In this document: positions 1 through 64,000 of the stretch, piece by piece | How positions within the stretch are numbered: position 1 is the first letter of the stretch | Layout of the letters: every line of letters starts with the position of its first letter | From: Bacteroidales bacterium | GTDB taxonomy: Bacteria > Bacteroidota > Bacteroidia > Bacteroidales > P3 | Direction: 5' to 3' | Assembly (NCBI GenBank): GCA_016283175.1 | Contig: JAEEMK010000046.1 | Coordinates: 1 to 64,000, forward strand | Length of the DNA stretch: 64,000 bases | Notes under the pieces: generated by a model | What the model saw: the letters and a program-made list of their open reading frames with translations, nothing else | The model's database searches: none | What the model was told of the DNA's origin: nothing | Position numbers and translations under genes: made by a program

Positions 1-1
1 C

Positions 2-598
2 GCCTTGCAGATCTGCGGCAACCTCGCCGTCCTCTGTGCCCCCTTCCTGCCCTTCACCGCCGACAAGATGCACCGTATGCTCAACCTCCCGGCAAAGGGA
101 TGGCAGGATGCCGGCCGCGCCGACATAATTATGGAAGGCACAACCCTCGAAAAGCCCGAACTGCTCTTCGAACAAATCGACGATGCCACCATACAGGCAC
201 AAGTCGACAAACTGCTTGAAACCAAACGCCAGAACGAACTCAACGCCTGGCAGCCAGCTTCCGTCAAGTCCCAAGTGGCTTTCGACGACTTCGGAAAGGT
301 AGACATCCGCGTAGGCACCGTGCTTGAGTGCAGCAAAGTGCCCAAGGCCGACAAACTGTTGCAGTTCAAGATTGACGACGGTATGGGTGGACGCACCATC
401 GTCAGCGGCATCGCCAAATACTATCCCGAGCCGGAAAAACTGGTGGGAATGCAGGTATGCTTCATCGCCAACTTCGAGCCCCGCAAGCTCAAGGGCGTTG
501 TCAGCGAAGGTATGATTCTCAGCGCCGAGGACCGCGACGGCCGTCTGGTGCTAATCACCCCCAGCCAAATAGTAACAACAGGCGTCAACATCGGTTGA
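2..598 (+). CDS. metG: Methionyl-tRNA synthetase, C-terminal part with tRNA-binding (Trbp111-like) domain; 5' truncated by window edge
   Basis: ORF open at the window start; translation contains VAFDDFGKVDIRVGTVLECSKVPKADKLLQFKIDDG...RTIVSGIAKYYPEPEKLVG...FEPRKLKGVVSEGMILSAED, typical of the MetRS C-terminal tRNA-binding domain. Confidence 0.93.
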   Translation, partial: ALQICGNLAVLCAPFLPFTADKMHRMLNLPAKGWQDAGRADIIMEGTTLEKPELLFEQIDDATIQAQVDKLLETKRQNELNAWQPASVKSQVAFDDFGKVDIRVGTVLECSKVPKADKLLQFKIDDGMGGRTIVSGIAKYYPEPEKLVGMQVCFIANFEPRKLKGVVSEGMILSAEDRDGRLVLITPSQIVTTGVNIG

Positions 599-610
599 CG
601 CCTGTTTCTT
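577..610. terminator. Rho-independent-type hairpin overlapping the metG stop codon
   Basis: AACAGGCGTCAAC-ATCG-GTTGACGCCTGTT followed by TCTTT; 13-bp perfect stem. Confidence 0.75.
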
Positions 611-688
611 TAAAGGCCCTTTCTATTTCCTTGTCGCAGGCCAGGTCGCCCGCGTACCAGACTTGCTGGTTTTACGTTTTCCGCTTTC

Positions 689-3600
689 TTACTCTCCATT
701 CACAATCACTTTGGTATCGCCACCGATTTCGCCTCGGTTGCCACCGCCGTATATGTTGCCATACACTCTCACTCTGTCTCTAATCCATACGTGTGTGTTG
801 GCACTTACCGGTGCTTCATTGCCGCCACCGAAGACGTTGCCCATTACAGTGGAGTTGGATATAACATTGACATCGGTGCTGCCGGTGATACCTGCAGCGT
901 TGCCGCCACCAAACACATTGCCAAGAACCGATGCTTTCTTGTTGGCATCGCTGACGCCTATAGTAACCTTCGGTGTACCGGTAACGACAGCAGTCGAGCC
1001 GAAGCCGCCGCCATAGACGTTCTGCCGCACCGTGCCGTTGATGATGTTCACCTCAGGATAACCTGCAGAGTGGCTATAGGCAGCCTCGTTGCCTCCGCCA
1101 TAGACATTGCCTACCCAGAATGGTGGGGTACAGGTGCTGTTGGTGCTGTCGATATTGACGATGATGGTGCCGGTGATGTCGCCATCCTCGTTGCAGCCAC
1201 CATACACCTCATTGGCCGAGCCGCCATTGAAGGTCACCGTGACGTTGCCCGTAATGGTACCGCCCTGGTTGTTGCCGCCGAACACTTTGTTGAAGGTGCC
1301 GCCGTTGACGACAAGGTTGATGTTGCCCACATAGTCGGCTTTCTTGGCGCCGCCGAAGAGCATACCCACCTTGGCAGAGCAGTCAAGGTTGACGTGGATG
1401 TCGTTTTGTCCGATGTATGTACTTGGACGGCTGCTGATCAGCGGGGCCTCGTTACCGCCGCCGTAGAGCTCGGCTATATCCATTGGACACGAACTGAAGG
1501 GGTTGCCGCAGGGATCGTTGCCAGTTTCGCTGTCATCAATAACGTCGACATTCACGCCGCCGGTGATGGTGCCGTACTGGTTGCTGCCGCCGAAGGCTGC
1601 GCCAATAGTGCCGCCGTGGATGGTCAGGTGTGTTCCACTGCTAGTGATGTCGGCGCCTGGGTTGTAGTGGGCAGCAGAAGGATTGTTGTGGTTGGGCGGA
1701 TTGGCGGCGCTGAATCCGTTGCCGCCGGCAAAGGCGTTGCCGATGATGCCGCCCCAAATGGTAACGTTGGTACCAGCAACGTCGGCAGCGTTGCCGCCAC
1801 CGTAGACATATTCAATGCTGTTGCCGCAGCCGTGGATGTTCACCACAGGTGTGCCGGTGTAGGCCGACTTGTTGCCGCCGCCGTATACAGCGTGGAGGGC
1901 ATAGCCCGACAGGGGCTGGTCGGTGTTGTAGATGTCTACCGTCACAGTGCTGGCAGGGGTGCCGTTCACATTGTTGCATCCAAACACGCTACCCGTGCCG
2001 GCCTCACCGTCGGGGTCGCTGGCCGAGCAGAGCACGCTGCCGCCCATCACCTTGACAGCCACTTTGCCATTGACCGCTGCCGCCACATTGCTATGGCCGG
2101 CACCGAGACTTGCCGCGTCACCCAGAGCTCCACCATAGAGGCCGCCATAGATTGTTCCTTTATAGAGGCTCACGGAAGTTGTATTATTGGCGTTGGTGTT
2201 CACCGTACCCAGTGCCGAGCCGCCATACACGTCGCCATATATCGTTGCGCCACTGGCAGCACCGCAGGTGCCGAGATTCAAATCAACGTTGCCGTTGACG
2301 GACGTGCCATTACCCAAACCTCCTCCGTGTACATTAGCATTGACAGATGATGTTCCTACCTGGCCTCCATCGATGTGCATAGTTACGTTGCCGCTGATTG
2401 TGCCCGAGTTGTTGGAACCACCATATACACCGCCTTCAACCAATCCTCCTCTCATAGTGATATTGACCTCGGGAATTTGGAGTGCATTACTGTAAGCACC
2501 TCCATAGACACTGCCCTCAATAGTACCACCGAGAATATAGATATTAGACTGTTTGTGTGTATAACCAATGTTTCCACCGCCATAAACGTTACCAGTGGCT
2601 TCACCATCCTTTTTCAGAATTTGTGCATTGTCGGCAATAACTATTTGTGAGGTATCCATACTGGCAGCCTGATTTGTGTTGCCACGACCGGCGCCAAATA
2701 TCTGACCGCCATATGTACTATTCTTTCTGAGAGCATCAGGACCTCCTACTATGGCATTGCCGCCCACATAAATGTAGGAAGTACCTCTTGTACGTGAGTC
2801 ACCATTGGTGGTATTAGTGCCATTGGCACCTCCGGCAATCCAACTACGTACCTTGCCACCGGTGACAACGATACGCTTGCTGCCCCACGCACTTGTATTG
2901 GCAGCACCACCGAATACACATCCGTTGATTACAGCATTATTCCTGATTCTTAAGCTAAATGCAATTTTCCAAGCATCGGTTTGTCCGGTAGTGGCGTCTG
3001 GATGATCATTATCTCCAGCCGCGCCTGTACCACGTCCGCCGTTAATGTTACCTAATTGGCCTCCTTCAATAGTTACATATCGGGCTCCCGGATAATGAGT
3101 ATTGGTTGTAGCATTAAAATTATGGCCACAATACATAGAATTGGTGTAAGTAAAGTTTGTTTCGTCACTTGTCCAAAAGCCCTTTTGGTACTCACCGCTT
3201 TTTACTACACAGTCAAATACCTTTTTATCCTTATTCACTGCTGAGGAAAAAGCACCAGCTCTGTCAAAGAAAAATGTATTATTAGCTGAAACCGACAGAT
3301 TGGTATTTGTGTTAGTTGCCCTATCGTAGTCACAGCCCAAGATGGCCTTTACCATTACAGTTCCACTTACTGTATAGGAGGCGTTTGTTCCGGCATCGCG
3401 AATAAACGCCAACTGATTGATAGTACCGGTTTCAATGCGCATAGTATAGTCCAAATCTGTAGCACCTCCACTGATGCCCTGAAGGAGATTTACTGTTCCT
3501 GTGCAACCACGACCGATAATCACGTCATTATTTGCAGCGGTAATGGAATATGAACTCATATCATAAAAGGCCACATTCTCGAATTTCGTATTCGCTTGTA

Positions 3601-6286
3601 ACGTCATATTTGTACCACCGGCTCCTCTAACGTATGTTGCGTCGTTGTTCTGTCCTCTTACTCCATTGGGTAAGTACCTTGATACTGTTACTTGCCTATC
3701 TATGTTCGTAATGCGCTTTCCGGTAGTTCCTCCAAAATTGTAATAAACATTTTGGTTGCTACTATACGAATTCAGAATAATGAAGTTTCGCTCATAGCCC
3801 ACATTACTATGGTCGCCGATAGCATTTTCATCATCACTAGCTTTCACCACATACGCTATGGCCCAAACTGCTTCAAGTTGAACCTCCATACCGTATTCGG
3901 TGTTAGGTGCAAAATAGATTTCGTCCTCGGCATTGATAACGGCACCCGTGGCAAGGGCTGTGCCACCACTGGCGGCACTATAAACGGCACCGCCTGAAAC
4001 GCTCTTTAGGCGCCAGCATTGGAAGCCGCGCCAACCGGTCCAATCGGCGGTGTTAGTTGTTTCGGTTCCACCATACGTCGGACGAACCTGGAAGGGGTTG
4101 GGTATCGGGGTGTAAGGGCAGCGCGAGGCGGCACTGCTCTGGTTGCCGGAACTGAAGGTCCAAGTATCGTCGGTATTAGCGCCGCGCTCCAGGGTCTTAT
4201 AATATACAAAGGTGTTCTCGTTCTCGCCACCCACGTTGACCTTGGCGCCGCCCACATAGTTGGCGTTTCCTGGCTGCACGAAGTCGGTGCTCGAGGCGGT
4301 ATAGTCGGCATTGCCAGTCATCACTATGCCGTTGCCATAGTAGGTAATCTTCACATCAGCGGGGTTGAGGCTGTGCAGCTGCTCAGGTGTAGAAGCGTCG
4401 CTATAGTAGCTCCAGCTGTGGTCCTCACGGTCGTCGAGAATCACCATTGTTCCGCTGATGCCGCTGGTGATGTAGGTTTCTGAAACGACTTCCGATTCGG
4501 CATAGCCGTCTTTGTAGGCAATGGCCTTCACGGTGGCTAGGTTGGCTACATTGAAAGAGCCATTAAAGACGGTGCCGGTGGAAGAGGTCGGGTCGGTGCC
4601 GTCAGTAGTGTAACGTATGGAGGCCCCTGCGGTGGCACAGGTGATGGTGACAGCACCTGCCGAGGAGATGCTGATTACCGGCTTTTCTGTCGCCAAAGTA
4701 TTATAGGTCTGCTGGGCAACGGGGGTGCTTTCCGCGTTGCGGACGGCAATGGCCTTTACGGTCACGGGGAGGGACAGCTCCTCCAGGCTGAACGGGCCTG
4801 TGTAGGCTGTGCCGTTGCTGGCCGACGGGGTAGAGCCATCGGTGGTGTAATAAATGGTGGCACCAAGGCTGACGGTGGACAGGCTGATGTTGTTGCCCGA
4901 GCGCGTGATGGTGGGCGCCACAAATGGTGCATAGAGATTCACCTGCACGGAGCGTGTCTGGGGTGTGGCACCCGTGTACGACGCCTCGACGGTGAGCGTG
5001 AGGCCCTTGTCGGCATCGGCACCGGGGGTGTGGGTCACCGTGGTGCTAGCTCCGCTTGTGGTCGAGAGCGACGCGTTGCCGCTGCCTGCACCCGATATGC
5101 TCCAGGCATAGGTGGGGGTGGCTGTGGTGGAGTTTGATGAGCTGAAGTCCTCGGTGTTGGTATAGAGCGAGCCATTGTAGTAGCGGTAGATGTCGCCGCC
5201 GTTCGTCAAAGTGGTGTGAGCCGGAGTGGTATAGGTGGTGCTGTTTACGGTGGCGGAAGCCGTGAACGCCTGGCTTTCGCTGACATACAACGCCGCCGAG
5301 CTGGGGGATACGCTAAGGGAGTTGATGGTTACCACCGTATTTGTAGCCTGAACCGCAGCGGCACGTGTCAGGGTGAAGGTTTGAGTCCCTGTGTACCCAC
5401 CCTTTGAAACGGTAAGGGTGACCACGACATTTCCTGTAGGATTACCCGTGATGGTCACCAGGCCGTCGTTGCTGACTGAGGCGTAGGCACCGCCAGTGGT
5501 GACCGCCCAGGTTTTTGTGGCATCGCTCCAGTCGGTGATGCCTGTAGGTTGCGTCGTGGTAGCGTCGGTGGTGGTAGTCCAGTAGTAAATCTGGGTGTTG
5601 TTGTTATAGTTCCTTACGGTAGCATAGTAATAGGAATTGGCTGGTATGTAGGAGCCTGTGACGTTACCCGTAAGCTGTATGCCGCCATTCGACAGTCCTG
5701 ATGCAGCAGTGATGCTTATCGTTGGGTTTGATACCGTGTTGCTGTTGATGGTGATGGCGTATGGTGTAAAACGAGTGTTGCCATCGCTACAAACTAATGT
5801 GGAGCCATTGTAATGTACATAACCAGATCTATTATTGTTGTAATTCAATACATTGTCTCGGAGTCTCCAGGTAGTTGTAGAATTACCCAATGTTACGCTG
5901 GTCCCGTTTGTTCCGCCACGTAGAAATCGTGTTGTAGCGGTATAGGAATATATATTTCTTGTCGTACCTCCTAGCGCACCGCTGGCCACCCAGATGGCGT
6001 CTTTGGTAAAATCCGTTGTTACACCTGGGTTGTTTCCATTTCTGTAAATGTAGCCGGCGGTGGCGTTGTAGAACACATAATAGGTCTGTGCCTTGCCCGG
6101 CAATGCTGCACACATCATCAACGCCAGCAGCATAATGCTGCGCATCAAGCGGATGCCGATGGATTTTGTGCGAAGAGTGGCCACTGAGGCCTGGTTTTTC
6201 TTAAAAACTAGTACTGTATTTGTCATTATCAATATGTTTTCGTTTCTATTAGATGAGTCCTGATATTGATGCCTCATAGCATTCAT
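689..6286 (-). CDS. Large secreted/surface repeat protein (1865 aa ORF): signal peptide, two chitobiase/HEX C-terminal-like (YYTTDGSTP) domains, about two dozen C-terminal GNVYGGGNEA-type repeats; true start probably internal (about 6226 or 6145)
   Basis: ORF track; hydrophobic segment MRSIMLLALMMCAALPGKAQ; ATIYYTTDGSTPSASNGTAYTGPF and ASIRYTTDGTDPTSSTGTVFNGSF motifs; repeated VYGGGN/VFGGGN glycine motifs to the C-terminus. Confidence 0.85.
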   Translation of the reverse strand: MNAMRHQYQDSSNRNENILIMTNTVLVFKKNQASVATLRTKSIGIRLMRSIMLLALMMCAALPGKAQTYYVFYNATAGYIYRNGNNPGVTTDFTKDAIWVASGALGGTTRNIYSYTATTRFLRGGTNGTSVTLGNSTTTWRLRDNVLNYNNNRSGYVHYNGSTLVCSDGNTRFTPYAITINSNTVSNPTISITAASGLSNGGIQLTGNVTGSYIPANSYYYATVRNYNNNTQIYYWTTTTDATTTQPTGITDWSDATKTWAVTTGGAYASVSNDGLVTITGNPTGNVVVTLTVSKGGYTGTQTFTLTRAAAVQATNTVVTINSLSVSPSSAALYVSESQAFTASATVNSTTYTTPAHTTLTNGGDIYRYYNGSLYTNTEDFSSSNSTTATPTYAWSISGAGSGNASLSTTSGASTTVTHTPGADADKGLTLTVEASYTGATPQTRSVQVNLYAPFVAPTITRSGNNISLSTVSLGATIYYTTDGSTPSASNGTAYTGPFSLEELSLPVTVKAIAVRNAESTPVAQQTYNTLATEKPVISISSAGAVTITCATAGASIRYTTDGTDPTSSTGTVFNGSFNVANLATVKAIAYKDGYAESEVVSETYITSGISGTMVILDDREDHSWSYYSDASTPEQLHSLNPADVKITYYGNGIVMTGNADYTASSTDFVQPGNANYVGGAKVNVGGENENTFVYYKTLERGANTDDTWTFSSGNQSSAASRCPYTPIPNPFQVRPTYGGTETTNTADWTGWRGFQCWRLKSVSGGAVYSAASGGTALATGAVINAEDEIYFAPNTEYGMEVQLEAVWAIAYVVKASDDENAIGDHSNVGYERNFIILNSYSSNQNVYYNFGGTTGKRITNIDRQVTVSRYLPNGVRGQNNDATYVRGAGGTNMTLQANTKFENVAFYDMSSYSITAANNDVIIGRGCTGTVNLLQGISGGATDLDYTMRIETGTINQLAFIRDAGTNASYTVSGTVMVKAILGCDYDRATNTNTNLSVSANNTFFFDRAGAFSSAVNKDKKVFDCVVKSGEYQKGFWTSDETNFTYTNSMYCGHNFNATTNTHYPGARYVTIEGGQLGNINGGRGTGAAGDNDHPDATTGQTDAWKIAFSLRIRNNAVINGCVFGGAANTSAWGSKRIVVTGGKVRSWIAGGANGTNTTNGDSRTRGTSYIYVGGNAIVGGPDALRKNSTYGGQIFGAGRGNTNQAASMDTSQIVIADNAQILKKDGEATGNVYGGGNIGYTHKQSNIYILGGTIEGSVYGGAYSNALQIPEVNITMRGGLVEGGVYGGSNNSGTISGNVTMHIDGGQVGTSSVNANVHGGGLGNGTSVNGNVDLNLGTCGAASGATIYGDVYGGSALGTVNTNANNTTSVSLYKGTIYGGLYGGALGDAASLGAGHSNVAAAVNGKVAVKVMGGSVLCSASDPDGEAGTGSVFGCNNVNGTPASTVTVDIYNTDQPLSGYALHAVYGGGNKSAYTGTPVVNIHGCGNSIEYVYGGGNAADVAGTNVTIWGGIIGNAFAGGNGFSAANPPNHNNPSAAHYNPGADITSSGTHLTIHGGTIGAAFGGSNQYGTITGGVNVDVIDDSETGNDPCGNPFSSCPMDIAELYGGGNEAPLISSRPSTYIGQNDIHVNLDCSAKVGMLFGGAKKADYVGNINLVVNGGTFNKVFGGNNQGGTITGNVTVTFNGGSANEVYGGCNEDGDITGTIIVNIDSTNSTCTPPFWVGNVYGGGNEAAYSHSAGYPEVNIINGTVRQNVYGGGFGSTAVVTGTPKVTIGVSDANKKASVLGNVFGGGNAAGITGSTDVNVISNSTVMGNVFGGGNEAPVSANTHVWIRDRVRVYGNIYGGGNRGEIGGDTKVIVNGE

Positions 6287-6935
6287 CTCTTCCAGTTCTG
6301 TGTATTAATTTGTTAAAGAATTTAAGAACACTTTAATATAGAACAGCAATAATCAGGCATCATTTTAAAACGTCAAAATTACATAAAAACCAAAAATTGA
6401 AAAAAAATTTATATATAAAAAGTTTTAAATCGAATACACTCTATTGAATTTCAACAATCTACAAAAGCGCTATTATCACTCTTCCAGCTGTACGATTGCT
6501 GTTTCCTGCAGGATTTGCCCTGACATTAAGGCTAAAAAAAAAAGAAAATCGTCCATAATAAACAGGAAACTCTCGCAAAAACAAGGAGATAAAATGTGCC
6601 GCGTCATCCCCTCCCCTCTTGCTTATGTCCGAAAATCATACGCAACCAACGCCACCCAGTGCTGCAAAGGATAAAAAACCACTCTGATTTTTACCAAATA
6701 CCAATCAAATTTTACTATGTTAAAATTTAACAAAAGTTTGGTAGGAATTTGGTAAAACTTTGATAGGAATTTGGTCCAGCTTAAAGACTGCGTATCAACA
6801 AATTGCGATTTATTAAAATTCTGTTAAATTTAACCTAAATCAACGCTATTTGTTAAAAAAAATTGAAATAAAAAGCCGCTTTCAAGAACCCTTTTTATGT
6901 GTTTCATTCGTGTTCGGATAATCGTGGTGCCGGGA

Positions 6936-6966
6936 CAAAAAAAGGTGCCCGCAAAGGCACCTTAAT
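6936..6966 (-). terminator. Hairpin terminator downstream of ompH-like gene
   Basis: AAGGTGCC-CGCAAA-GGCACCTT flanked by A-run (T-run on the minus strand). Confidence 0.7.
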
Positions 6967-7008
6967 GTTTTATGTTTGCTATCGAATCGCGATAGCAGGG
7001 GCTGGCCG

Positions 7009-7521
7009 TTATTTCAAGCCGAGTTTTTTCTTAACAAGGGCGAAGATGTCGTCGCTGTCCTGCTGATAGAGCAAAGTACCGGCAGCAGTGTCGAAAACAT
7101 AGGTGTAGCCATTCTCCTTGGCAACATCGGCGATGGCCTGCTTGGCGCGGTCGATGATGGGCTGGAGCAGTTCGGTCTCTTTCTCCTGCAGTTTCTGCTT
7201 GGCGTTCTGCTGATAGGTCTGGATGCGCTGGTCAAGGTCGCGGATTTCCTGCTCCTTGGTGCTGCGAATCAGATCTGTCATCTGAGCTCTGCGTTCCTGA
7301 TAGTCGTTGTATTTGTTCTGGAGCTCTTCCTGCATAGCTTTGAGTTCGCCTTCAACGATGTTCATTTCAGCCTGAAGTTGTGCCAGTGCAGAGTCCTTGC
7401 CAGGCATAATCTGCATAAGGTCTGACGAGTTGATGTGACCAAGTTTGACGGTCTTCTGTGCAAAAGCCGCTGTTCCGAAAGCGAACATTGCGGCAATCAA
7501 TAGAACTAAACTTTTTTTCAT
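7009..7521 (-). CDS. OmpH/Skp family periplasmic chaperone
   Basis: Signal peptide plus coiled-coil; VKLGHINSSDLMQIMPGKDSA...TELLQPIIDRAKQAIADVAKENGYTYVFDTAAG. Confidence 0.9.
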   Translation of the reverse strand: MKKSLVLLIAAMFAFGTAAFAQKTVKLGHINSSDLMQIMPGKDSALAQLQAEMNIVEGELKAMQEELQNKYNDYQERRAQMTDLIRSTKEQEIRDLDQRIQTYQQNAKQKLQEKETELLQPIIDRAKQAIADVAKENGYTYVFDTAAGTLLYQQDSDDIFALVKKKLGLK

Positions 7522-7571
7522 TATAAATTACTGATTTTAAAAATTTACTTATTAAAGGATTAATCAAATTG

Positions 7572-8168
7572 TCACGGTTTGCGCATCTCGGGGTTGCCGA
7601 CATCTCTCTTTTTGGCTCCTGTGTTGTCGCTCTGGGCATCGCGGTCGTCGGTTTTGGCACCGGCCTTGAAGCCAAGCATATCGAGCACCAGGTCGCTAAC
7701 GTCGTATTTAGCACTGACATAGAGCAGTGTGGCCGACCCAGATTTGTCGAGGATGAAGGCATAGTTTTTCTCGTTGGCGATGCGCTCTATGGCGTTGTAC
7801 ACGCGGTCCTGGATGGGTTTCATCAGCTCGGCGCGCTTCTTGTCGAGTTCGCCGCCAGGACCGAAATATTTCGTCTGCAGTTCCTTGGCTTCGCGCTCTT
7901 TGGCAGCTATCTCCTCCTCGCGCTTGTGCTTGAGGTTGTCGGGCAGAAGGTAGGCTTCCTGATGGTAGGCCTTGTAGAGCTTGTCGATGTCCTGGAACTT
8001 TGCCTCAATCTCCTTCTGCCAGTTCTCGGCCTGCTTGTTGAGCTGGCTCTGCGCACGCGTGTAGTCAGGGATGTTCGAGAGGATATACTCCGTATTGACA
8101 CAGGCGTACTTCTGAGCCGAGAGAGTGAACGGAATCACTATGACCAATAGCAGGAGGAGTTTTTTCAT
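7572..8168 (-). CDS. OmpH/Skp family periplasmic chaperone (second paralogue)
   Basis: YACVNTEYILSNIPDYTRAQSQLNKQAENWQKEIEAKF...MKPIQDRVYNAIERIANEKNYAFILDKSG. Confidence 0.9.
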   Translation of the reverse strand: MKKLLLLLVIVIPFTLSAQKYACVNTEYILSNIPDYTRAQSQLNKQAENWQKEIEAKFQDIDKLYKAYHQEAYLLPDNLKHKREEEIAAKEREAKELQTKYFGPGGELDKKRAELMKPIQDRVYNAIERIANEKNYAFILDKSGSATLLYVSAKYDVSDLVLDMLGFKAGAKTDDRDAQSDNTGAKKRDVGNPEMRKP

Positions 8169-8221
8169 TGGAGAGTCGCTGTTTTGTTTCGTTGTCTCGT
8201 TATTATGTTATTCCGAATTGA

Positions 8222-10786
8222 TTAGTCGATGCTTTGTCCGATACAGAAGTGGAACTGGCTGCCGCCGTTGACACCGTCGAAGCCGTAGCCCCAGTCGATG
8301 CCAATAAGGCCGAACATAGGCATATAGAGGCGCACACCGACACCGGCAGAGTTGTAGAGCTTGAAGGGCTGGAACTGCTTGATGGAACTCCACGAGTTGC
8401 CGCCTTCAAGGAAACCAAGAACAAAGACAGTCATACTGGCACTTTCGACAATAGGCTGACGCAGTTCAAGCGTGTAGCGGTCGAAGATGGAGGCACCGTC
8501 GTCGGGGCTGAGCTTGTAGTCGCCATAGCCTCGCAGAGGTATCACCTCACGGCCGTCGAGCACCCACGACGAGAGACCGCTACCGCCCACGTAGTAGCGT
8601 CCGAAGGGCGAAGGACCTATGGCGTTGTTGTAATAGCCCATATATCCGAAACGGAAGCGGGCATTGAGGACAACGTCGCCGATGAGGTTGAGCATCCACG
8701 AGCCGCGGACGTTGACTTTGTAGTATTCAAGCCAACGGTACTTGTCGCTGGCTTCGGCCGACGAGAAATCCTTGCCACTGATGAGCGAGAATGGCGGTGT
8801 GGCAAAACCCTGGATGGAGATTTCCGAACCGCTGCGCGGATAGATGGGCGAGTCGAGCGAGTTGCGGCTGAAGCCGATGCTGTAGGCCAGGTCGTTGGAG
8901 TGGCCGTCGGTGAAGTAGGATGTAAGCGATGTGTAGTGGTTCAGGAAGTAGTGCTTGTACGACAGCGACTGCGACATAATGAAGTAGTCGTCGGGCCATT
9001 TGAGACGGCGTGTAAGCGAAATGTTGGCGCCGGTAATACGCAGGCTGTAGTAGTTGTCGCTGCCCTTGTCGGCCCAGTAGCCGTTGCTGATAAGGTTGTG
9101 CGACACCGAGATGCCCAGCGACTGCGGGCGTTTGCCGCCGAGCCAAGGCTCGGTAAAGCCTGCGCTGACAGCATAATAGTATGTGCCGTTGGTCACAGCG
9201 TTGAGATTCAACTTCTGACCATCGCCGGCGGGCAGCGGATGCCACGCTTTCTTGTTGAAAATGTTGCGAGCCGAGAAGTTGTTCAGCTGGATACCGATTT
9301 GTCCGATGACCATACCACTGCCATATCCGCCTTGAAGCTGCAGCTGGCTGGTCTGGTTCTCTTCGACCTTATAAACAATGTCCACAGTACCATTCTTGGG
9401 ATCGGGGTGCGGCTCGGGGATGAGGGACTCCTCTTTGAAGTAGCCAAGGGTCACCAGCTCGCGACGGCTGCGCAAAACGGCATCACGGCTGAAGAGGTCG
9501 CCAGGCTTAGTATGGAGTTCGCGGTAAATAATCTTGTCGTTGGTGATGGTGTTGCCCTCCACAACGACGTTGCGAATACGCGCCTGCTTGCCTTCGACAA
9601 TGCGGATTTCGATGTCGATGGAGTCATTCTCTACCGCCACCTCGACAGGCGTCACCGAGAAAAACAGATAGCCATTGTCCATATACATCGACGTGATGTC
9701 GGTGCCGCTGGGGTTGTAGGTAAGGTTCGTTTCAAGGGTTGTGCGGTTGTATGGGTCGCCTTTGTTGATGCGCAGATGCTGGGCAAGTGTTTCTGACGAA
9801 TAGACAGTGTTGCCCGAGAAAGTGATGTTTCTGAAATAGTACGGTCTGCCTTCATAAAGAGCCACCTTGACTTTGACGCGGTCCTGTCTTTTCTTTTTCT
9901 TTGCCGAGATGTTAAGATCTGCCGGGTCGACATTCCAAACGGTGTCGCTGACAATGCGAGCATCACGGTAGCCGAGTTCGTTGTAGTAGTCGATAATCTT
10001 GGTAAGATCGTCGTTAAGCTCAAACTCGCGGTATTTCGAACGGCTCCAGAAGCCTTTTGTCCAGAAGAACAGTTTCTTGGCATAGTGCACATCGTGTGTA
10101 CCCTTCATTTTCTGAAGCAGTTTGTTGGTCTTCACCTGGTCGTTACCAACAAAGATGAGCGAGTCGATTTTTACGCGTTTGCCCTTCTTGATGTCGTAGT
10201 TGAGAAGCACGTAGTTGCCCTTGCCCGAAGTGTCGGCGGTGAGTTTAGTGGTGACCTCGACATTGGTGAAACCCTTCTCGGCATAGTATGACTTTGCTTT
10301 GTTGGTAGTGGTTTTCAGCAGGTTCTCAGTAATCACGTCGCCCACGTGGATGTCAAAATCTTTGCCCAGCTTTTCAGCATCGCTGCCGCTGATGCCGTCG
10401 AAATGGACAGCTGCCAGCTTTGGACGGCCACGGAGAAAAATTTTGAGAAACACTTTGTCATCCTGTATGCGCGAAAGGAGTATCTTGACATCACCGAAAA
10501 TGCCCTGTGCCCAAAGATTGTCGATAGCTGTCGAAATCTTGTCGCCCGGCACTTTGATGACATCGCCCACTTGCAAACCGGCAACAAGCAATATCATACG
10601 CTGGTCCAAGCGCTCGTCACTGTCGACGGTGATGCCGCCGATTTCATAAGTCTTAGGTGTCAGATAGTCAACATCGTAGTCTGTCTCCCTGCCAACAACG
10701 ACCTGCGCACGAAGCGTCAGCGACGACATCGTGGCAAGCATCACAAACAGGACAAATCGAAGTATGTTTTTCATCAGTTCAGTCAA
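8222..10786 (-). CDS. bamA: Outer membrane protein assembly factor BamA (POTRA repeats plus beta-barrel)
   Basis: 854 aa; POTRA motifs (GNTVYSSETLAQHLRINKGDPYN, VVVEGNTITNDKIIYRELHTKPGDLFS); C-terminal barrel; adjacent to skp/ompH genes. Confidence 0.93.
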   Translation of the reverse strand: MTELMKNILRFVLFVMLATMSSLTLRAQVVVGRETDYDVDYLTPKTYEIGGITVDSDERLDQRMILLVAGLQVGDVIKVPGDKISTAIDNLWAQGIFGDVKILLSRIQDDKVFLKIFLRGRPKLAAVHFDGISGSDAEKLGKDFDIHVGDVITENLLKTTTNKAKSYYAEKGFTNVEVTTKLTADTSGKGNYVLLNYDIKKGKRVKIDSLIFVGNDQVKTNKLLQKMKGTHDVHYAKKLFFWTKGFWSRSKYREFELNDDLTKIIDYYNELGYRDARIVSDTVWNVDPADLNISAKKKKRQDRVKVKVALYEGRPYYFRNITFSGNTVYSSETLAQHLRINKGDPYNRTTLETNLTYNPSGTDITSMYMDNGYLFFSVTPVEVAVENDSIDIEIRIVEGKQARIRNVVVEGNTITNDKIIYRELHTKPGDLFSRDAVLRSRRELVTLGYFKEESLIPEPHPDPKNGTVDIVYKVEENQTSQLQLQGGYGSGMVIGQIGIQLNNFSARNIFNKKAWHPLPAGDGQKLNLNAVTNGTYYYAVSAGFTEPWLGGKRPQSLGISVSHNLISNGYWADKGSDNYYSLRITGANISLTRRLKWPDDYFIMSQSLSYKHYFLNHYTSLTSYFTDGHSNDLAYSIGFSRNSLDSPIYPRSGSEISIQGFATPPFSLISGKDFSSAEASDKYRWLEYYKVNVRGSWMLNLIGDVVLNARFRFGYMGYYNNAIGPSPFGRYYVGGSGLSSWVLDGREVIPLRGYGDYKLSPDDGASIFDRYTLELRQPIVESASMTVFVLGFLEGGNSWSSIKQFQPFKLYNSAGVGVRLYMPMFGLIGIDWGYGFDGVNGGSQFHFCIGQSID

Positions 10787-10879
10787 TGCGTGTTTTAAGT
10801 CTTTAGGGAGTAATAACTCAAAAGTTTATTTTTTATTGTTGAAAAATGTTTTTTACTTCAAAAAAAAGCATAACGTTCA

Positions 10880-11626
10880 TCATTGAGCCGCAACCTGGTC
10901 GCCCGTCTTGCCAAAACGTCGCTGCCTGTTCTGGTAATCATACACAGCTTCGTAGAAATCGCCCTGCCTGAAATCGGGCCACAGGATGTCGGAAAAATAG
11001 AATTCCGTATAGGCCATCTGCCACAGCAGAAAGTTGCTGATGCGAAGTTCGCCGCCAGTGCGTATCAGCAAGTCGGGGTCGGGCATCCAGCTTGTAGCCA
11101 GGTATTTGCGCAATGTCTCCTCGTCGACATCCTCTTTCTTGATGGCACCTTTGGCAGCATCGTCGACGATGGCCTTGAGAGCTTTTGCCACTTCCCAGCG
11201 CGAGCTGTAGCTCAATGCCAGAGTAAGAGTGGTGCCGTTGTTGGCTTCCGTGGTGGAAATGATCTGCTGCAGAGCCTGCAAGGAATCCTTGGGCAGACGT
11301 TCCGTCTCGCCAATCACACGCAGGCGCACATTGTTCTTCATCAATGTCGGAGTCTCTTCGTGTATGGTTTTGACCAGAAGCTTCATCAATCCGTCGACCT
11401 CGGCCTGCGGACGGTTCCAATTCTCGGTTGAAAAGGTGTAGAGAGTAAGATATCCTATTTCGAGACGTGCTGCAGCCTCCACGGCTTCGCGGACAGCCTG
11501 TGTGGCGTTCTGGTGGCCGAAGATGCGCATTTTGGATTGTTTCTGCGCCCAGCGTCCATTGCCATCCATAATGATTGCCACGTGTTTAGGCAGGCGCGTT
11601 TTGTCTATGTCGTCGATGGTTTTCAT
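10880..11626 (-). CDS. uppS: Isoprenyl (undecaprenyl diphosphate) transferase
   Basis: LPKHVAIIMDGNGRWAQK...GHQNATQAVREAVEAAARLEIGYLTLYTFSTENWNRP...DLLIRTGGELRISNFLLWQMAYTEFYF. Confidence 0.96.
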   Translation of the reverse strand: MKTIDDIDKTRLPKHVAIIMDGNGRWAQKQSKMRIFGHQNATQAVREAVEAAARLEIGYLTLYTFSTENWNRPQAEVDGLMKLLVKTIHEETPTLMKNNVRLRVIGETERLPKDSLQALQQIISTTEANNGTTLTLALSYSSRWEVAKALKAIVDDAAKGAIKKEDVDEETLRKYLATSWMPDPDLLIRTGGELRISNFLLWQMAYTEFYFSDILWPDFRQGDFYEAVYDYQNRQRRFGKTGDQVAAQ

Positions 11627-11661
11627 TGCTCAGGTATATTTGTGTTGCTTATGTGATGGTG

Positions 11662-12528
11662 CTACTTGTTGTCGCATTTCTTTTTCAGCATCCATCCGAA
11701 TAAAAAATCGAGGCTTACTGTCATACTGACGTTGAAATATGCGAACCAGTCGTCGAGCGAGTCGTCGCCGCGCTTGATGCCGGCGGCATTGACATAGCCC
11801 GGCACCACCTCGTCCGAACGGTCGGCCAGACCGGCGGCAATATCGCCGGAATAGTAGGACAGCTGATCGTTGTCGACATATGTGGTGCTGACATCGTCTA
11901 TGTAGTCGGTCCACGTTTTACGGAACCCATATTCGGCACTGAAGGTAAACGACTTGCTGGGATGGTACTTCACTCCGATGCCGAAAGGCATTGAAAGTTG
12001 CTTGAGGGTGTATGGCGTTCGGTCGGGAGCCACCGGCGAGCCCTGCCCTTCGGTGCCGAGAGGCTGCAGCTCATACCAGTCCGACTCGCCACTAAAAGGG
12101 TCGGTGAAATAAGCCTTTGGATTATAGGCAAAAAAACCGAGACCGCCGAAAATGAACGGAGTCCAGAAATAATGGTCGTCGCGCATACTGAACGGGAAGA
12201 AATTGAACTCGGCACGCAACGACCCCTCAAGGATATATGAGCGGAAACTAAGGTTGCGCCGTTCTATATAGTCCGGATTGCCGCCTTCCACGTGGCCGTA
12301 GTCGACATCGATGCGGAGGCTCCAGCGTTCGTCGAAATTCATCCTGTACATACCGCCATAGGCCAGATTGACGGTACCGAGCATACTCTGGTTGTTGAGG
12401 TCGCCAATGTAGTTCATACCGCCCACAGTGAAACCTATCTCACTCTTGCCCAGCCACACCTGACTCCGTGTCGGGACAGCAGCGGCAAGCAGCACAAGGA
12501 GAATAATATTTCCAGCTTTGATTTTCAA
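11662..12528 (-). CDS. porG: DUF6089 / PorG-type outer membrane protein (T9SS-associated)
   Basis: SEIGFTVGGMNYIGDLNNQ...LRAEFNFFPF...; located between DUF4837 and uppS-bamA-ompH as in other Bacteroidetes. Confidence 0.75.
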   Translation of the reverse strand: MKIKAGNIILLVLLAAAVPTRSQVWLGKSEIGFTVGGMNYIGDLNNQSMLGTVNLAYGGMYRMNFDERWSLRIDVDYGHVEGGNPDYIERRNLSFRSYILEGSLRAEFNFFPFSMRDDHYFWTPFIFGGLGFFAYNPKAYFTDPFSGESDWYELQPLGTEGQGSPVAPDRTPYTLKQLSMPFGIGVKYHPSKSFTFSAEYGFRKTWTDYIDDVSTTYVDNDQLSYYSGDIAAGLADRSDEVVPGYVNAAGIKRGDDSLDDWFAYFNVSMTVSLDFLFGWMLKKKCDNK

Positions 12529-13565
12529 TTTTCAGCGATTGTTTTTTCTGTTTTTATGGAACGGCAGATACCGTCGAGCTGCATCAGCAGGTCACGTTTC
12601 ATAACCATCCTGTTGCGTCCCGAGGGCGAATAGACACAGCCCATCACCGTGTAAACCAAATCGCTGCCCGGCAACGAGAAGGTATAGCTCACATAAGGGC
12701 CACCCATAAAGTCGTTGTGGGTGCACCACAGACCGCGTGTTTCGACGGCATTGAGGTCGTCGGCCAGCACCACATCGCGCGAATAGGAGTCCAGACGACG
12801 CTCGACGCCTGGATAGCTTCCCTCTGAAGGACCGGGCACATAGCGGCGCAACATTGTGTCTATGTTATCGAGTATTGTTGCCTGTTCAAAGTCGTTGCTG
12901 CTGGTGGCGGGACGAGAGAAGATGTACAGATACAAGTCGAAATCCTTGGTCCGCTTGAGCAACCAAGTAAAGTCGGATTCCTCTCTCATTTTTGCGAGTT
13001 CAAATTCCTCGGGGATTGTGAGCGAAAAGCCATATTTGCCCTTTATCTTGTTCTGGATCTTGATGCCAGGAGCACTGGAAAAGACCTTGTCCATACGTCT
13101 GTACTCCTGATTGTAGTACTCGCTGAGCATACGCTCGTTCTTGACCAACAGCATCGAATCGAGCGAACGCTTGTCGGATGCCGTAATCCTAATGACAATC
13201 TGCGGAGTGGACCATTTGTCCTGTTCCAGATAAATCTTGTTGATATTCTGCGGATTTACATCAAGAATAAGGATATTGCGATGCGACTGAAACATAGCGT
13301 TGTCCTCGAAGCTGGAAGGCGAAATGTGCACCAAGTCGAAGCACGGCTCCGGCTGGTTGAGAGCAATCTGCGGCGAGGCAAAAATCGAGTCGATGACCTG
13401 CTTGGTAGTGCCGCTGTATACGCTCTGCTTGGCTACAACCAGCATTTCAAGGGTCTTGCCCGACGAGCCGGGCTTGCCTGTGAAAGGTGTGGGACCGCAG
13501 CCCGAAAAAAGTGTAACCGCTGCAATTGCAAGCGCAAAAAAGGAAGATATCTTTTTCATAATCAA
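12525..13565 (-). CDS. DUF4837 family lipoprotein
   Basis: Lipobox (LFSGCGP); VAKQSVYSGTTKQVIDSIFASPQIALNQPEPCFDLVHISPSSF; 4-bp overlap with the porG start. Confidence 0.8.
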   Translation of the reverse strand: MIMKKISSFFALAIAAVTLFSGCGPTPFTGKPGSSGKTLEMLVVAKQSVYSGTTKQVIDSIFASPQIALNQPEPCFDLVHISPSSFEDNAMFQSHRNILILDVNPQNINKIYLEQDKWSTPQIVIRITASDKRSLDSMLLVKNERMLSEYYNQEYRRMDKVFSSAPGIKIQNKIKGKYGFSLTIPEEFELAKMREESDFTWLLKRTKDFDLYLYIFSRPATSSNDFEQATILDNIDTMLRRYVPGPSEGSYPGVERRLDSYSRDVVLADDLNAVETRGLWCTHNDFMGGPYVSYTFSLPGSDLVYTVMGCVYSPSGRNRMVMKRDLLMQLDGICRSIKTEKTIAEN

Positions 13566-13609
13566 TATATTTTTAAAACATTTGGTTCATTTTTCCTTTT
13601 GCAAAGATA

Positions 13610-14584
13610 CTAATTTTTCTGTTTCCCGTACCATTCAAAAAAGTCGCGGATGGCATCGGCCAAAGGAGTGGTAGTGAAAGCCAGCTCGCGGCGTGCCTTG
13701 TCGCTGGTGTAGTATTCGTCCACCATCAGCTGACGGACATTGCGAGTGGACAGCTGTGTGCGTTTGCCTGCCCATCGCAGCAGGTCACCCAACCTGCCGG
13801 CCAAGGCCACAAGCCAGTCGGGCAACACAAAAAGCCTTTGACTATAGCCGCACACCTCGGCCTGAAGTGCATAGAAGTCGCGCAGACTCATATCCTCGCC
13901 AGTAAGAAGGTAGCGCTCGCCGTTGCGCCCCATCGTAAGGGCATTGACCACAGCGTTGGCCACGTCCTTGACGCTTACGAAACTCTTTCCACCTCCCGGA
14001 GCAGCCATCACAGAGCGTTTGAAAGCCGCCAGGAGCAACTTGCCCGACGATGGCTTGTAGTCATAGGGGCCAACCATAAAACCGGGATTTAGGATGACAA
14101 TATGGCGTTCCGGATGCTGCTGTGCTTCCCACGTCAATATTTTCTCGGCTTCAAGCTTGCTTTGCGCGTAAAACGACGATCTGAAGGGGGGCTTTATTTC
14201 GTCGCTCTCGGTGCCGGGACGGCCGGCAGTGCCGTAGCCTACAGTGTTGGCACTGCTGATGTGAACGTATGTGGCGATGTGCATCTCGCCCATAATCTCA
14301 AGAATGTATTCGACCACGACTTTGTTGACAGGCAGATAGTCGTCGTAGCGCAACAGCGACATATCGGTGGTGCCGGAGCAGTTGACAATGGCCTCGCACC
14401 CTTGTGCGGCAGTGCGCAAGGCGGCGACATCGAGCAGCGAGCCTTCGACAACAGTCAAAAGGCCGGCAGACGGCAGGCCAACCCTGTTGCGCACCAGAGC
14501 AACGACACTGTGGCCCCTGTTCAAAAGGCAGTCGAGGACATTGTGGCCCAGCAGGCCTGTAGCACCAAGCAGAAGAATCTTCAT
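13610..14584 (-). CDS. NAD-dependent epimerase/dehydratase (SDR family)
   Basis: MKILLLGATGLLGHNVLDCLLNRGHSVVALVRN Rossmann motif; YAQSKLEAEKI catalytic motif. Confidence 0.88.
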   Translation of the reverse strand: MKILLLGATGLLGHNVLDCLLNRGHSVVALVRNRVGLPSAGLLTVVEGSLLDVAALRTAAQGCEAIVNCSGTTDMSLLRYDDYLPVNKVVVEYILEIMGEMHIATYVHISSANTVGYGTAGRPGTESDEIKPPFRSSFYAQSKLEAEKILTWEAQQHPERHIVILNPGFMVGPYDYKPSSGKLLLAAFKRSVMAAPGGGKSFVSVKDVANAVVNALTMGRNGERYLLTGEDMSLRDFYALQAEVCGYSQRLFVLPDWLVALAGRLGDLLRWAGKRTQLSTRNVRQLMVDEYYTSDKARRELAFTTTPLADAIRDFFEWYGKQKN

Positions 14585-14694
14585 ATAGCGGCAAGGAATT
14601 TTTACATAATAACGAGAAAAAAAACTGCTGCGTATGTTCTAACCGTTATTTATTTTCCCCTCCCCTTCCCGACAAAAAAAACGCCACAAACATA

Positions 14695-14793
14695 GGCATA
14701 TGTACAGTACTTGTACAGTATATGTACAGTATATGTACGCTTCAGAAGCGTACAAATACTGTACATATACTGTACAAGTACTGTACATATGCC
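14695..14793. repeat. Palindromic intergenic element, copy A (49-bp arms, 1-nt centre, 11-bp-phased TGTACAGTA units)
   Basis: GGCATATGTACAGTACTTGTACAGTATATGTACAGTATATGTACGCTTC-A-GAAGCGTACAAATACTGTACATATACTGTACAAGTACTGTACATATGCC; arms complementary with 1 mismatch. Confidence 0.95.
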
Positions 14794-14929
14794 AGGGAAT
14801 GTATACAGAAAGCAGCGTTTTTAACGACAAAAGCAACATACGACACTCCACGAAACACAAACCTTCATAGAGCTCTGTTCTACAACACCATAGCCATCGA
14901 AATCATCATTGTACGTACAACAAAACAAA

Positions 14930-14957
14930 CAGGCGCCCCGCGAATGCGGGGCGCCTG
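14930..14957 (-). terminator. Intrinsic terminator for the OmpA-family gene
   Basis: CAGGCGCCCCGC-GAAT-GCGGGGCGCCTG, 12-bp perfect stem; minus-strand side followed by TTTGTTTTGTT. Confidence 0.8.
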
Positions 14958-14997
14958 CTGTGAATTGTTTTTATAAGAGAGTCTTTTGCTCCTAAGC

Positions 14998-16503
14998 TTA
15001 TTTCAGGACCACCGTTGCACGACGGTTCTTTGCGCGGTTTTCATCACTGTCGTTAGGAACAATGGGGTCTTCCTGACCACGGCTTTCGATGAGAATATTG
15101 GCAGCGGGAGCACCCAGACTGACCATATACTTCTTCAAAGCCTCGGCACGTTTCTTGCCGTATTTAAGGTTGATGGCCGCCGTGCCGGTATTGTCGGTAT
15201 GACCGGTGATTTCGGCCTTCAGGTTCTTGTCGGCCATCATCGACGCACAGAGAGTGCGGATAATATCGTCGGTCTTGGAATCGAACTTGGGAGTGGTGCC
15301 GCTGGTTTCGAAGTAGACCGTAGCGTTAATGTCGTCGAGACGTTTCTGCATCTCAATGCGTGTGACCGGCTTTGCGGGAATATTATTGATAAGCGAAGCT
15401 ATGCTGTCGAGTAGAGCCTGTTCGCGTGCAAGGGCTTCTGCTTCAGCTTTGGCACGGGCCAGACGTTCAGCCTGGGCACGAGCCTCGGCCTCGGCCTTTT
15501 CGCGAGCCAGACGCTCGGCTTCAGCTTTCTCACGAGCCAATCTTTCCTGAGCGGCACGAGCCTCGGCTTCTGCACGCTCACGTGCCAGACGCTCGGCCTC
15601 GGCTTTTTCGCGGGCAGCCTGTTCGGCAGCGAGAGCCTCAGCTTTGCGCTTGCCACCGAGCCATCCAAGATCAAGACCCAGTTTTAAGCCAGCACGCAGC
15701 AGATGCAGTCCGGCAATCTGATTGGAGGCAAAAGTGCCGTTGTAGGTCATCGAGGCATCGGGGGCGATATTGACAAGTGGTTCCTCGGTGTCGCCAGCCA
15801 TACTGTTCACGCTGCAGCCGGCATAGAGGCCGAAGTAAAGCCCCCAGTTGTTTTTCAGGCTCAGACGGTAGCCGAAATCTGCAATAACGCTCAAACCCAG
15901 CTTGAGGCCTTCAATCTTACCGTTAAATTCGTTGTCGTAGGTGTCAAAGCCATGATTGGGCATATCAGTGACCGTATGTCCTATCGAAGGGAAGTAACCA
16001 CCGGTAGTGAAGGTGCCGCCTCTGGAGGTGTATTTGCCGCCAAGCGGCAGGTCGGCCGATACACCGAGACCAGCGATAACGGTCCATTTCTCGTTGACAA
16101 CGTTACGCCAGAAGAACTCGACAGGAACACTCAGAATATTGACTGCCTGATGTTCTTTCCAGTTGTCGAATCTGGTATTCAAGTCGTAGGTTGCATTGGG
16201 GTTGTCGACGTGGGTCAATCCCGGGGTCACTTCGGTGAAATCGTAATGGGTTGTCGAGCCTGTGCGGTCAAAATGCAGACCGAAGCCAAGACCACAATTG
16301 TCATTGAAGAAATGGGTGTAATGCACACCGAAATCGACACCCAGTCCAAGATGATGCGTACCATTGGTGGGATTGCACAGCATAGTGTTCAATCCTGCTG
16401 CGGGATGAAGAGTGAATCCCATATAATTGTTGATTTCGCCATTCTGGGCCATAACAGAGAATGTCAGGGCGACTGCGGCGAACAATGTCATTATTCTTTT
16501 CAT
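14998..16503 (-). CDS. OmpA-family outer membrane protein with beta-barrel-like N-terminus and long charged Ala/Glu/Arg helix
   Basis: C-terminal ITGHTDNTGTAAINLKYGKKRAEALKKYMVSLGAPAANILIESRGQEDPI; internal AEAERLARERAEAEARAAQERLAREK... Confidence 0.88.
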   Translation of the reverse strand: MKRIMTLFAAVALTFSVMAQNGEINNYMGFTLHPAAGLNTMLCNPTNGTHHLGLGVDFGVHYTHFFNDNCGLGFGLHFDRTGSTTHYDFTEVTPGLTHVDNPNATYDLNTRFDNWKEHQAVNILSVPVEFFWRNVVNEKWTVIAGLGVSADLPLGGKYTSRGGTFTTGGYFPSIGHTVTDMPNHGFDTYDNEFNGKIEGLKLGLSVIADFGYRLSLKNNWGLYFGLYAGCSVNSMAGDTEEPLVNIAPDASMTYNGTFASNQIAGLHLLRAGLKLGLDLGWLGGKRKAEALAAEQAAREKAEAERLARERAEAEARAAQERLAREKAEAERLAREKAEAEARAQAERLARAKAEAEALAREQALLDSIASLINNIPAKPVTRIEMQKRLDDINATVYFETSGTTPKFDSKTDDIIRTLCASMMADKNLKAEITGHTDNTGTAAINLKYGKKRAEALKKYMVSLGAPAANILIESRGQEDPIVPNDSDENRAKNRRATVVLK

Positions 16504-16539
16504 ACTAACGATACTTTAATTGTTGATTAGATGATATTA

Positions 16540-17985
16540 TTAGTTGCGGACAATCTTCACGGCATAGCCGTCAACGCTGACAATATATCTGCCGTTATTG
16601 TAACGCGACATATCTATCGTTGTCGTATCGCCATCGAAGGATACGGTTTCAATCACAACACCGGCTTCGTTGATGATGCTCATCAGATGGCTTGCGTTCG
16701 AAGAATTGTTGATGTTTACAGTGACATTGCCAGTTGTGGGGTTGGGATAAACTTTGACACTCACAGGATTGTCGTTAATCAGGTTGGTCATATCCTGCTG
16801 CGGGCAAGTGTAGGTGTCCATACCGTTCATCTTGCAGCTGACGAAATATTCGCCAGTGAGGCCGCCTTCCTGCTGGTAGACATAGTCGTTGGCACCGGGG
16901 ATAAGAGTCCACAGAGTCTCGCCTGCTTCGCGATGATACCACTGCACGTCGGTAAGGCAATGGCAAGTATCGATGAGTGCGATAACATCGCTGAACAGAG
17001 GAACGACATATGTTTCGGGCAGATTGATATGCAACGACAGTCTGATTCCCGGGCTGACGAGGCTGGGATAGTTCACGTCGCGGAAGTTGAGAGTGGCTGC
17101 ATAGTCGCCCGTAGCTATTCCGACCGGGAAATTGATGTCGATAGTGCCCGTGTTGCCCGGAGTTGTAAGGTTGGTCCAGTTGACATCGGGGAAAGCGGGG
17201 TCGTCGAAATCGATTTTGTACTGGTTGGGGTTGCCCGAGATGAGATGGTACACTATGGAACCATTGCCGGCGCAATAGCCATAGGCAGCGACCTCAATGC
17301 CTTGGTTGACGCCGTTTTCTCCGCCATAGGTGGTGTCGGCTCTCATATCCTCCAAGATGGCACCGTGGTTGAGGGTTTTCTGCGAGGCAGCAAGAACATA
17401 ATTGGCAGCCTTGGGACCAGATATGGAATAGAAAACAGTTACATCCTTATCGGAACCTACATTAGGGTTGTCGAAATAGGCATCGACCTGATGGTTGACC
17501 CAGTCGTATCCCAACAAACCGTTCACAGTGCCTTTGTCGGATACTTCTGCAATATTGTTGCCGTCATAAAACTTTGTAATAATAATCACACTATTATCGA
17601 TTGACAGCGTGGCAGGCAGGATTGTAAGTGTCGCTGTTGCGCTTGCCTGGTCGAGGGAGTCGCCAGTCAAGAAGGGTTTTGCAACAACAGTGTAGACACC
17701 TGCGTTGACAGGGCAATTGGGTGAAACCATTACCTCGCTACCCTTGATAAAAGTCAAAGAGGTGTTCCTGACAATGCCGAGGGAGTCGACATATGTGGCT
17801 GAAAGGCCAGTGTAAGGTGTTGCCGTGTAGGTGGTGGTGAATTCACCCGACCATACAACACTGTAGATTGCATCGCCATCACCCGATTTGGAAAGCAAGC
17901 CCGTTTCAACGGATGTGGCAAACGACTGTGACGCAGTCATCGTAGCAATCACTAAAACCAGAAAACAGAGTAAACGTTTCATCAT
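16540..17985 (-). CDS. Secreted protein with MBG/YDG-like domains and T9SS type A C-terminal sorting domain
   Basis: ORF track 16540..18093; better start at MMKRLLCFLVLVIATMTASQSFA (17985); KVYPNPTTGNVTVNINNSS...GRYIVSVDGYAVKIVRN sorting signal. Confidence 0.8.
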   Translation of the reverse strand: MMKRLLCFLVLVIATMTASQSFATSVETGLLSKSGDGDAIYSVVWSGEFTTTYTATPYTGLSATYVDSLGIVRNTSLTFIKGSEVMVSPNCPVNAGVYTVVAKPFLTGDSLDQASATATLTILPATLSIDNSVIIITKFYDGNNIAEVSDKGTVNGLLGYDWVNHQVDAYFDNPNVGSDKDVTVFYSISGPKAANYVLAASQKTLNHGAILEDMRADTTYGGENGVNQGIEVAAYGYCAGNGSIVYHLISGNPNQYKIDFDDPAFPDVNWTNLTTPGNTGTIDINFPVGIATGDYAATLNFRDVNYPSLVSPGIRLSLHINLPETYVVPLFSDVIALIDTCHCLTDVQWYHREAGETLWTLIPGANDYVYQQEGGLTGEYFVSCKMNGMDTYTCPQQDMTNLINDNPVSVKVYPNPTTGNVTVNINNSSNASHLMSIINEAGVVIETVSFDGDTTTIDMSRYNNGRYIVSVDGYAVKIVRN

Positions 17986-18140
17986 AATTTTATTATTTAA
18001 TTGATAATTTATTGTTTTAAAAAGTAAAAAACGCATAATGACAATTATAACACACTGTGTTTCAAATGTATCATTATAGTAAATACTTTGCAAATATACA
18101 ATTTTTTTTTTAATTATGGATATTCCAGTATAAAATGTAC

Positions 18141-18179
18141 AAAAAAAAGGCGTTCCGCGAACGCAGAACGCCTTTTTTT
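18141..18179 (-). terminator. Intrinsic terminator of the giant repeat-protein gene
   Basis: AAAAAAAAGGCGTTC...GAACGCCTTTTTTT around 18142-18179. Confidence 0.85.
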
Positions 18180-18198
18180 ATAAAGAGTTACTTGGGAG

Positions 18199-21100
18199 TT
18201 ACTTCTTGACGACCTTGCGTACCGTCGTGCCGTTAGGCAGAGTGATACGCAGGGTGTAAGCGCCCTCGCCAAGGTTGGAGATGTCGAATGTATTAGTATT
18301 CTCGAAGGTGGCCACCAAACGACCAACGATGTCGAGAACCTCAACCTTGACCACTTCGTCGGCAGTAACGGTAACGCGACCGCGAGTCGGGTTCGGGTAG
18401 ATGGTAACATCGTCGAGCGAGTTGACAACGTCGATAGCCACAGGAGTGACATTCACGTGCAGGTAGACGGTGCTATCGCAACCGTTGACCGTAGTGCCAT
18501 TGAATACATAGTCGCCGCTAGCGGAGATGCTGTAGCTATTGTAGACATAAGGCAGTTCGGTTTCAAGCAGCGTGATTGTGTCGAAGGTCTCAACGCTGTG
18601 GTTGATGGTCAGGTTCAGAGTGATGGTGCTGTCGCAGCCATTGGAAGCAGTGAGAGTAACCGTCGGCGTGTTGGTGCTCTCGGTGTAGTTCACATTGTCA
18701 ATCCAGATGTAGCTGTCGCAAGCAGCAACCTCATCGATGATGTCATAGCTGTAGTTGACAGTCAAGTTGAGAGTCACAACGCTATCGCAGCCATTTGCAG
18801 CGGTCAGTGTGTAGGTCGGAGTGTTGGTCGAAGCCGTGTAGGTCTGGCCGTCAATCCAAGTGTAGCTGCCGCAAGCAGTCTGGTTGTCGATGCCCGTTGT
18901 GCTGCTGTTGATGGTGAGGTTGAGTGTCACGACACTGTCGCAGCCGAGTGCGTTGGTCAGCGTGTAGGTCGGAGTGTTGGTCGAAGCCGTGTAGGTCTGG
19001 CCGTCAATCCAAGTGTAGCTGTCGCAAGCAACGGCGTTGAATGTGCCGGTTGTAGAGCTATTGATCATCAGGGCGAGAGTAACAACGCTGTCGCAACCGC
19101 TGGCGGCGGTGTAGGTATGCGTGTAGTTACCGCTGGTGGTATAGGTGGTACCATTCCAGATGTAGCTGTCGCAAGCCGAAGCGGCAACCGTCATATTGAT
19201 GGTCGGAGTGATCGTCAAGTTGAGTGTGACGGTGCTGTCGCAACCAGCAACAGTGTTGAAGCTCTGCGTGTAGTTACCTGTGGTGGTGTAGGTAGCACCG
19301 TTCCAAGTGTAGCTGTCGCAAGCTGCAGCATTGATGGTTGTTGTTGCACTGTTGTTGACAACGAGAACCAGGGTGGCAATGCTGTCGCAACCGTTAGCAG
19401 CCGTAGCAGTGTGCGTGTAGGTGCCGCTGGTTGTGTAGGTCTGGCCATTCCAGGTGTAGCTGTCGCAAGCAGTAGCGTTGACAGTGTTGGTGATAGGATT
19501 GTTGATGATGAGCAACAGGTTGACAATACTGTCGCAGCCGTTGGCAGCAGTGAAGGTGCCACTGTAGATGCCGCTGGTCGTGTAGGTCTGACCGTTCCAA
19601 GTGTAGCTGTTGCAAGCTGTCTCGTTGATGGTGCTGGTAATAGCATCATTGATGGTCAGTGCCAAAGTTACAGTACTGTCGCAACCACCAGCAGAAGTGA
19701 AGTTCTGCGTGTAGGTGCCGCTGGTTGTGTAGGCTACATTGTTCCAAGTGTAGCTGCCGCAAGAGGTGGCGGTGATGGTGGTAGTCTGCGGAGTATTGAT
19801 GGTGAGGTTCATCGTCACAACACTGTCGCAGTTGTTGTCAGTCGAGAATGTTTGAGTGTAGCTGCCGCTCTCGGTGTAAGCAGTGCCATTCCAGATGAAG
19901 TAGTTGCAAGCAGCTGCATCGAAGCTGGAAGTAGCGCTGGTGCCAAGAGTGAGGACCAGAGTATCGGTGCTCTCGCAGTTGTTGGCAGCAACATAGTCAA
20001 ATGTGTAGGTACCGCCATCGGTGTAGGTCGTACCGTTCCAAGTGTAGCTGTCGCAAGCAGTAACGTTGTAGAGAGTGCTGGTGCTGTTGTTCACCGTGAG
20101 GTGGAGAGTATCAACACTCGGGCAACCGTTGTTGGCCTCATAGCTATAATAGTAGTCACCGGTCTCGTAGTAGGTCTCACCCATCCAGCTGTACTCGTCG
20201 CAAGCGATGATGGTACGCTGTTTGTTGCTGTTGTAGTTAACAGTCAGGTAGAGGGTGTCGACGCTCGGACAGCCGGCAGCAGAACTATAGTTGTAGTAGT
20301 AGGTGCCGCTGGTAGTGTAGTCGGTGCCGTTCCAAGTGTAGCTGTCGCAAGCAGTAACGGTCTCGCCGTTGTTGCTGTTGTAGTTGACAGTCAGGTGGAG
20401 GGTGTCGACGCTGGCGCAACCTGCTGCGGTGGTGTAGCTATAGGTGTAGTGACCGCTCTCGGTGTAAGTCTCGCCGTTCCAGATGTAGCTGTCGCAAACG
20501 GTCTCGGAGTAGACTGCATTGCTATTGTAGTTGACAGTCAGTCGGAGGGTATCGAGGCTAGCGCAACCGTCGGCGGTGTTGTACGGATAGTAGTATACAC
20601 CAGTCGAAGTGTAGGTCTGGCCGTTCCATTCATAGCTGTCGCAAGCGGTGACGGTCTCCATACTGCTGCTGTTGTAGTTGACAGTCAGGTGGAGGGTGTC
20701 GACGCTGGCGCAAGCATCAGCGGTGTAGTAGCTATAGGTGTAGTCGCCGCTGGTGGTGTAGGTCTGACCGTTCCAGGTGTAGCTGTCGCAAGCAGTAGCT
20801 TCATAAGCAGTGTTGCTATTGTAGTTGACAGTCAGGTGGAGGGTATCGACGCTGGCGCAGCCGTCGGCGTTGTTATAATTATAGGTGTAGTCACCGCTGG
20901 TGGTGTAGACAGTGCCGTTCCAGGTGTAGCTGTCGCAAGCAGTAGCAGCGTAAGCCGTATTGCTATTGTAGTTGACAGTCAGGTGGAGAGTGTCGACGCT
21001 GTTGCAACCCTCGTTGGTGCTATAATCATAGGTGTAGTCGCCACTGGTGGTGTAGACTGTACCGTTCCACTCATAACTGTCGCAAGCAGTAGCGGTGTAA

Positions 21101-24100
21101 GCCGTACTGGTGTTGTTGTTGATAGTCAGGTGGAGAGTGTCGGTGCTAGCGCAGCCGTTCACATCGGTGTAGTCGAAGGTGTAGTCACCGGTAGCATCGT
21201 ATGCGGTGCCATTCCAAGTATAGGTGTCGCAAGCGGTAGCGTTGAAGCCTGTGCTGCTATTGTTGTTGATAGTCAGCTCGAGGACGTCGACGCTGGTGCA
21301 ACCCATATTGTTGGCATATGCAAGCGAGTTGTAAGTACCGCTGGTGGTGAAGTTGTAGGTCTCACCGTCGCCGGCATTCCAAGTGTAGCTGTCGCAAGCA
21401 GTAACCTCGACTGCATCGTTGTAGATGACGTCACCAACGGTGATAGTCAGCTTGGTGGTGCTGTCGCAGCCTGTCAGTACAGAAGGAACTGTGTTGGTGA
21501 AGGTGTGAGTACCAGCTGTGAGCTCGTCGGCAGCGATAACAAAGCCATTGGCGTTGTAATCCTGACCGAGGCATACAGCATCGGTAAGTTCAACTTCAAT
21601 CAACGGATTGACAGTAAGAGTGAAGTGGATAGTGCTGTCGCAGTTGCTGTTGAACTCAGTCGTGATAGCGGTGTCACCGGCAGCGGTGAACTCAATACCA
21701 CGCCAGTTGTACGGCAATGCGTCGGCGCAAATGGTGGCAGTCTCGTAAGCGTGAGGAGCCTCGTTGACAGTCAAGCGCAGGAAGACTACGCTGTCGCACA
21801 TCGTTCTCGGGTTAATGAGAGAGGTCGAAGTCTCGATGCTCTGCTCAAAGACACCGATGATGCTGTCGCCGACAATCCAGGTGTAAGGACCGCAGTTCTC
21901 GACAGTCTGAACAGCATAGGTGGTCTGGTTGTTGATAGTCAGGTGGAGGGTGTCGACGCTCGGGCAGCCATCCTCATTGGTGTAGCTGTAGGTCTTGACT
22001 CCGCTGGTGCTGTAGTCGGTACCGTGCCAGTTGTAGGCGTGGCAAGCGACGACGGTCTCGGCGTTGTTGGTGGTGTAACCAACAGTGAGGTCGAGTTTGC
22101 ACTGAGCGTAGCAACCGTTGGCATCGGTGCTGTCGAATGTGTAGATACCAGTCTCAGTGTAGGTCTGGCCATTGATAGCCCAAGTGTAGGTGTCGCAGAC
22201 AATCTCTGTGATTTCGCTACCATTGTTCTTGTTGATGGTCAGGTAGAGGGTATCGACGCTCGGGCAGCCATTCTCAGCATCATAGCTGTAGTAAGCGGTG
22301 GTGCTTGCAGTGTAGATGCTGTCGTGCCAAGTGTAGCTGTCGCAGGCAACCTTGGTTTCGCCACTGTTGCTGTTGTAGTTGACAGTGAGGAAGAGGCTAT
22401 CAACGCTGGCACAGCCATCAGTAGTATTGTAAGCATAGCTGTAATGGCCAGTGGTGTTGTAGGTGGTACTGTTCCAAGTGTAGCTGTCGCAAGCCGTCAC
22501 CGTGTAGATGGTGTCGCTCTTGTAGTTGACAGTCAAGTGGAGAGTATCAACGCTCGGGCAGCCGTTGGTGGCGGTGTAAGCGCGAGTGTAGTCACCAGAG
22601 GTGGTATAGGTCTGGTTGTTGAGACCCCAAGTGTAGCTGTCGCAAGCCGTAACGTCATAGCCAGTGTTGCTGTTGTACTTGACAGTCAGGTTGAGAGTCA
22701 CAGTACTGTCGCAGCCGTAGCTGGAGCCGTTCGGGAAGAAGCGAGTAGCTGTCGTGGTGCTCTCGGTGAAGAGTGTACCGTTCCATCTCAAGCTGTCGCA
22801 AACGGTGCGGCGCTCGGTGGCGTAGACGACCGGGTGGACAGTGAGTGTCTTGGCATATACCCACTCGTTGTTGGCATCGCCCTTGAAGACGGTATCGGTC
22901 AGCGTGATGGTGGTCACGTGGTCGAAGTCGGTAATCATCGTGGTGAGGTCGAAGGTATTGCTGTGACCACCAAGGATATTGGTGTTATCCCAAGTGTATT
23001 CCTCAGCGGTAGCACAGATATCTTCGGTACCGATGTTGGTGTAGTTGTCAACGAGAGTGATGTGGTAGGTGATAACGCTGTCGCAATAGTGTGTTGTAGC
23101 ACCGAAGTGGAAGGCAGTGTCAACTGTACCAGCCTCAGCACCGCTGAAGTTGATAGAGTAGGCTGCACTGCTGTCGCTGGTGAGGAAGCACTGCTGCTGG
23201 CTCAACAGGAAGCTTACATTCTGCTCGGTGTAGTTGATCTGAGTCAGGGTCAAGTTGAGTACTGCGATGGTGTCGAAGCCGTTGTAGCTGATGACGCCAG
23301 GCAGCGTGTAGCGCGGACGGGCATATACCCATTCGTCGGCGGTAGCATCGTAGTAGAGTGCACCGTCAGGAGCATTGTCGCGATACTCATAAGTGTGACC
23401 GTTGATCCAAGTGAAGTGGTCGCAGACAACCTGATTCTCCATACCGATAGCGTTGGTACCGACCAAGAGATGCAGCAGCGTGGTGCTGTCGCAACCGGCG
23501 ACGTTCAAGCCACTGGGAACCGTGAATATGGTGTCGAAGTATTCGCCACCGTCGCGGTCAGCGGTATAGAGGATGTTGTCGTAGACATAGAAACCATTGT
23601 TCGAGACAATCTCATCGTTACCAGTGGTAGCGTGGTTGATGGTCAGGTAGAGCATATCGGTGCTCGGGCAACCATCACCATTGATGTAGTTGCTGGTGTA
23701 GATGCCGCTTTCAGTCTTGGTAATGGTGTTGCCATTGTTAATCCAAGTGTAGCTGTCGCATTCTGCCACGGTGAAGGTCTCGGCCGAGCTCTGGTGCAGA
23801 GTCAGCTTCAAGGTATCGACACTCGGGCAGTTCTGACCATTGACATACTCGTGGGTGATTGTCATCGGGTAGGTTGCGTTAGTATCATACATATAGTTCA
23901 TACCAGAGGTGGTCCACACATAGTTGTCGCAAGCGTCGGTGACGGTTGTGATATTGTGGGTAGCGTGGTTGATCGTCAGGTTGAGAGTTACAACGCTGTC
24001 GCAACCAGCCATATTCTGGATGGTGTGCTGTGCTGTGTAGTTGTTGATGGTGTAGAGGATACCGTCAATCCAACGCAGGCTGTCGCAAGCGACGACCTCG

Positions 24101-27100
24101 TCGATGCCAGTGTTGCTGGTGTTGACAGTGAGTTTCAGCGTATCAACAGCCTCGCAAGTGTTGGCATCAGTGCGAGTGAAGGTATGGATACCACTGGTGG
24201 TATAGGTCATACCGTCGCCGTCAGTCCACGTGAAGGTGTTGCATACAACAGTGTCAAGAACAACAGGCATATTCTTGTTGATGGTCAGATGCAGCGTCAC
24301 AGTGCTGTCGCAATTAGCGGCGTTGGTGAACACGTGAGTAGCTGCCTCTGTGCTGGCAGTGTAAGTTGTACCGTACCAGACAAAGCTGTCGCAAGCCACA
24401 GCGGTGGTGTCACCGGTGGTGGCATTGTTGATGGTCAGGTGCAGTGTCACTGTGCTGTCGCAACCAGCGGCATTGGTGAACACGTGTGTCAGGCTGTCGC
24501 TGCTGCCGGTGAGGGCAGTGTGCTCGTACCAGTCGAAGCTTCCACAAGCCACAGCGGTGGTGTCACCGGTGGTGCTGTTCTTGATGGTCAGGTTCAGCGT
24601 AACGGTGCTGTCGCAGCCGTTGACATCGGTGAACACGTGAGTCAAGTTGTTGCTGCTGGTCGTGAGGCCAGTGTGCTCATACCAGTCGAAGCTGTCGCAA
24701 GCCACAGCGGTGGTGTCGCCGGTAACGGCAGCAGCCTGGTTGACGACCAAAGTCTGCAACCAGCCATTGGTAGCAACAGTATCGAAGATATAGGTCGTAT
24801 CGGTAACCGTGGTAACATAGGTATGAGTACCCCAATCAACCGAAGTCTGGTTAGCGCAGATGTCAATTCTAGCGGTATCGTAGTTGTAGATGAGGTTGAT
24901 GTTGTAGGTCACCAAGCTGTCGCAGTAGAGGTCGCTCGGGAAGTGAACCTCGCGCTGTACGGTCTCAGTGTAACCTATGTAGCCGGCAGCCTTCTGTGCA
25001 CTGAAGTCAAAGACACTGTCGCCAAGGGCGAGGGTGATGTTGCTCAGCAGGAAGGTAGTGTCGGCAGTGCTGGTGGTGCGCTCGGTGAGGACAAGCTGCA
25101 GGATGAAGGTGCTGTCGATAGCATTATTGTTGGTAATGGTAACGATAGGTGCTTCATAGATGTATGTACCTGTGCTGGTCTTGTAGAGAGCTCCATTGTT
25201 GGCAGCACTTTCAGTAGCATCAATGAACTCATAGGTAACGTTGTTACGCGGCCAAGTGTATTCCTGGCAAGCTACGACGACCTCGGTCTTGTTGCGGGTG
25301 GTACCGACAAGGAAGTTGAAGGTAATCACGCTGTCGCAACCGGCGACGTTGGTGATGGTAGCTGTCAGAGGACCGAAAGCGGTCGGAGTGTTGGCCTGGA
25401 ACAATGTGTCGTAAGTCACATCGTTGCCCACAAAGTTGAACTGGTAGAAACCTTCGCTGCTGACTATCGTAGTGTCATAGCTGTTGCTGTGGTTGATAGT
25501 CAGGTAGAGGGTGTCGACGCTCGGGCAGTTGTTGGCAGCGTTGTAAGCGTTGTAGTAGGTACCGCTTACAGTCGTGGTCATCGTGTCACCGTTGTTAATC
25601 CAAGTGTAGGTGTTGCAAGCGGCGACGGTCTCAGCCCTGTTGCTGTTGTAGTTGACAGTCAGGTTGAGGGTCACGATGCTGTCGCAAAGGGCCACGTTCT
25701 GGATAGTGTCGACATAGCTGCCGGTGGCAGTGTAGGTCTCATTGTTAATTGCCCAGGTATAGGTGTCGCAAACAGTAACTGCAAAGGTGCTGTCGGTTCT
25801 GTGACGTACAGTCAGGTTGAGGGTGATGGTGCTGTCGCAGCCGGCGAAGCTCTGGTAGACAACGCTGTCCACAGTGCTCTCAGTGTAGGTCACACCATTC
25901 TCAGTCCAAGTGTAGCTGTCGCAGACATTCTCGGTAACTGTTGCGTTACCGGCAGTGCCGATGGTCAGGCGGAGGGTATCCACGCTGGCGCAGCCGTTGG
26001 CAGCGTTGTAAGCGTAGGTGTACTCACCTGTAGCAGTGTAAGCAGAATCGTGCCAAGTGTAGCTGTCGCAGGCAATAGCGGTGTCAGCGCTGTTGGTGTT
26101 GTAGTTGACAGTCAGGTAGAGAGTGTCGACGCTCGGGCAGTTCTCTGCAGTGAGATAATTGCTGTAGTACGTGCCGCTCTCGGTCTTGGTAACGGTATTG
26201 CCGTTGTTGACCCAGGTGTAAGTGTCGCAAGCTGTGACAGTCTCGCCGCTGTTAGTGTTGTTGAACACGGTCAGCTTCAAGGTGTCGGCAGCAGGACAGT
26301 TGTTGGTGTCAGTGTAATCATAGACATAAACACCGCTCACATTATATGTCAAGTTGTCGCGATCCCAAGTGTAGGTGTCGCAAGCTGTGTCGACAAATAC
26401 GGTGCGGATGGGCTGGTTGATGGTGTAGCTGACAATGGTGTCGTTACCCATCGGGTCGTTGTTGCTGTAGGTGTTGCTTATCGGGCCGGTGATAGTGAAG
26501 CCATATTCGGTCTCGTAAGGCAGTTCACTGTAGCAAAGAACGATCGGGTTCAGCTTGGTGAAGAACATATGTATGGTACTGTCGCAGCCGTTCTTGTCGG
26601 TAAGCGTGTAGAAAGCCTCACCAGTGGCGGTGTACTCAACACCGTCAATCCAAGTGTAAGGATCGTTGGTAGCAACATACACATCGGTCAGCGGGTTCTG
26701 GTTGACATAGAAGTTGGTGACAACAACTGTGTCGGGAGCATCGTTCGATGCAGCGGCCAGAAGCTCGGTGAAGCTCTTGTCCTCACGATAGACCTCACCG
26801 TCAGGTCCCTTGTAGCTGGTGCAGACAGTGGTGTCATAGACAATGTAGGCAGTGTCTATCAGAGTCAGGTTCATCGTTACGACGCTGTCGCAACCATACT
26901 GGTTAACACCAATGACTGCGTTGTCAGTGTAGACACCTGCGTTGTCGTAGGTCACACCATTCCAAGTGTAGCTGTAAAGGACAGTGGTGTCAAATACGCT
27001 GTTGGTAGTGGGATTGACCGTGTAGTTGACGGTGACCGTGCGAGCGCATCCGTTCTCGGTGGCCCAGTTGGCAACAGCGCTGCCATTGTAGACTACACCG

Positions 27101-30100
27101 TTGAGGGCTGTAGCGAAGGTCAGGTCAACAGTCTCGGTAGTATTATCCTCGTTGACGTAGGTGTAGTGGTAAGCACTGTCGGCCCCAAGTTCGAACTCTT
27201 TCTCGCAAAGGATAATATCCTTTTCCTCAGTCGAGGTCGGGAAGACCGTGAGGGTGAGGATGTCGGTCGAGTCGCAGCCATTGGCATTGGCAACGCCGGT
27301 AGCCAGGCGATAGGTCTCAGTACCGGCAACGGTCGGAGTAATCGTAGTGGCACCAAAGGTGTAGGTCTCACCAAGGCAAACCTGGTCGTCAACATAGTTG
27401 TAAGTCTGAGCCTTGGCACCGGTCAGACGCAGCACCTCGGTACGGTCGCAGCCGTTCTCGGCCTGGGCGAAGGTAAGCGAGATGTTGGTGTCGGCACCGG
27501 TGAAGATGTCATTGATAACAGCAATAACGTTGCTATCGGCATCATACCAAGTGTACGGCAGACACTTGTTGCGTTCGATTTTGGTGTGGTACTCGCTGGT
27601 GTTGATAGTCACATTGTAGCGGCTTACAACATAGCGACCGTTGCCGATGGAAGTCTTCAGCTGATAAGCACCGCTCTGGTTGATCTGGCATTCCACGAGG
27701 CTGCCGTCGCAAGCAACGGTGTCGAGGATCAAGATGTCGCAGACATTGGTGTCGGCCCAAGCCAAAGTATCGGCAGCCAGGTTGAACACGAGGTTGAGAA
27801 TCTGGGTGCTGTCGCAGCCGTACTGGTTGGTGACACCATTCAGCAGATAGCGGACATTACCGTCAGTCTCGTTCATATCGTATTCAACACCGTTGATCCA
27901 GGTATAGGTCGGCGTGTTGCACCAACGGATATCGTCAACACCGGTGTTGGCATAGTTCACAGTGAGGTTGAGGGTCACGAGGCTGTCGCAACCGGCAACG
28001 TTCTCAATGGTGTACTGTGCTGTGGTGTTGTTCTCGGTATAGGTGTTGCCGTCAATCCAGACAAGCTGGTCGCAGACGGTCTGTACATCGGTACCGGTGG
28101 TCGAGGCACGGAGAGTGAGGTTCATCGTGACCACACTGTCGCAACCGTCGATGGTCTGCAGAGTCTTGTCGTAGCTGCCGGCGGCAGTGTATTCGACCTC
28201 GTTCCAGGTGTAGCTGTCGCAATCGTTGGCCTCGAAGCTGCTAACCTTCTTGGGGTTGACAGTGAGGTAGAGGTTGTACAGCACTGGGCAGACATCGGTG
28301 GTGGTATCGGTGTAGTTCAGCGAGGTGACATTGAGGTCAGCGGTGTGGCTGGTCTGATACTGACCCTGGCCGAAGGTGAATTCATCGCCCTCGCAGTAGG
28401 TGCGGTAAGCGTTGGCAACACCGGTGGCGGTGACATCGAGATACAGGTGGACAGTACTGTCGCAACCGTAACCGATGGTCCAGGTCTGGTTATAATTGCC
28501 ACCTTGGACATCGCTCAAAGTCTGAGCGCCCCAAGTGACGGGGAGCATAGCCTCACATACAGATAATGTATCATTAATATTATAAGCAGGACGCACGGTG
28601 ACGGTTGCCGAGGTAAACTCGTTGACGCAGCCGTTGGCGTCGGTGACTGTCAGGTTGTAACGACCAGTGTTGGCAGGCACGAAGCTTACGGCAGAAGTGG
28701 TGGCGCCATTCAGGCTCGTCCAGTTGTAGTTGTAACCGTCAACCTCGGTAGCCGTGAGAGTCAGGCTGTCGTAACGGCAGATCTCGTTGGCCGAAGGAGT
28801 GATAGTGACAACAGGCAGCTGGTTGACCGTAATGGTGGCCGAAGCCGTGGTGGTGCAAGCGCTGGCGTTGGGAGTGGTAGCGGTGACAGTATACTCTGTC
28901 GTGGTGGTCGGGCTTACAGTGATGCTGTTGCCAGTCTCGTTGTTGCTCCAGAGGAAGGTGCAGCCAGTGTTGTTGGTGTCGGTAACCGTGAGGGTGGTAG
29001 AACCACCGACGCAAATAGCCTCTTCAGTTACAGCAATAGTAAGTGCGGCAACCGGAGTGGTGGTGACATCCAGTGTGACAGGCAAGCTGGGGCAGTTGTA
29101 AGTCGGGTCGTAAGCGGTAACGGCATAGCTGGCGTTCTCGTGCGGATTGACGGTGCGGACAGCAGCGGTGCTGTTGTCTTCCCACTTGAAGTTCGAACCT
29201 TCGATGGTGGCGCGGGCCGTCATCACCAGATCGGCGTTGTCGCAGAAAGCGTCGATGGTACCGTTGGTACGCTCATTGTTGACATAGATGTAAGCTGTCG
29301 GGGCGGGACGCACCTGCAGCGTCAGCGTCGTGGTACTGTCGGCACCGTTGACGGTCTGGGCTGTGCGGGTGTAGACGCCCGTAGCGGTCAGTGTGTCGCC
29401 ATAGAACACATAGCTCTCGCGCTGGCAGAGTTCCTGGCGTGCGGTAAGAGTATAGGTAGGATGGATAGTCAGCTGCAGGGTGTGGTACACAGAGTCGCAG
29501 CCACCTACGTTCTTCTCCATAAACTCTTCGCTCCAGGTCTTGTCGGACTGGTTGGCGACAGTGACATTGTTGGTATAGGTACGGCCGTTGACCCAAGTGA
29601 AGGCGGTGTTGGTGTCGACCACCCAGTCGCGCTGCGGAGCGGCAACGGGGCACTCGCACTGTGCCAACAGTTTGAAGCCAAGATACTGGTCGGCATTGTC
29701 GACATCAGTGGTGAAGACAATGGTCATAGCACCCTTGGTAGACCAGTCGTAGCTGTCGGTCTTGACATCGATGCTCTCGTCATAACCGGTACCTGTGTAG
29801 AGGACATTGCCAGTAGTTCCGACACCCTCATAGATGGTCAGGTAGTCGAAGCCATATTCGCAGTCCATCTTGCCGGTCAGGTGGAGAATCTTACCAGCCT
29901 CGCCAGGATAGATGGTCTGAACCATATTGACATTGCCTGCATAGGTACCCTGATGGTTGACGGTGTCAGCCATATAGAATACAACGCAGTTGTTTGTCGG
30001 CTCATCGGTGGGCATATAGACTATAGGCTCGCGGAGCTTCACCTGGACATTCTTGACATAGAAGTCGGCCCAGGTGGTACCGGTCTGCAGACCACGGATG

Positions 30101-33100
30101 GCAATGTAGCGGCCAGTGGTGTTGTTGATATCGGCAAACGAGATATTGAATGTATTGTACTCAGGACTGTTGAGAGTAATGGTCTGTACAGCGGTAAAGG
30201 TAGTGGTATCCGTACCGTTGGCAAGATAACCAACCTGGAAGCTGCGTTCGGTTGTGCCGCTGTAGTTGGCAGCCTCAAGGCTCATCTCGATGGTGTCGAG
30301 AGCGAAGCCCATCTCAGGCAGGATAACCATACTCTTGGTGCTGTAGATATTAATTCTGTTGTTAGCTGCATTGACAGATGCAGTACCGCCAGCCTTGGTC
30401 CAGCAAGCGGGCAGGCCAGAGACCGAGAAGGTCTGTACGAGCGGCATATCGGCATACTGCCAAGGAGCGCACGAGGTGCTGAAGTTGGCAGCAGTGCTCC
30501 ATAGGCTCCAGTCTTCGTCCGAGCAGAGCGAACGGACATAGACCTGATAAGCGGTGGAGTGTTTCAGACCATTGACAACAAAGTTGGTGTTCTGAGTGGC
30601 GATAACGTGTATACCGTCGATGTTCTGGTTGAAGCCAGGCTCGCCGACGGCAACCTCCCACTGGGTGGCACCGACAGGCATTGTGTTCTCTGTCCAGCTC
30701 AAGGTCACGCTGTTGGCAGAAGCCACAGGAGCACCTAAGGTAGGAGCCACACAGGTAGCCATCGTGGTGAAGTTGGCAACATTGCTCCAGTCGGCGGTGT
30801 CTCCGTTGTAGTTGGCGGCAGCAACGCAGATGCTGCGAACCTTCCACTGATAAGCCGTTTCGGGGAGCAGGTTGGCAAGAGCCAGAGCAGGAGCACCGGT
30901 CACCTCAACGCTGACGCCCTCGTTGTCGAGGTCGGCAGCAGCAGGAGCGTAGCGCACCTCCCAAGCGGCGGGAGTAACAAGACAGTTATCAGTCCAGGTC
31001 AGGTTGGCAGTCTTGGCATATACATTCTCCGAGGTGAGGTTGGTAGCCACACGGCAAGTAGGAACAGGCATAACCTCGATGTCGTCGACATACCAATACC
31101 ACGAGGTAGAGCCAGCATTGTGACGCATAGCCATACGGGCACCGACAGGAGCAGCATCCATATACACAGTCTTCTCTTCGTGTGTATTAGATGTCCAGTC
31201 ATTGTGGTTATAAGTGGCAATAGCTACAAAAGTAGAAGCGTCTTCAGCGTCGGTCACATAACCAACAGAAAAAGATCCACAACTGGTATTTGAATAACTT
31301 TCAGGACGAGTCCAGAAGTTCAGTTGCAATGTGTTGGCTTCATTCTCAGTTTCTGGCAGAAGCACCAAATTGCTCAACGAACCGCTGAATCTGAGATAAT
31401 AGCTACTGTTGTGTGCATTACTAGTACTGCTTAAGACAGCTACAGTACCCGTACCTACCTTGGTCCAACAATCAGGCAGGTTATTGGTTGCTGTGCTTTC
31501 AAAATCTTCAGTGTAGTGATTGTACTTGGTAACAGCTATAGGAGCACACGGAGTAGTGAAAGTATAGACAATGCTCCAGTCGCTATAACCGTCAGCACCG
31601 CAGTTGGCGCGGACATAGAAGTCGTAGGTTGTCTGCTCATCGAGGGCCGTTGTGGTGAACACGTGGTCGGTCAGAGTAGTGACGGTTGCAGTGGTAACAT
31701 CCAGCGGGCTTTCGCCGAACATCACATCCCAGCTTCCCTCGGTAGCGTTGGTGCTGTTCTGTGTCCAATCGATAGTAGCGGCATTGGATGACAATGCTGT
31801 GGTGTGGACATTGCTCGGTTTGACGCAAGGAGGCAGCAAGCTGACCTTGATATCATCGACATAGGCATAAGTGGAGTTGGTAGTACCGTCAGCCGGTGCC
31901 AAGATGGCCAAGCGGCCTGGAGTACCTGTGAAGTTGTTCAGCGGAATCTCGAAAGTCGTCCACGGATACGGTGAAGCAACATATTCGGGCTGTACTTGCT
32001 GAATCAACTGGAATGTGCTGATATCATTGGGATCAGTCATCACACCAATCTGAATTTTGCCATAATTGACACTCGATGAAGTCCTCAAAACCTTCAACGA
32101 AATCTGCAAATCGGTCAAAGAATTAGTGAAGGTCGGCAACACTGCATAACTATAATTGGTATTGTATCCATACATATATAGGCAGTAGCTGTTGGTCGGA
32201 GTCAACGGGTTGCTATTGTTGGCAACATAAGAAGTACTTGGATAGGGATAAGCTGTTGTGGAGCTGGTGTGTTTCTCCCAGCAAACGTTAATCTGATGAG
32301 CGCTTCCGCTTCCTGTGGCATCCTCAAATCCATAGATGTAAGGCTCGGCCATCGTCACAGTGATAGGATTACACAGGGTGGTGAAGGTGAAGGCATTACT
32401 CCATTCGCTCTCACCGAAGGAACCGCAGTCAACGCCTACATATACATAATATAATGTAGCATCGTTAAGATTTGTGAGGTTAATGCTCTGTGACAAAACC
32501 GTAGTGGCAGTTCCCTCGGTAGCCGGGTCGATAGCAGTGGTGCTATATTTAACCTTCCAAGCTACCGGGGTATTAGTGTTCTGGTCAACCCAACTAACAG
32601 TAGCACTGGTAGGAGTTACATTGGTAGCTGTCATTGTGCTTACCTGAGGAGCAAAGCAGTTGGGGATAACCTTTACTCGGATATTGTCGATACCGCAGTA
32701 GGTCTGAGAGTAACTACTAGTACTGGTTCCATTGTGGGTTCCCGAGTAGCGAAAGGCCAGACGGGCATCAGCAGGAGCCGAAGCAGCCAATGTGGCAAGC
32801 GACATATCGGTAATATGCTGTAAAGTAGTAGTAGCATTCCAGGACTGCATCGTCTGGAACGTGGCAAAATCATTGTCTGTAATGTAACCAAGTTCAAGGA
32901 CCGTTGCCACACCCGATGCACTATAAGTGTTGCCCATCTTATAGTCGAAAGAGACCATAACGTTGTTCAGCGGCTGGTCGAACAGCGGCATTACAGCAAT
33001 TTTAGTGTCACCACGGTTGTTGTGGTAATTAATATAAGTAGAACTTGTCACAGCAGATCCTATCACATAGGCTGGCAGGAAGAGGTATGGGTTGTTGGCC

Positions 33101-36100
33101 ACTAAACAAGCATATGAAGAGTTAGAAGTATATTGAACCACACCACCATAGTAACTGGAGCTTGTGGTAGCAGCAGTGTACGCGCCATTGGAATAGTAGT
33201 TCCAACAGCTAGGTGCTACAGAAGGACCATTATAAGGATAGGTGGGCAAACCCGTGTATCCACTAAAGTCCTCGGCATACGGCAGAGCCTGAGTGGCACC
33301 GCAGGGAGTACGGAAGGTTGCATTAGTCCACTGTAAGGTGTCGTCAACACCGCAGATGGAGCGGATACCGATAGAATAGCTGGTATTGTCAAGCAGACCT
33401 GAAGGTGTATAGCTGGCAGAATTGACAATTGCATAGGTATAACTGTTGCTACCTGCAGGGGCCAAGCGTACCTGCCACTGAGTGGCGTTGCCAGCCGTCC
33501 AGGTAACAGTACCAGCGCTGTATGCTATATCTGCAGGAGCGTTGCAACTCATTCTCGTCACAGAAATATTGTCGATAGTGGCAGGAGGATTGGTACCGCT
33601 GGAATTATCGTTGCGCCACACAAAGACAAGCTTGTAGTTGCCCGGAGTGGAGATATTGACAGTACGGCTTACCGAATTCCACGAACTGCTCAAATTGAGT
33701 TTGCTGCCACCATCTACGGCAATCCAGGTCGAAGGAGTTGCCGTGGTACTCAAACCTGAAGGCAACGAGGTACCAGGGGTAAGGGTGACAGATTCAGGAA
33801 CCAAAGCAACGCGTAAATAGTCGTAGGTAGACTCACCATAGCACTTCCAGTCATAGGAAATGTTATAGTCGGCAGCTATGGTCATAGGCAGTGTTACATA
33901 TGCATAGACAACTGAACTGGAGGACTTGTTATAGTCAGCCGAAGTACCACTATTGTTAGAAATATAGATACTATGATTGCCGCCAGTGGTATTGTTGTCG
34001 GCAGTACCCAAATACCATTTGTTGGTCAAGGAACCGTTGGCAAAAACAAAACCGTTAACACCATTCTCAAAGTCGCATAAGTAAGGTATTGCAACAGGAA
34101 CGGTATACGACAGCGGAGCAACCCAATCAAGGGTGTCGCCTTCACCGCAGATGGAGCGGACAGAAACATTATAGGTAGTACCTGCACCACCGGTGAGAGG
34201 CAGAGTGTAAGATGCCGTAGTCACAACATTCGATACCGTGTAAACGTCACTACCATCTTCTGCCCAACGAACCTGCCACTGGGTGGCATTGCCGGGAGTC
34301 CAAGTAAGAACCTTGCTGGGGCTAATAGCCAAGTCGGTAGGTCTGACACAAGCGGGAGCTTTTCCGATAACCACTTGGTCTATACCAACGCCATAGCCAT
34401 AGCTGTCGGTCATCTCAAAGGCTATCTGATAAGTTGACGAAGTATTGGGAAGAGGAATGGATTCCTCTAATGTCCAAGTAGCAACTGCATCAGTAAACAC
34501 CTGAGAAGGAATCAGAGTCCAGGCTGCAGTCGGCGAGGTACGATAGTATACTCTCAGCTCGTCGATATCACCGCCCCAAGCACGCGAAATATGCCAATAT
34601 GAGAGAACATAGTCGCCTGTAGCGAAATTGAATGTCGGGCTGATAAGTTTTGTGACATTACCACTAGTAGTATGGGTAATCTTTGCGTTCTGGCTACCAA
34701 TTGCAGCACCAGTAGTGGCACTATAATCACCTGTTCCTGTACTCCACGAAGCATCACCTTCAATAGACCAGCAGGTAATGCTTTCGCTATTTTCCTCGAA
34801 GGTCTCGGTGAAAGATGCAGTCTGTGTTACGGCAATAGCCATACACGGAGTAGTGAAACTATAAGTATTCCAATCTAACGTATCACCTTCACCGCAAATA
34901 GAACGGATACCGATGGTGTAAGAGGTATTGGACATCCAAGACGATGAACTATAGCTAGGAGTGGACACGTAAGCATAGGTGTAGTTGTCGCTACCATCCT
35001 GAGCCCAGCGAACCTGCCACTGGGTAGTGTTGCCAGCAGTCCAAACCACAGCGCCATTCACGTCAAGGGTAACATTGGTAGGCATACTGCAGTTGAGTTT
35101 CTTGACCGACACATTGTCGATTGCTGCAGGAGGATTGGTTCCGTCACTACCGTCATTGCGCCACACGAAAACCAACTTGTAATCACCTGTAGTGGCAATA
35201 GTTGCAGTCATTGCAACCGATGTCCAACTGCTATTAACGTTAAGTTGGGCACCGTTATCAAGTGCAATCCAGCCTGAAGGCGTACCTGTGGTGCTGATGC
35301 CAGAATAGAGAGTACCTGCGGTAAACTCGGCGGAAGCCGGAGCAAGGAAGACACGCAAATAATCGTATCCGCTCTCACCATAACATTTCCAGTCATATTT
35401 CACAACATAGTCACCGGTCGTTGCAAACGGTAACGTTGCATAAGCATACGAAACCGAAGCATCATAGTTATCGTAGTCATTGCTTACACCTTCATCGCTG
35501 GAGATATACATAGCATTGCTACCACCATTGTTAGCGGCAGAACCGACATACCAGCCATTGCCACTATTGGCGAAAGTAAAACCACCAGCTCCATTTTCAA
35601 AGTTGTTGCTATAGGGCAACGATAATGGAGTAACGAAGCTGACAGGACCAACCCAATCAAGCTGCTCGCTGCCGCAGATGGCGCGAACATAGGCTTCATA
35701 GCCAGTAGCACTTTCAAATGTGGAAATAACACCACCATTTGTTATGGTCACCGGTGTTGCGGCATCGGGGTCAAAGTTAGGAGCACCATAAACCAACTGA
35801 TAGGCGGTAGAGGTGTTGTGGCTGTCGGTGAAGGTGAACTTGACAGAAGTCAAGCCCGTCACTTGAGCCTGCAGATTGCTGATGGGGAAGCAGGTAGGCT
35901 GCGGCTTGACGGTAATCTCGTCAATGAAGAAGTCCCAATAGCTGCTGCTCTGGCTCCATCTCAAGGCGAGGCGCGCTCCGGAGGGGATGGCGGCATAGTC
36001 AGTGAGATAGAAGGAGAGATTCTGAGGAGTTGTGGTGAATCCCTCGAGAGTGTCGAGGACCACAAAGCCAGACATATTGTTGATATTGGTGAAATAGCCA

Positions 36101-37332
36101 AGGGTGAGAGTACCGTTGGTGCTGCTTTCACGATAGCCGTTGATGTCGAGCTCGTAGTTGTTGAGGTTGGCATTGAACTTGGGGAGAACGGCGAAAACAT
36201 TGTTGGCATAATAATCATTGCTTTCGTCGCCGGCGCGCATTCTCAAAATGTCGCCATCGAGCCAAACGGTGTTGGCGGCATCGGGATTGCTGACCAATAC
36301 ATCCCAGCACTCAGGCACTGTGGTGAAGTCCTGCACCATAGGCAGAGCCTCGTAGCCGCAGCCTGTCGAGAATTTCTCGTCGGCAACGGCGCGCCAGGCG
36401 CTCCAGCTGCCGCTGGTGGCACAATAGGCGCGGATGTAGGCATAGTAGGTGGTGCGCTGAGGCAGGTTGTTGAGAGTGTAGGTGCTACCAGTCAGATTGT
36501 CAAGAAGCGTGCCTTCGGTCATAGGAGCGAAGTCGGCACCTTCTTTGTACTTGATCTGGTACTTGGAACCGTTGCCGGTCCAGTTGAAGATGACGTTGAA
36601 GTCGCCGGGTACGGCACCAAAGCTGTTGGGCTTGGCGCACTCGGGTTGAGTGAAGGTGTAGCAGAGGCCCCGGTTGTTGTCCACATTGTAGTAGGGACAC
36701 ACAGTGGGCGAGAGAGTGCGCGCCGCGGTAAGCGACGTGTAGGTCGGGACGATGGTGTCCCAGCGGTTGTTGATGGTTGCGATGCAGTATACGTCAGTCG
36801 CGGACGACTGCATACCTGCAAAGACCTGTGCCGTTGTGCTGAGCGTCATCGGACCATAGTTGAACTTGATGGTACCGGTGTTGGTAAGCACGAGCTGGAA
36901 ACTGACGATGTTGTTTCCAATCTTGAGCTTACGCCACTCGACGGTCACCTTGTTGGTCTCCACCTTGGTGTAGATGGTGTTGGCGCCAACGTTGGTAAAG
37001 CCGCTTGTGGTGCTCAACGGCGCAAGCACGATGCCTGTCATTGTGGCGTCACCAGTGGTGACGTAGCCGTTGGCCGACACATAGAGCGTGGCACCACGCC
37101 CGATGGAGGTCTGGCCATACTGCATAGCAAACGGCATCGTGATGGTCGTGTAACCATTCGACACATCGGCAGCGGACCAGGCGGTACCGCCATTGCCGAC
37201 AATGGAGCTGTAGGCAACCGTATCGGCGGCGAAGTCATACTCCGACACCTTGGCCACCTGGCCCCACGTTATTCCCGGCAGCAGCATAGCCGCCAGAAGG
37301 AATAACTTCAAAAAGTAATTTTTTACTTTCAT
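18199..37332 (-). CDS. Giant (6377 aa) T9SS-exported modular adhesin-like surface protein: signal peptide, N-terminal Fn3/choice-of-anchor-J-like modules, CUB-like module, Ig-like modules, about 60 CDSYTW repeats, T9SS type A sorting domain
   Basis: MKVKNYFLKLFLLAAMLLPGITWGQ signal peptide; repeated TACDSYTWNGTTYTTSGxYxxxxxxxxGCDSVxTLxLTVN; C-terminus VTIYPNPTRGRVTVTADEVVKVEVLDIVGRLVATFENTNTFDISNLGEGAYTLRITLPNGTTVRKVVKK. Confidence 0.92.
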   Translation of the reverse strand: MKVKNYFLKLFLLAAMLLPGITWGQVAKVSEYDFAADTVAYSSIVGNGGTAWSAADVSNGYTTITMPFAMQYGQTSIGRGATLYVSANGYVTTGDATMTGIVLAPLSTTSGFTNVGANTIYTKVETNKVTVEWRKLKIGNNIVSFQLVLTNTGTIKFNYGPMTLSTTAQVFAGMQSSATDVYCIATINNRWDTIVPTYTSLTAARTLSPTVCPYYNVDNNRGLCYTFTQPECAKPNSFGAVPGDFNVIFNWTGNGSKYQIKYKEGADFAPMTEGTLLDNLTGSTYTLNNLPQRTTYYAYIRAYCATSGSWSAWRAVADEKFSTGCGYEALPMVQDFTTVPECWDVLVSNPDAANTVWLDGDILRMRAGDESNDYYANNVFAVLPKFNANLNNYELDINGYRESSTNGTLTLGYFTNINNMSGFVVLDTLEGFTTTPQNLSFYLTDYAAIPSGARLALRWSQSSSYWDFFIDEITVKPQPTCFPISNLQAQVTGLTSVKFTFTDSHNTSTAYQLVYGAPNFDPDAATPVTITNGGVISTFESATGYEAYVRAICGSEQLDWVGPVSFVTPLSLPYSNNFENGAGGFTFANSGNGWYVGSAANNGGSNAMYISSDEGVSNDYDNYDASVSYAYATLPFATTGDYVVKYDWKCYGESGYDYLRVFLAPASAEFTAGTLYSGISTTGTPSGWIALDNGAQLNVNSSWTSVAMTATIATTGDYKLVFVWRNDGSDGTNPPAAIDNVSVKKLNCSMPTNVTLDVNGAVVWTAGNTTQWQVRWAQDGSDNYTYAYVSTPSYSSSSWMSNTSYTIGIRSICGEGDTLDWNTYSFTTPCMAIAVTQTASFTETFEENSESITCWSIEGDASWSTGTGDYSATTGAAIGSQNAKITHTTSGNVTKLISPTFNFATGDYVLSYWHISRAWGGDIDELRVYYRTSPTAAWTLIPSQVFTDAVATWTLEESIPLPNTSSTYQIAFEMTDSYGYGVGIDQVVIGKAPACVRPTDLAISPSKVLTWTPGNATQWQVRWAEDGSDVYTVSNVVTTASYTLPLTGGAGTTYNVSVRSICGEGDTLDWVAPLSYTVPVAIPYLCDFENGVNGFVFANGSLTNKWYLGTADNNTTGGNHSIYISNNSGTSADYNKSSSSVVYAYVTLPMTIAADYNISYDWKCYGESTYDYLRVALVPESVTLTPGTSLPSGLSTTATPSTWIAVDGGSKLNLSSSWNSVSRTVNISTPGNYKLVFVWRNDNSSGTNPPATIDNISVTRMSCNAPADIAYSAGTVTWTAGNATQWQVRLAPAGSNSYTYAIVNSASYTPSGLLDNTSYSIGIRSICGVDDTLQWTNATFRTPCGATQALPYAEDFSGYTGLPTYPYNGPSVAPSCWNYYSNGAYTAATTSSSYYGGVVQYTSNSSYACLVANNPYLFLPAYVIGSAVTSSTYINYHNNRGDTKIAVMPLFDQPLNNVMVSFDYKMGNTYSASGVATVLELGYITDNDFATFQTMQSWNATTTLQHITDMSLATLAASAPADARLAFRYSGTHNGTSTSSYSQTYCGIDNIRVKVIPNCFAPQVSTMTATNVTPTSATVSWVDQNTNTPVAWKVKYSTTAIDPATEGTATTVLSQSINLTNLNDATLYYVYVGVDCGSFGESEWSNAFTFTTLCNPITVTMAEPYIYGFEDATGSGSAHQINVCWEKHTSSTTAYPYPSTSYVANNSNPLTPTNSYCLYMYGYNTNYSYAVLPTFTNSLTDLQISLKVLRTSSSVNYGKIQIGVMTDPNDISTFQLIQQVQPEYVASPYPWTTFEIPLNNFTGTPGRLAILAPADGTTNSTYAYVDDIKVSLLPPCVKPSNVHTTALSSNAATIDWTQNSTNATEGSWDVMFGESPLDVTTATVTTLTDHVFTTTALDEQTTYDFYVRANCGADGYSDWSIVYTFTTPCAPIAVTKYNHYTEDFESTATNNLPDCWTKVGTGTVAVLSSTSNAHNSSYYLRFSGSLSNLVLLPETENEANTLQLNFWTRPESYSNTSCGSFSVGYVTDAEDASTFVAIATYNHNDWTSNTHEEKTVYMDAAPVGARMAMRHNAGSTSWYWYVDDIEVMPVPTCRVATNLTSENVYAKTANLTWTDNCLVTPAAWEVRYAPAAADLDNEGVSVEVTGAPALALANLLPETAYQWKVRSICVAAANYNGDTADWSNVANFTTMATCVAPTLGAPVASANSVTLSWTENTMPVGATQWEVAVGEPGFNQNIDGIHVIATQNTNFVVNGLKHSTAYQVYVRSLCSDEDWSLWSTAANFSTSCAPWQYADMPLVQTFSVSGLPACWTKAGGTASVNAANNRINIYSTKSMVILPEMGFALDTIEMSLEAANYSGTTERSFQVGYLANGTDTTTFTAVQTITLNSPEYNTFNISFADINNTTGRYIAIRGLQTGTTWADFYVKNVQVKLREPIVYMPTDEPTNNCVVFYMADTVNHQGTYAGNVNMVQTIYPGEAGKILHLTGKMDCEYGFDYLTIYEGVGTTGNVLYTGTGYDESIDVKTDSYDWSTKGAMTIVFTTDVDNADQYLGFKLLAQCECPVAAPQRDWVVDTNTAFTWVNGRTYTNNVTVANQSDKTWSEEFMEKNVGGCDSVYHTLQLTIHPTYTLTARQELCQRESYVFYGDTLTATGVYTRTAQTVNGADSTTTLTLQVRPAPTAYIYVNNERTNGTIDAFCDNADLVMTARATIEGSNFKWEDNSTAAVRTVNPHENASYAVTAYDPTYNCPSLPVTLDVTTTPVAALTIAVTEEAICVGGSTTLTVTDTNNTGCTFLWSNNETGNSITVSPTTTTEYTVTATTPNASACTTTASATITVNQLPVVTITPSANEICRYDSLTLTATEVDGYNYNWTSLNGATTSAVSFVPANTGRYNLTVTDANGCVNEFTSATVTVRPAYNINDTLSVCEAMLPVTWGAQTLSDVQGGNYNQTWTIGYGCDSTVHLYLDVTATGVANAYRTYCEGDEFTFGQGQYQTSHTADLNVTSLNYTDTTTDVCPVLYNLYLTVNPKKVSSFEANDCDSYTWNEVEYTAAGSYDKTLQTIDGCDSVVTMNLTLRASTTGTDVQTVCDQLVWIDGNTYTENNTTAQYTIENVAGCDSLVTLNLTVNYANTGVDDIRWCNTPTYTWINGVEYDMNETDGNVRYLLNGVTNQYGCDSTQILNLVFNLAADTLAWADTNVCDILILDTVACDGSLVECQINQSGAYQLKTSIGNGRYVVSRYNVTINTSEYHTKIERNKCLPYTWYDADSNVIAVINDIFTGADTNISLTFAQAENGCDRTEVLRLTGAKAQTYNYVDDQVCLGETYTFGATTITPTVAGTETYRLATGVANANGCDSTDILTLTVFPTSTEEKDIILCEKEFELGADSAYHYTYVNEDNTTETVDLTFATALNGVVYNGSAVANWATENGCARTVTVNYTVNPTTNSVFDTTVLYSYTWNGVTYDNAGVYTDNAVIGVNQYGCDSVVTMNLTLIDTAYIVYDTTVCTSYKGPDGEVYREDKSFTELLAAASNDAPDTVVVTNFYVNQNPLTDVYVATNDPYTWIDGVEYTATGEAFYTLTDKNGCDSTIHMFFTKLNPIVLCYSELPYETEYGFTITGPISNTYSNNDPMGNDTIVSYTINQPIRTVFVDTACDTYTWDRDNLTYNVSGVYVYDYTDTNNCPAADTLKLTVFNNTNSGETVTACDTYTWVNNGNTVTKTESGTYYSNYLTAENCPSVDTLYLTVNYNTNSADTAIACDSYTWHDSAYTATGEYTYAYNAANGCASVDTLRLTIGTAGNATVTENVCDSYTWTENGVTYTESTVDSVVYQSFAGCDSTITLNLTVRHRTDSTFAVTVCDTYTWAINNETYTATGSYVDTIQNVALCDSIVTLNLTVNYNSNRAETVAACNTYTWINNGDTMTTTVSGTYYNAYNAANNCPSVDTLYLTINHSNSYDTTIVSSEGFYQFNFVGNDVTYDTLFQANTPTAFGPLTATITNVAGCDSVITFNFLVGTTRNKTEVVVACQEYTWPRNNVTYEFIDATESAANNGALYKTSTGTYIYEAPIVTITNNNAIDSTFILQLVLTERTTSTADTTFLLSNITLALGDSVFDFSAQKAAGYIGYTETVQREVHFPSDLYCDSLVTYNINLIYNYDTARIDICANQTSVDWGTHTYVTTVTDTTYIFDTVATNGWLQTLVVNQAAAVTGDTTAVACDSFDWYEHTGLTTSSNNLTHVFTDVNGCDSTVTLNLTIKNSTTGDTTAVACGSFDWYEHTALTGSSDSLTHVFTNAAGCDSTVTLHLTINNATTGDTTAVACDSFVWYGTTYTASTEAATHVFTNAANCDSTVTLHLTINKNMPVVLDTVVCNTFTWTDGDGMTYTTSGIHTFTRTDANTCEAVDTLKLTVNTSNTGIDEVVACDSLRWIDGILYTINNYTAQHTIQNMAGCDSVVTLNLTINHATHNITTVTDACDNYVWTTSGMNYMYDTNATYPMTITHEYVNGQNCPSVDTLKLTLHQSSAETFTVAECDSYTWINNGNTITKTESGIYTSNYINGDGCPSTDMLYLTINHATTGNDEIVSNNGFYVYDNILYTADRDGGEYFDTIFTVPSGLNVAGCDSTTLLHLLVGTNAIGMENQVVCDHFTWINGHTYEYRDNAPDGALYYDATADEWVYARPRYTLPGVISYNGFDTIAVLNLTLTQINYTEQNVSFLLSQQQCFLTSDSSAAYSINFSGAEAGTVDTAFHFGATTHYCDSVITYHITLVDNYTNIGTEDICATAEEYTWDNTNILGGHSNTFDLTTMITDFDHVTTITLTDTVFKGDANNEWVYAKTLTVHPVVYATERRTVCDSLRWNGTLFTESTTTATRFFPNGSSYGCDSTVTLNLTVKYNSNTGYDVTACDSYTWGLNNQTYTTSGDYTRAYTATNGCPSVDTLHLTVNYKSDTIYTVTACDSYTWNSTTYNTTGHYSYAYNTTDGCASVDSLFLTVNYNSNSGETKVACDSYTWHDSIYTASTTAYYSYDAENGCPSVDTLYLTINKNNGSEITEIVCDTYTWAINGQTYTETGIYTFDSTDANGCYAQCKLDLTVGYTTNNAETVVACHAYNWHGTDYSTSGVKTYSYTNEDGCPSVDTLHLTINNQTTYAVQTVENCGPYTWIVGDSIIGVFEQSIETSTSLINPRTMCDSVVFLRLTVNEAPHAYETATICADALPYNWRGIEFTAAGDTAITTEFNSNCDSTIHFTLTVNPLIEVELTDAVCLGQDYNANGFVIAADELTAGTHTFTNTVPSVLTGCDSTTKLTITVGDVIYNDAVEVTACDSYTWNAGDGETYNFTTSGTYNSLAYANNMGCTSVDVLELTINNNSSTGFNATACDTYTWNGTAYDATGDYTFDYTDVNGCASTDTLHLTINNNTSTAYTATACDSYEWNGTVYTTSGDYTYDYSTNEGCNSVDTLHLTVNYNSNTAYAATACDSYTWNGTVYTTSGDYTYNYNNADGCASVDTLHLTVNYNSNTAYEATACDSYTWNGQTYTTSGDYTYSYYTADACASVDTLHLTVNYNSSSMETVTACDSYEWNGQTYTSTGVYYYPYNTADGCASLDTLRLTVNYNSNAVYSETVCDSYIWNGETYTESGHYTYSYTTAAGCASVDTLHLTVNYNSNNGETVTACDSYTWNGTDYTTSGTYYYNYSSAAGCPSVDTLYLTVNYNSNKQRTIIACDEYSWMGETYYETGDYYYSYEANNGCPSVDTLHLTVNNSTSTLYNVTACDSYTWNGTTYTDGGTYTFDYVAANNCESTDTLVLTLGTSATSSFDAAACNYFIWNGTAYTESGSYTQTFSTDNNCDSVVTMNLTINTPQTTTITATSCGSYTWNNVAYTTSGTYTQNFTSAGGCDSTVTLALTINDAITSTINETACNSYTWNGQTYTTSGIYSGTFTAANGCDSIVNLLLIINNPITNTVNATACDSYTWNGQTYTTSGTYTHTATAANGCDSIATLVLVVNNSATTTINAAACDSYTWNGATYTTTGNYTQSFNTVAGCDSTVTLNLTITPTINMTVAASACDSYIWNGTTYTTSGNYTHTYTAASGCDSVVTLALMINSSTTGTFNAVACDSYTWIDGQTYTASTNTPTYTLTNALGCDSVVTLNLTINSSTTGIDNQTACGSYTWIDGQTYTASTNTPTYTLTAANGCDSVVTLNLTVNYSYDIIDEVAACDSYIWIDNVNYTESTNTPTVTLTASNGCDSTITLNLTINHSVETFDTITLLETELPYVYNSYSISASGDYVFNGTTVNGCDSTVYLHVNVTPVAIDVVNSLDDVTIYPNPTRGRVTVTADEVVKVEVLDIVGRLVATFENTNTFDISNLGEGAYTLRITLPNGTTVRKVVKK
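18460..29640 (-). repeat. Tandem approx. 40-51-aa (about 120-153-bp) repeats within the giant gene, most homogeneous at 18.6-21.4 kb
   Basis: Recurring GTGTAGCTGTCGCAAGC (ACDSYTW) and CTGTCGCAACC (GCDS) motifs on the + strand; about 60 repeats counted by eye in the translation, with a few Ig-like modules interspersed near 28.6-29.1 kb. Confidence 0.9.
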
Positions 37333-37786
37333 TGTGCGTTTTTTTTGGTTAATAATTAATTGAACTATGAATTGAATTTTTTTGTTTTTGTCTTCTTAAT
37401 ATTTTATATATTTAACATTTCAAACATCTCTACAAACAGTACTTTTCCCCCTTTGCGGCCAGGGAAAAGAAAAAAAACATATCACTCCGCGTTTCTGCGC
37501 TCCTCGCGCCACAGAAATGCAAACCGATTTCAAAGATATAATAGTAAATGAGTTATGCGAATGTCGGCTCCCGCCGTCGCTGTAGTTTCAAAGTATTTGA
37601 TACTGGCTGCAAAAATATGAAAATTTTTCATAATACCAAAATTTTTTTTGCATAGGCACCTTTCCGCCATCCAATCCCGTCAACTGATTTTAACAATTCG
37701 GCCACCTGCTTTTCGTCGCCGGCAGTGACCCGACCACCCCCACCCGACCACCTCGGGTCACACATCATCCCCCCCCTACCAGCATA

Positions 37787-37874
37787 GGCATATGTACAGT
37801 ATTTGTACAGTATATGTACAGTATTTGTACGCTTCAGAAGCGTACAAATACTGTACATATACTGTACATATGCC
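37787..37874. repeat. Palindromic intergenic element, copy B (49-bp left arm, 38-bp right arm lacking exactly one 11-bp unit)
   Basis: GGCATATGTACAGTATTTGTACAGTATATGTACAGTATTTGTACGCTTC-A-GAAGCGTACAAATACTGTACATATACTGTACATATGCC. Confidence 0.95.
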
Positions 37875-38073
37875 AGGGAATGTTTACAGAAAGTAACGTC
37901 TAGGCAACGGAAGAGAAGAAGGGAAACACCGTGAAACACAGAACGACACAACATACTGATTCCAGGGTGATTGAGGTCGGAAAACCGGTCTGATGAGGGA
38001 AGGTTGTGCCGTTGGTGCTCCCTTGTGGGCACAGAGTGCGGTGAAGACAGTGAGGGGAACAGTGCGGGAAACA

Positions 38074-38130
38074 GTGCGACACACCCCGATAGCAAAGCGA
38101 AGTGCAATATCGAAGCGGGGTGTGTCGCAC
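38074..38130. repeat. 15-bp perfect inverted repeat with 27-nt loop
   Basis: GTGCGACACACCCCG ... CGGGGTGTGTCGCAC. Confidence 0.9.
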
Positions 38131-38152
38131 CGATAGCGAAGCATTAAAACGA

Positions 38153-38185
38153 ACTGTCGCCGCCCGCGGATGCGGGCGGCGACAG
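38153..38185. terminator. GC-rich hairpin (14-bp stem) downstream of raiA; possible terminator
   Basis: CTGTCGCCGCCCGC-GGAT-GCGGGCGGCGACAG; no strong T-tract, so terminator function is uncertain. Confidence 0.5.
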
Positions 38186-38234
38186 TGGCGGTGCCGCAAG
38201 GGCGGCACATATTTATGCAGCGCAGGCTGCAAGG

Positions 38235-38528
38235 TTATTTGTAGCGCTCTTTATATTTGTCGATCTGGACACGCATCGTGTCTACACAGTCGCTGATGGC
38301 TTCTTCAAAGCTGTCGGCCTGCTTGCTGTTGAAGAGGGTCTGGCCCGGCAGGGCAAGCGATATTTCGGCTATCTTGTTGTTGTCGCTCTCGGGTTTGTCG
38401 ACCTTGAGGGTGACTTCACATTTGGTTGCATTGTCGACGAGGCGTTCCAGTTTGCCGATTTTGTCGGCAACATATTTTTCAAGTTTCGGATCTGCCTTGA
38501 ATTTCACGGAATTGATTGCAATATTCAT
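38235..38528 (-). CDS. raiA: Ribosome hibernation promoting factor / RaiA family
   Basis: MNIAINSVKFKADPKLEKYVADKIGKLERLVDNATKCEVTLKVDKPESDNNKIAEISLALPGQTLFNSKQADSFEEAISDCVDTMRVQIDKYKE. Confidence 0.93.
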   Translation of the reverse strand: MNIAINSVKFKADPKLEKYVADKIGKLERLVDNATKCEVTLKVDKPESDNNKIAEISLALPGQTLFNSKQADSFEEAISDCVDTMRVQIDKYKERYK

Positions 38529-38585
38529 AATTACCTCCTTTATTATAAAGTTTTAAAGTTTATCGTTTTGGTTTTAGTTATAGTT

Positions 38586-39494
38586 TTAGTTTTCGTCATT
38601 CTTCCGCTCTCGCGGGTGGGTGTGCTTGTAGGTTTCTTTGAGATGCTGACGCGACACGTGGGTGTAGACCTCGGTGGCGCTGAGGTCGGAATGGCCCAGC
38701 AGCTCTTTGATGGCGTTGATGTCGGCACCCTCGTTGATCAGATGCGTGGCGAAACTGTGGCGGAATATGTGCGGGCTGACCCTGTCGGCTTTGGACACCG
38801 GCAGCATATACTTCTTCACAGTCTTGCTGACATCGTGCTTGGTGAAAGGGGTGCCGTCGCCTCTTACGAAAAAGACCTCTGAACTGATTCCGTTCTCCCT
38901 TTTTAACGAAAAATAACATTTAATATTGTGTAAAATTTCATTTTCAAGCGGAATTATTCTTTCTTTGTCTCGTTTACCCAAGACTTTCACAGAGTTAGCG
39001 AAGAAGTCGATTGACGATTCCTTGAGTCCTGTCACCTCGGAAAGGCGCATTCCGGTCTCGTAGAGGAGCTGAAGCAGCAGCTGGTCGCGGCGGCCTTCGA
39101 AGTCGTCGGTGAATTTCGTACTGTCGTATATTGCCTCGGTCTCCTTTTCGGTGTAGAACACCGGCAGGCGGCGCGGAAGGCGCAGAGTGGTGACTTTGGC
39201 CATTACGTCGGTGTCGCACCACCCCTGACGGCGGACGAACTTGAAGAATGAGCGGACTGTGGTGAGCATTGTGCGCTGCGTGTTGGGGCTGTAGCCGTGT
39301 TCGGCCAGCAGCATCTGCCAGTCGCGTATCTCGCGATGGCTGACGCCGGCAATATCGTCGATGGAGAATGTGTCGGCAAGATAGTTTGCGAAAAGTGCCA
39401 GCGTGTCGGAATAGGCCTTGACGGTACGCTCCGAAAGGCGGCGTTCCGTCTTGATATACAGCACAAAGGCATCTATGGCAGAGTCGATGTTCAT
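38586..39494 (-). CDS. Tyrosine recombinase XerC/XerD family
   Basis: 302 aa; LLLQLLYETGMRLSEVTGLKESSIDF...HIFRHSFATHLINEGADINAIKELLGHSDLSATEVYTHVS catalytic R-H-R-H-Y arrangement. Confidence 0.94.
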   Translation of the reverse strand: MNIDSAIDAFVLYIKTERRLSERTVKAYSDTLALFANYLADTFSIDDIAGVSHREIRDWQMLLAEHGYSPNTQRTMLTTVRSFFKFVRRQGWCDTDVMAKVTTLRLPRRLPVFYTEKETEAIYDSTKFTDDFEGRRDQLLLQLLYETGMRLSEVTGLKESSIDFFANSVKVLGKRDKERIIPLENEILHNIKCYFSLKRENGISSEVFFVRGDGTPFTKHDVSKTVKKYMLPVSKADRVSPHIFRHSFATHLINEGADINAIKELLGHSDLSATEVYTHVSRQHLKETYKHTHPRERKNDEN

Positions 39495-39827
39495 ACCTGT
39501 GTAACGCAGAAAGGGTCAAAATCGCATTTTTGGATGCTGTTTTTTCAAAAAAAACGGCGGAAAAACGGTTGTAAGTGACTGAAAAAAGTATGTTAATTTG
39601 ATTTTTTGATTTTTTACACATATCTGATTCTATGTATTTTATGATTAATGAAATGTTAAAAATATTTAAAAGTCGCATTGTGGAAGAAAAAACATTTTGC
39701 CAGTTTGGAATTTTGTGCGACTTTTGCACTCCGTTTTCGGGATTTTGAGATGTGAATTCTTCGATTCCAGATCCTAAAAAGGAAACAACTTTAAATTATG
39801 ATTATAAACTTATAAAACTATAAAACG

Positions 39828-40067
39828 ATGTCAAAGATTTGTGAAATTACCGGAAAGCACGTTATCAGCGGAAACAACGTTTCGCACTCGCGTATCCATA
39901 CCAAAAGAAAATTCGCTCCCAATCTGCAGACCAAGAAGTTCTACATTCCCGAGGAGGATATGTGGATCACTCTGAAGGTTTCGGCCAAGGGTATGCGCAT
40001 CATCAACAAGAAAGGTGTCCTCGCCGCTATCAAGGACGCTGCCGCAGAAGGACATTTCCAGTTCTAA
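39828..40067 (+). CDS. rpmB: 50S ribosomal protein L28
   Basis: [63 protein letters not shown]. Confidence 0.96.
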
Positions 40068-40127
40068 ACCGACTGGTTGTCATAAACAAACAAATTATTA
40101 ACCCATAACAAGAAAGAGGTATTAAAA

Positions 40128-40325
40128 ATGATCGTAGTTCCTATCAAAGAAGGTGACAACATCGAACGTGCTCTGAAGAAACTGAAGAGAAAATTCGAAA
40201 AAACGGGAGTCGTGAAAGAGCTCCGTGAGCGTCAGAAATTCACCAAACCGTCGGTCATCAACCGCGAACGCAGGCTGAAAGCCATCTATGTTCAGAAGTT
40301 GCGCCAAGAGCAGCTGGACAAATAA
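40128..40325 (+). CDS. rpsU: 30S ribosomal protein S21
   Basis: MIVVPIKEGDNIERALKKLKRKFEKTGVVKELRERQKFTKPSVINRERRLKAIYVQKL. Confidence 0.96.
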   Translation: MIVVPIKEGDNIERALKKLKRKFEKTGVVKELRERQKFTKPSVINRERRLKAIYVQKLRQEQLDK

Positions 40326-40347
40326 GAACGGCACAGCACTACGCATC

Positions 40348-40386
40348 AAAAAAAGAGGATTTCTCGGAAAGAGAATCCTTTTTTTT
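40348..40386 (+). terminator. Intrinsic terminator after rpsU
   Basis: AAAAAAAGAGGATTTCTC-GGAAA-GAGAATCCTTTTTTTT. Confidence 0.8.
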
Positions 40387-40495
40387 ATTGCCCCTGCAGC
40401 AGCAAAAGAAGAAAAAAGTGCAGTTCTCACCTCTGAAAGACAAAGCATTGTGGTGCGTGTGCAAAAATTGTTGATGCACGGAATGGAAATTTTGC

Positions 40496-40503
40496 TATCT
40501 TTG
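40496..40503 (+). promoter_or_regulatory. Bacteroidetes-type -7 box (TATCTTTG) upstream of ssb
   Basis: TATCTTTGCAAACG matches TAnnTTTG consensus. Confidence 0.5.
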
Positions 40504-40630
40504 CAAACGAAACAGCAAATGTTTTTTACCGGAGGAAGTAAAAACGGAAGCAGCAGGAGGAAGTCGAAGCTATCTTAACTCCCCCTCTTTTTGCTTCAAT
40601 TACAACTAACGAACTTTATATATAACATCT

Positions 40631-41080
40631 ATGGTAGGAGTAAACAAAGTAATACTGATTGGAAACTTAGGGAAGAACCCGGAAATCATCACATTCCCCA
40701 AAGACGGGCATCGCGACGATGCGATGAATCCCGTTGTACGCAAGGCCACCTTTCCGCTGGCCACGACAGAACTGCGCAAGAACCGCGACGGCGAACGCAT
40801 AGAACAGACCGACTGGCACACGGTGGTGTGCTGGCGCGGCCTGGCCGACATAGCTGAAAAACTGCTGAAGAAAGGTATGCAAGTCTATGTGGAAGGCAAG
40901 CTGCAGAACCGCAGCTGGGAAGACCGCGAAGGCAACAAACACTACGCCACTGAAGTGGTGGCGGAGAATTTCACCGTGCTGGGCAACCGCAACCGCAACG
41001 ACGAGCAGGCACCAGCCAACGACCCCTACGCCAACATCCTCAACGCCGACACGGAACCGCTGGACGGACTTCCGTTTTAG
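40631..41080 (+). CDS. ssb: Single-stranded DNA-binding protein
   Basis: MVGVNKVILIGNLGKNPEIITFP...FPLATTELRKNRDGERIEQTDWHTVVCWRGLADIAEKLLKKGMQVYVEGKLQNRSWEDREGNKHYATEVVAENFTVL...DGLPF. Confidence 0.95.
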   Translation: MVGVNKVILIGNLGKNPEIITFPKDGHRDDAMNPVVRKATFPLATTELRKNRDGERIEQTDWHTVVCWRGLADIAEKLLKKGMQVYVEGKLQNRSWEDREGNKHYATEVVAENFTVLGNRNRNDEQAPANDPYANILNADTEPLDGLPF

Positions 41081-41107
41081 TGAAGGCTAAAGACTTTACT
41101 ATGAATA

Positions 41108-41157
41108 CTATAACAATGAGGAAGGCTGCCATCTGGCAGCCTTCCTCATTGTTATAG
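41108..41157. terminator. 23-bp perfect-stem hairpin between convergent ssb and pgi; likely bidirectional terminator
   Basis: CTATAACAATGAGGAAGGCTGCC-ATCT-GGCAGCCTTCCTCATTGTTATAG. Confidence 0.75.
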
Positions 41158-41169
41158 CAGGTGAATTGT

Positions 41170-42495
41170 CTACACCAGCTGCTGTCCTTCGTAGCCTGGC
41201 TTGCCAAGAAGGATGAACATATTCTTTTTGTAGGCCTCGACACCAGGCTGGTCGAAAGGATTGACACCCAACGTATAGCCACTGACACCGCAGGCGAACT
41301 CGAAGAAATAGATGAGCTGGCCAAGCACATACTCGTCGACACGCGGGACCTGGATTTTCAACACCGGTACGCCACCTCCACGATGGGCTATCATAGTGCC
41401 AAGTTCGGCATTGTGGTTGATTTCGTTGAGCGACTTGCCAAGCAGGTAGTTTATGCCGTCGAGATTCTGCTCGTCGGCAGGGATGGCCACACTGGACGAC
41501 GGCTTGTCGACACTGATAAACGTTTCGAACATCAGGCGCTCGCCCTGCTGCACATACTGGCCCATAGAATGAAGGTCGGTAGTGAAACTGAGGCTGTGCG
41601 GCAAAATGCCCTTGCCTTCCTTGCCCTCGCTTTCGCCGTAGAGCTGCTTCCACCACTCACTGACGTACTTGAGATTGGGCAGGAAGTTGACAAGCATCTC
41701 GACCTTGCGGCCACGGCGGTAGAGGATATTGCGAACTGCGGCATAGAGCAATGCCGGATTTTCATTGATGTCGTCACAGGATATGCAGAGTTGGCGCATA
41801 TCGCGGGCACCGCGCAGAAGAGCGTCAATATCGTAGCCTGCCATTGCAATGGGCAGCAGGCCGACAGGGGTAAGCACCGAGAAACGGCCACCAACATTGT
41901 CGGGAATGACGTACATAGGATAATGCTCCTGGACGGCAATGTCGTGGAGGGCACCACGACGAGCGTCGGTTATAGCTATTATGCGTTGTGCGGCCTCTTC
42001 ACGACCATACTTGGCCTCGAGATGCGCCTTTACAATGCGGAAGGCCACTGCCGGCTCGGTGGTGGTGCCCGACTTGGAAATGACTGCCACAGCATAGTCG
42101 TTGCCGTCGAGCAGCGACAGAAGCTGATGGTAGTAGTCCTCGCTCAGCGTATGACCGGCATACACAACATAAGGATGAGCAGACGGCATAACGGCGGCAA
42201 ACTCGGACTGGAGTGCCTCGATGACAGCACGGGCGCCAAGATAGGATCCTCCGATGCCAATGACAACAAACAGTTTTGTTTTCGGTGCAAGACGAGCAAC
42301 ATCTTTCTTTATCGACGAAACTATTGACGGGTCAAGCTCCTCGGGCAGATTAACCCAACCAAGAAAATCGTTGCCCTTGCCATTACCTTCGAGCAGTGTT
42401 TTCTTGGCAGCAAGAATTTCACGTGCAATTTGATGCAAATCGTCCACAGAAACATATTTATTTATATGTTCGGTATCAATACGTATTTCATTCAT
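41170..42495 (-). CDS. pgi: Glucose-6-phosphate isomerase
   Basis: LFVVIGIGGSYLGARAVIEAL...AVISKSGTTTEPAVAFRIVKAHLEAKYG...DNVGGRFSVLTPVGLLPIAMAG...GVNPFDQPGVEAYKKNMF. Confidence 0.96.
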   Translation of the reverse strand: MNEIRIDTEHINKYVSVDDLHQIAREILAAKKTLLEGNGKGNDFLGWVNLPEELDPSIVSSIKKDVARLAPKTKLFVVIGIGGSYLGARAVIEALQSEFAAVMPSAHPYVVYAGHTLSEDYYHQLLSLLDGNDYAVAVISKSGTTTEPAVAFRIVKAHLEAKYGREEAAQRIIAITDARRGALHDIAVQEHYPMYVIPDNVGGRFSVLTPVGLLPIAMAGYDIDALLRGARDMRQLCISCDDINENPALLYAAVRNILYRRGRKVEMLVNFLPNLKYVSEWWKQLYGESEGKEGKGILPHSLSFTTDLHSMGQYVQQGERLMFETFISVDKPSSSVAIPADEQNLDGINYLLGKSLNEINHNAELGTMIAHRGGGVPVLKIQVPRVDEYVLGQLIYFFEFACGVSGYTLGVNPFDQPGVEAYKKNMFILLGKPGYEGQQLV

Positions 42496-42928
42496 AGTTG
42501 GTACACATTTATTTATGAGACATTTTGATTATTTCCGATTCAAACGAGACTGCAAATTTACACAAAAAAAATGAAACAAGGCGCCATTGGGATGAAAAGA
42601 TGCAAAAAACATCATTGTACAAGGCGCATTTGCTGAAGCGCGATAGTATGAAAAATGTCCATTGGGTACTTGGAAAACAGAATAAAATAAATATTTTTTT
42701 TCAAAAAAATGAAACAAAACATCAGAAGTCAACGTATATATGGGCAAAAAAGAAGAAAAAATAACGAAGAACAAGCTGTTGATAATTTTTTAAACCATAT
42801 CTTGCAACATACTAAATATCAACTATTTCAACAATAACTCAAACTTCAAACATCCTTCAACAGCAAACCAAACACTTAAAAATTCAAAAAAAACAGAGAA
42901 AAAACTTTCGCAATAAAAAAAATTATAG

Positions 42929-42936
42929 TACTTTTG
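42929..42936 (+). promoter_or_regulatory. -7 box TACTTTTG upstream of OmpA-family gene
   Basis: TATAGTACTTTTGCAAAG about 45 bp upstream of the start codon; matches TAnnTTTG. Confidence 0.6.
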
Positions 42937-42979
42937 CAAAGTTATTTATGTGTAATAATTTCAAAAAAAACAATAAACT

Positions 42980-44224
42980 ATGTTGAAAAAACTATTTAAA
43001 ATTGGAATGCTTGCAGGCGCACTTCTGTTTGCTTGCAATGTAAACGCCCAAGAGAAGAACTACGAGCTTGAGTATCCTCACTACGGCTTCTGGAGCAACT
43101 GGTCATTCGGTGGTTCCGTGATTTACAGCTGGCAGTACGAGCACGGCGGAATTCTCGACTGGCGTGATGGTAGCAACATCGGAGCCAACCTGTTCTTCGA
43201 GAAAGAGCTGAGCCCCATTTGGTCGATGCGTCTCATCGCTGAGACTCCCGGTCTCTATCACGGTTGGGGTGACGACGCTCTTCCCATCGGAGCTTACAAC
43301 AGAGACGGTATCCGTGGCTACGACCGTTATGGCAAAGCTGGTGTCGACTTCAAGATGAGCTTCCAGGGTCTTTGCAAGGGTTATGATCCCGACCGCAGAG
43401 GCAACCTCTACCTGCTCGCCGGCGTCGGTGCTTCTTTCAGCCGCGACGACGTTGAACTTGGTTTCATCGGTATGTACGCTCAGGCCGGTCTCGGTTGGAG
43501 CTACAAGCTGAAACATTCGAGCATCTTCATCGAAATCGTTGACGACATCGCTGCCGACATCGCCAACCCCATCCACCAGTGGCACGACAACACCGGTATG
43601 GTAAGACTCGGTTGGATGTACAACTTTGGTCCCACCCAGGCTGACCTCGACCTGATCGCTCAGCGCGCCCTCCTGACCCAGGAGAACTTCGACAAGATGA
43701 GCAACGAGATCGACGGTCTGCGCAACGACCTGCGTGACGCCAAGACCCGCGAGGCTAAACTCATCAACCGCATCAACGAACTTGAGGCTAACCAGAATGA
43801 CAACGCCACCAAGATTGTCAAGGGTGCTGCCAACGACGCTGTTGCCGACAGCCTGCGCAAAATCATCGACAACTATGAGAGCAACAAGCACAACTTCTAC
43901 GCTCTTCCGTTCTCGATTCTCTATGACGTAGACCAGTACACCGTCAGCGAAGACCAGATGAACAAGGTCAATGCTATCGCCAAGGTTATGAAAGACAACG
44001 AGGATGTTAATTTCGAAATCGTTGGTTACTGCGACTACAGCGGCTCCGACGCTTACAACCAGAAGCTGTCTGAGAAACGCGCTGACTACGTGAAGAAACT
44101 CCTTGTGAAACGTGGTGTCTCTGAGGATCGCCTCACCACCAACGGCAAGGGCAAATCGATGAGCTTCGGCGACATCAAGAATGCCATCAACCGTCGCGTT
44201 TCCTTCTATCGCGTAAACAAATAA
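42980..44224 (+). CDS. OmpA-family outer membrane protein
   Basis: Signal peptide; barrel-like region; coiled coil; ILYDVDQYTVSEDQMNKVNAIAKVMKDNEDVNFEIVGYCDYSGSDAYNQKLSEKRADYVKKLLVKRGVSEDRL. Confidence 0.92.
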   Translation: MLKKLFKIGMLAGALLFACNVNAQEKNYELEYPHYGFWSNWSFGGSVIYSWQYEHGGILDWRDGSNIGANLFFEKELSPIWSMRLIAETPGLYHGWGDDALPIGAYNRDGIRGYDRYGKAGVDFKMSFQGLCKGYDPDRRGNLYLLAGVGASFSRDDVELGFIGMYAQAGLGWSYKLKHSSIFIEIVDDIAADIANPIHQWHDNTGMVRLGWMYNFGPTQADLDLIAQRALLTQENFDKMSNEIDGLRNDLRDAKTREAKLINRINELEANQNDNATKIVKGAANDAVADSLRKIIDNYESNKHNFYALPFSILYDVDQYTVSEDQMNKVNAIAKVMKDNEDVNFEIVGYCDYSGSDAYNQKLSEKRADYVKKLLVKRGVSEDRLTTNGKGKSMSFGDIKNAINRRVSFYRVNK

Positions 44225-44243
44225 GAGAATCAAATCTCCAAAT

Positions 44244-44277
44244 AAAAAAGTCCGCAATTACTTGCGGACTTTTTTTT
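44244..44277 (+). terminator. Intrinsic terminator after OmpA-family gene
   Basis: AAAAAAGTCCGCAA-TTAC-TTGCGGACTTTTTTTT. Confidence 0.9.
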
Positions 44278-44344
44278 ATAGGTTGACCAAGTAACATATT
44301 GCAGCTGGAAACTCACCACTGCTTGGCACTAACTGTTGATTGGT

Positions 44345-45520
44345 TCAAAGGGAAAGAATCTTGAATTCCACACGACGGTTATGGGCACGACCTTCTTCCG
44401 TGGCATTGGTATCTATTGGCAACGTTTTGCCATAGCCCTTATACTGAAGACGTTTGGGATCTATTCCTTTCGAAACGAGGAAGTCAACCACAGCTTTGGC
44501 ACGGTTCTCTGAAAGACGCTGGTTGTAGTCGTTTGAGCCGCGGCCATCAGTATGACCTCCTATCTCTATCTTCATAGTAGGACGACTTCGCAATATGCTT
44601 AAAAGATTCTGCAACTCATTATATGACTGTTGCAACAGGGTGGATTTGTCGTAGTCGAAGAATATATTCCTAAGCACAAACTTCGAACCGACCTGAAACG
44701 TGTCAGCCACGGCAGTTTCGGCAACAGTGTCATTCATCGCGGCTACAGCATCATCCTCCCTGCAGCCGAGACACACAACCGACACATCGTCAATATAATA
44801 ATATGCTCCTGGTAGCAAATAGGTCAGAGAATCCAAATCAACAACATTAGACTGTGATGCTGGGAAAAAATTGCCAATAGTCATAAACATTTCGCCTCCT
44901 TTGGCTGTAAAAACGCCACTAATCTGCATCCAGGCTTTTGTGTCTGTAAGTACACGCTCGTAGTCATTGACTATTTGAGGTTCATAGTATGACGCGATGG
45001 TTTGCGATATTCCCGGTGCAAGATGACGGACCTCTTTATTCATCAAAACACTGCGTACCGTATCCCCCACTCTTTCATTTGTAAACAATGCACCTATTGT
45101 AGCCATAGCGCCGGAGGAGTACTCGGAAAGGCTCACGTAAAACGAGACACGATACATCTCGCCCGCTTTCAAAGGCTCTTTCAACTGCGTTTGAAGATAT
45201 TCTCTATAATCCGTCTTGGAACAATAAATACCACAGAAACCATCTCCAAAATGAGCATCTTGAATGCCTAGTTTATTTTTCGGTACACCGCAATCTTTCG
45301 AACCGCATACATTGTAATAGTCGGCCGAACCCGCTGTTGGTTGATACCAAGCATCAACGATGGTCAAAGTACCGAGAGCATCTATTTTGCGCGGACACTC
45401 ACGGTATTCTTCAAATGATGGGTTAAATACCAAATTCGGAGCCAGTCTTTTCTGTGTCTGTGCTTCTATAGCAGCCATATAACATAGGGCCACCGAAAGT
45501 ATCATCCATCGTTTTCTCAT
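44345..45520 (-). CDS. OmpA-family protein with N-terminal jelly-roll-like domain
   Basis: NLVFNPSFEEYRECPRKIDALGTLTIVDAWYQPT...; C-terminal MKIEIGGHTDGRGSNDYNQRLSENRAKAVVDFLVSKGIDPKRLQYKGYGKTLPIDTNATEEGRAHNRRVEFKIL. Confidence 0.88.
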   Translation of the reverse strand: MRKRWMILSVALCYMAAIEAQTQKRLAPNLVFNPSFEEYRECPRKIDALGTLTIVDAWYQPTAGSADYYNVCGSKDCGVPKNKLGIQDAHFGDGFCGIYCSKTDYREYLQTQLKEPLKAGEMYRVSFYVSLSEYSSGAMATIGALFTNERVGDTVRSVLMNKEVRHLAPGISQTIASYYEPQIVNDYERVLTDTKAWMQISGVFTAKGGEMFMTIGNFFPASQSNVVDLDSLTYLLPGAYYYIDDVSVVCLGCREDDAVAAMNDTVAETAVADTFQVGSKFVLRNIFFDYDKSTLLQQSYNELQNLLSILRSRPTMKIEIGGHTDGRGSNDYNQRLSENRAKAVVDFLVSKGIDPKRLQYKGYGKTLPIDTNATEEGRAHNRRVEFKILSL

Positions 45521-46650
45521 ATGGCTTCCTTAACTTTCATCAAACTATCCCATAGCAGTTTTGAAGTCCGCTCCCAGGTAAAAATATCCTTGCGGGCTTT
45601 CCCCTTTTCAATGAGAGAACTACGTAATCCCTCATTGTCCGAGATATCAGACATAGCCTTTGAAATTGCATCCACCGACAACGGATCGACAAGCAACGCA
45701 GCATCTCCGGCCACCTCTGGCATAGATGTGACATTCGATGTTATGACAGCCGTTTCCGCACAAAAAGCCTCAATAATTGGTATACCAAATCCCTCAAAAA
45801 GTGATGTGTATACAAGTGCCAACGATGCACTCATAAGCTGGGCAAGCACGTCGGAATCAATATGACCGATGAAAATCACATCAGACTGGTACTGCATATT
45901 GTTGTAAGCATCAGCCAACTCGTCCTGCCACCAATACCTACTGCCTACGACGAGAAGCTTGACATCATTGGACTGGTGTTCTGCCTTGTATTTTTCGAAT
46001 GCCAGCAATATATTTGTCAAGTTTTTGCGGCGCGAGATTGTGCCTACATATATAAAATATGGCTTGCCTTCTGCATAATGCTGACGTATTGAGGCGATCT
46101 CCTCCTCGCTGCATTTATGATAGAAACTGTGCGCGCCGTCATAAACGACGTCGATTTTCTCCGGCCTTACCTTATAGGTTTCAACAATGTCTTGCTTTGA
46201 GAACTCCGACACCGTGGCTATGCGTGTCGCCTTAACGGCAAAACGCGGAAAGAAATGTTTCATATAGCGTTGATGGGACGGACGAAGGAAATCGTTTGAA
46301 TGCTCAAAGTTGAGGTCGTGAATAACTGTCAAGGTCGGCACACTTGTACGCAACGACATCCAACCATCAGTGGAAAGAAACAAGTCGATATCATAGCGTC
46401 TCAAAGCTCGAGTGACACCAAACTCGAAGAATAAAAACCATAAAAAAGGGTGTCGCGCCTGCGGAAAAATAACCACAGGTCTGACATTGGATGCATAGAT
46501 AAATTGAGGATCCGGTCTGCGGTCGAAAAAGAAAAAAAAGTCGTGCTCCGGATGTTCTTTAACGATACGACGCAGCGTTTCGGCAGTGAACCATCCTATG
46601 CCATCCAATTTGTGCGGAAGCAATAATCGAGTATTGACTGCTATACGCAT
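45517..46650 (-). CDS. Glycosyltransferase family 4 / group 1
   Basis: MRIAVNTRLLLPHKLDGIGWFTAETLRRI...FIYVGTISRRKNLTNILLAFEKYK...SLFEGFGIPIIEAFCAETAVITSNVTSMPEVAGDAALLVDP. Confidence 0.92.
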   Translation of the reverse strand: MRIAVNTRLLLPHKLDGIGWFTAETLRRIVKEHPEHDFFFFFDRRPDPQFIYASNVRPVVIFPQARHPFLWFLFFEFGVTRALRRYDIDLFLSTDGWMSLRTSVPTLTVIHDLNFEHSNDFLRPSHQRYMKHFFPRFAVKATRIATVSEFSKQDIVETYKVRPEKIDVVYDGAHSFYHKCSEEEIASIRQHYAEGKPYFIYVGTISRRKNLTNILLAFEKYKAEHQSNDVKLLVVGSRYWWQDELADAYNNMQYQSDVIFIGHIDSDVLAQLMSASLALVYTSLFEGFGIPIIEAFCAETAVITSNVTSMPEVAGDAALLVDPLSVDAISKAMSDISDNEGLRSSLIEKGKARKDIFTWERTSKLLWDSLMKVKEAI

Positions 46651-46654
46651 AACC

Positions 46655-47251
46655 TTATTCCTGTTTCGGCATTGGTTTGTTCAATACAAAAGCCTCAATG
46701 ACCCTTGGGAAGTACTCCTTTTCCAGAAGATGGATTTTTGCCGCCACATCATCAGCAGTGTCTGAGGGGGCGACAATGCAACGAGCCTGGAAGAGGGTTG
46801 TTCCGCGGTCATAATGCTGATCTACAATATGGATTGTAATGCCCGTCTCTGTCTCCTTGTTTGCGACGACAGCATCGTGGACATTATGTCCATACATACC
46901 CTTACCTCCATATTTGGGCAGCAAAGCAGGATGAATATTGATTATGCGGTTGGGATATGCATCCAAAAGGTTTTGCGGCACAAGTAAAAGAAATCCTGCG
47001 AGGATTACATAGTCGATCGAGCGATCCTTCAGACAATGTAGGACTTTGTCTGTCTCCATAAAATCCTTGCGATTGAAGTACTGTGAATCAATACCAAGAT
47101 TTTTAGCACGGGTGGCGACAAAGGCATCTTTCTTATTATATATAATTACATTTACATTAACTGCCGGTTCATTGGCAAAATACTCAGCTATCTGCTGGGC
47201 ATTTGTGCCGTTGCCCGAAGCGAGTATTGCCAGCTGTATAGGATTTGACAT
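46655..47251 (-). CDS. purN: Phosphoribosylglycinamide formyltransferase
   Basis: IQLAILASGNGTNAQQIAEYF...YVILAGFLLLVPQNLLDAYPNRIINIHPALLPKYGGKGMYGHNVHDAVVANKETETGITIHIVDQHYDRG. Confidence 0.95.
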   Translation of the reverse strand: MSNPIQLAILASGNGTNAQQIAEYFANEPAVNVNVIIYNKKDAFVATRAKNLGIDSQYFNRKDFMETDKVLHCLKDRSIDYVILAGFLLLVPQNLLDAYPNRIINIHPALLPKYGGKGMYGHNVHDAVVANKETETGITIHIVDQHYDRGTTLFQARCIVAPSDTADDVAAKIHLLEKEYFPRVIEAFVLNKPMPKQE

Positions 47252-47575
47252 AGTTGTACTAAGAGTAAAAAAACATTCTAATAATTTGCAAAATTAGTAA
47301 AAATAATTGGTTTTTTGCAAAAAAAAACAAACAAAAATATGAGATACTGAATATCAACATCCTAATAAACAAATAATATTTTATTATATTGATTTTCAGG
47401 TGTGTTTTCATAAACTTTTATGCCAATTTCAACAAAAAAAAATTATATCACTTATAATATTGTATCACAAATCGTTAATTCATTTAACATATTGAAAGAT
47501 GAGTGAATTGTATTGCCATATGGATTTTTTTTCGTTTCTTTGCAAATTAATTGTCTAATTAAAATAGAAGAAAAA

Positions 47576-47812
47576 ATGTCTGAAATTGCAACTAAAGTAA
47601 AAGCTATCATCGTTGATAAGCTTGGTGTCGATGAAAAAGATGTTACTCCGGAAGCTAGTTTCACCAATGACCTCGGAGCCGATTCGCTCGATACCGTAGA
47701 GTTAATTATGGAACTTGAGAAAGAGTTCGACATCCAGATCCCCGAAGCAGAAGCTGAGAAGATTGCCACCGTTGGCGACGCTATCTCCTTCATCGAAAAT
47801 GCTGGAAAATAA
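47576..47812 (+). CDS. acpP: Acyl carrier protein
   Basis: [63 protein letters not shown] (DSL phosphopantetheine site); start set at 47576. Confidence 0.97.
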
Positions 47813-47823
47813 GTGATTCAATA

Positions 47824-49071
47824 ATGAATCTAAAGAGAGTAGTTGTTACAGGTCTGGGATCACTTACCCCGATAGGTAACGATATTGCCACAATGTGGCA
47901 GTCAATGCTTAACGGAGTAAGTGGTGCCGGACCGATTACTCGCTTTAATCCAGCCGACTTCAAATGCAAAATTGCGTGCGAAGTAAAAGAATTTGACCCT
48001 ACAAATTATTTTGACCGTAAAGAAGCCAGGAAATTAGACCTTTTCTCTCAATACGGCTTAGTGGCCTCTGAAGAGGCAATTAACGACTCTGGATTAACCG
48101 ACGACAATGTTGATAAATCAAGAGTCGGTGTCATTTGGGGCAGTGGCAACGGTGGTGTAAACAGCTTCCAGGATGAAGTCAGCGAATATGTACGCGGCGG
48201 AAATATTCCGCGATTCAGCCCATTCTTCTGCACCCGAATGATTTCGAATATCTGTGCCGGACTTATCTCTATAAAGCACGGATTCCGCGGTCCTAACTAT
48301 TGTACCGTTGCTGCCTGCGCATCATCAGCGGCAGCTATCAGCGATGCCTTCAACCTGTTGAGATTAGGCAAAGCAGATGTTATTATTGCAGGTGGGTCGG
48401 AAGCAGCAGTGGCAGAATGCAGCATCGGCGGTTTTGGATCAATGCAAGCACTTTCCTGCCGCAACGACGACCCCTCGACAGCATCCAGACCTTTTGACAA
48501 AGACCGCGACGGTTTTGTATTAGCAGAAGGTGCCGGCGCACTTGTTCTTGAAGAACTTGAACACGCTATGAAGCGTGGCGCAAAAATATATGCTGAACTT
48601 ACTGGGTGCGGCTTGTCGGCAGACGCATTCCATATCACTGCATCACACCCTGATGGACAAGGAGCATACGAAGCTATGAAACTGGCCATTGAAGAATCAG
48701 GAATGAGTCTTGACGATGTTGACCACATCAACACACACGGCACCTCAACCCCTATTGGAGACATTTCTGAACCCAAAGCCATTTCAAGACTTTTTGGTGA
48801 ACACGCCAAGTCTATAAATCTTAACTCGACCAAGTCTATGACGGGTCACTTGTTAGGGGCTGCAGGCTCTGTTGAAGCCATTGCAACCATTCTAGCAATC
48901 AAGGAAGGAATCATTCCTCCCACTATCAACCACTTTACTGACGATCCTAAAATCGAACCACTCAACTTTACTTTCAACAAAGCGGTGAAAAGAGATGTAC
49001 GCTTTGCACTCAGCAACGCTTTTGGATTTGGTGGTCATAACGTCAGTCTAGCCTTCCGTAAATTCGAATAG
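47824..49071 (+). CDS. fabF: Beta-ketoacyl-ACP synthase II
   Basis: MNLKRVVVTGLGSLTPIGNDIATMWQSMLNGVSGAGPITRFN...GPNYCTVAACASSAAAISDAF...HINTHGTSTPIGD. Confidence 0.97.
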   Translation: MNLKRVVVTGLGSLTPIGNDIATMWQSMLNGVSGAGPITRFNPADFKCKIACEVKEFDPTNYFDRKEARKLDLFSQYGLVASEEAINDSGLTDDNVDKSRVGVIWGSGNGGVNSFQDEVSEYVRGGNIPRFSPFFCTRMISNICAGLISIKHGFRGPNYCTVAACASSAAAISDAFNLLRLGKADVIIAGGSEAAVAECSIGGFGSMQALSCRNDDPSTASRPFDKDRDGFVLAEGAGALVLEELEHAMKRGAKIYAELTGCGLSADAFHITASHPDGQGAYEAMKLAIEESGMSLDDVDHINTHGTSTPIGDISEPKAISRLFGEHAKSINLNSTKSMTGHLLGAAGSVEAIATILAIKEGIIPPTINHFTDDPKIEPLNFTFNKAVKRDVRFALSNAFGFGGHNVSLAFRKFE

Positions 49072-49072
49072 T

Positions 49073-49852
49073 ATGGCACTGTTCTGCAGACACAAAGGCA
49101 ACGAAGAATTCTATAATTTTTTTAAAAATATTCTTGGTTTTACACCTCGCAGAACTGAAATATATCAGGTCGCTTTCATTCATCGCTCAAAATCCCTTGC
49201 GACAACTAAAGGTCACAGAATCAACAACGAACGTCTGGAATACCTTGGCGACGCAGTTTTAAGCGCTATTGTTGCGGAATATCTATACAAGAAATACCCC
49301 TACGAAGGTGAAGGATTTTTGACAGTAATGCGTTCTAAAATCGTCAGTCGTGCCAACCTCAACAAACTGGCACACAAAATAGGACTTAACGATCTGATTC
49401 AGTATAACAAAGAGCAGCAAGGTATTTTCAAGTCAATAGAAGGTGATGCTTTTGAGGCTTTGGTAGGTGCCATATATCTGGAAAAAGGATATAAATTCAC
49501 TAGAAAAGTAATCGTTGACCGAGTAATAAAAATACACTTGGATGTCGATGCTCTCTCTCAGCAAGACTGGAACTATAAAAGCAAACTGATCGACTGGGGC
49601 CAGAAAGAACGTTGCAAAATATCCTTTGAAGTAGTAAACACCACATTCCAAGGCAAAAAAAACGCCAGCAGGAAAGAGTATGAAGTCCAAGTACTTCTGG
49701 ATGGTGAGCCAGCCGAAAAGGCAATAGAGTTCTCTATAAAAGCTGCCGAGCAACTAGCTGCCGAAAAAACATACAAGAAACTTGTTGAATCAGGCCGTAT
49801 ATCCAGACCAGACAACGGTCAGCCTAAAAGCGCAACCGCAACTGAGCCTTAA
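49073..49852 (+). CDS. rnc: Ribonuclease III
   Basis: NNERLEYLGDAVLSAIVAEYLYKKYP...EGDAFEALVGAIYLEKGYKF plus C-terminal dsRBD. Confidence 0.95.
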   Translation: MALFCRHKGNEEFYNFFKNILGFTPRRTEIYQVAFIHRSKSLATTKGHRINNERLEYLGDAVLSAIVAEYLYKKYPYEGEGFLTVMRSKIVSRANLNKLAHKIGLNDLIQYNKEQQGIFKSIEGDAFEALVGAIYLEKGYKFTRKVIVDRVIKIHLDVDALSQQDWNYKSKLIDWGQKERCKISFEVVNTTFQGKKNASRKEYEVQVLLDGEPAEKAIEFSIKAAEQLAAEKTYKKLVESGRISRPDNGQPKSATATEP

Positions 49853-51926
49853 TCTCCTGCTTTCTATTTCCTTCAATTTTATCATTTCCTGAACCAATAC
49901 TCGATGCTTCAGGATAAAAGTTTATTGAATACTTCAATGCCATTGAAAAACGGCTCGTCAACTCATAACGACATATAATGAAACTGCGCAGACCGCGTCC
50001 GACAAACATTGGAACACCGTATTCGTATGTCATATCACTCTCGTAAGAATAGATTCGCGAGTCGTAGTCAGATATATCAAACAGCGAGACACGCGCTCCC
50101 AAGACAAAAGGTCTATCCATAAAAGAACTTTTCCAATCAACTTCCTGCATAATAAGGAAACCCCGTTCCTGTTGATGACTTTCGCAATCAAACCAGGAAC
50201 AAACCACCCTCGACAGGAATCGCCACGTTTGTGAAGGACTATATTCTATTGACATTCGCATCTGCTGACGCCATATTGTCTCAACACCATACAACTGTCC
50301 ATCGCTGTTCCGCTGCGTTCTCCTATATCTATACTGTATGTCCAACGCAGTGTTTTTCGCTATTGTTTTGCCGAGATTGAGCCGATAGTCAATTCCGGTA
50401 GAAGGGCTGTAAAGATTGTAGCGAAGAGCCGGATATCTGAAAAAATCCATCGATGTAGTCATATCGATATAAAATGGCAGACGTGTCTTAAAGTACATTA
50501 TCAGTCCTTCCTCATTGCCCACCGATGCACTCTGACCTATCATATTAGCGTGAAAATTATGATAGTTAGGTGATTCGTATCGATATGCTACAGAAAAACA
50601 GTTGTTCGAATTCAACTGCATTTGCAATCCAGCCACCGCAGCAATAGGGATATATCTTTCAGTATTAATACTATCATTCCACATAGCTTCTGCTGATGAC
50701 GCAATCTCACCGAACAACTGCAACTTATTCCTTACATACGCAAAATCAACCCCATAGTTTAAATTCCGTTTACCTCTGAAAGCAAAGTAATTATATGAAT
50801 TATCCACAGGGCGAACATCGTTTGATAAAAATGTCGCATATGTTGTCGCTCCCACAGCAAGACTGCGACGATAAAACTGAATATGGCCGCCAACCAATTG
50901 TTCCGTAAGTCCACCTTTCCGCATCAATTCCGACTCAGTCCTATGCAGACCAGTCTGGATAAGGCTTTGATATACTGTTTCTATATTATCAGAAGTATCC
51001 GTGTTCGCGGCAGTAGCATCTCTGTCTACATTGGAATAGAAAAGCGTGAGGTCAAACTTACTTTTCTTTACGGCTGGCAACAAAGAAACAGTTGCAGCAG
51101 CACCACGCAAAAAGCCGTATTCGCAAAAAGCACTGGCAGAACGCATTCCAGCACCATATCTACGCAAAGGCGTCGCTCCATACATCCAGGGTGCATATCC
51201 ACTCCACAGAGTGGCACCTTGCCCAAACTGGAGTTGATACTTTCCTGCCACAAAACTTCTCAAACGGCCAAAATCCTTGAGCATAAAATGATAGCCATAA
51301 AAATCAAATCCATAATGCCTTACACCATTCCGACTTCCAAAAGTCAATGCCTCGCCTGCATCCTTGTCTCCCGACAGCAAAAAACTGACACGATCGCCAC
51401 TTTTGAAATTGTACCTGAAATATAGTCGCATCGGAGACCCCTCATAATTATCATTTATGTAGCCTCGGCTTTGCGGGAACATAGACTTTCCTCCGACGAC
51501 CACACTACTTTGACCTTTCTTCAATATCTGGCCAAAACTCTCATTATCCACGGCATACGGCTCAACCTTGGCAAAGCAGCGAAGCAATTGGATTGTGATA
51601 CTATCCATTCCGTTCAATATGTGCAACTCATTCATTGAAACCATCTCGCCATTTTGAGCAATATAAGAGCATATCATTCTGCGATGAAAGTCTGAAAGGA
51701 ATGGTAGACTCTTTATATCATACGAAGCGGTATCATTAAGGTTTACGGGATTTTCCATTAAATTCTGCAAATGTTCCACAATATCGTCCGGTACTGTTTC
51801 GCTGTCGTGCTGTTCTGACCACTGCTCTAAAAGTTCTCGCCACAAAACGTCGTTATCCTGCTGTGCCATTAAATTTTGAGCACCCCAAAGCAAGCAGACA
51901 ACAAACAAAAGCCGGCGACGTTTCAT
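49824..51926 (-). CDS. Helix-hairpin-helix (ComEA-like N-terminus) protein with large C-terminal barrel-like region
   Basis: 700 aa; NPVNLNDTASYDIKSLPFLSDFHRRMICSYIAQNGEMVSMNELHILNGMDSITIQLLRCF, typical of Bacteroidetes ComEA-like exported proteins. Confidence 0.75.
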   Translation of the reverse strand: MKRRRLLFVVCLLWGAQNLMAQQDNDVLWRELLEQWSEQHDSETVPDDIVEHLQNLMENPVNLNDTASYDIKSLPFLSDFHRRMICSYIAQNGEMVSMNELHILNGMDSITIQLLRCFAKVEPYAVDNESFGQILKKGQSSVVVGGKSMFPQSRGYINDNYEGSPMRLYFRYNFKSGDRVSFLLSGDKDAGEALTFGSRNGVRHYGFDFYGYHFMLKDFGRLRSFVAGKYQLQFGQGATLWSGYAPWMYGATPLRRYGAGMRSASAFCEYGFLRGAAATVSLLPAVKKSKFDLTLFYSNVDRDATAANTDTSDNIETVYQSLIQTGLHRTESELMRKGGLTEQLVGGHIQFYRRSLAVGATTYATFLSNDVRPVDNSYNYFAFRGKRNLNYGVDFAYVRNKLQLFGEIASSAEAMWNDSINTERYIPIAAVAGLQMQLNSNNCFSVAYRYESPNYHNFHANMIGQSASVGNEEGLIMYFKTRLPFYIDMTTSMDFFRYPALRYNLYSPSTGIDYRLNLGKTIAKNTALDIQYRYRRTQRNSDGQLYGVETIWRQQMRMSIEYSPSQTWRFLSRVVCSWFDCESHQQERGFLIMQEVDWKSSFMDRPFVLGARVSLFDISDYDSRIYSYESDMTYEYGVPMFVGRGLRSFIICRYELTSRFSMALKYSINFYPEASSIGSGNDKIEGNRKQEIKAQLRLRF

Positions 51927-51928
51927 AA

Positions 51929-52762
51929 TCAGAACTTGTATTGAATTGAGATTTGTGGAGTCAATCCCAGTACACTATGAACCTGCCCTGCAATATCTAC
52001 AGTGAAATCTTTCAACTTCAATCCGAAACCAAGTGTATATATGGCTGGTTGCGTGTTCACTCCAACTCTGAAAAAATAGGCCTCCTGCAGAGTGTATTCA
52101 AGTCCGAAGCGTAGCGTGGCCTGCTGGTAAAGGCTCTTTTCAACCTCACTTACAGCAAGCAACTCGTCCATCAGCCTATACGAAATGCCCAAGCATAATA
52201 TTGACGGAATACGCTGCGAATCATCTCTGTCAATGAAAACCGCCGCAGGGTTGTACGCTTTAAAAGCAACCGCCAGTACATTCGAAGGACAATAGCGGAC
52301 TGCCATTGTGAAGGTCAATTTGTTTATTGGGTCATAGTATGAATCTGAAGTGCCGGAATGCAGATAGTGAAGCGCCACACCCATCGACACTGTACGACCG
52401 AGTGGCAAGGCGTAGGCCAACGTAGTCTGCTGCTCGTTATAGTCACTGTTGCCATAATGTAACACCGTCGCAGACATTGCGCCAAACCCTATGGGAAAAA
52501 TGCCACCAAGCATAGCATAACCCATACCTTCGGCTACGAAATTCTGTCTTACACCCAACGCTATTTCCGTCCTTTCAAAACCGCTCAACGAGGCTATACC
52601 TGCCATTGCCGAACTCGCGTCGTCAAGAGCCACTGCCGTGCCACCCATAGCGGCACCGCGGCCACCCAAAGACGGGAATTCAAACTGTGCAAAAAGTGGC
52701 GTTGCAAAAAGCAACGCCACTATAAAAACTATCTTTGAAGGAATGGCTGTTTGCCGTCCCAT
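51929..52762 (-). CDS. porQ: PorV/PorQ-like outer membrane protein (probable T9SS PorQ)
   Basis: ORF track 51929..52828; start chosen at MGRQTAIPSKIVFIVALLFATPLFAQ. FEFPSLGGRGAAMGGTAVALDDASSAMAGIASLSGFERTEIALGVRQNFVAEGMGYAMLGGIFPIGFGAMSATVLHYG. Confidence 0.65.
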   Translation of the reverse strand: MGRQTAIPSKIVFIVALLFATPLFAQFEFPSLGGRGAAMGGTAVALDDASSAMAGIASLSGFERTEIALGVRQNFVAEGMGYAMLGGIFPIGFGAMSATVLHYGNSDYNEQQTTLAYALPLGRTVSMGVALHYLHSGTSDSYYDPINKLTFTMAVRYCPSNVLAVAFKAYNPAAVFIDRDDSQRIPSILCLGISYRLMDELLAVSEVEKSLYQQATLRFGLEYTLQEAYFFRVGVNTQPAIYTLGFGLKLKDFTVDIAGQVHSVLGLTPQISIQYKF

Positions 52763-52793
52763 TCTCGTTTGTGTTTTCAGATTGTTGTTATAA

Positions 52794-53510
52794 CTACTCC
52801 CACAAGCCGCGATTTGTGTATGCAGCATTGATAAGGTCGTGGATCATAGCATAGCGACGGCTATTGAATTCGCCATTGATGGTAGCCTGGTCAAAATAGT
52901 CACTCAGAACCAAGCCGTTAGCCTGGATATCATCCCAGTTGTCATTTAGACGCTGGATATCCGAAATAGTGAAATAATAAGCGTCTACATTGTTGAAGGT
53001 TCCCCTCATATTGTGGCCATATCCAGGATATTCAGTGATGGTGATTGAACCGCCATTGGAGACATACCAAGCGGTATCACTGATGGCAATCAGGAGTACG
53101 TTGAAGCCCGAAGGAGTGAAGAAAATGTCGGCGATAGTGTCAAACTTGAAGTTGTGCAGACGCTCTGCGGTGAGAACAGTCGAGAGCGTGTAGGTTCCAG
53201 TAGTGGTGTCCGAAACCTGGAAGCCCATAAACGGGAAGGCGAGCGACTGCTCACGGAGGTTTACATTGGCAAAAATGTCAATGGTTGCTTTGATGGCCTG
53301 ATTATCGACGACAGAGTCAATGTTATCGGCAATCGTCGAAGCGAAATGGATAGTAGTGTCGTTGCTGAAATAGCCATTCTGACCGGTGATGGTAATCTCT
53401 GCACTTCCGAGAAGACCTTCTTCGACGGCATCAACTATCAAACCTTCGTCGCACGATGAAAGCGACATCATAACTAGTGCTGCAGCACCAAGGAGTAAAC
53501 TTTTTTTCAT
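52794..53510 (-). CDS. Hypothetical lipoprotein (238 aa)
   Basis: MKKSLLLGAAALVMMSLSSCDEG signal/lipobox; no family recognised. Confidence 0.75.
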   Translation of the reverse strand: MKKSLLLGAAALVMMSLSSCDEGLIVDAVEEGLLGSAEITITGQNGYFSNDTTIHFASTIADNIDSVVDNQAIKATIDIFANVNLREQSLAFPFMGFQVSDTTTGTYTLSTVLTAERLHNFKFDTIADIFFTPSGFNVLLIAISDTAWYVSNGGSITITEYPGYGHNMRGTFNNVDAYYFTISDIQRLNDNWDDIQANGLVLSDYFDQATINGEFNSRRYAMIHDLINAAYTNRGLWE

Positions 53511-53560
53511 AATTCTGTTTTTTTAATGGAATCTGGATTAATATTTTAGTTAACGTAGTT

Positions 53561-53875
53561 TTATAGATTTTGTTTCATCTGAACCAAAAAATTTTTCAAT
53601 TCTTTTAATGTCTCCACGACCTGCATATTTTTATCTGGAGCTTTGTCGTTCTTTAGTTGCTGGCGAGCTCCGTCCAACGTCAGACCGCACTCTTTTGTCA
53701 GATAGACTATTCTCTTAACCAACTCAATGTCTTGCAGTGTATAGCTGCGTGTGCCGCGTTTGTTCTTTGTGGGACGCAGTTCTTTGAATTCACTTTCCCA
53801 GAAGCGAAGCATCGAGGTGCTGATCCCTAGCATTTCGGCCACCTCGCCGATACTGTAATACAGTTTTGTTTCCAT
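53561..53875 (-). CDS. MerR-family transcriptional regulator
   Basis: YYSIGEVAEMLGISTSMLRFWESEFKELRPTKNKRGTRSYTLQDIELVKRIVYL. Confidence 0.93.
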   Translation of the reverse strand: METKLYYSIGEVAEMLGISTSMLRFWESEFKELRPTKNKRGTRSYTLQDIELVKRIVYLTKECGLTLDGARQQLKNDKAPDKNMQVVETLKELKNFLVQMKQNL

Positions 53876-53898
53876 ATTGCTTTATTTTCAATCAGTGA

Positions 53899-56511
53899 CT
53901 AATAAACATAATACCCTTGGTTTGACTGGTAGTTCTCGCGCTTTTCGTATTTTACGTCGTGCAGCGAACTGGCTTTGATGTTGATAGTGAAATTCCAGCT
54001 CTTGTAATATCCGAAAGGAACCCAGTTGAAACGCATCTCCCAACAATGCAAGTCGCGATATATGTCTATGCTGGTATACGACATACCCTTGTTGGTGAAG
54101 TCATAGCCAGTCGATATGTTGAACTTCCAATTCTCTGTAAGCGAAAAATTTCCGGAGATAGATACCGAATGGGTCAAATCACGTTTGATGTTGAACCTCG
54201 CTGCATCGTAAGCACTGACATAGCTTAGCGTATAGTTCATCGAAACATTCCACGGCACCGAAAAATCGGCATACGTTCCCATCATCAGTGCCGGGCTGTA
54301 GTTATAAGGAGTCTGCATTATCGGTTTCACCATCTCTCCTTTCCCTTTGGGTGCATCCTTTTTGAAGGTATTGTTGTTCAAGCTCCACGACAGCTGGGTA
54401 CTCCAGGTCGATTGCTTCATCCTGAACAGTTTCTTCTGTGTATCCCACAGGAAGACATTGTGCTTGTTGCCCAAAGTGTCGATCTCATATGGCGAGAACG
54501 AACCCGAATAGTTCACAACCAACATTTTGAACAGCGTGGTACGACCCGACACATTCAAATCCGACCAGTTCAGCGAGTCGCGCGCCAGGTCATAATTCAT
54601 CGACAGCGACAGATTCTCTATCAACATCACTTTCTTCAGCTCGTCACTGGTATCTCTCAACGGTTTTATCTTTGCTTCCAAGTTGTTGCCTATCGAAAAG
54701 CCTATTTGTCCCGAACGTCCGTCAGCAGGGCCACCGTATAGGCTCTGCTCGAAGATCGAATAGCGGTGTACGTAGCCCGTGGTGTCAGTATATGATTTCC
54801 AGTATCCGAACTGGTCGCTGCCGAAGTCGGGCCTGTAGTTGAATGACAGACTCGGATTGACGACGTGACGCAACGCCTTCAGCGGACCGTATTTAAAGTT
54901 GAACATACCGTATATGCGGGTCGACAACGACGAATTGAACGCTACATCGCGATTGGCGCGGAAACCTCTTATAGTGTCTATCCTCAACGTTCCTGTCGAG
55001 TCGATGGACTTGTCAATTGTCGACCAATGCCATCGCTCGTTGTATGTCAGCGAATTGGTCCAGTTGAAGAACTTCAGCACTTTTAATGTGCTCTGTATTG
55101 GTATTCTGTTGCTTATACCGTACTGCATCTGGTTAAGCACACTCTTCTTCAACAGATTGGTATCCTGTGCATTCAGGTTGTTGGATCCCTCCATAACATA
55201 CGACATCGAAATGTTCTCATACCAGCGGTATGCACCCGACGGCATCTTGCGGCGGAAAGGATAGAACGTGTTACTGCTCAGCGACAACGACGGCAACTGT
55301 ATGTTCATCAAGCCCGTTTGTATGTTGTACGATTCGCGAGCCGACAATGCCAAATTAAACCACGAACCAAGCGAAGTGGTGTAGCTTATGCTTGATGTCG
55401 TAGTGCTGTTGAAGTAATCCGACGAATTGGTGGTGTTGCGGTTATAGTTGCGGCTGATAAGATTCACATTTGCCGAGAATCGGCTGTTTGGATTGGCTTT
55501 GGCATCCTGGTCGTGACGCCACGTCACCTTGAAGTCGCCATACTTGTTGTACGTGTTGGTGTCGCCCCTTATGCCCGTCTTTGTAATGCCGTATCGGATA
55601 TCGAAATTACCCTTGTACTTATAACGACGGTAATAGTTAGACTTTGCCTCCGCTGCCCAACTCAGGTTGGTGTATATCTCTCCTATCAGCGCAAGGTCGA
55701 TGAAGTCGTTGATAGCAAAGTAGTAACCACCATCCTTCAGATAGTATCCCCTGCCGTTCATCCATCCGTACGATGGCAGCAGTATACCCGATGTGCGGTC
55801 GTGCGCCAGAGGGAAAAAAGCAAACGGCAACGCCAGCGGCGTAGGCACATCCTCGATGGTGACATATGCCGGGCCGGTAACAATCTTGTCGTTGGTAATC
55901 AGCTTCGATTCAGTGAAGTTGATGGCAAAATGAGGATGGGCATAGTTGCAGGTTGTATACTGGCCGCTACTCAAATACATCACCGAATCGTTGATTTTCT
56001 TAATCTTGTCGCCGTGCAAATAGCCATCGCCTTCTTGGGTTATAACACCGTGTATCAACCCCTTCCCACTTTTGTAATTATATGTCAAGGTGTCAGCGTG
56101 ATATTCCGTTTCGCCCTGTTTGAAGACAGGGCGCCCCTTGTATTTTCCCGTACTGTCGACAACACCGCTGGCGTGCAGCTGCTGACGGTTGAAGTCCAGC
56201 TCCACGGCATCGGCCTTAAGGTTCATATTTTCAAAGTCGATTTCACCATCGTGATAAAGGTAGGCACGCTTCGACTCAAGATCAATAGCAACCGAATCGA
56301 CAGCTTTGTACGAAACAATCTCCTTCACAGCATCTTTCGACAGTGGCATCAAGTTGACTGCTTTCTTTACCGAATCGGCAACAGCCATAGAATCAGCCTT
56401 GTGCACACCCACGGAAACCGTATCCTGAGCCAAAGCAGACTTTCCTCCCACTGTGAAAAACAACGACAGTAGAAAACAAAGTTGAAAATAATATTTTTTT
56501 CTGATACTCAA
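53899..56511 (-). CDS. lptD: LptD-like LPS-assembly outer membrane protein
   Basis: 870 aa; OstA-like N-terminus (KRAYLYHDGEIDFENMNLKADAVELDFNRQQLHASGV) and long barrel; PSLSFNYRPDFG motif. Confidence 0.8.
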   Translation of the reverse strand: MSIRKKYYFQLCFLLSLFFTVGGKSALAQDTVSVGVHKADSMAVADSVKKAVNLMPLSKDAVKEIVSYKAVDSVAIDLESKRAYLYHDGEIDFENMNLKADAVELDFNRQQLHASGVVDSTGKYKGRPVFKQGETEYHADTLTYNYKSGKGLIHGVITQEGDGYLHGDKIKKINDSVMYLSSGQYTTCNYAHPHFAINFTESKLITNDKIVTGPAYVTIEDVPTPLALPFAFFPLAHDRTSGILLPSYGWMNGRGYYLKDGGYYFAINDFIDLALIGEIYTNLSWAAEAKSNYYRRYKYKGNFDIRYGITKTGIRGDTNTYNKYGDFKVTWRHDQDAKANPNSRFSANVNLISRNYNRNTTNSSDYFNSTTTSSISYTTSLGSWFNLALSARESYNIQTGLMNIQLPSLSLSSNTFYPFRRKMPSGAYRWYENISMSYVMEGSNNLNAQDTNLLKKSVLNQMQYGISNRIPIQSTLKVLKFFNWTNSLTYNERWHWSTIDKSIDSTGTLRIDTIRGFRANRDVAFNSSLSTRIYGMFNFKYGPLKALRHVVNPSLSFNYRPDFGSDQFGYWKSYTDTTGYVHRYSIFEQSLYGGPADGRSGQIGFSIGNNLEAKIKPLRDTSDELKKVMLIENLSLSMNYDLARDSLNWSDLNVSGRTTLFKMLVVNYSGSFSPYEIDTLGNKHNVFLWDTQKKLFRMKQSTWSTQLSWSLNNNTFKKDAPKGKGEMVKPIMQTPYNYSPALMMGTYADFSVPWNVSMNYTLSYVSAYDAARFNIKRDLTHSVSISGNFSLTENWKFNISTGYDFTNKGMSYTSIDIYRDLHCWEMRFNWVPFGYYKSWNFTINIKASSLHDVKYEKRENYQSNQGYYVY

Positions 56512-56526
56512 TATTTAAAAAATTAG

Positions 56527-56555
56527 TATCTTTGCAATTTCAAAGTGCAAAGATA
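56527..56555. promoter_or_regulatory. Face-to-face -7 boxes forming a 10-bp perfect inverted repeat between lptD and the amidase gene
   Basis: TATCTTTGCA-ATTTCAAAG-TGCAAAGATA; each arm contains TATCTTTG (TAnnTTTG). Confidence 0.6.
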
Positions 56556-56600
56556 GTATAATTTGCGCAATCCATAAAAACAAAAAATACACATCTGTAA

Positions 56601-57923
56601 ATGAAGCGTTTATTAGTATTTTTCATTGCGTTGTTCATCGTCTCGGGCGTTGCTTTTTCACAAAAAAGAGAACCCGGAAAAGTAAAAACTCTGGTCATCG
56701 ACCCCGGCCACGGCGGCGACAAGCCCGGTGCATTGGGCAAACATTGCCAGGAAAAAGAGCTCACTCTCTCCATTGCCAAGAAATTCGGCAAACTGGTCGA
56801 GGACAACTATCCTGATGTCAATGTCATCTACACTCGCACCACCGACGTCGACGTAGCTCTTGCCGAGCGTGCTAATATCGCCAACCGTGCCAAAGCCGAC
56901 CTTTTTATATCAATCCACATCAACTCTCACCCAACATCTGTGCCGGTTGGTATGGAAACCTACGTAATGGGTCTTTCGCGAAGCCGTGCCAATATGGAAG
57001 TTGCAAAGAAAGAGAATGCCGACATCCTGCTCGAAGACGGCTACAAAGACAACAGTGCCTACAAAGGATTCGACCCCAATTCGCCTGAAAGCTACGTGAT
57101 GTTTGCTATGTATCAAAATGCATATATCGACAAAAGCCTGAATTTTGCACAATTTACTCAAGACCAATACAAATCAGCCATCAAAACCACCAACCGCGGT
57201 GTCAAGCAGGCCGAGTTCTTCGTGCTCTACAAGACTGCTATGCCAGCCGTTCTTACCGAGGTGGGTTTCATTAGCAACCCCACCGAGGAAGCTTATATGA
57301 TGTCCGACGAAGGACAGGCGACCATAGCAGTGTGTCTGCTCAACGCCTTCGCAAACTACAAGGCTCAGGAGGAAAACTCCGTCAAACCCAAGAAAATGGA
57401 GATCGACCTGCCGGGATACGGCAAAAACAAAGGCAAGAAACCCGCACCTCAAGGCGATGCTGTTGCCGACAGCACCCTGAAGGCACAGATGCAGCAAGAC
57501 GATGCACTGGCCACAACAATACTCCAGTCGCAAGGCGAAGAGGCTCCAAAAGCCAATGTCGATATGCCCGAAAAGAACGTCCCGCCTTCAATCGAGCCAT
57601 TCCGTCAGGAGGAGCCTGAAATTATCACCGTCGTTCGCAAAGATGAAGTTGTCGTCGAGGGTGTCACCTACCGTGTGCAGTTCCTCACCAGCGAAAAAGA
57701 GCTGAAAGACGGCGCCAAGGAGTTCAAAGGCGTCACCGACTACCAGCTCTACAAACAGGACGGCGTATGCCGCTACACCATAGGCAACGAGACCACCATA
57801 GCCCGAGCAAAGAACCTCCAGTCGGAAATGCGCCAAAAAGGCTTCAAGGATGCCTTCGTCATTGCTTTCTACAACGGCAAACGAATCAGCCTGCAAGAGG
57901 CTCGCGAATTGCAAGAGCAATAA
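56601..57923 (+). CDS. N-acetylmuramoyl-L-alanine amidase (Amidase_3) with C-terminal SPOR-like region
   Basis: VIDPGHGGDKPGALGKHCQEKELTLSIAKKFGKLVEDNYPDVNVIYTRTTDVDVALAERANIANRAKADLFISIHINS; C-terminal YRVQFLTSEKELKDGAKEFKGV. Confidence 0.93.
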   Translation: MKRLLVFFIALFIVSGVAFSQKREPGKVKTLVIDPGHGGDKPGALGKHCQEKELTLSIAKKFGKLVEDNYPDVNVIYTRTTDVDVALAERANIANRAKADLFISIHINSHPTSVPVGMETYVMGLSRSRANMEVAKKENADILLEDGYKDNSAYKGFDPNSPESYVMFAMYQNAYIDKSLNFAQFTQDQYKSAIKTTNRGVKQAEFFVLYKTAMPAVLTEVGFISNPTEEAYMMSDEGQATIAVCLLNAFANYKAQEENSVKPKKMEIDLPGYGKNKGKKPAPQGDAVADSTLKAQMQQDDALATTILQSQGEEAPKANVDMPEKNVPPSIEPFRQEEPEIITVVRKDEVVVEGVTYRVQFLTSEKELKDGAKEFKGVTDYQLYKQDGVCRYTIGNETTIARAKNLQSEMRQKGFKDAFVIAFYNGKRISLQEARELQEQ

Positions 57924-57949
57924 AACCAACACACAACCACGACAATAAA

Positions 57950-58654
57950 GTGTTAGAAGTAAACAATATCACCAAACTCTACGGCAGCCAGCGTGCCCTC
58001 GACAGCGTAAGCTTCTCCGTCAACACTGGCGAAATAGTAGGACTGTTGGGACCAAACGGTGCCGGCAAGTCCACTCTGATGAAAATCATCACCTGCTTCA
58101 TCCCGCCTTCGGAAGGCGAAGTGAAAGTATGCGGCTACAGCATCTTCGACCAGCCACAGCAAGTCTGCGCCTGCATAGGCTATCTGCCCGAACACAACCC
58201 GCTCTACACCGAGATGTACATCCCCGAGTTCCTGCGCTTCATCGCTGACATCCACAAAGTCAAGAACAGCCGCCAGCGCGTCGACGAGATGATACAACTC
58301 ACAGGTCTCGAACCAGAACTGGGCAAGAAAATAGGCGCACTCTCCAAAGGCTACCGTCAGCGCGTGGGACTGGCACAGGCTATGATCCACGACCCAAAGG
58401 TGCTTATCCTCGACGAGCCAACTACAGGCTTGGATCCCAACCAGCTGGAAGAGATTCGCAAAGTCATACGCGAAGCCGGAAAAAGCAAAATAGTGCTGCT
58501 CTCGACACACATTATGCAGGAAGTCGAAGCAATGTGCAGCCGAGCCGTCATCATCAACCACGGCCGCATCGTCGCCGACAACAGCATCGACCAACTCAAA
58601 GCGCAAGGCCACGACAGTCTCGAACAAATTTTCCACAAACTCACAAAAGACTGA
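57950..58654 (+). CDS. gldA: ABC transporter ATP-binding protein, GldA-type (probable GTG start)
   Basis: LEVNNITKLYGSQRALDSVSFSVNTGEIVGLLGPNGAGKSTLMKIITCFIPPSEGEVKV...LSKGYRQRVGLAQAMIHDPKVLILDEPTTGLDPNQ; in-frame GTG at 57950 just after the amidase stop. Confidence 0.85.
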   Translation: MLEVNNITKLYGSQRALDSVSFSVNTGEIVGLLGPNGAGKSTLMKIITCFIPPSEGEVKVCGYSIFDQPQQVCACIGYLPEHNPLYTEMYIPEFLRFIADIHKVKNSRQRVDEMIQLTGLEPELGKKIGALSKGYRQRVGLAQAMIHDPKVLILDEPTTGLDPNQLEEIRKVIREAGKSKIVLLSTHIMQEVEAMCSRAVIINHGRIVADNSIDQLKAQGHDSLEQIFHKLTKD

Positions 58655-58711
58655 ACAATTTGAAAAAGCACTGTCCATCTTTAATTCTTTAACCTTTAAA
58701 CTTTACCACCA

Positions 58712-59551
58712 ATGACCCGTCAAGATCTTATCGCAACAATACGACGCAAGAAATCATTCCTCTGCGTGGGACTCGATACCGACATCCGCAAAATGCCGCA
58801 ACATCTTCAGAATGAAGAAGACGGCATTTTCCTTTTCAACAAAGCCATCATCGACGCCACACTGCCCTACACCGTGGCCTACAAACCCAATCTGGCCTTC
58901 TACGAGTCGGCAGGAATCAAGGGTCTAATTCAACTCAAAAAAACTATGGACTATCTCCATAGCCTTGAAGACAAAGCATTTACCATCGCCGATGCCAAGC
59001 GCGGCGACATTGGAAACACCTCGCAGCAATATGCCAAAGCGTTTCTCGACCCCGAAGGCGACTTCAACTTCGACTCGATGACCATAGCACCCTATATGGG
59101 CGAGGATTCCGTCACGCCTTTCACCGTCTACGACGGCAAATGGGTTATCCTGCTGGCACTTACCTCCAACAAAGGTGCCTTCGACTTCCAGTATATGGTC
59201 GACCAGACCGACGGACGCCATCTCTTCGAGCGCGTTCTCGAAACTTCGCAGAAATGGGGCAACTCAGACAATATGATGTACGTGGTAGGAGCTACCAAAG
59301 CAGATATGCTTACCACCGTAAGAAGCATAGTACCAAATAGTTTCCTGCTTGTGCCCGGTGTCGGCGCACAGGGCGGCAGCCTCAGCGAAGTGTGTCGCTA
59401 CGGTCTCAACAGCGACTGCGGCCTGCTCGTCAACTCGTCGCGCGGCATCATCTATGCCTCCAACGGAACCGATTTCGCACAGCGCGCCGCCGAGGAAGCA
59501 TCCAAACTGCAACAGCAAATGGCTGAAGAACTTCAACGGATAAACCTTTAA
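58712..59551 (+). CDS. pyrF: Orotidine-5'-phosphate decarboxylase (type 2)
   Basis: [17 protein letters not shown]...[14 protein letters not shown]...[23 protein letters not shown]. Confidence 0.95.
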
Positions 59552-59619
59552 CAACCATTAGGATAAAAATCCATAGAATCAGCCTATTAGCCAATACTTA
59601 ACAGCCAAACACACTAACC

Positions 59620-60135
59620 GTGGACAACAATCTTGAACAACAGATATTCAAAGCACGCCGCCGAAGTTTACGCATACTCCTTGTTCTCAGCATTATAGGT
59701 TCCGGTTCATACTTCCTGAGCCATCTGATGACAGGACTGACCCTGCCTTTTCTTAAGACAATGTACGAATCTGGTTCTATGACATTTCCAAGCGAAATGA
59801 CTGTCTTCGTAGAACAGCTGTTCGAAACGCCGCGTTCCTTTTTCCTCTGCAGTGCATTACTCTACGGCCTTTCGCTGGCAGGCGTCATACTGATGTGGAA
59901 CCTGCGCAAAAGCGGCTTCCACCTCTACACACTGGCACAGCTGCTGATACTGCTCGTAACGCTGCTCTTCCTCGGCCGCGAGCGGGTGCCGCTAGGCGAC
60001 ATAATGTTCACCCTGCTTTTCATAACATACTATTACGTAGCCCTTCGCAACCTCGGTGTCTTCTCAAAAGGGTCAGAAGTCCAGACCAGCACAGACGAAA
60101 ACGAGGAGGACAGCAGCGAAGAGAATGAAAGCTGA
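59620..60135 (+). CDS. Hypothetical membrane protein (171 aa), GTG start
   Basis: Several hydrophobic segments (LRILLVLSIIGSGSYFLSHLM, FFLCSALLYGLSLAGVILMW, LAQLLILLVTLLFLG); acidic C-terminus. Confidence 0.7.
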   Translation: MDNNLEQQIFKARRRSLRILLVLSIIGSGSYFLSHLMTGLTLPFLKTMYESGSMTFPSEMTVFVEQLFETPRSFFLCSALLYGLSLAGVILMWNLRKSGFHLYTLAQLLILLVTLLFLGRERVPLGDIMFTLLFITYYYVALRNLGVFSKGSEVQTSTDENEEDSSEENES

Positions 60136-60164
60136 CATCATCAAAAAACACATTCCTTTACTAT

Positions 60165-60190
60165 GCACGTTGCCATACGTGCTTTTTTTT
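60165..60190 (+). terminator. Intrinsic terminator downstream of the 171-aa membrane protein
   Basis: GCACGT-TGCCAT-ACGTGC followed by TTTTTTTT. Confidence 0.7.
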
Positions 60191-60239
60191 AACTGCAATT
60201 GCCAATAATCATTCTTATTGATTGCCGGCAATTGCAGTT
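60191..60239. repeat. 13-bp perfect inverted repeat with 23-nt loop
   Basis: AACTGCAATTGCC ... GGCAATTGCAGTT. Confidence 0.9.
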
Positions 60240-60380
60240 AGCATATCGTTTTTTGTGACCTTACGTCGGGGAAAAGCATCATCCCGGACATCAATCAACT
60301 GATTACTTGAAAATTAAGCAGCTCCACGTTTCAAAATGCACCTTGATGTCCTTTGACTGTGCAAAGCATATACCAACACT

Positions 60381-60479
60381 GGCACTTGTACAGTACTTGT
60401 ACAGTATATGTACAGTATATGTACGCTTCTAAAGCGTACATATACTGTACAAGTACTGTACATATACTGTACATATGCC
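60381..60479. repeat. Palindromic intergenic element, copy C (99 bp, 11-bp-phased TGTACAGTA units)
   Basis: GGCACTTGTACAGTACTTGTACAGTATATGTACAGTATATGTACGCTTCTAAAGCGTACATATACTGTACAAGTACTGTACATATACTGTACATATGCC. Confidence 0.95.
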
Positions 60480-60759
60480 AGGGAAAGTGTATCGAAAAGA
60501 ACGTTTAGAGCATAAAAAAATGGATATGAAACATTATAATTGACGAAACATCGTAACGTCGAAAAAAAACCGTCTGCTTCACCACAGCATAGCACACACT
60601 GTTTTTTAGTTTTATTTTCAACGGAAAAGACAAAACCGAAAAAAAATTCAGATATCCAAAAAAAGTATCAACCAGCACTTTACAGCCTCAGATAGGGTTT
60701 TCCCAGAAAAAACCGGAAAATTAGGTTGCCTGTTCGGGTTTTACTTGTGAATGTGTCGG

Positions 60760-60767
60760 TACTTTTG
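60760..60767 (+). promoter_or_regulatory. -7 box TACTTTTG upstream of the Ser-rich protein gene
   Basis: GTCGGTACTTTTGCACTG, TAnnTTTG match about 50 bp upstream of the chosen start. Confidence 0.5.
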
Positions 60768-60813
60768 CACTGTGAAAAACCGAACAATAAACAGCAAAAA
60801 GAAGGGATACATT

Positions 60814-61953
60814 ATGAAAACAAACAAATTGATAGCAATTCTTGCACTCGGAACCGTCCTCAGCATCACTCCGGCCTTCGCACAGGGCCGCGGCGGCGGT
60901 TCGCGTGGCGGTGGACACAGTTCATCGTCGAGCTCGCGTGGCGGCGCCAGCCACAGTTCCTCGTCGTCCAGTTCACGCAGCAGCAGTTCATTCTCAAGCT
61001 CCAGTTCGCGAAGCAGCAGCTCCTACTCCGGTTCGTCGCGAAGCAGCAACCGTGGCAGCTCGTTCTCAAGCTCGCCGCGCAGCAGCAGTTCCTACAGCGG
61101 CAGCAACCGCGGCACGTCGGTGACACGCCCATCGTCAGGCAGCCGCAGCGGCTCCACCACCTATCGTGGCAACTCGGCAGGCAACGACCGCGGCACCTAC
61201 AGCAACTCGCGCTCGTCGATAGGCGCACCGCGCAGCACTTCGCCAAGCGACCGCAGCTACAACTCGTCGTTGAGAGGCCGTGACAATGAGCGTCCGTCGC
61301 GCGGCGGCACAGTCGACAACGGCAGAGGTCGTGGCAACGACACCCCCAATGCCGGCGGCCGCGGCGGCCGTCCAGGCACACCGTCGACACAGGGCACTCC
61401 GGGAGGTCCCATCACGGCAGGACGCGGCACAGTGCATCGCCAAGACAACCCGGGCCACACCTTTGCCCGCCCCGGCCACCCAGGCCCTATGCCCCCATCA
61501 CACCGTCCTATGCATCCCGCTCCATACTTCCACCATCCCTATCACCACGGCATCATCCATATGCGCCCCATTTTCTGGCACCCCGTGCCGCCGCGCCCCA
61601 TCTTCTGGCCGGGATTCTGGGTCTACTGCAACTCCTACTGGTATGACTATCACGTCACCGACGTCGTTGTGGTACACAAATACGTCCACGATACCTACAA
61701 CGTCGACCTCGTCAGCTACGCTGTCAGCGGCGACATAATGTACGCCATCGTCAACGATGTGGACGGCAACACCTACCTGCAGGTCTTCGACCAGAACGAC
61801 AAGGTGCTGGCCGAACAGAAAATCAGCAGCCGCTACATCAAGACCGAGATAGACCGCGACAACGGCGGATGCTGGATCTTCAAGAAAAGAGACAAAGACC
61901 CGATGCTGTTCCTCTATACCGGCGGCGAACTCCTGATTTACGAGGCAGACTAA
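60814..61953 (+). CDS. Secreted Ser/Arg/Gly-rich low-complexity protein with His/Pro-rich linker and C-terminal globular domain
   Basis: ORF track 60751..61953; start chosen at MKTNKLIAILALGTVLSITPAFAQ; SSSSSSRSSSSFSSSSSRSSSSYSGSSRSSNRG tract. Confidence 0.8.
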   Translation: MKTNKLIAILALGTVLSITPAFAQGRGGGSRGGGHSSSSSSRGGASHSSSSSSSRSSSSFSSSSSRSSSSYSGSSRSSNRGSSFSSSPRSSSSYSGSNRGTSVTRPSSGSRSGSTTYRGNSAGNDRGTYSNSRSSIGAPRSTSPSDRSYNSSLRGRDNERPSRGGTVDNGRGRGNDTPNAGGRGGRPGTPSTQGTPGGPITAGRGTVHRQDNPGHTFARPGHPGPMPPSHRPMHPAPYFHHPYHHGIIHMRPIFWHPVPPRPIFWPGFWVYCNSYWYDYHVTDVVVVHKYVHDTYNVDLVSYAVSGDIMYAIVNDVDGNTYLQVFDQNDKVLAEQKISSRYIKTEIDRDNGGCWIFKKRDKDPMLFLYTGGELLIYEAD

Positions 61954-62097
61954 GCTCAAGATCAACCACTAAACCCTAAGACAATTGGTTATTATACATA
62001 AACGATGCTGAACGGTTTCTGAGTAAGAAAGCATCATAAGTCGAACAAAACACCTTGTCAATCACACGCTCAGAAATAATTTAATGTTGTTCGAAGA

Positions 62098-62130
62098 AAG
62101 AGGCGGCCGTGCGGCCGCCTCTTCTCGTTT
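62098..62130 (+). terminator. GC-rich hairpin terminator
   Basis: AAGAGGCGGCC-GTGC-GGCCGCCTCTT then CTCGTTTT. Confidence 0.6.
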
Positions 62131-62394
62131 TACAGCCTTAAAAAACATTATTTGAAAAAAAATTTTCATCTACGTGTTACTTTTCGCCGTTTTTTGCATC
62201 TAATATATAAAAGAGGGGAAAATTATCACAAAATAAAACGATATTTCGTGTATCCCATCTGAAACACACGAATGGCCACGAATCAACCCTAATTTATGGT
62301 TAATTAATGATAATTCGTGTTTAAGTTTAAATAGAAAATGTAACACAAAAGATAAAAAAACGCAAAAAAAATTGTTTTTCCCAGATAAAAAGTG

Positions 62395-62402
62395 TATTTT
62401 TG
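62395..62402 (+). promoter_or_regulatory. -7 box TATTTTTG upstream of the 439-aa hypothetical
   Basis: ATTGTTTTTC...GTGTATTTTTGCAG, TAnnTTTG match with an upstream TTG about 20 bp away. Confidence 0.5.
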
Positions 62403-62468
62403 CAGTTGGAATATTTTGTTGAAATTGCTCTCAATATGATTGTTTAATCATCTAAAATACAAAATGTT

Positions 62469-63788
62469 ATGAGTAAATTATTACGATTTGTTTCTCTGTA
62501 TTTAATTGGCATCCTGCTGATGCATAATGCAATGGCGCAAGTTACCCAAACATTGCACACTCCAACGTGCGCGTATAATGACGATGGTGCTGTTGGTCGC
62601 GTGGCATCGGACGGACTGCATATTATCTCATCTCATCGTCATTTCGGTTACAGCGAGTTTATTTGGATGGATCCCTCGACAAACACAGGAGTGAAATTTG
62701 TTATAGACAACGACTTCTATATCAATGATTTTGAACGATTGTCCGACACAGTGTATTTCTGCGGACATTATGACGAATACGGTGTTGTGGGTTATTTCAC
62801 AGAATCGGTGTTTACATCAGGAACAGGCAGTGTTGCTTATGTAAAAATACCAGAGATATATACCCTTAAAAAAATGGAAGTATATACAGACCCAAACAGT
62901 GGCAATCACACTATTGCTGCGGTGGGAGAAGATCCTATTGATACAACCAATTATATTAATACCGGTATATTTATCTTTGAGTTTTCAGGGATAAATATTT
63001 CCTATCATTATTTAAACATTCCACAAATATATTATAATCGGATATACCAAGATATTGCCGTTACAGACAATTACATAGTAGCAAGTGGTCAGTATGACCT
63101 TGTAACTAACAAATTCGCTCTTACAGTAATAGACAAATACAATCTTACATCTTTAGATGCATACACCCCCATAGAAACATTTGGAATCCCTAATTCGTGG
63201 AGATATTCAATAGAGTATCTTGAAAACGATGACGTTGCAATATCAACAATCGTAGATCAATCTGGTATTGTGAACTACTATTCTCCAGTTCATATCTTTG
63301 ATGCATCAACTGCATCATTTACAAATAGCCAGATAATACCTTTGGTTTCAAAAGCCGCCCCATATAACGAAATGAAATACTTTCCTAACTATCATACTCT
63401 ATTACTTCTTCAGACTAACCTTTATCCTGACGAAAGCACAACAAATTCCGTTATATATTATCTTAAACCTTATAACACCTATAGTTATCCCTCCCTATTA
63501 ATTTATGATAACCATTCCTATTACTATTCACTTGACCGCTATTCAAATATGAAAGTTCTTGCTACAGGAGAATTGAAGTCCCTTTCTCATTCTTATTTGA
63601 TTCACGACATTAGGAAAGAACCTCCTTTTGATTGTCTTAATTCATCTAATCCATATATTGATCAAAATACTATTCCATCTCCATTATATATAGCACCCTT
63701 TCAACTAAATGATCAACTTACAAATCTATCATTTATAGATATTAAAACAACCGATCTAAATTCATCAGGAATTTGTAAACAACCATAA
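62469..63788 (+). CDS. Hypothetical secreted protein (439 aa), AT-rich
   Basis: Signal peptide MSKLLRFVSLYLIGILLMHNAMAQ; no recognised domain. Confidence 0.75.
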   Translation: MSKLLRFVSLYLIGILLMHNAMAQVTQTLHTPTCAYNDDGAVGRVASDGLHIISSHRHFGYSEFIWMDPSTNTGVKFVIDNDFYINDFERLSDTVYFCGHYDEYGVVGYFTESVFTSGTGSVAYVKIPEIYTLKKMEVYTDPNSGNHTIAAVGEDPIDTTNYINTGIFIFEFSGINISYHYLNIPQIYYNRIYQDIAVTDNYIVASGQYDLVTNKFALTVIDKYNLTSLDAYTPIETFGIPNSWRYSIEYLENDDVAISTIVDQSGIVNYYSPVHIFDASTASFTNSQIIPLVSKAAPYNEMKYFPNYHTLLLLQTNLYPDESTTNSVIYYLKPYNTYSYPSLLIYDNHSYYYSLDRYSNMKVLATGELKSLSHSYLIHDIRKEPPFDCLNSSNPYIDQNTIPSPLYIAPFQLNDQLTNLSFIDIKTTDLNSSGICKQP

Positions 63789-63797
63789 AAAAACATA

Positions 63798-64000
63798 ATG
63801 AAAAATAAAACAGCTATCATTATCGCCCTTTTTGCAATCCTGACCGCCAATGCCCAGCTGGTGGAGCACTATGAGAATCCGCAGAGGTTTCAATTTGAAC
63901 CTTTTGAACACAACCTTACATCTTTAACTTTTTTTAATGAGCAAATGACAAGAGATACTGTGTTTTTATCAAAAAAATGCACGCGAGATAATTCTCATAC
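63798..64000 (+). CDS. Partial hypothetical secreted protein, truncated by window end
   Basis: MKNKTAIIIALFAILTANAQLVEHYENPQRFQFEPFEHNLTSL... open to window end. Confidence 0.65.
   Translation, partial: MKNKTAIIIALFAILTANAQLVEHYENPQRFQFEPFEHNLTSLTFFNEQMTRDTVFLSKKCTRDNSH

Follow-up and report, generated by a model that had tools for sequence, protein, structure and literature searches.

A dispersed family of palindromes built from 11-bp-phased units in one genus of Bacteroidales

What could account for a long, nearly perfect palindrome between two genes of a Bacteroidales bacterium, and does it belong to any known class of repeats? The palindrome, copy A, occupies positions 14695–14793 of the window, the whole stretch of 64,000 nucleotides that was analysed. 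Arm alignment delineates two arms of 49 nt each (14695–14743 and 14745–14793), which are 98% complementary and separated by 1 nt, in agreement with the first-pass annotation, which had described a 49-bp inverted repeat with a single mismatch around a central A. Reading inwards, the arm is composed of GGCATA, three copies of TGTACAGTANN and TGTACGCTTC, followed by the central A and the mirror image of the arm. Together with short flanks the palindrome is predicted to fold very stably, with −51.9 kcal/mol (z = −15.8) for single-stranded DNA and −78.9 kcal/mol (z = −15.4) for RNA. What is repeated extends beyond the palindrome: conserved ends belong to it, and so does a repeated flank of up to approximately 85 bp, on one side or on both. 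Alignment of the flanks of all copies assigns to copy A an F1-type flank at 14794–14875 (outer limit approximate), with AGGGAATGTATACAGAAAGCAGCGTTTTT in the outward reading, and on the other side a simple end, ACAAACATA, at 14685–14694 (compare the consensus TACCAGCATAGGCATA), with unique sequence beyond.

Gene coordinates place copy A next to the 3′ end of an OmpA-domain gene (14998–16503, minus strand) and the 5′ end of an epimerase gene (13610–14584, minus strand), and the T-tract is absent, both as initially annotated. A strong hairpin between genes would be compatible with an intrinsic bidirectional transcription terminator, but the missing T-tract and the avoidance of convergent regions by the family, described below, make this explanation scarcely credible. 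The more specific proposal that copy A terminates the OmpA-domain gene was rejected, as that gene is followed by a terminator-like hairpin of its own with a T-rich tail, located outside the element (14928–14959, minus strand), and copy A has no T run. For copy A a terminator role is excluded.

The palindrome is not alone. The window contains 17 occurrences of the unit TGTACAGTA, where 0.55 would be expected and none of 100 shuffles reached the observed number. They fall into three elements, of which copy A bears out the 11-bp phasing of units first reported for it. Copy B has a palindromic core at 37787–37874 with three units on the left and two on the right, one being missing, a simple end at 37777–37786 with TACCAGCATA before GGCATA, and an F1-type flank at 37875–37955 (outer limit approximate). 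Copy C has a core of 3+3 units at 60381–60479 with GGCACT as its left end, and is flanked by repeated sequence on both sides, of the F2 type at 60300–60380 on the GCAAAGCATATACCAACACT side and of the F1 type at 60480–60560 (both outer limits approximate). Elsewhere in the window, one very long open reading frame (18199–37332, minus strand) encodes 6377 aa rich in internal repeats, and its C-terminal tail resembles a type IX secretion sorting signal.

In the complete set of 111 contigs of the own genome (G000, 2.25 Mb, the window being contig C61), the 11-bp-phased unit pattern has 187 forward and 182 reverse matches, while the reversed control has none. A longer, four-unit pattern recognizes 88 forward and 86 reverse arms, which corresponds to approximately 90 elements or roughly one per 25 kb, and the dozens of intergenic copies that had been anticipated are thus indeed present. 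About 80 elements, accounting for 153 of the 187 forward unit matches, were retrieved for study. The geometry is largely fixed, with exactly 3+3 units in 66 of 82 copies. Each arm of this form has three 11-bp-phased 9-bp sites and an inner half-copy, so that eight GTAC-centred sites point in about the same direction around the helix. Outside the array lie mirror-image ends of approximately 16 bp that start with TACC (TACCAGCATAGGCATA in G000 and TACCAACWCYGGTCGT in the related genome G100). At simple ends the conservation stops there, while other ends run on into repeated flanks of approximately 45–85 bp, which in G000 fall into classes F1, F2, F3 and F4. The usual pairing of F1 or F4 on one side with F2, F3 or a simple end on the other gives the element a polarity, and F2 is turned to the upstream gene's 3′ end in 11 of the 12 cases found in tandem gene pairs (p = 0.006, with no correction for the number of flank types inspected). 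Other short hairpin repeats adjoin the element, namely GCACAAGGCTTCTCCACGCGCTCCACAGGAGCTTGTGC in G000 (flanks of L144 and L165; F3 module) and GCAGGCAGGGATGCCTGC in G100 (flanks of L247, L266 and L274). Direct TGTTTCAC repeats are found within the F1 flank, for example on the left side of L211, and are presumably similar to one half of parS, the site of ParB.

Positions were read in register from the palindrome centre, so that the units were not selected on. The nine unit positions are 93–99% conserved over 156 arms in G000, with spacer positions down to 65–97%; in 59 left arms of G100 the unit positions reach 97–100% and the spacers fall as low as 47%. Within species the 9-bp unit is accordingly 93–100% invariant and the 2-bp spacers 47–98%. 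Recent copying alone would keep the spacers equally constant, and the contrast therefore argues for constraint on a recognized word. It matches what would be expected of protein-contact sites and lends weight to the original reading of the palindrome as an array for a DNA-binding protein, although part of it might stem from mutation, or from an RNA under weak constraint.

The latter possibility deserves consideration, since the first-pass annotation also proposed a long structured RNA. The hairpin might be transcribed as a 5′ leader or small RNA that acts through its double-stranded stem, with 11 bp corresponding to the A-form repeat. The very stable RNA fold is in line with such a role, as are a palindrome in the genome G054 that follows a promoter-like box, TATCTTTG, and precedes a start codon, and the correlation between the arms of a copy at three of four variable fields. 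The constraint, however, is on the word and not on pairing, and at the spacer s2 the arms match each other at the chance level (46 observed, 46.1 expected). Both orientations relative to genes occur. In Rfam no family scored above threshold, four copies giving only sub-threshold matches to microRNA hairpin models, and a known RNA family was rejected on this basis. The long-RNA option has been neither borne out nor refuted, and an RNA function appears improbable.

The placement of the elements is biased. Genes were called on draft MAGs from codon usage by a simple procedure, and by these calls every G000 copy examined is intergenic; most are upstream of genes. Their contexts are 33 divergent, 39 tandem and 2 convergent, against 21, 46 and 14 among the other intergenic regions of at least 150 bp in the same stretches, so that divergent regions are enriched (p = 0.018) and convergent ones depleted (p = 0.003). 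The bias is stronger when weighted by intergenic bp (divergent P = 6e-8, convergent 1e-5), with a background that omits the element-bearing regions. In G100 the corresponding figures are 28/17/4 against 9/26/4, with divergent regions likewise enriched (p = 0.002), no significant effect for convergent ones, and two copies overlapping a called ORF. REPs are usually found at the 3′ ends of genes, and the upstream placement seen here is the opposite. Transcription leaves negative supercoils on the upstream side of genes, and the elements thus lie where cruciform extrusion would be favoured. The adjacent genes, as named from sequence, are of mixed housekeeping function (among them gyrB, groES, mraZ, thyA, panC and leuS) and form no regulon.

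Beyond its own genome, the family has been encountered in a single genus so far. A search of 190 genomes of the family recovered arrays resembling TGTACAGTA in 8, every one a member of the own genus, and looser patterns matched 20 of the 120 genomes of the genus, some of these by lone chance-like or direct-repeat matches. The same geometry with other units occurs in roughly 14–20 of the 120 species, with approximately 100 lacking it, and elsewhere in the order, in a sample of 393 genomes that counts the own genus in, only direct tandem arrays and stray matches turned up. The carriers include the ruminant-gut Bacteroidales MAGs RGIG2655 (goat omasum) and RGIG6188 (sheep rectum). With copies near 90 in one genome and relatives that carry the family, the element is clearly more than three isolated repeats, and its patchy occurrence and variable copy number in the genus agree with the MITE-like nature that had been considered from the beginning. 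A plasmid or phage origin was also considered and rejected: plasmids and phages gave no match, and the single IMG/VR match is a direct 11-bp tandem array and not a palindrome, consisting of five direct GTACAAGTACC copies between genes of a phage-like contig (L366, 10876–10920). Long direct tandem arrays of 11-bp TATGTGCTCTA or TATGTACTCTA are likewise present in AT-rich intergenic DNA of G243, from another family of the order, at several loci per genome (L089, about 1480–1590; L101, about 1445–1590).

Each species or group of species has its own unit: TGTACAGTA in G000 and G017, TGTACAATA in G100 and G112, TGTACGGTA or TGTACGCTA in G025 and G045, TTGTACTATCG in G096, TTGTACGATAC in G094 and G074, TTGTCCCATTG in G054, TTGTTCAGTCG in G028 and TTGTCCGTTAG in G084. 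Common to all of them is the form TTGTNCNNTNN, repeated every 11 bp and mirrored. G100 and G112 additionally have a second class of unit, TTGTCCAGTYG (38 forward and 43 reverse arms in G100), the geometry, ends and flank type of which are those of the first class, indicating that one chassis carries different words.

All genomes compared are MAGs, and some of the counts bear traces of this. In G100 (L246–L303), G112 (L437–L456) and G096 the right arms, in terms of the contig strand, are cut off far more often than the left; the loss in G100 is independent of element orientation and is therefore taken as an artefact, and the right arms in all three genomes were probably damaged by assembly. Two contigs are probably mis-binned or reflect recent transfer, given the high DNA identity between genomes of different species: G000:C33:4089 (L458) is 98.9% identical to a G100 locus (L472) over 2.2 kb, and G069:C9 (L065) is 97.6% identical to another (L250) over 2.9 kb. 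Copy numbers, which range across the genus from 0 in approximately 100 species up to approximately 90, are consequently approximate, and the palindromes in turn account for some of the contig breaks in these MAGs.

Comparison of loci between species bears on whether the elements move or are kept in place by the host. In G100 and G112, which are about 87–92% identical around the loci, the element has the same position in six of seven comparable loci. At two of these (L253/L441 and L268/L444) both arms have GGTCGT in G100 and GTCCGT in G112, and L441 of G112 has an additional change mirrored on both arms. Small as this evidence is, it points directly to species-wide change of copies that stay where they are. 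Between G000 and G100, 19 of 58 sites are upstream of the same gene, with the occupied regions making up a large share of all suitable ones. At these shared sites the distances of the element are uncorrelated (rho 0.26), the flanks are rarely alignable, and the polarity is opposite in seven and the same in three of ten decidable cases. Orthologous retention was rejected on these grounds as the general cause of the sharing, and most of the shared sites are better read as independent insertions into a limited set of much-occupied regions. The upstream region of tex may be an exception in the form of an old shared copy, as G000, G100, G025 and G045 all have an element there, and the flank facing tex has a similar motif. 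Upstream of gyrB an element is present in G000, G100 and G112, whereas G025, G077 and G027 have none. Close species thus retain copies in place while more distant ones mostly do not, and the combination of occupied and empty sites with local retention implies a family that spreads and then stays. The spread is well supported, even though no target duplication was found and the candidate empty region in G112 did not align.

Alternatively, the palindromes might be arrays with a function for the host, bound between promoters by a nucleoid-associated, insulator-like or global regulatory protein and kept by selection and not by self-spread. One copy per approximately 25 kb, the fixed architecture, the unit-level constraint and the enrichment between divergent promoters would all suit such a role, as would the positions kept between G100 and G112 and the occupation upstream of tex in four species. 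Yet about 100 of the 120 species of the genus do without the element, its neighbours form no regulon, and many shared regions look independently inserted; this explanation is therefore regarded as unlikely, if the most serious of the alternatives.

If the elements are mobile, what moves them? No transposase or autonomous element with these ends was seen in the sequence stretches read. The first-pass annotation had listed a REP/BIME-like element with a cognate RAYT among its options, that is, movement by an IS200/IS605-like tyrosine transposase. The elements are palindromic, dispersed and intergenic, and RAYT-type Y1_Tnp genes occur in 73 of the 120 genomes of the genus, G000 included. However, none of the seven RAYT loci inspected (in G000, G100, G043, G112 and G120) has a copy within 500 bp on either side, no RAYT match was obtained for the element-rich G045, and G096 is absent among the matching genomes listed. 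Several RAYT genes (L228, L258, L299 and L305) are surrounded by other short palindromic repeats, including CCCCTACGGGG and GCCTCGAAGAGGC, that are unrelated to the element. Considering also the avoidance of convergent regions, arms far longer than REPs of 20–40 bp and the missing GTAG or CGTC foot, the option fails in size, end sequence and context, and is highly improbable.

How such long palindromes are tolerated is a related matter; a homologue of SbcD is present in G000, G100, G112, G025 and G043, and a missing SbcD hence does not account for the tolerance in those genomes. As to a protein that might read the units, some congeners encode Fic proteins with a C-terminal Fic-like_C domain that have a direct GTACAAGTACC array in their own gene just before this domain (L415, L410, L420 and L422, each near base 1500, in G051, G020, G084 or neighbours, and G091). 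The unit in these genes resembles those of the palindromes, which makes the Fic-like_C proteins candidate readers, as a lead and nothing more.

On balance, we lean towards the view that the palindrome is a non-autonomous mobile element similar to MITEs or REPINs, the arms of which are phased arrays of sites for a putative co-evolving protein. The chassis would consist of two mirror-image ends enclosing the array, most often extended on one side or both by a repeated flank, and would spread into upstream intergenic regions through an enzyme acting in trans. The constancy of the sites within species beside freer spacers suggests a sequence-specific protein that would read the 9-bp sites, being either the mobilizing enzyme or another DNA-binding protein. 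The word would change between lineages together with its reader, conversion or re-insertion would keep the copies alike, and in supercoiled DNA the palindromes may form cruciforms. A bolder version is possible but doubtful: one mobile chassis would carry interchangeable, helically phased word arrays, and as a dedicated DNA-binding protein co-evolved, the word would be exchanged along with it at dozens of loci across the genome, in part without the copies moving, giving each species private protein-docking sites between promoters. About ten species form a natural series here, the multi-copy DNA recognition word differing between them on a fixed geometry, which allows the predicted reader to be sought directly. 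The family also bears on the concerted evolution of dispersed repeats as well as on bacterial tolerance of approximately 90 near-perfect 100-bp palindromes.

Of the known systems, MITEs are likewise short, non-coding, multi-copy, intergenic inverted-repeat elements of patchy occurrence (PMC10969869). Terminal inverted repeats are evident here as the 49-bp arms and the mirrored ends out to TACC, the difference being that a single near-perfect palindrome of phased 11-bp units takes up nearly all of the element. The literature on 11-bp repeats, MITEs and REPINs in Bacteroidales yielded only work on Porphyromonas gingivalis, where the BrickBuilt MITE consists of tandem direct 23-nt repeats (AGAYCATARTATCCTCTCRTRTG) in variable number and is present in 19 copies (PMC4596501). 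It shares with our element the order Bacteroidales, a strictly intergenic location, a repeat array within an inverted-repeat element and an association with assembly gaps, whereas the palindromes have mirrored 11-bp units in fixed number, approximately 90 copies and an unrelated sequence, with no tandem direct 23-nt repeat bounded by leader and tail. REPs are palindromes of 20–40 bp that lie beside RAYT genes and have one end marked by GTAG or CGTC (PMC3733652). REP, BIME and REPIN elements resemble ours as dispersed extragenic palindromes with modular flanks and species-specific sequences; here the elements are approximately 100–125 bp long with arms of 49–60 bp, end in GGCATA, GGTCGT or similar, have no RAYT link and lie upstream of genes. 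Neither the REP/RAYT features nor the direct-repeat structure of BrickBuilt were found, and the initial failure to recognize a described family holds; the palindrome family appears to be new, and membership of any described family is not established. Transposon ends such as those of Tn7 likewise contain several copies of a short transposase site near each inverted end; their sites are longer and the ends flank genes, whereas here the two ends are fused into one palindrome, and the comparison serves as a working analogy only. The best reading of the sequence comparisons is that the element works like a MITE or REPIN with arms that are predicted protein-binding arrays.

Follow-up and report, generated by a model that had tools for sequence, protein, structure and literature searches.

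The palindrome at 37787-37874 of the window (the whole 64,000-nucleotide stretch of Bacteroidales DNA analysed here) has arms of unequal length, which raises the question of whether its number of repeat units varies or whether it is an aberrant copy of a repeat whose number is fixed. Read directly, it begins with GGCATA and three TGTACAGTANN units, continues through TGTACGCTTC-A-GAAGCGTACA, and closes with a further two units followed by TATGCC. This bears out the sequence-only reading in its description of a 49-bp left arm and a 38-bp right arm, differing by exactly one 11-bp unit (3+2), and in its placement of this copy (copy B) upstream of a giant gene: the start of a 6377-aa ORF (37332) is ~455 bp away. 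Copy B also lies 3′ of an S30AE-family gene. The features in the window are as follows.

37787..37874, no strand: copy B, 3+2 units
37793..37825, plus strand: left arm of copy B, three 11-bp units
37826..37846, no strand: core of copy B, TGTACGCTTCAGAAGCGTACA, the innermost unit of both arms
37847..37868, minus strand: right arm of copy B, two 11-bp units
14695..14793, no strand: copy A, 3+3 units
60368..60492, no strand: copy C with its flanks, 3+3 units

Since the core supplies the innermost unit on each side, a full arm has four units, three plus the core half. Spacer pairing suggests that the unit absent from copy B is the outermost right one. The TGTACAGTA sequence occurs 17 times in the window, where 0.55 occurrences are expected from shuffles, and as RNA copy B folds at -53.3 kcal/mol, where shuffles give -20.0 (z -11). 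An Rfam search of the window gave no family match at the gathering score. The 6377-aa ORF itself (window 18199-37332, minus strand) encodes fibronectin type III domains and a C-terminal Por secretion tail.

The core was found at 95 places in the source genome (G000), allowing three mismatches. Among the 88 copies examined there, 84 were complete. The unit number was 3+3 in 77 of the 84, so that it is close to fixed, and the proposal that copy B marks a variable-number locus is mostly wrong. The companion proposal, that change comes in quanta of one unit, is supported: five complete copies (copy B included) are one unit short and one is a unit long, in either arm, and outliers of 105 and 140 bp are found for end spacing in genome G109. 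The remaining complete copy has a 2-bp insertion in the left arm. The one-unit changes could plausibly have arisen by slippage or excision. The short arm of copy B might instead be an assembly error, as the genome was assembled from short-read metagenomic data and contigs break within the element, six of the copies examined being cut by contig ends; we consider this highly improbable, because the one-unit deviation recurs in six independent copies in either arm and a single read can hold 88 bp.

Arms match better within a copy (mean 1.15 mismatches in G000) than between copies (1.78), and spacers covary across arms, the outermost position agreeing in 63 of 79 copies against 33.8 in shuffles. 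In genome G025 the arms of every copy differ at ~9 positions and all units keep TGTAC; the motif is thus kept where pairing is not. Unit positions T1, G2, T3 and C5 are near invariant in G000, G025 and G109, while positions 6-7 vary. At two loci of G000 (L147 and L150), GGCATA and TATGCC enclose two direct units; these shortened forms look as if they were palindromes with the middle deleted. A second repeat, CACAAGCTCC.GTGGAGCGCGTGGAG...GCCCGGT, often adjoins the palindrome, sometimes in tandem; it is in the flanks of ~14 G000 copies and is represented at L150, ~2990-3250.

The exact TGTACAGTA unit pair was found in 4 of 99 genomes searched, G000 counted, and most genomes of the same genus are without it. 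Those genomes have palindromes on the same plan, with the 11-bp internal period, ~four units per arm and a common end motif, but built from other units (TGTCCGCTT, TGTCCAGTT, TGTACAATA). G109 has 45 such palindromes in 880 kb, mostly of the TGTACAATA, TGTCCGCTT and TGTCCAGTT types. The end motif ACCAAC.C.GGTCGTTGT.C has 149 matches in G109, where the motifs are usually paired at a span of 116-117 bp (apart from the outliers above), and 175 in G045; forward matches outnumber reverse ones in both (95 to 54 and 115 to 60, respectively). Similar arrays are found in Prevotellaceae UBA2744, but without the GCTTCAGAAGC core. A survey of arrays by period in a same-genus sample gave 44 at 11 bp, against 0-2 at 10, 12 and 13 bp, and 12 at 9 bp; palindrome arms make up most of the 44. 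Same-genus genomes also contain 11-bp tandem arrays that are not mirrored and are built from other units (L273, L286, L287, L320 and L321). A viral search turned up two contigs that share short direct arrays, possibly by chance.

Filled sites can hold different unit families in different genomes. In the close species G045 and G109, with 92% identity over a single 3-kb locus, this was seen at two sites, a small number. At one (G045 C3:34703, G109 C3:25783) the flanks align at 89.5% over 3 kb and the arrays align without gaps, with TGTCCAGTT units in one and the TGTCCGATT type in the other, and with six paired double changes. At the other (G045 C12:31298, G109 C4:45), where homology is seen in the right flanks, the arrays again belong to different families. 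A third site has the element in G045 and is without it in G109, although the intergenic DNA aligns poorly there. The interval between the ompA and epimerase genes is ~320 bp longer in G000 than in G043 and G100, both of which have no element there; the boundaries of this empty site are not sharp because identity is only ~75%.

All placed copies lie between genes (79 of 79 in G000 and 20 of 20 in G109), and their gene context is as predicted by intergenic length; these counts are approximate, since genes were called with a simple purpose-made caller. A promoter or terminator role, judged by gene orientation, was considered and rejected, the excess in divergent regions being accounted for by intergenic length.

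The palindrome is therefore dispersed, fixed in architecture and intergenic, and differs in unit family between genomes. We think it probably a MITE-like short non-coding dispersed element, a near-perfect palindrome with four phased 11-bp units per arm and a conserved end motif. It has the terminal inverted repeats, small size, lack of coding capacity and many copies by which MITEs are recognized; counting against this assignment, no target-site duplication was found at the G000 copies. It also counts against it that no separated ends enclosing a gene were found in the 880 kb of G109, and that no mobilizer was found; the same 880 kb gave no parent transposon with matching ends. Movement or copying of the element would depend on a trans-acting protein that binds the units once per helical turn; arrays at existing sites may be overwritten by copies of another family, through gene conversion or replacement, and a single unit would occasionally be lost (as in copy B) or gained as a by-product. 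A bolder version, which we hold only tentatively and rate as somewhat unlikely, is that palindromic elements with a fixed number of sites form a class spanning the genus, and that their 11-bp unit is exchanged at existing positions, one family after another, perhaps in step with the specificity of a putative binding protein.

The constant 11-bp phase, the fixed number of sites and the conserved unit motif would also suit arrays of binding sites for a host regulator or partition-like protein that are maintained because they are functional and have not spread as a mobile element, and the retention of TGTAC in every unit of G025 despite the differing arms favours such a role. Copies are placed by intergenic length and not by promoters, however, and their numbers differ strongly between genomes, so we regard this explanation as unlikely. 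Mobilization as REP elements by a RAYT-type Y1 transposase has still less to recommend it and is very unlikely: the copies are palindromic, intergenic and number ~100, and several of these genomes carry Y1 genes, but the arms are much longer than those of REPs, no Y1 gene was found in G042 and G043 (both incomplete genomes), and the TGTACAGTA unit was in none of twelve Y1 loci inspected, a weak test for genomes with other units. Judged by that unit, none of the twelve had a RAYT gene flanked by the palindrome, and a RAYT/IS200 link was dropped as a candidate, Y1 genes being present with no TGTACAGTA units nearby.

Known repeats offer partial parallels to a MITE-like element. REPs are likewise intergenic palindromes in high copy, but are 20-40 bp long with a GTAG or CGTC tag (PMC3733652), whereas our palindrome is ~117-121 bp and, judged by the TGTACAGTA unit at the twelve Y1 loci inspected, no RAYT was found flanked by it. 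The enterobacterial ERIC/IRU (127 bp) and YPAL (168 bp) are similar in size and also short, palindromic, non-coding, dispersed and mostly intergenic; mirrored 11-bp unit arrays are not described for them in the part of the source consulted (PMC2229807), and a further difference is that no target-site duplication was found for the palindrome of this genome. BrickBuilt of Porphyromonas gingivalis (19 copies) shares a Bacteroidales host, strictly intergenic placement and a tandem repeat within a MITE, but its 23-nt repeats are direct rather than mirrored (PMC4596501). Our literature search found no earlier description of this palindromic repeat family.

The ~95 near-identical palindromes of fixed size, together with the versions in relatives, seem to be small mobile DNA repeats that form a family. 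If so, close species would provide many natural replicates of change in repeat sequence at existing sites with the architecture kept, and the family would point to a putative DNA-binding or mobilizing protein in gut Bacteroidales.
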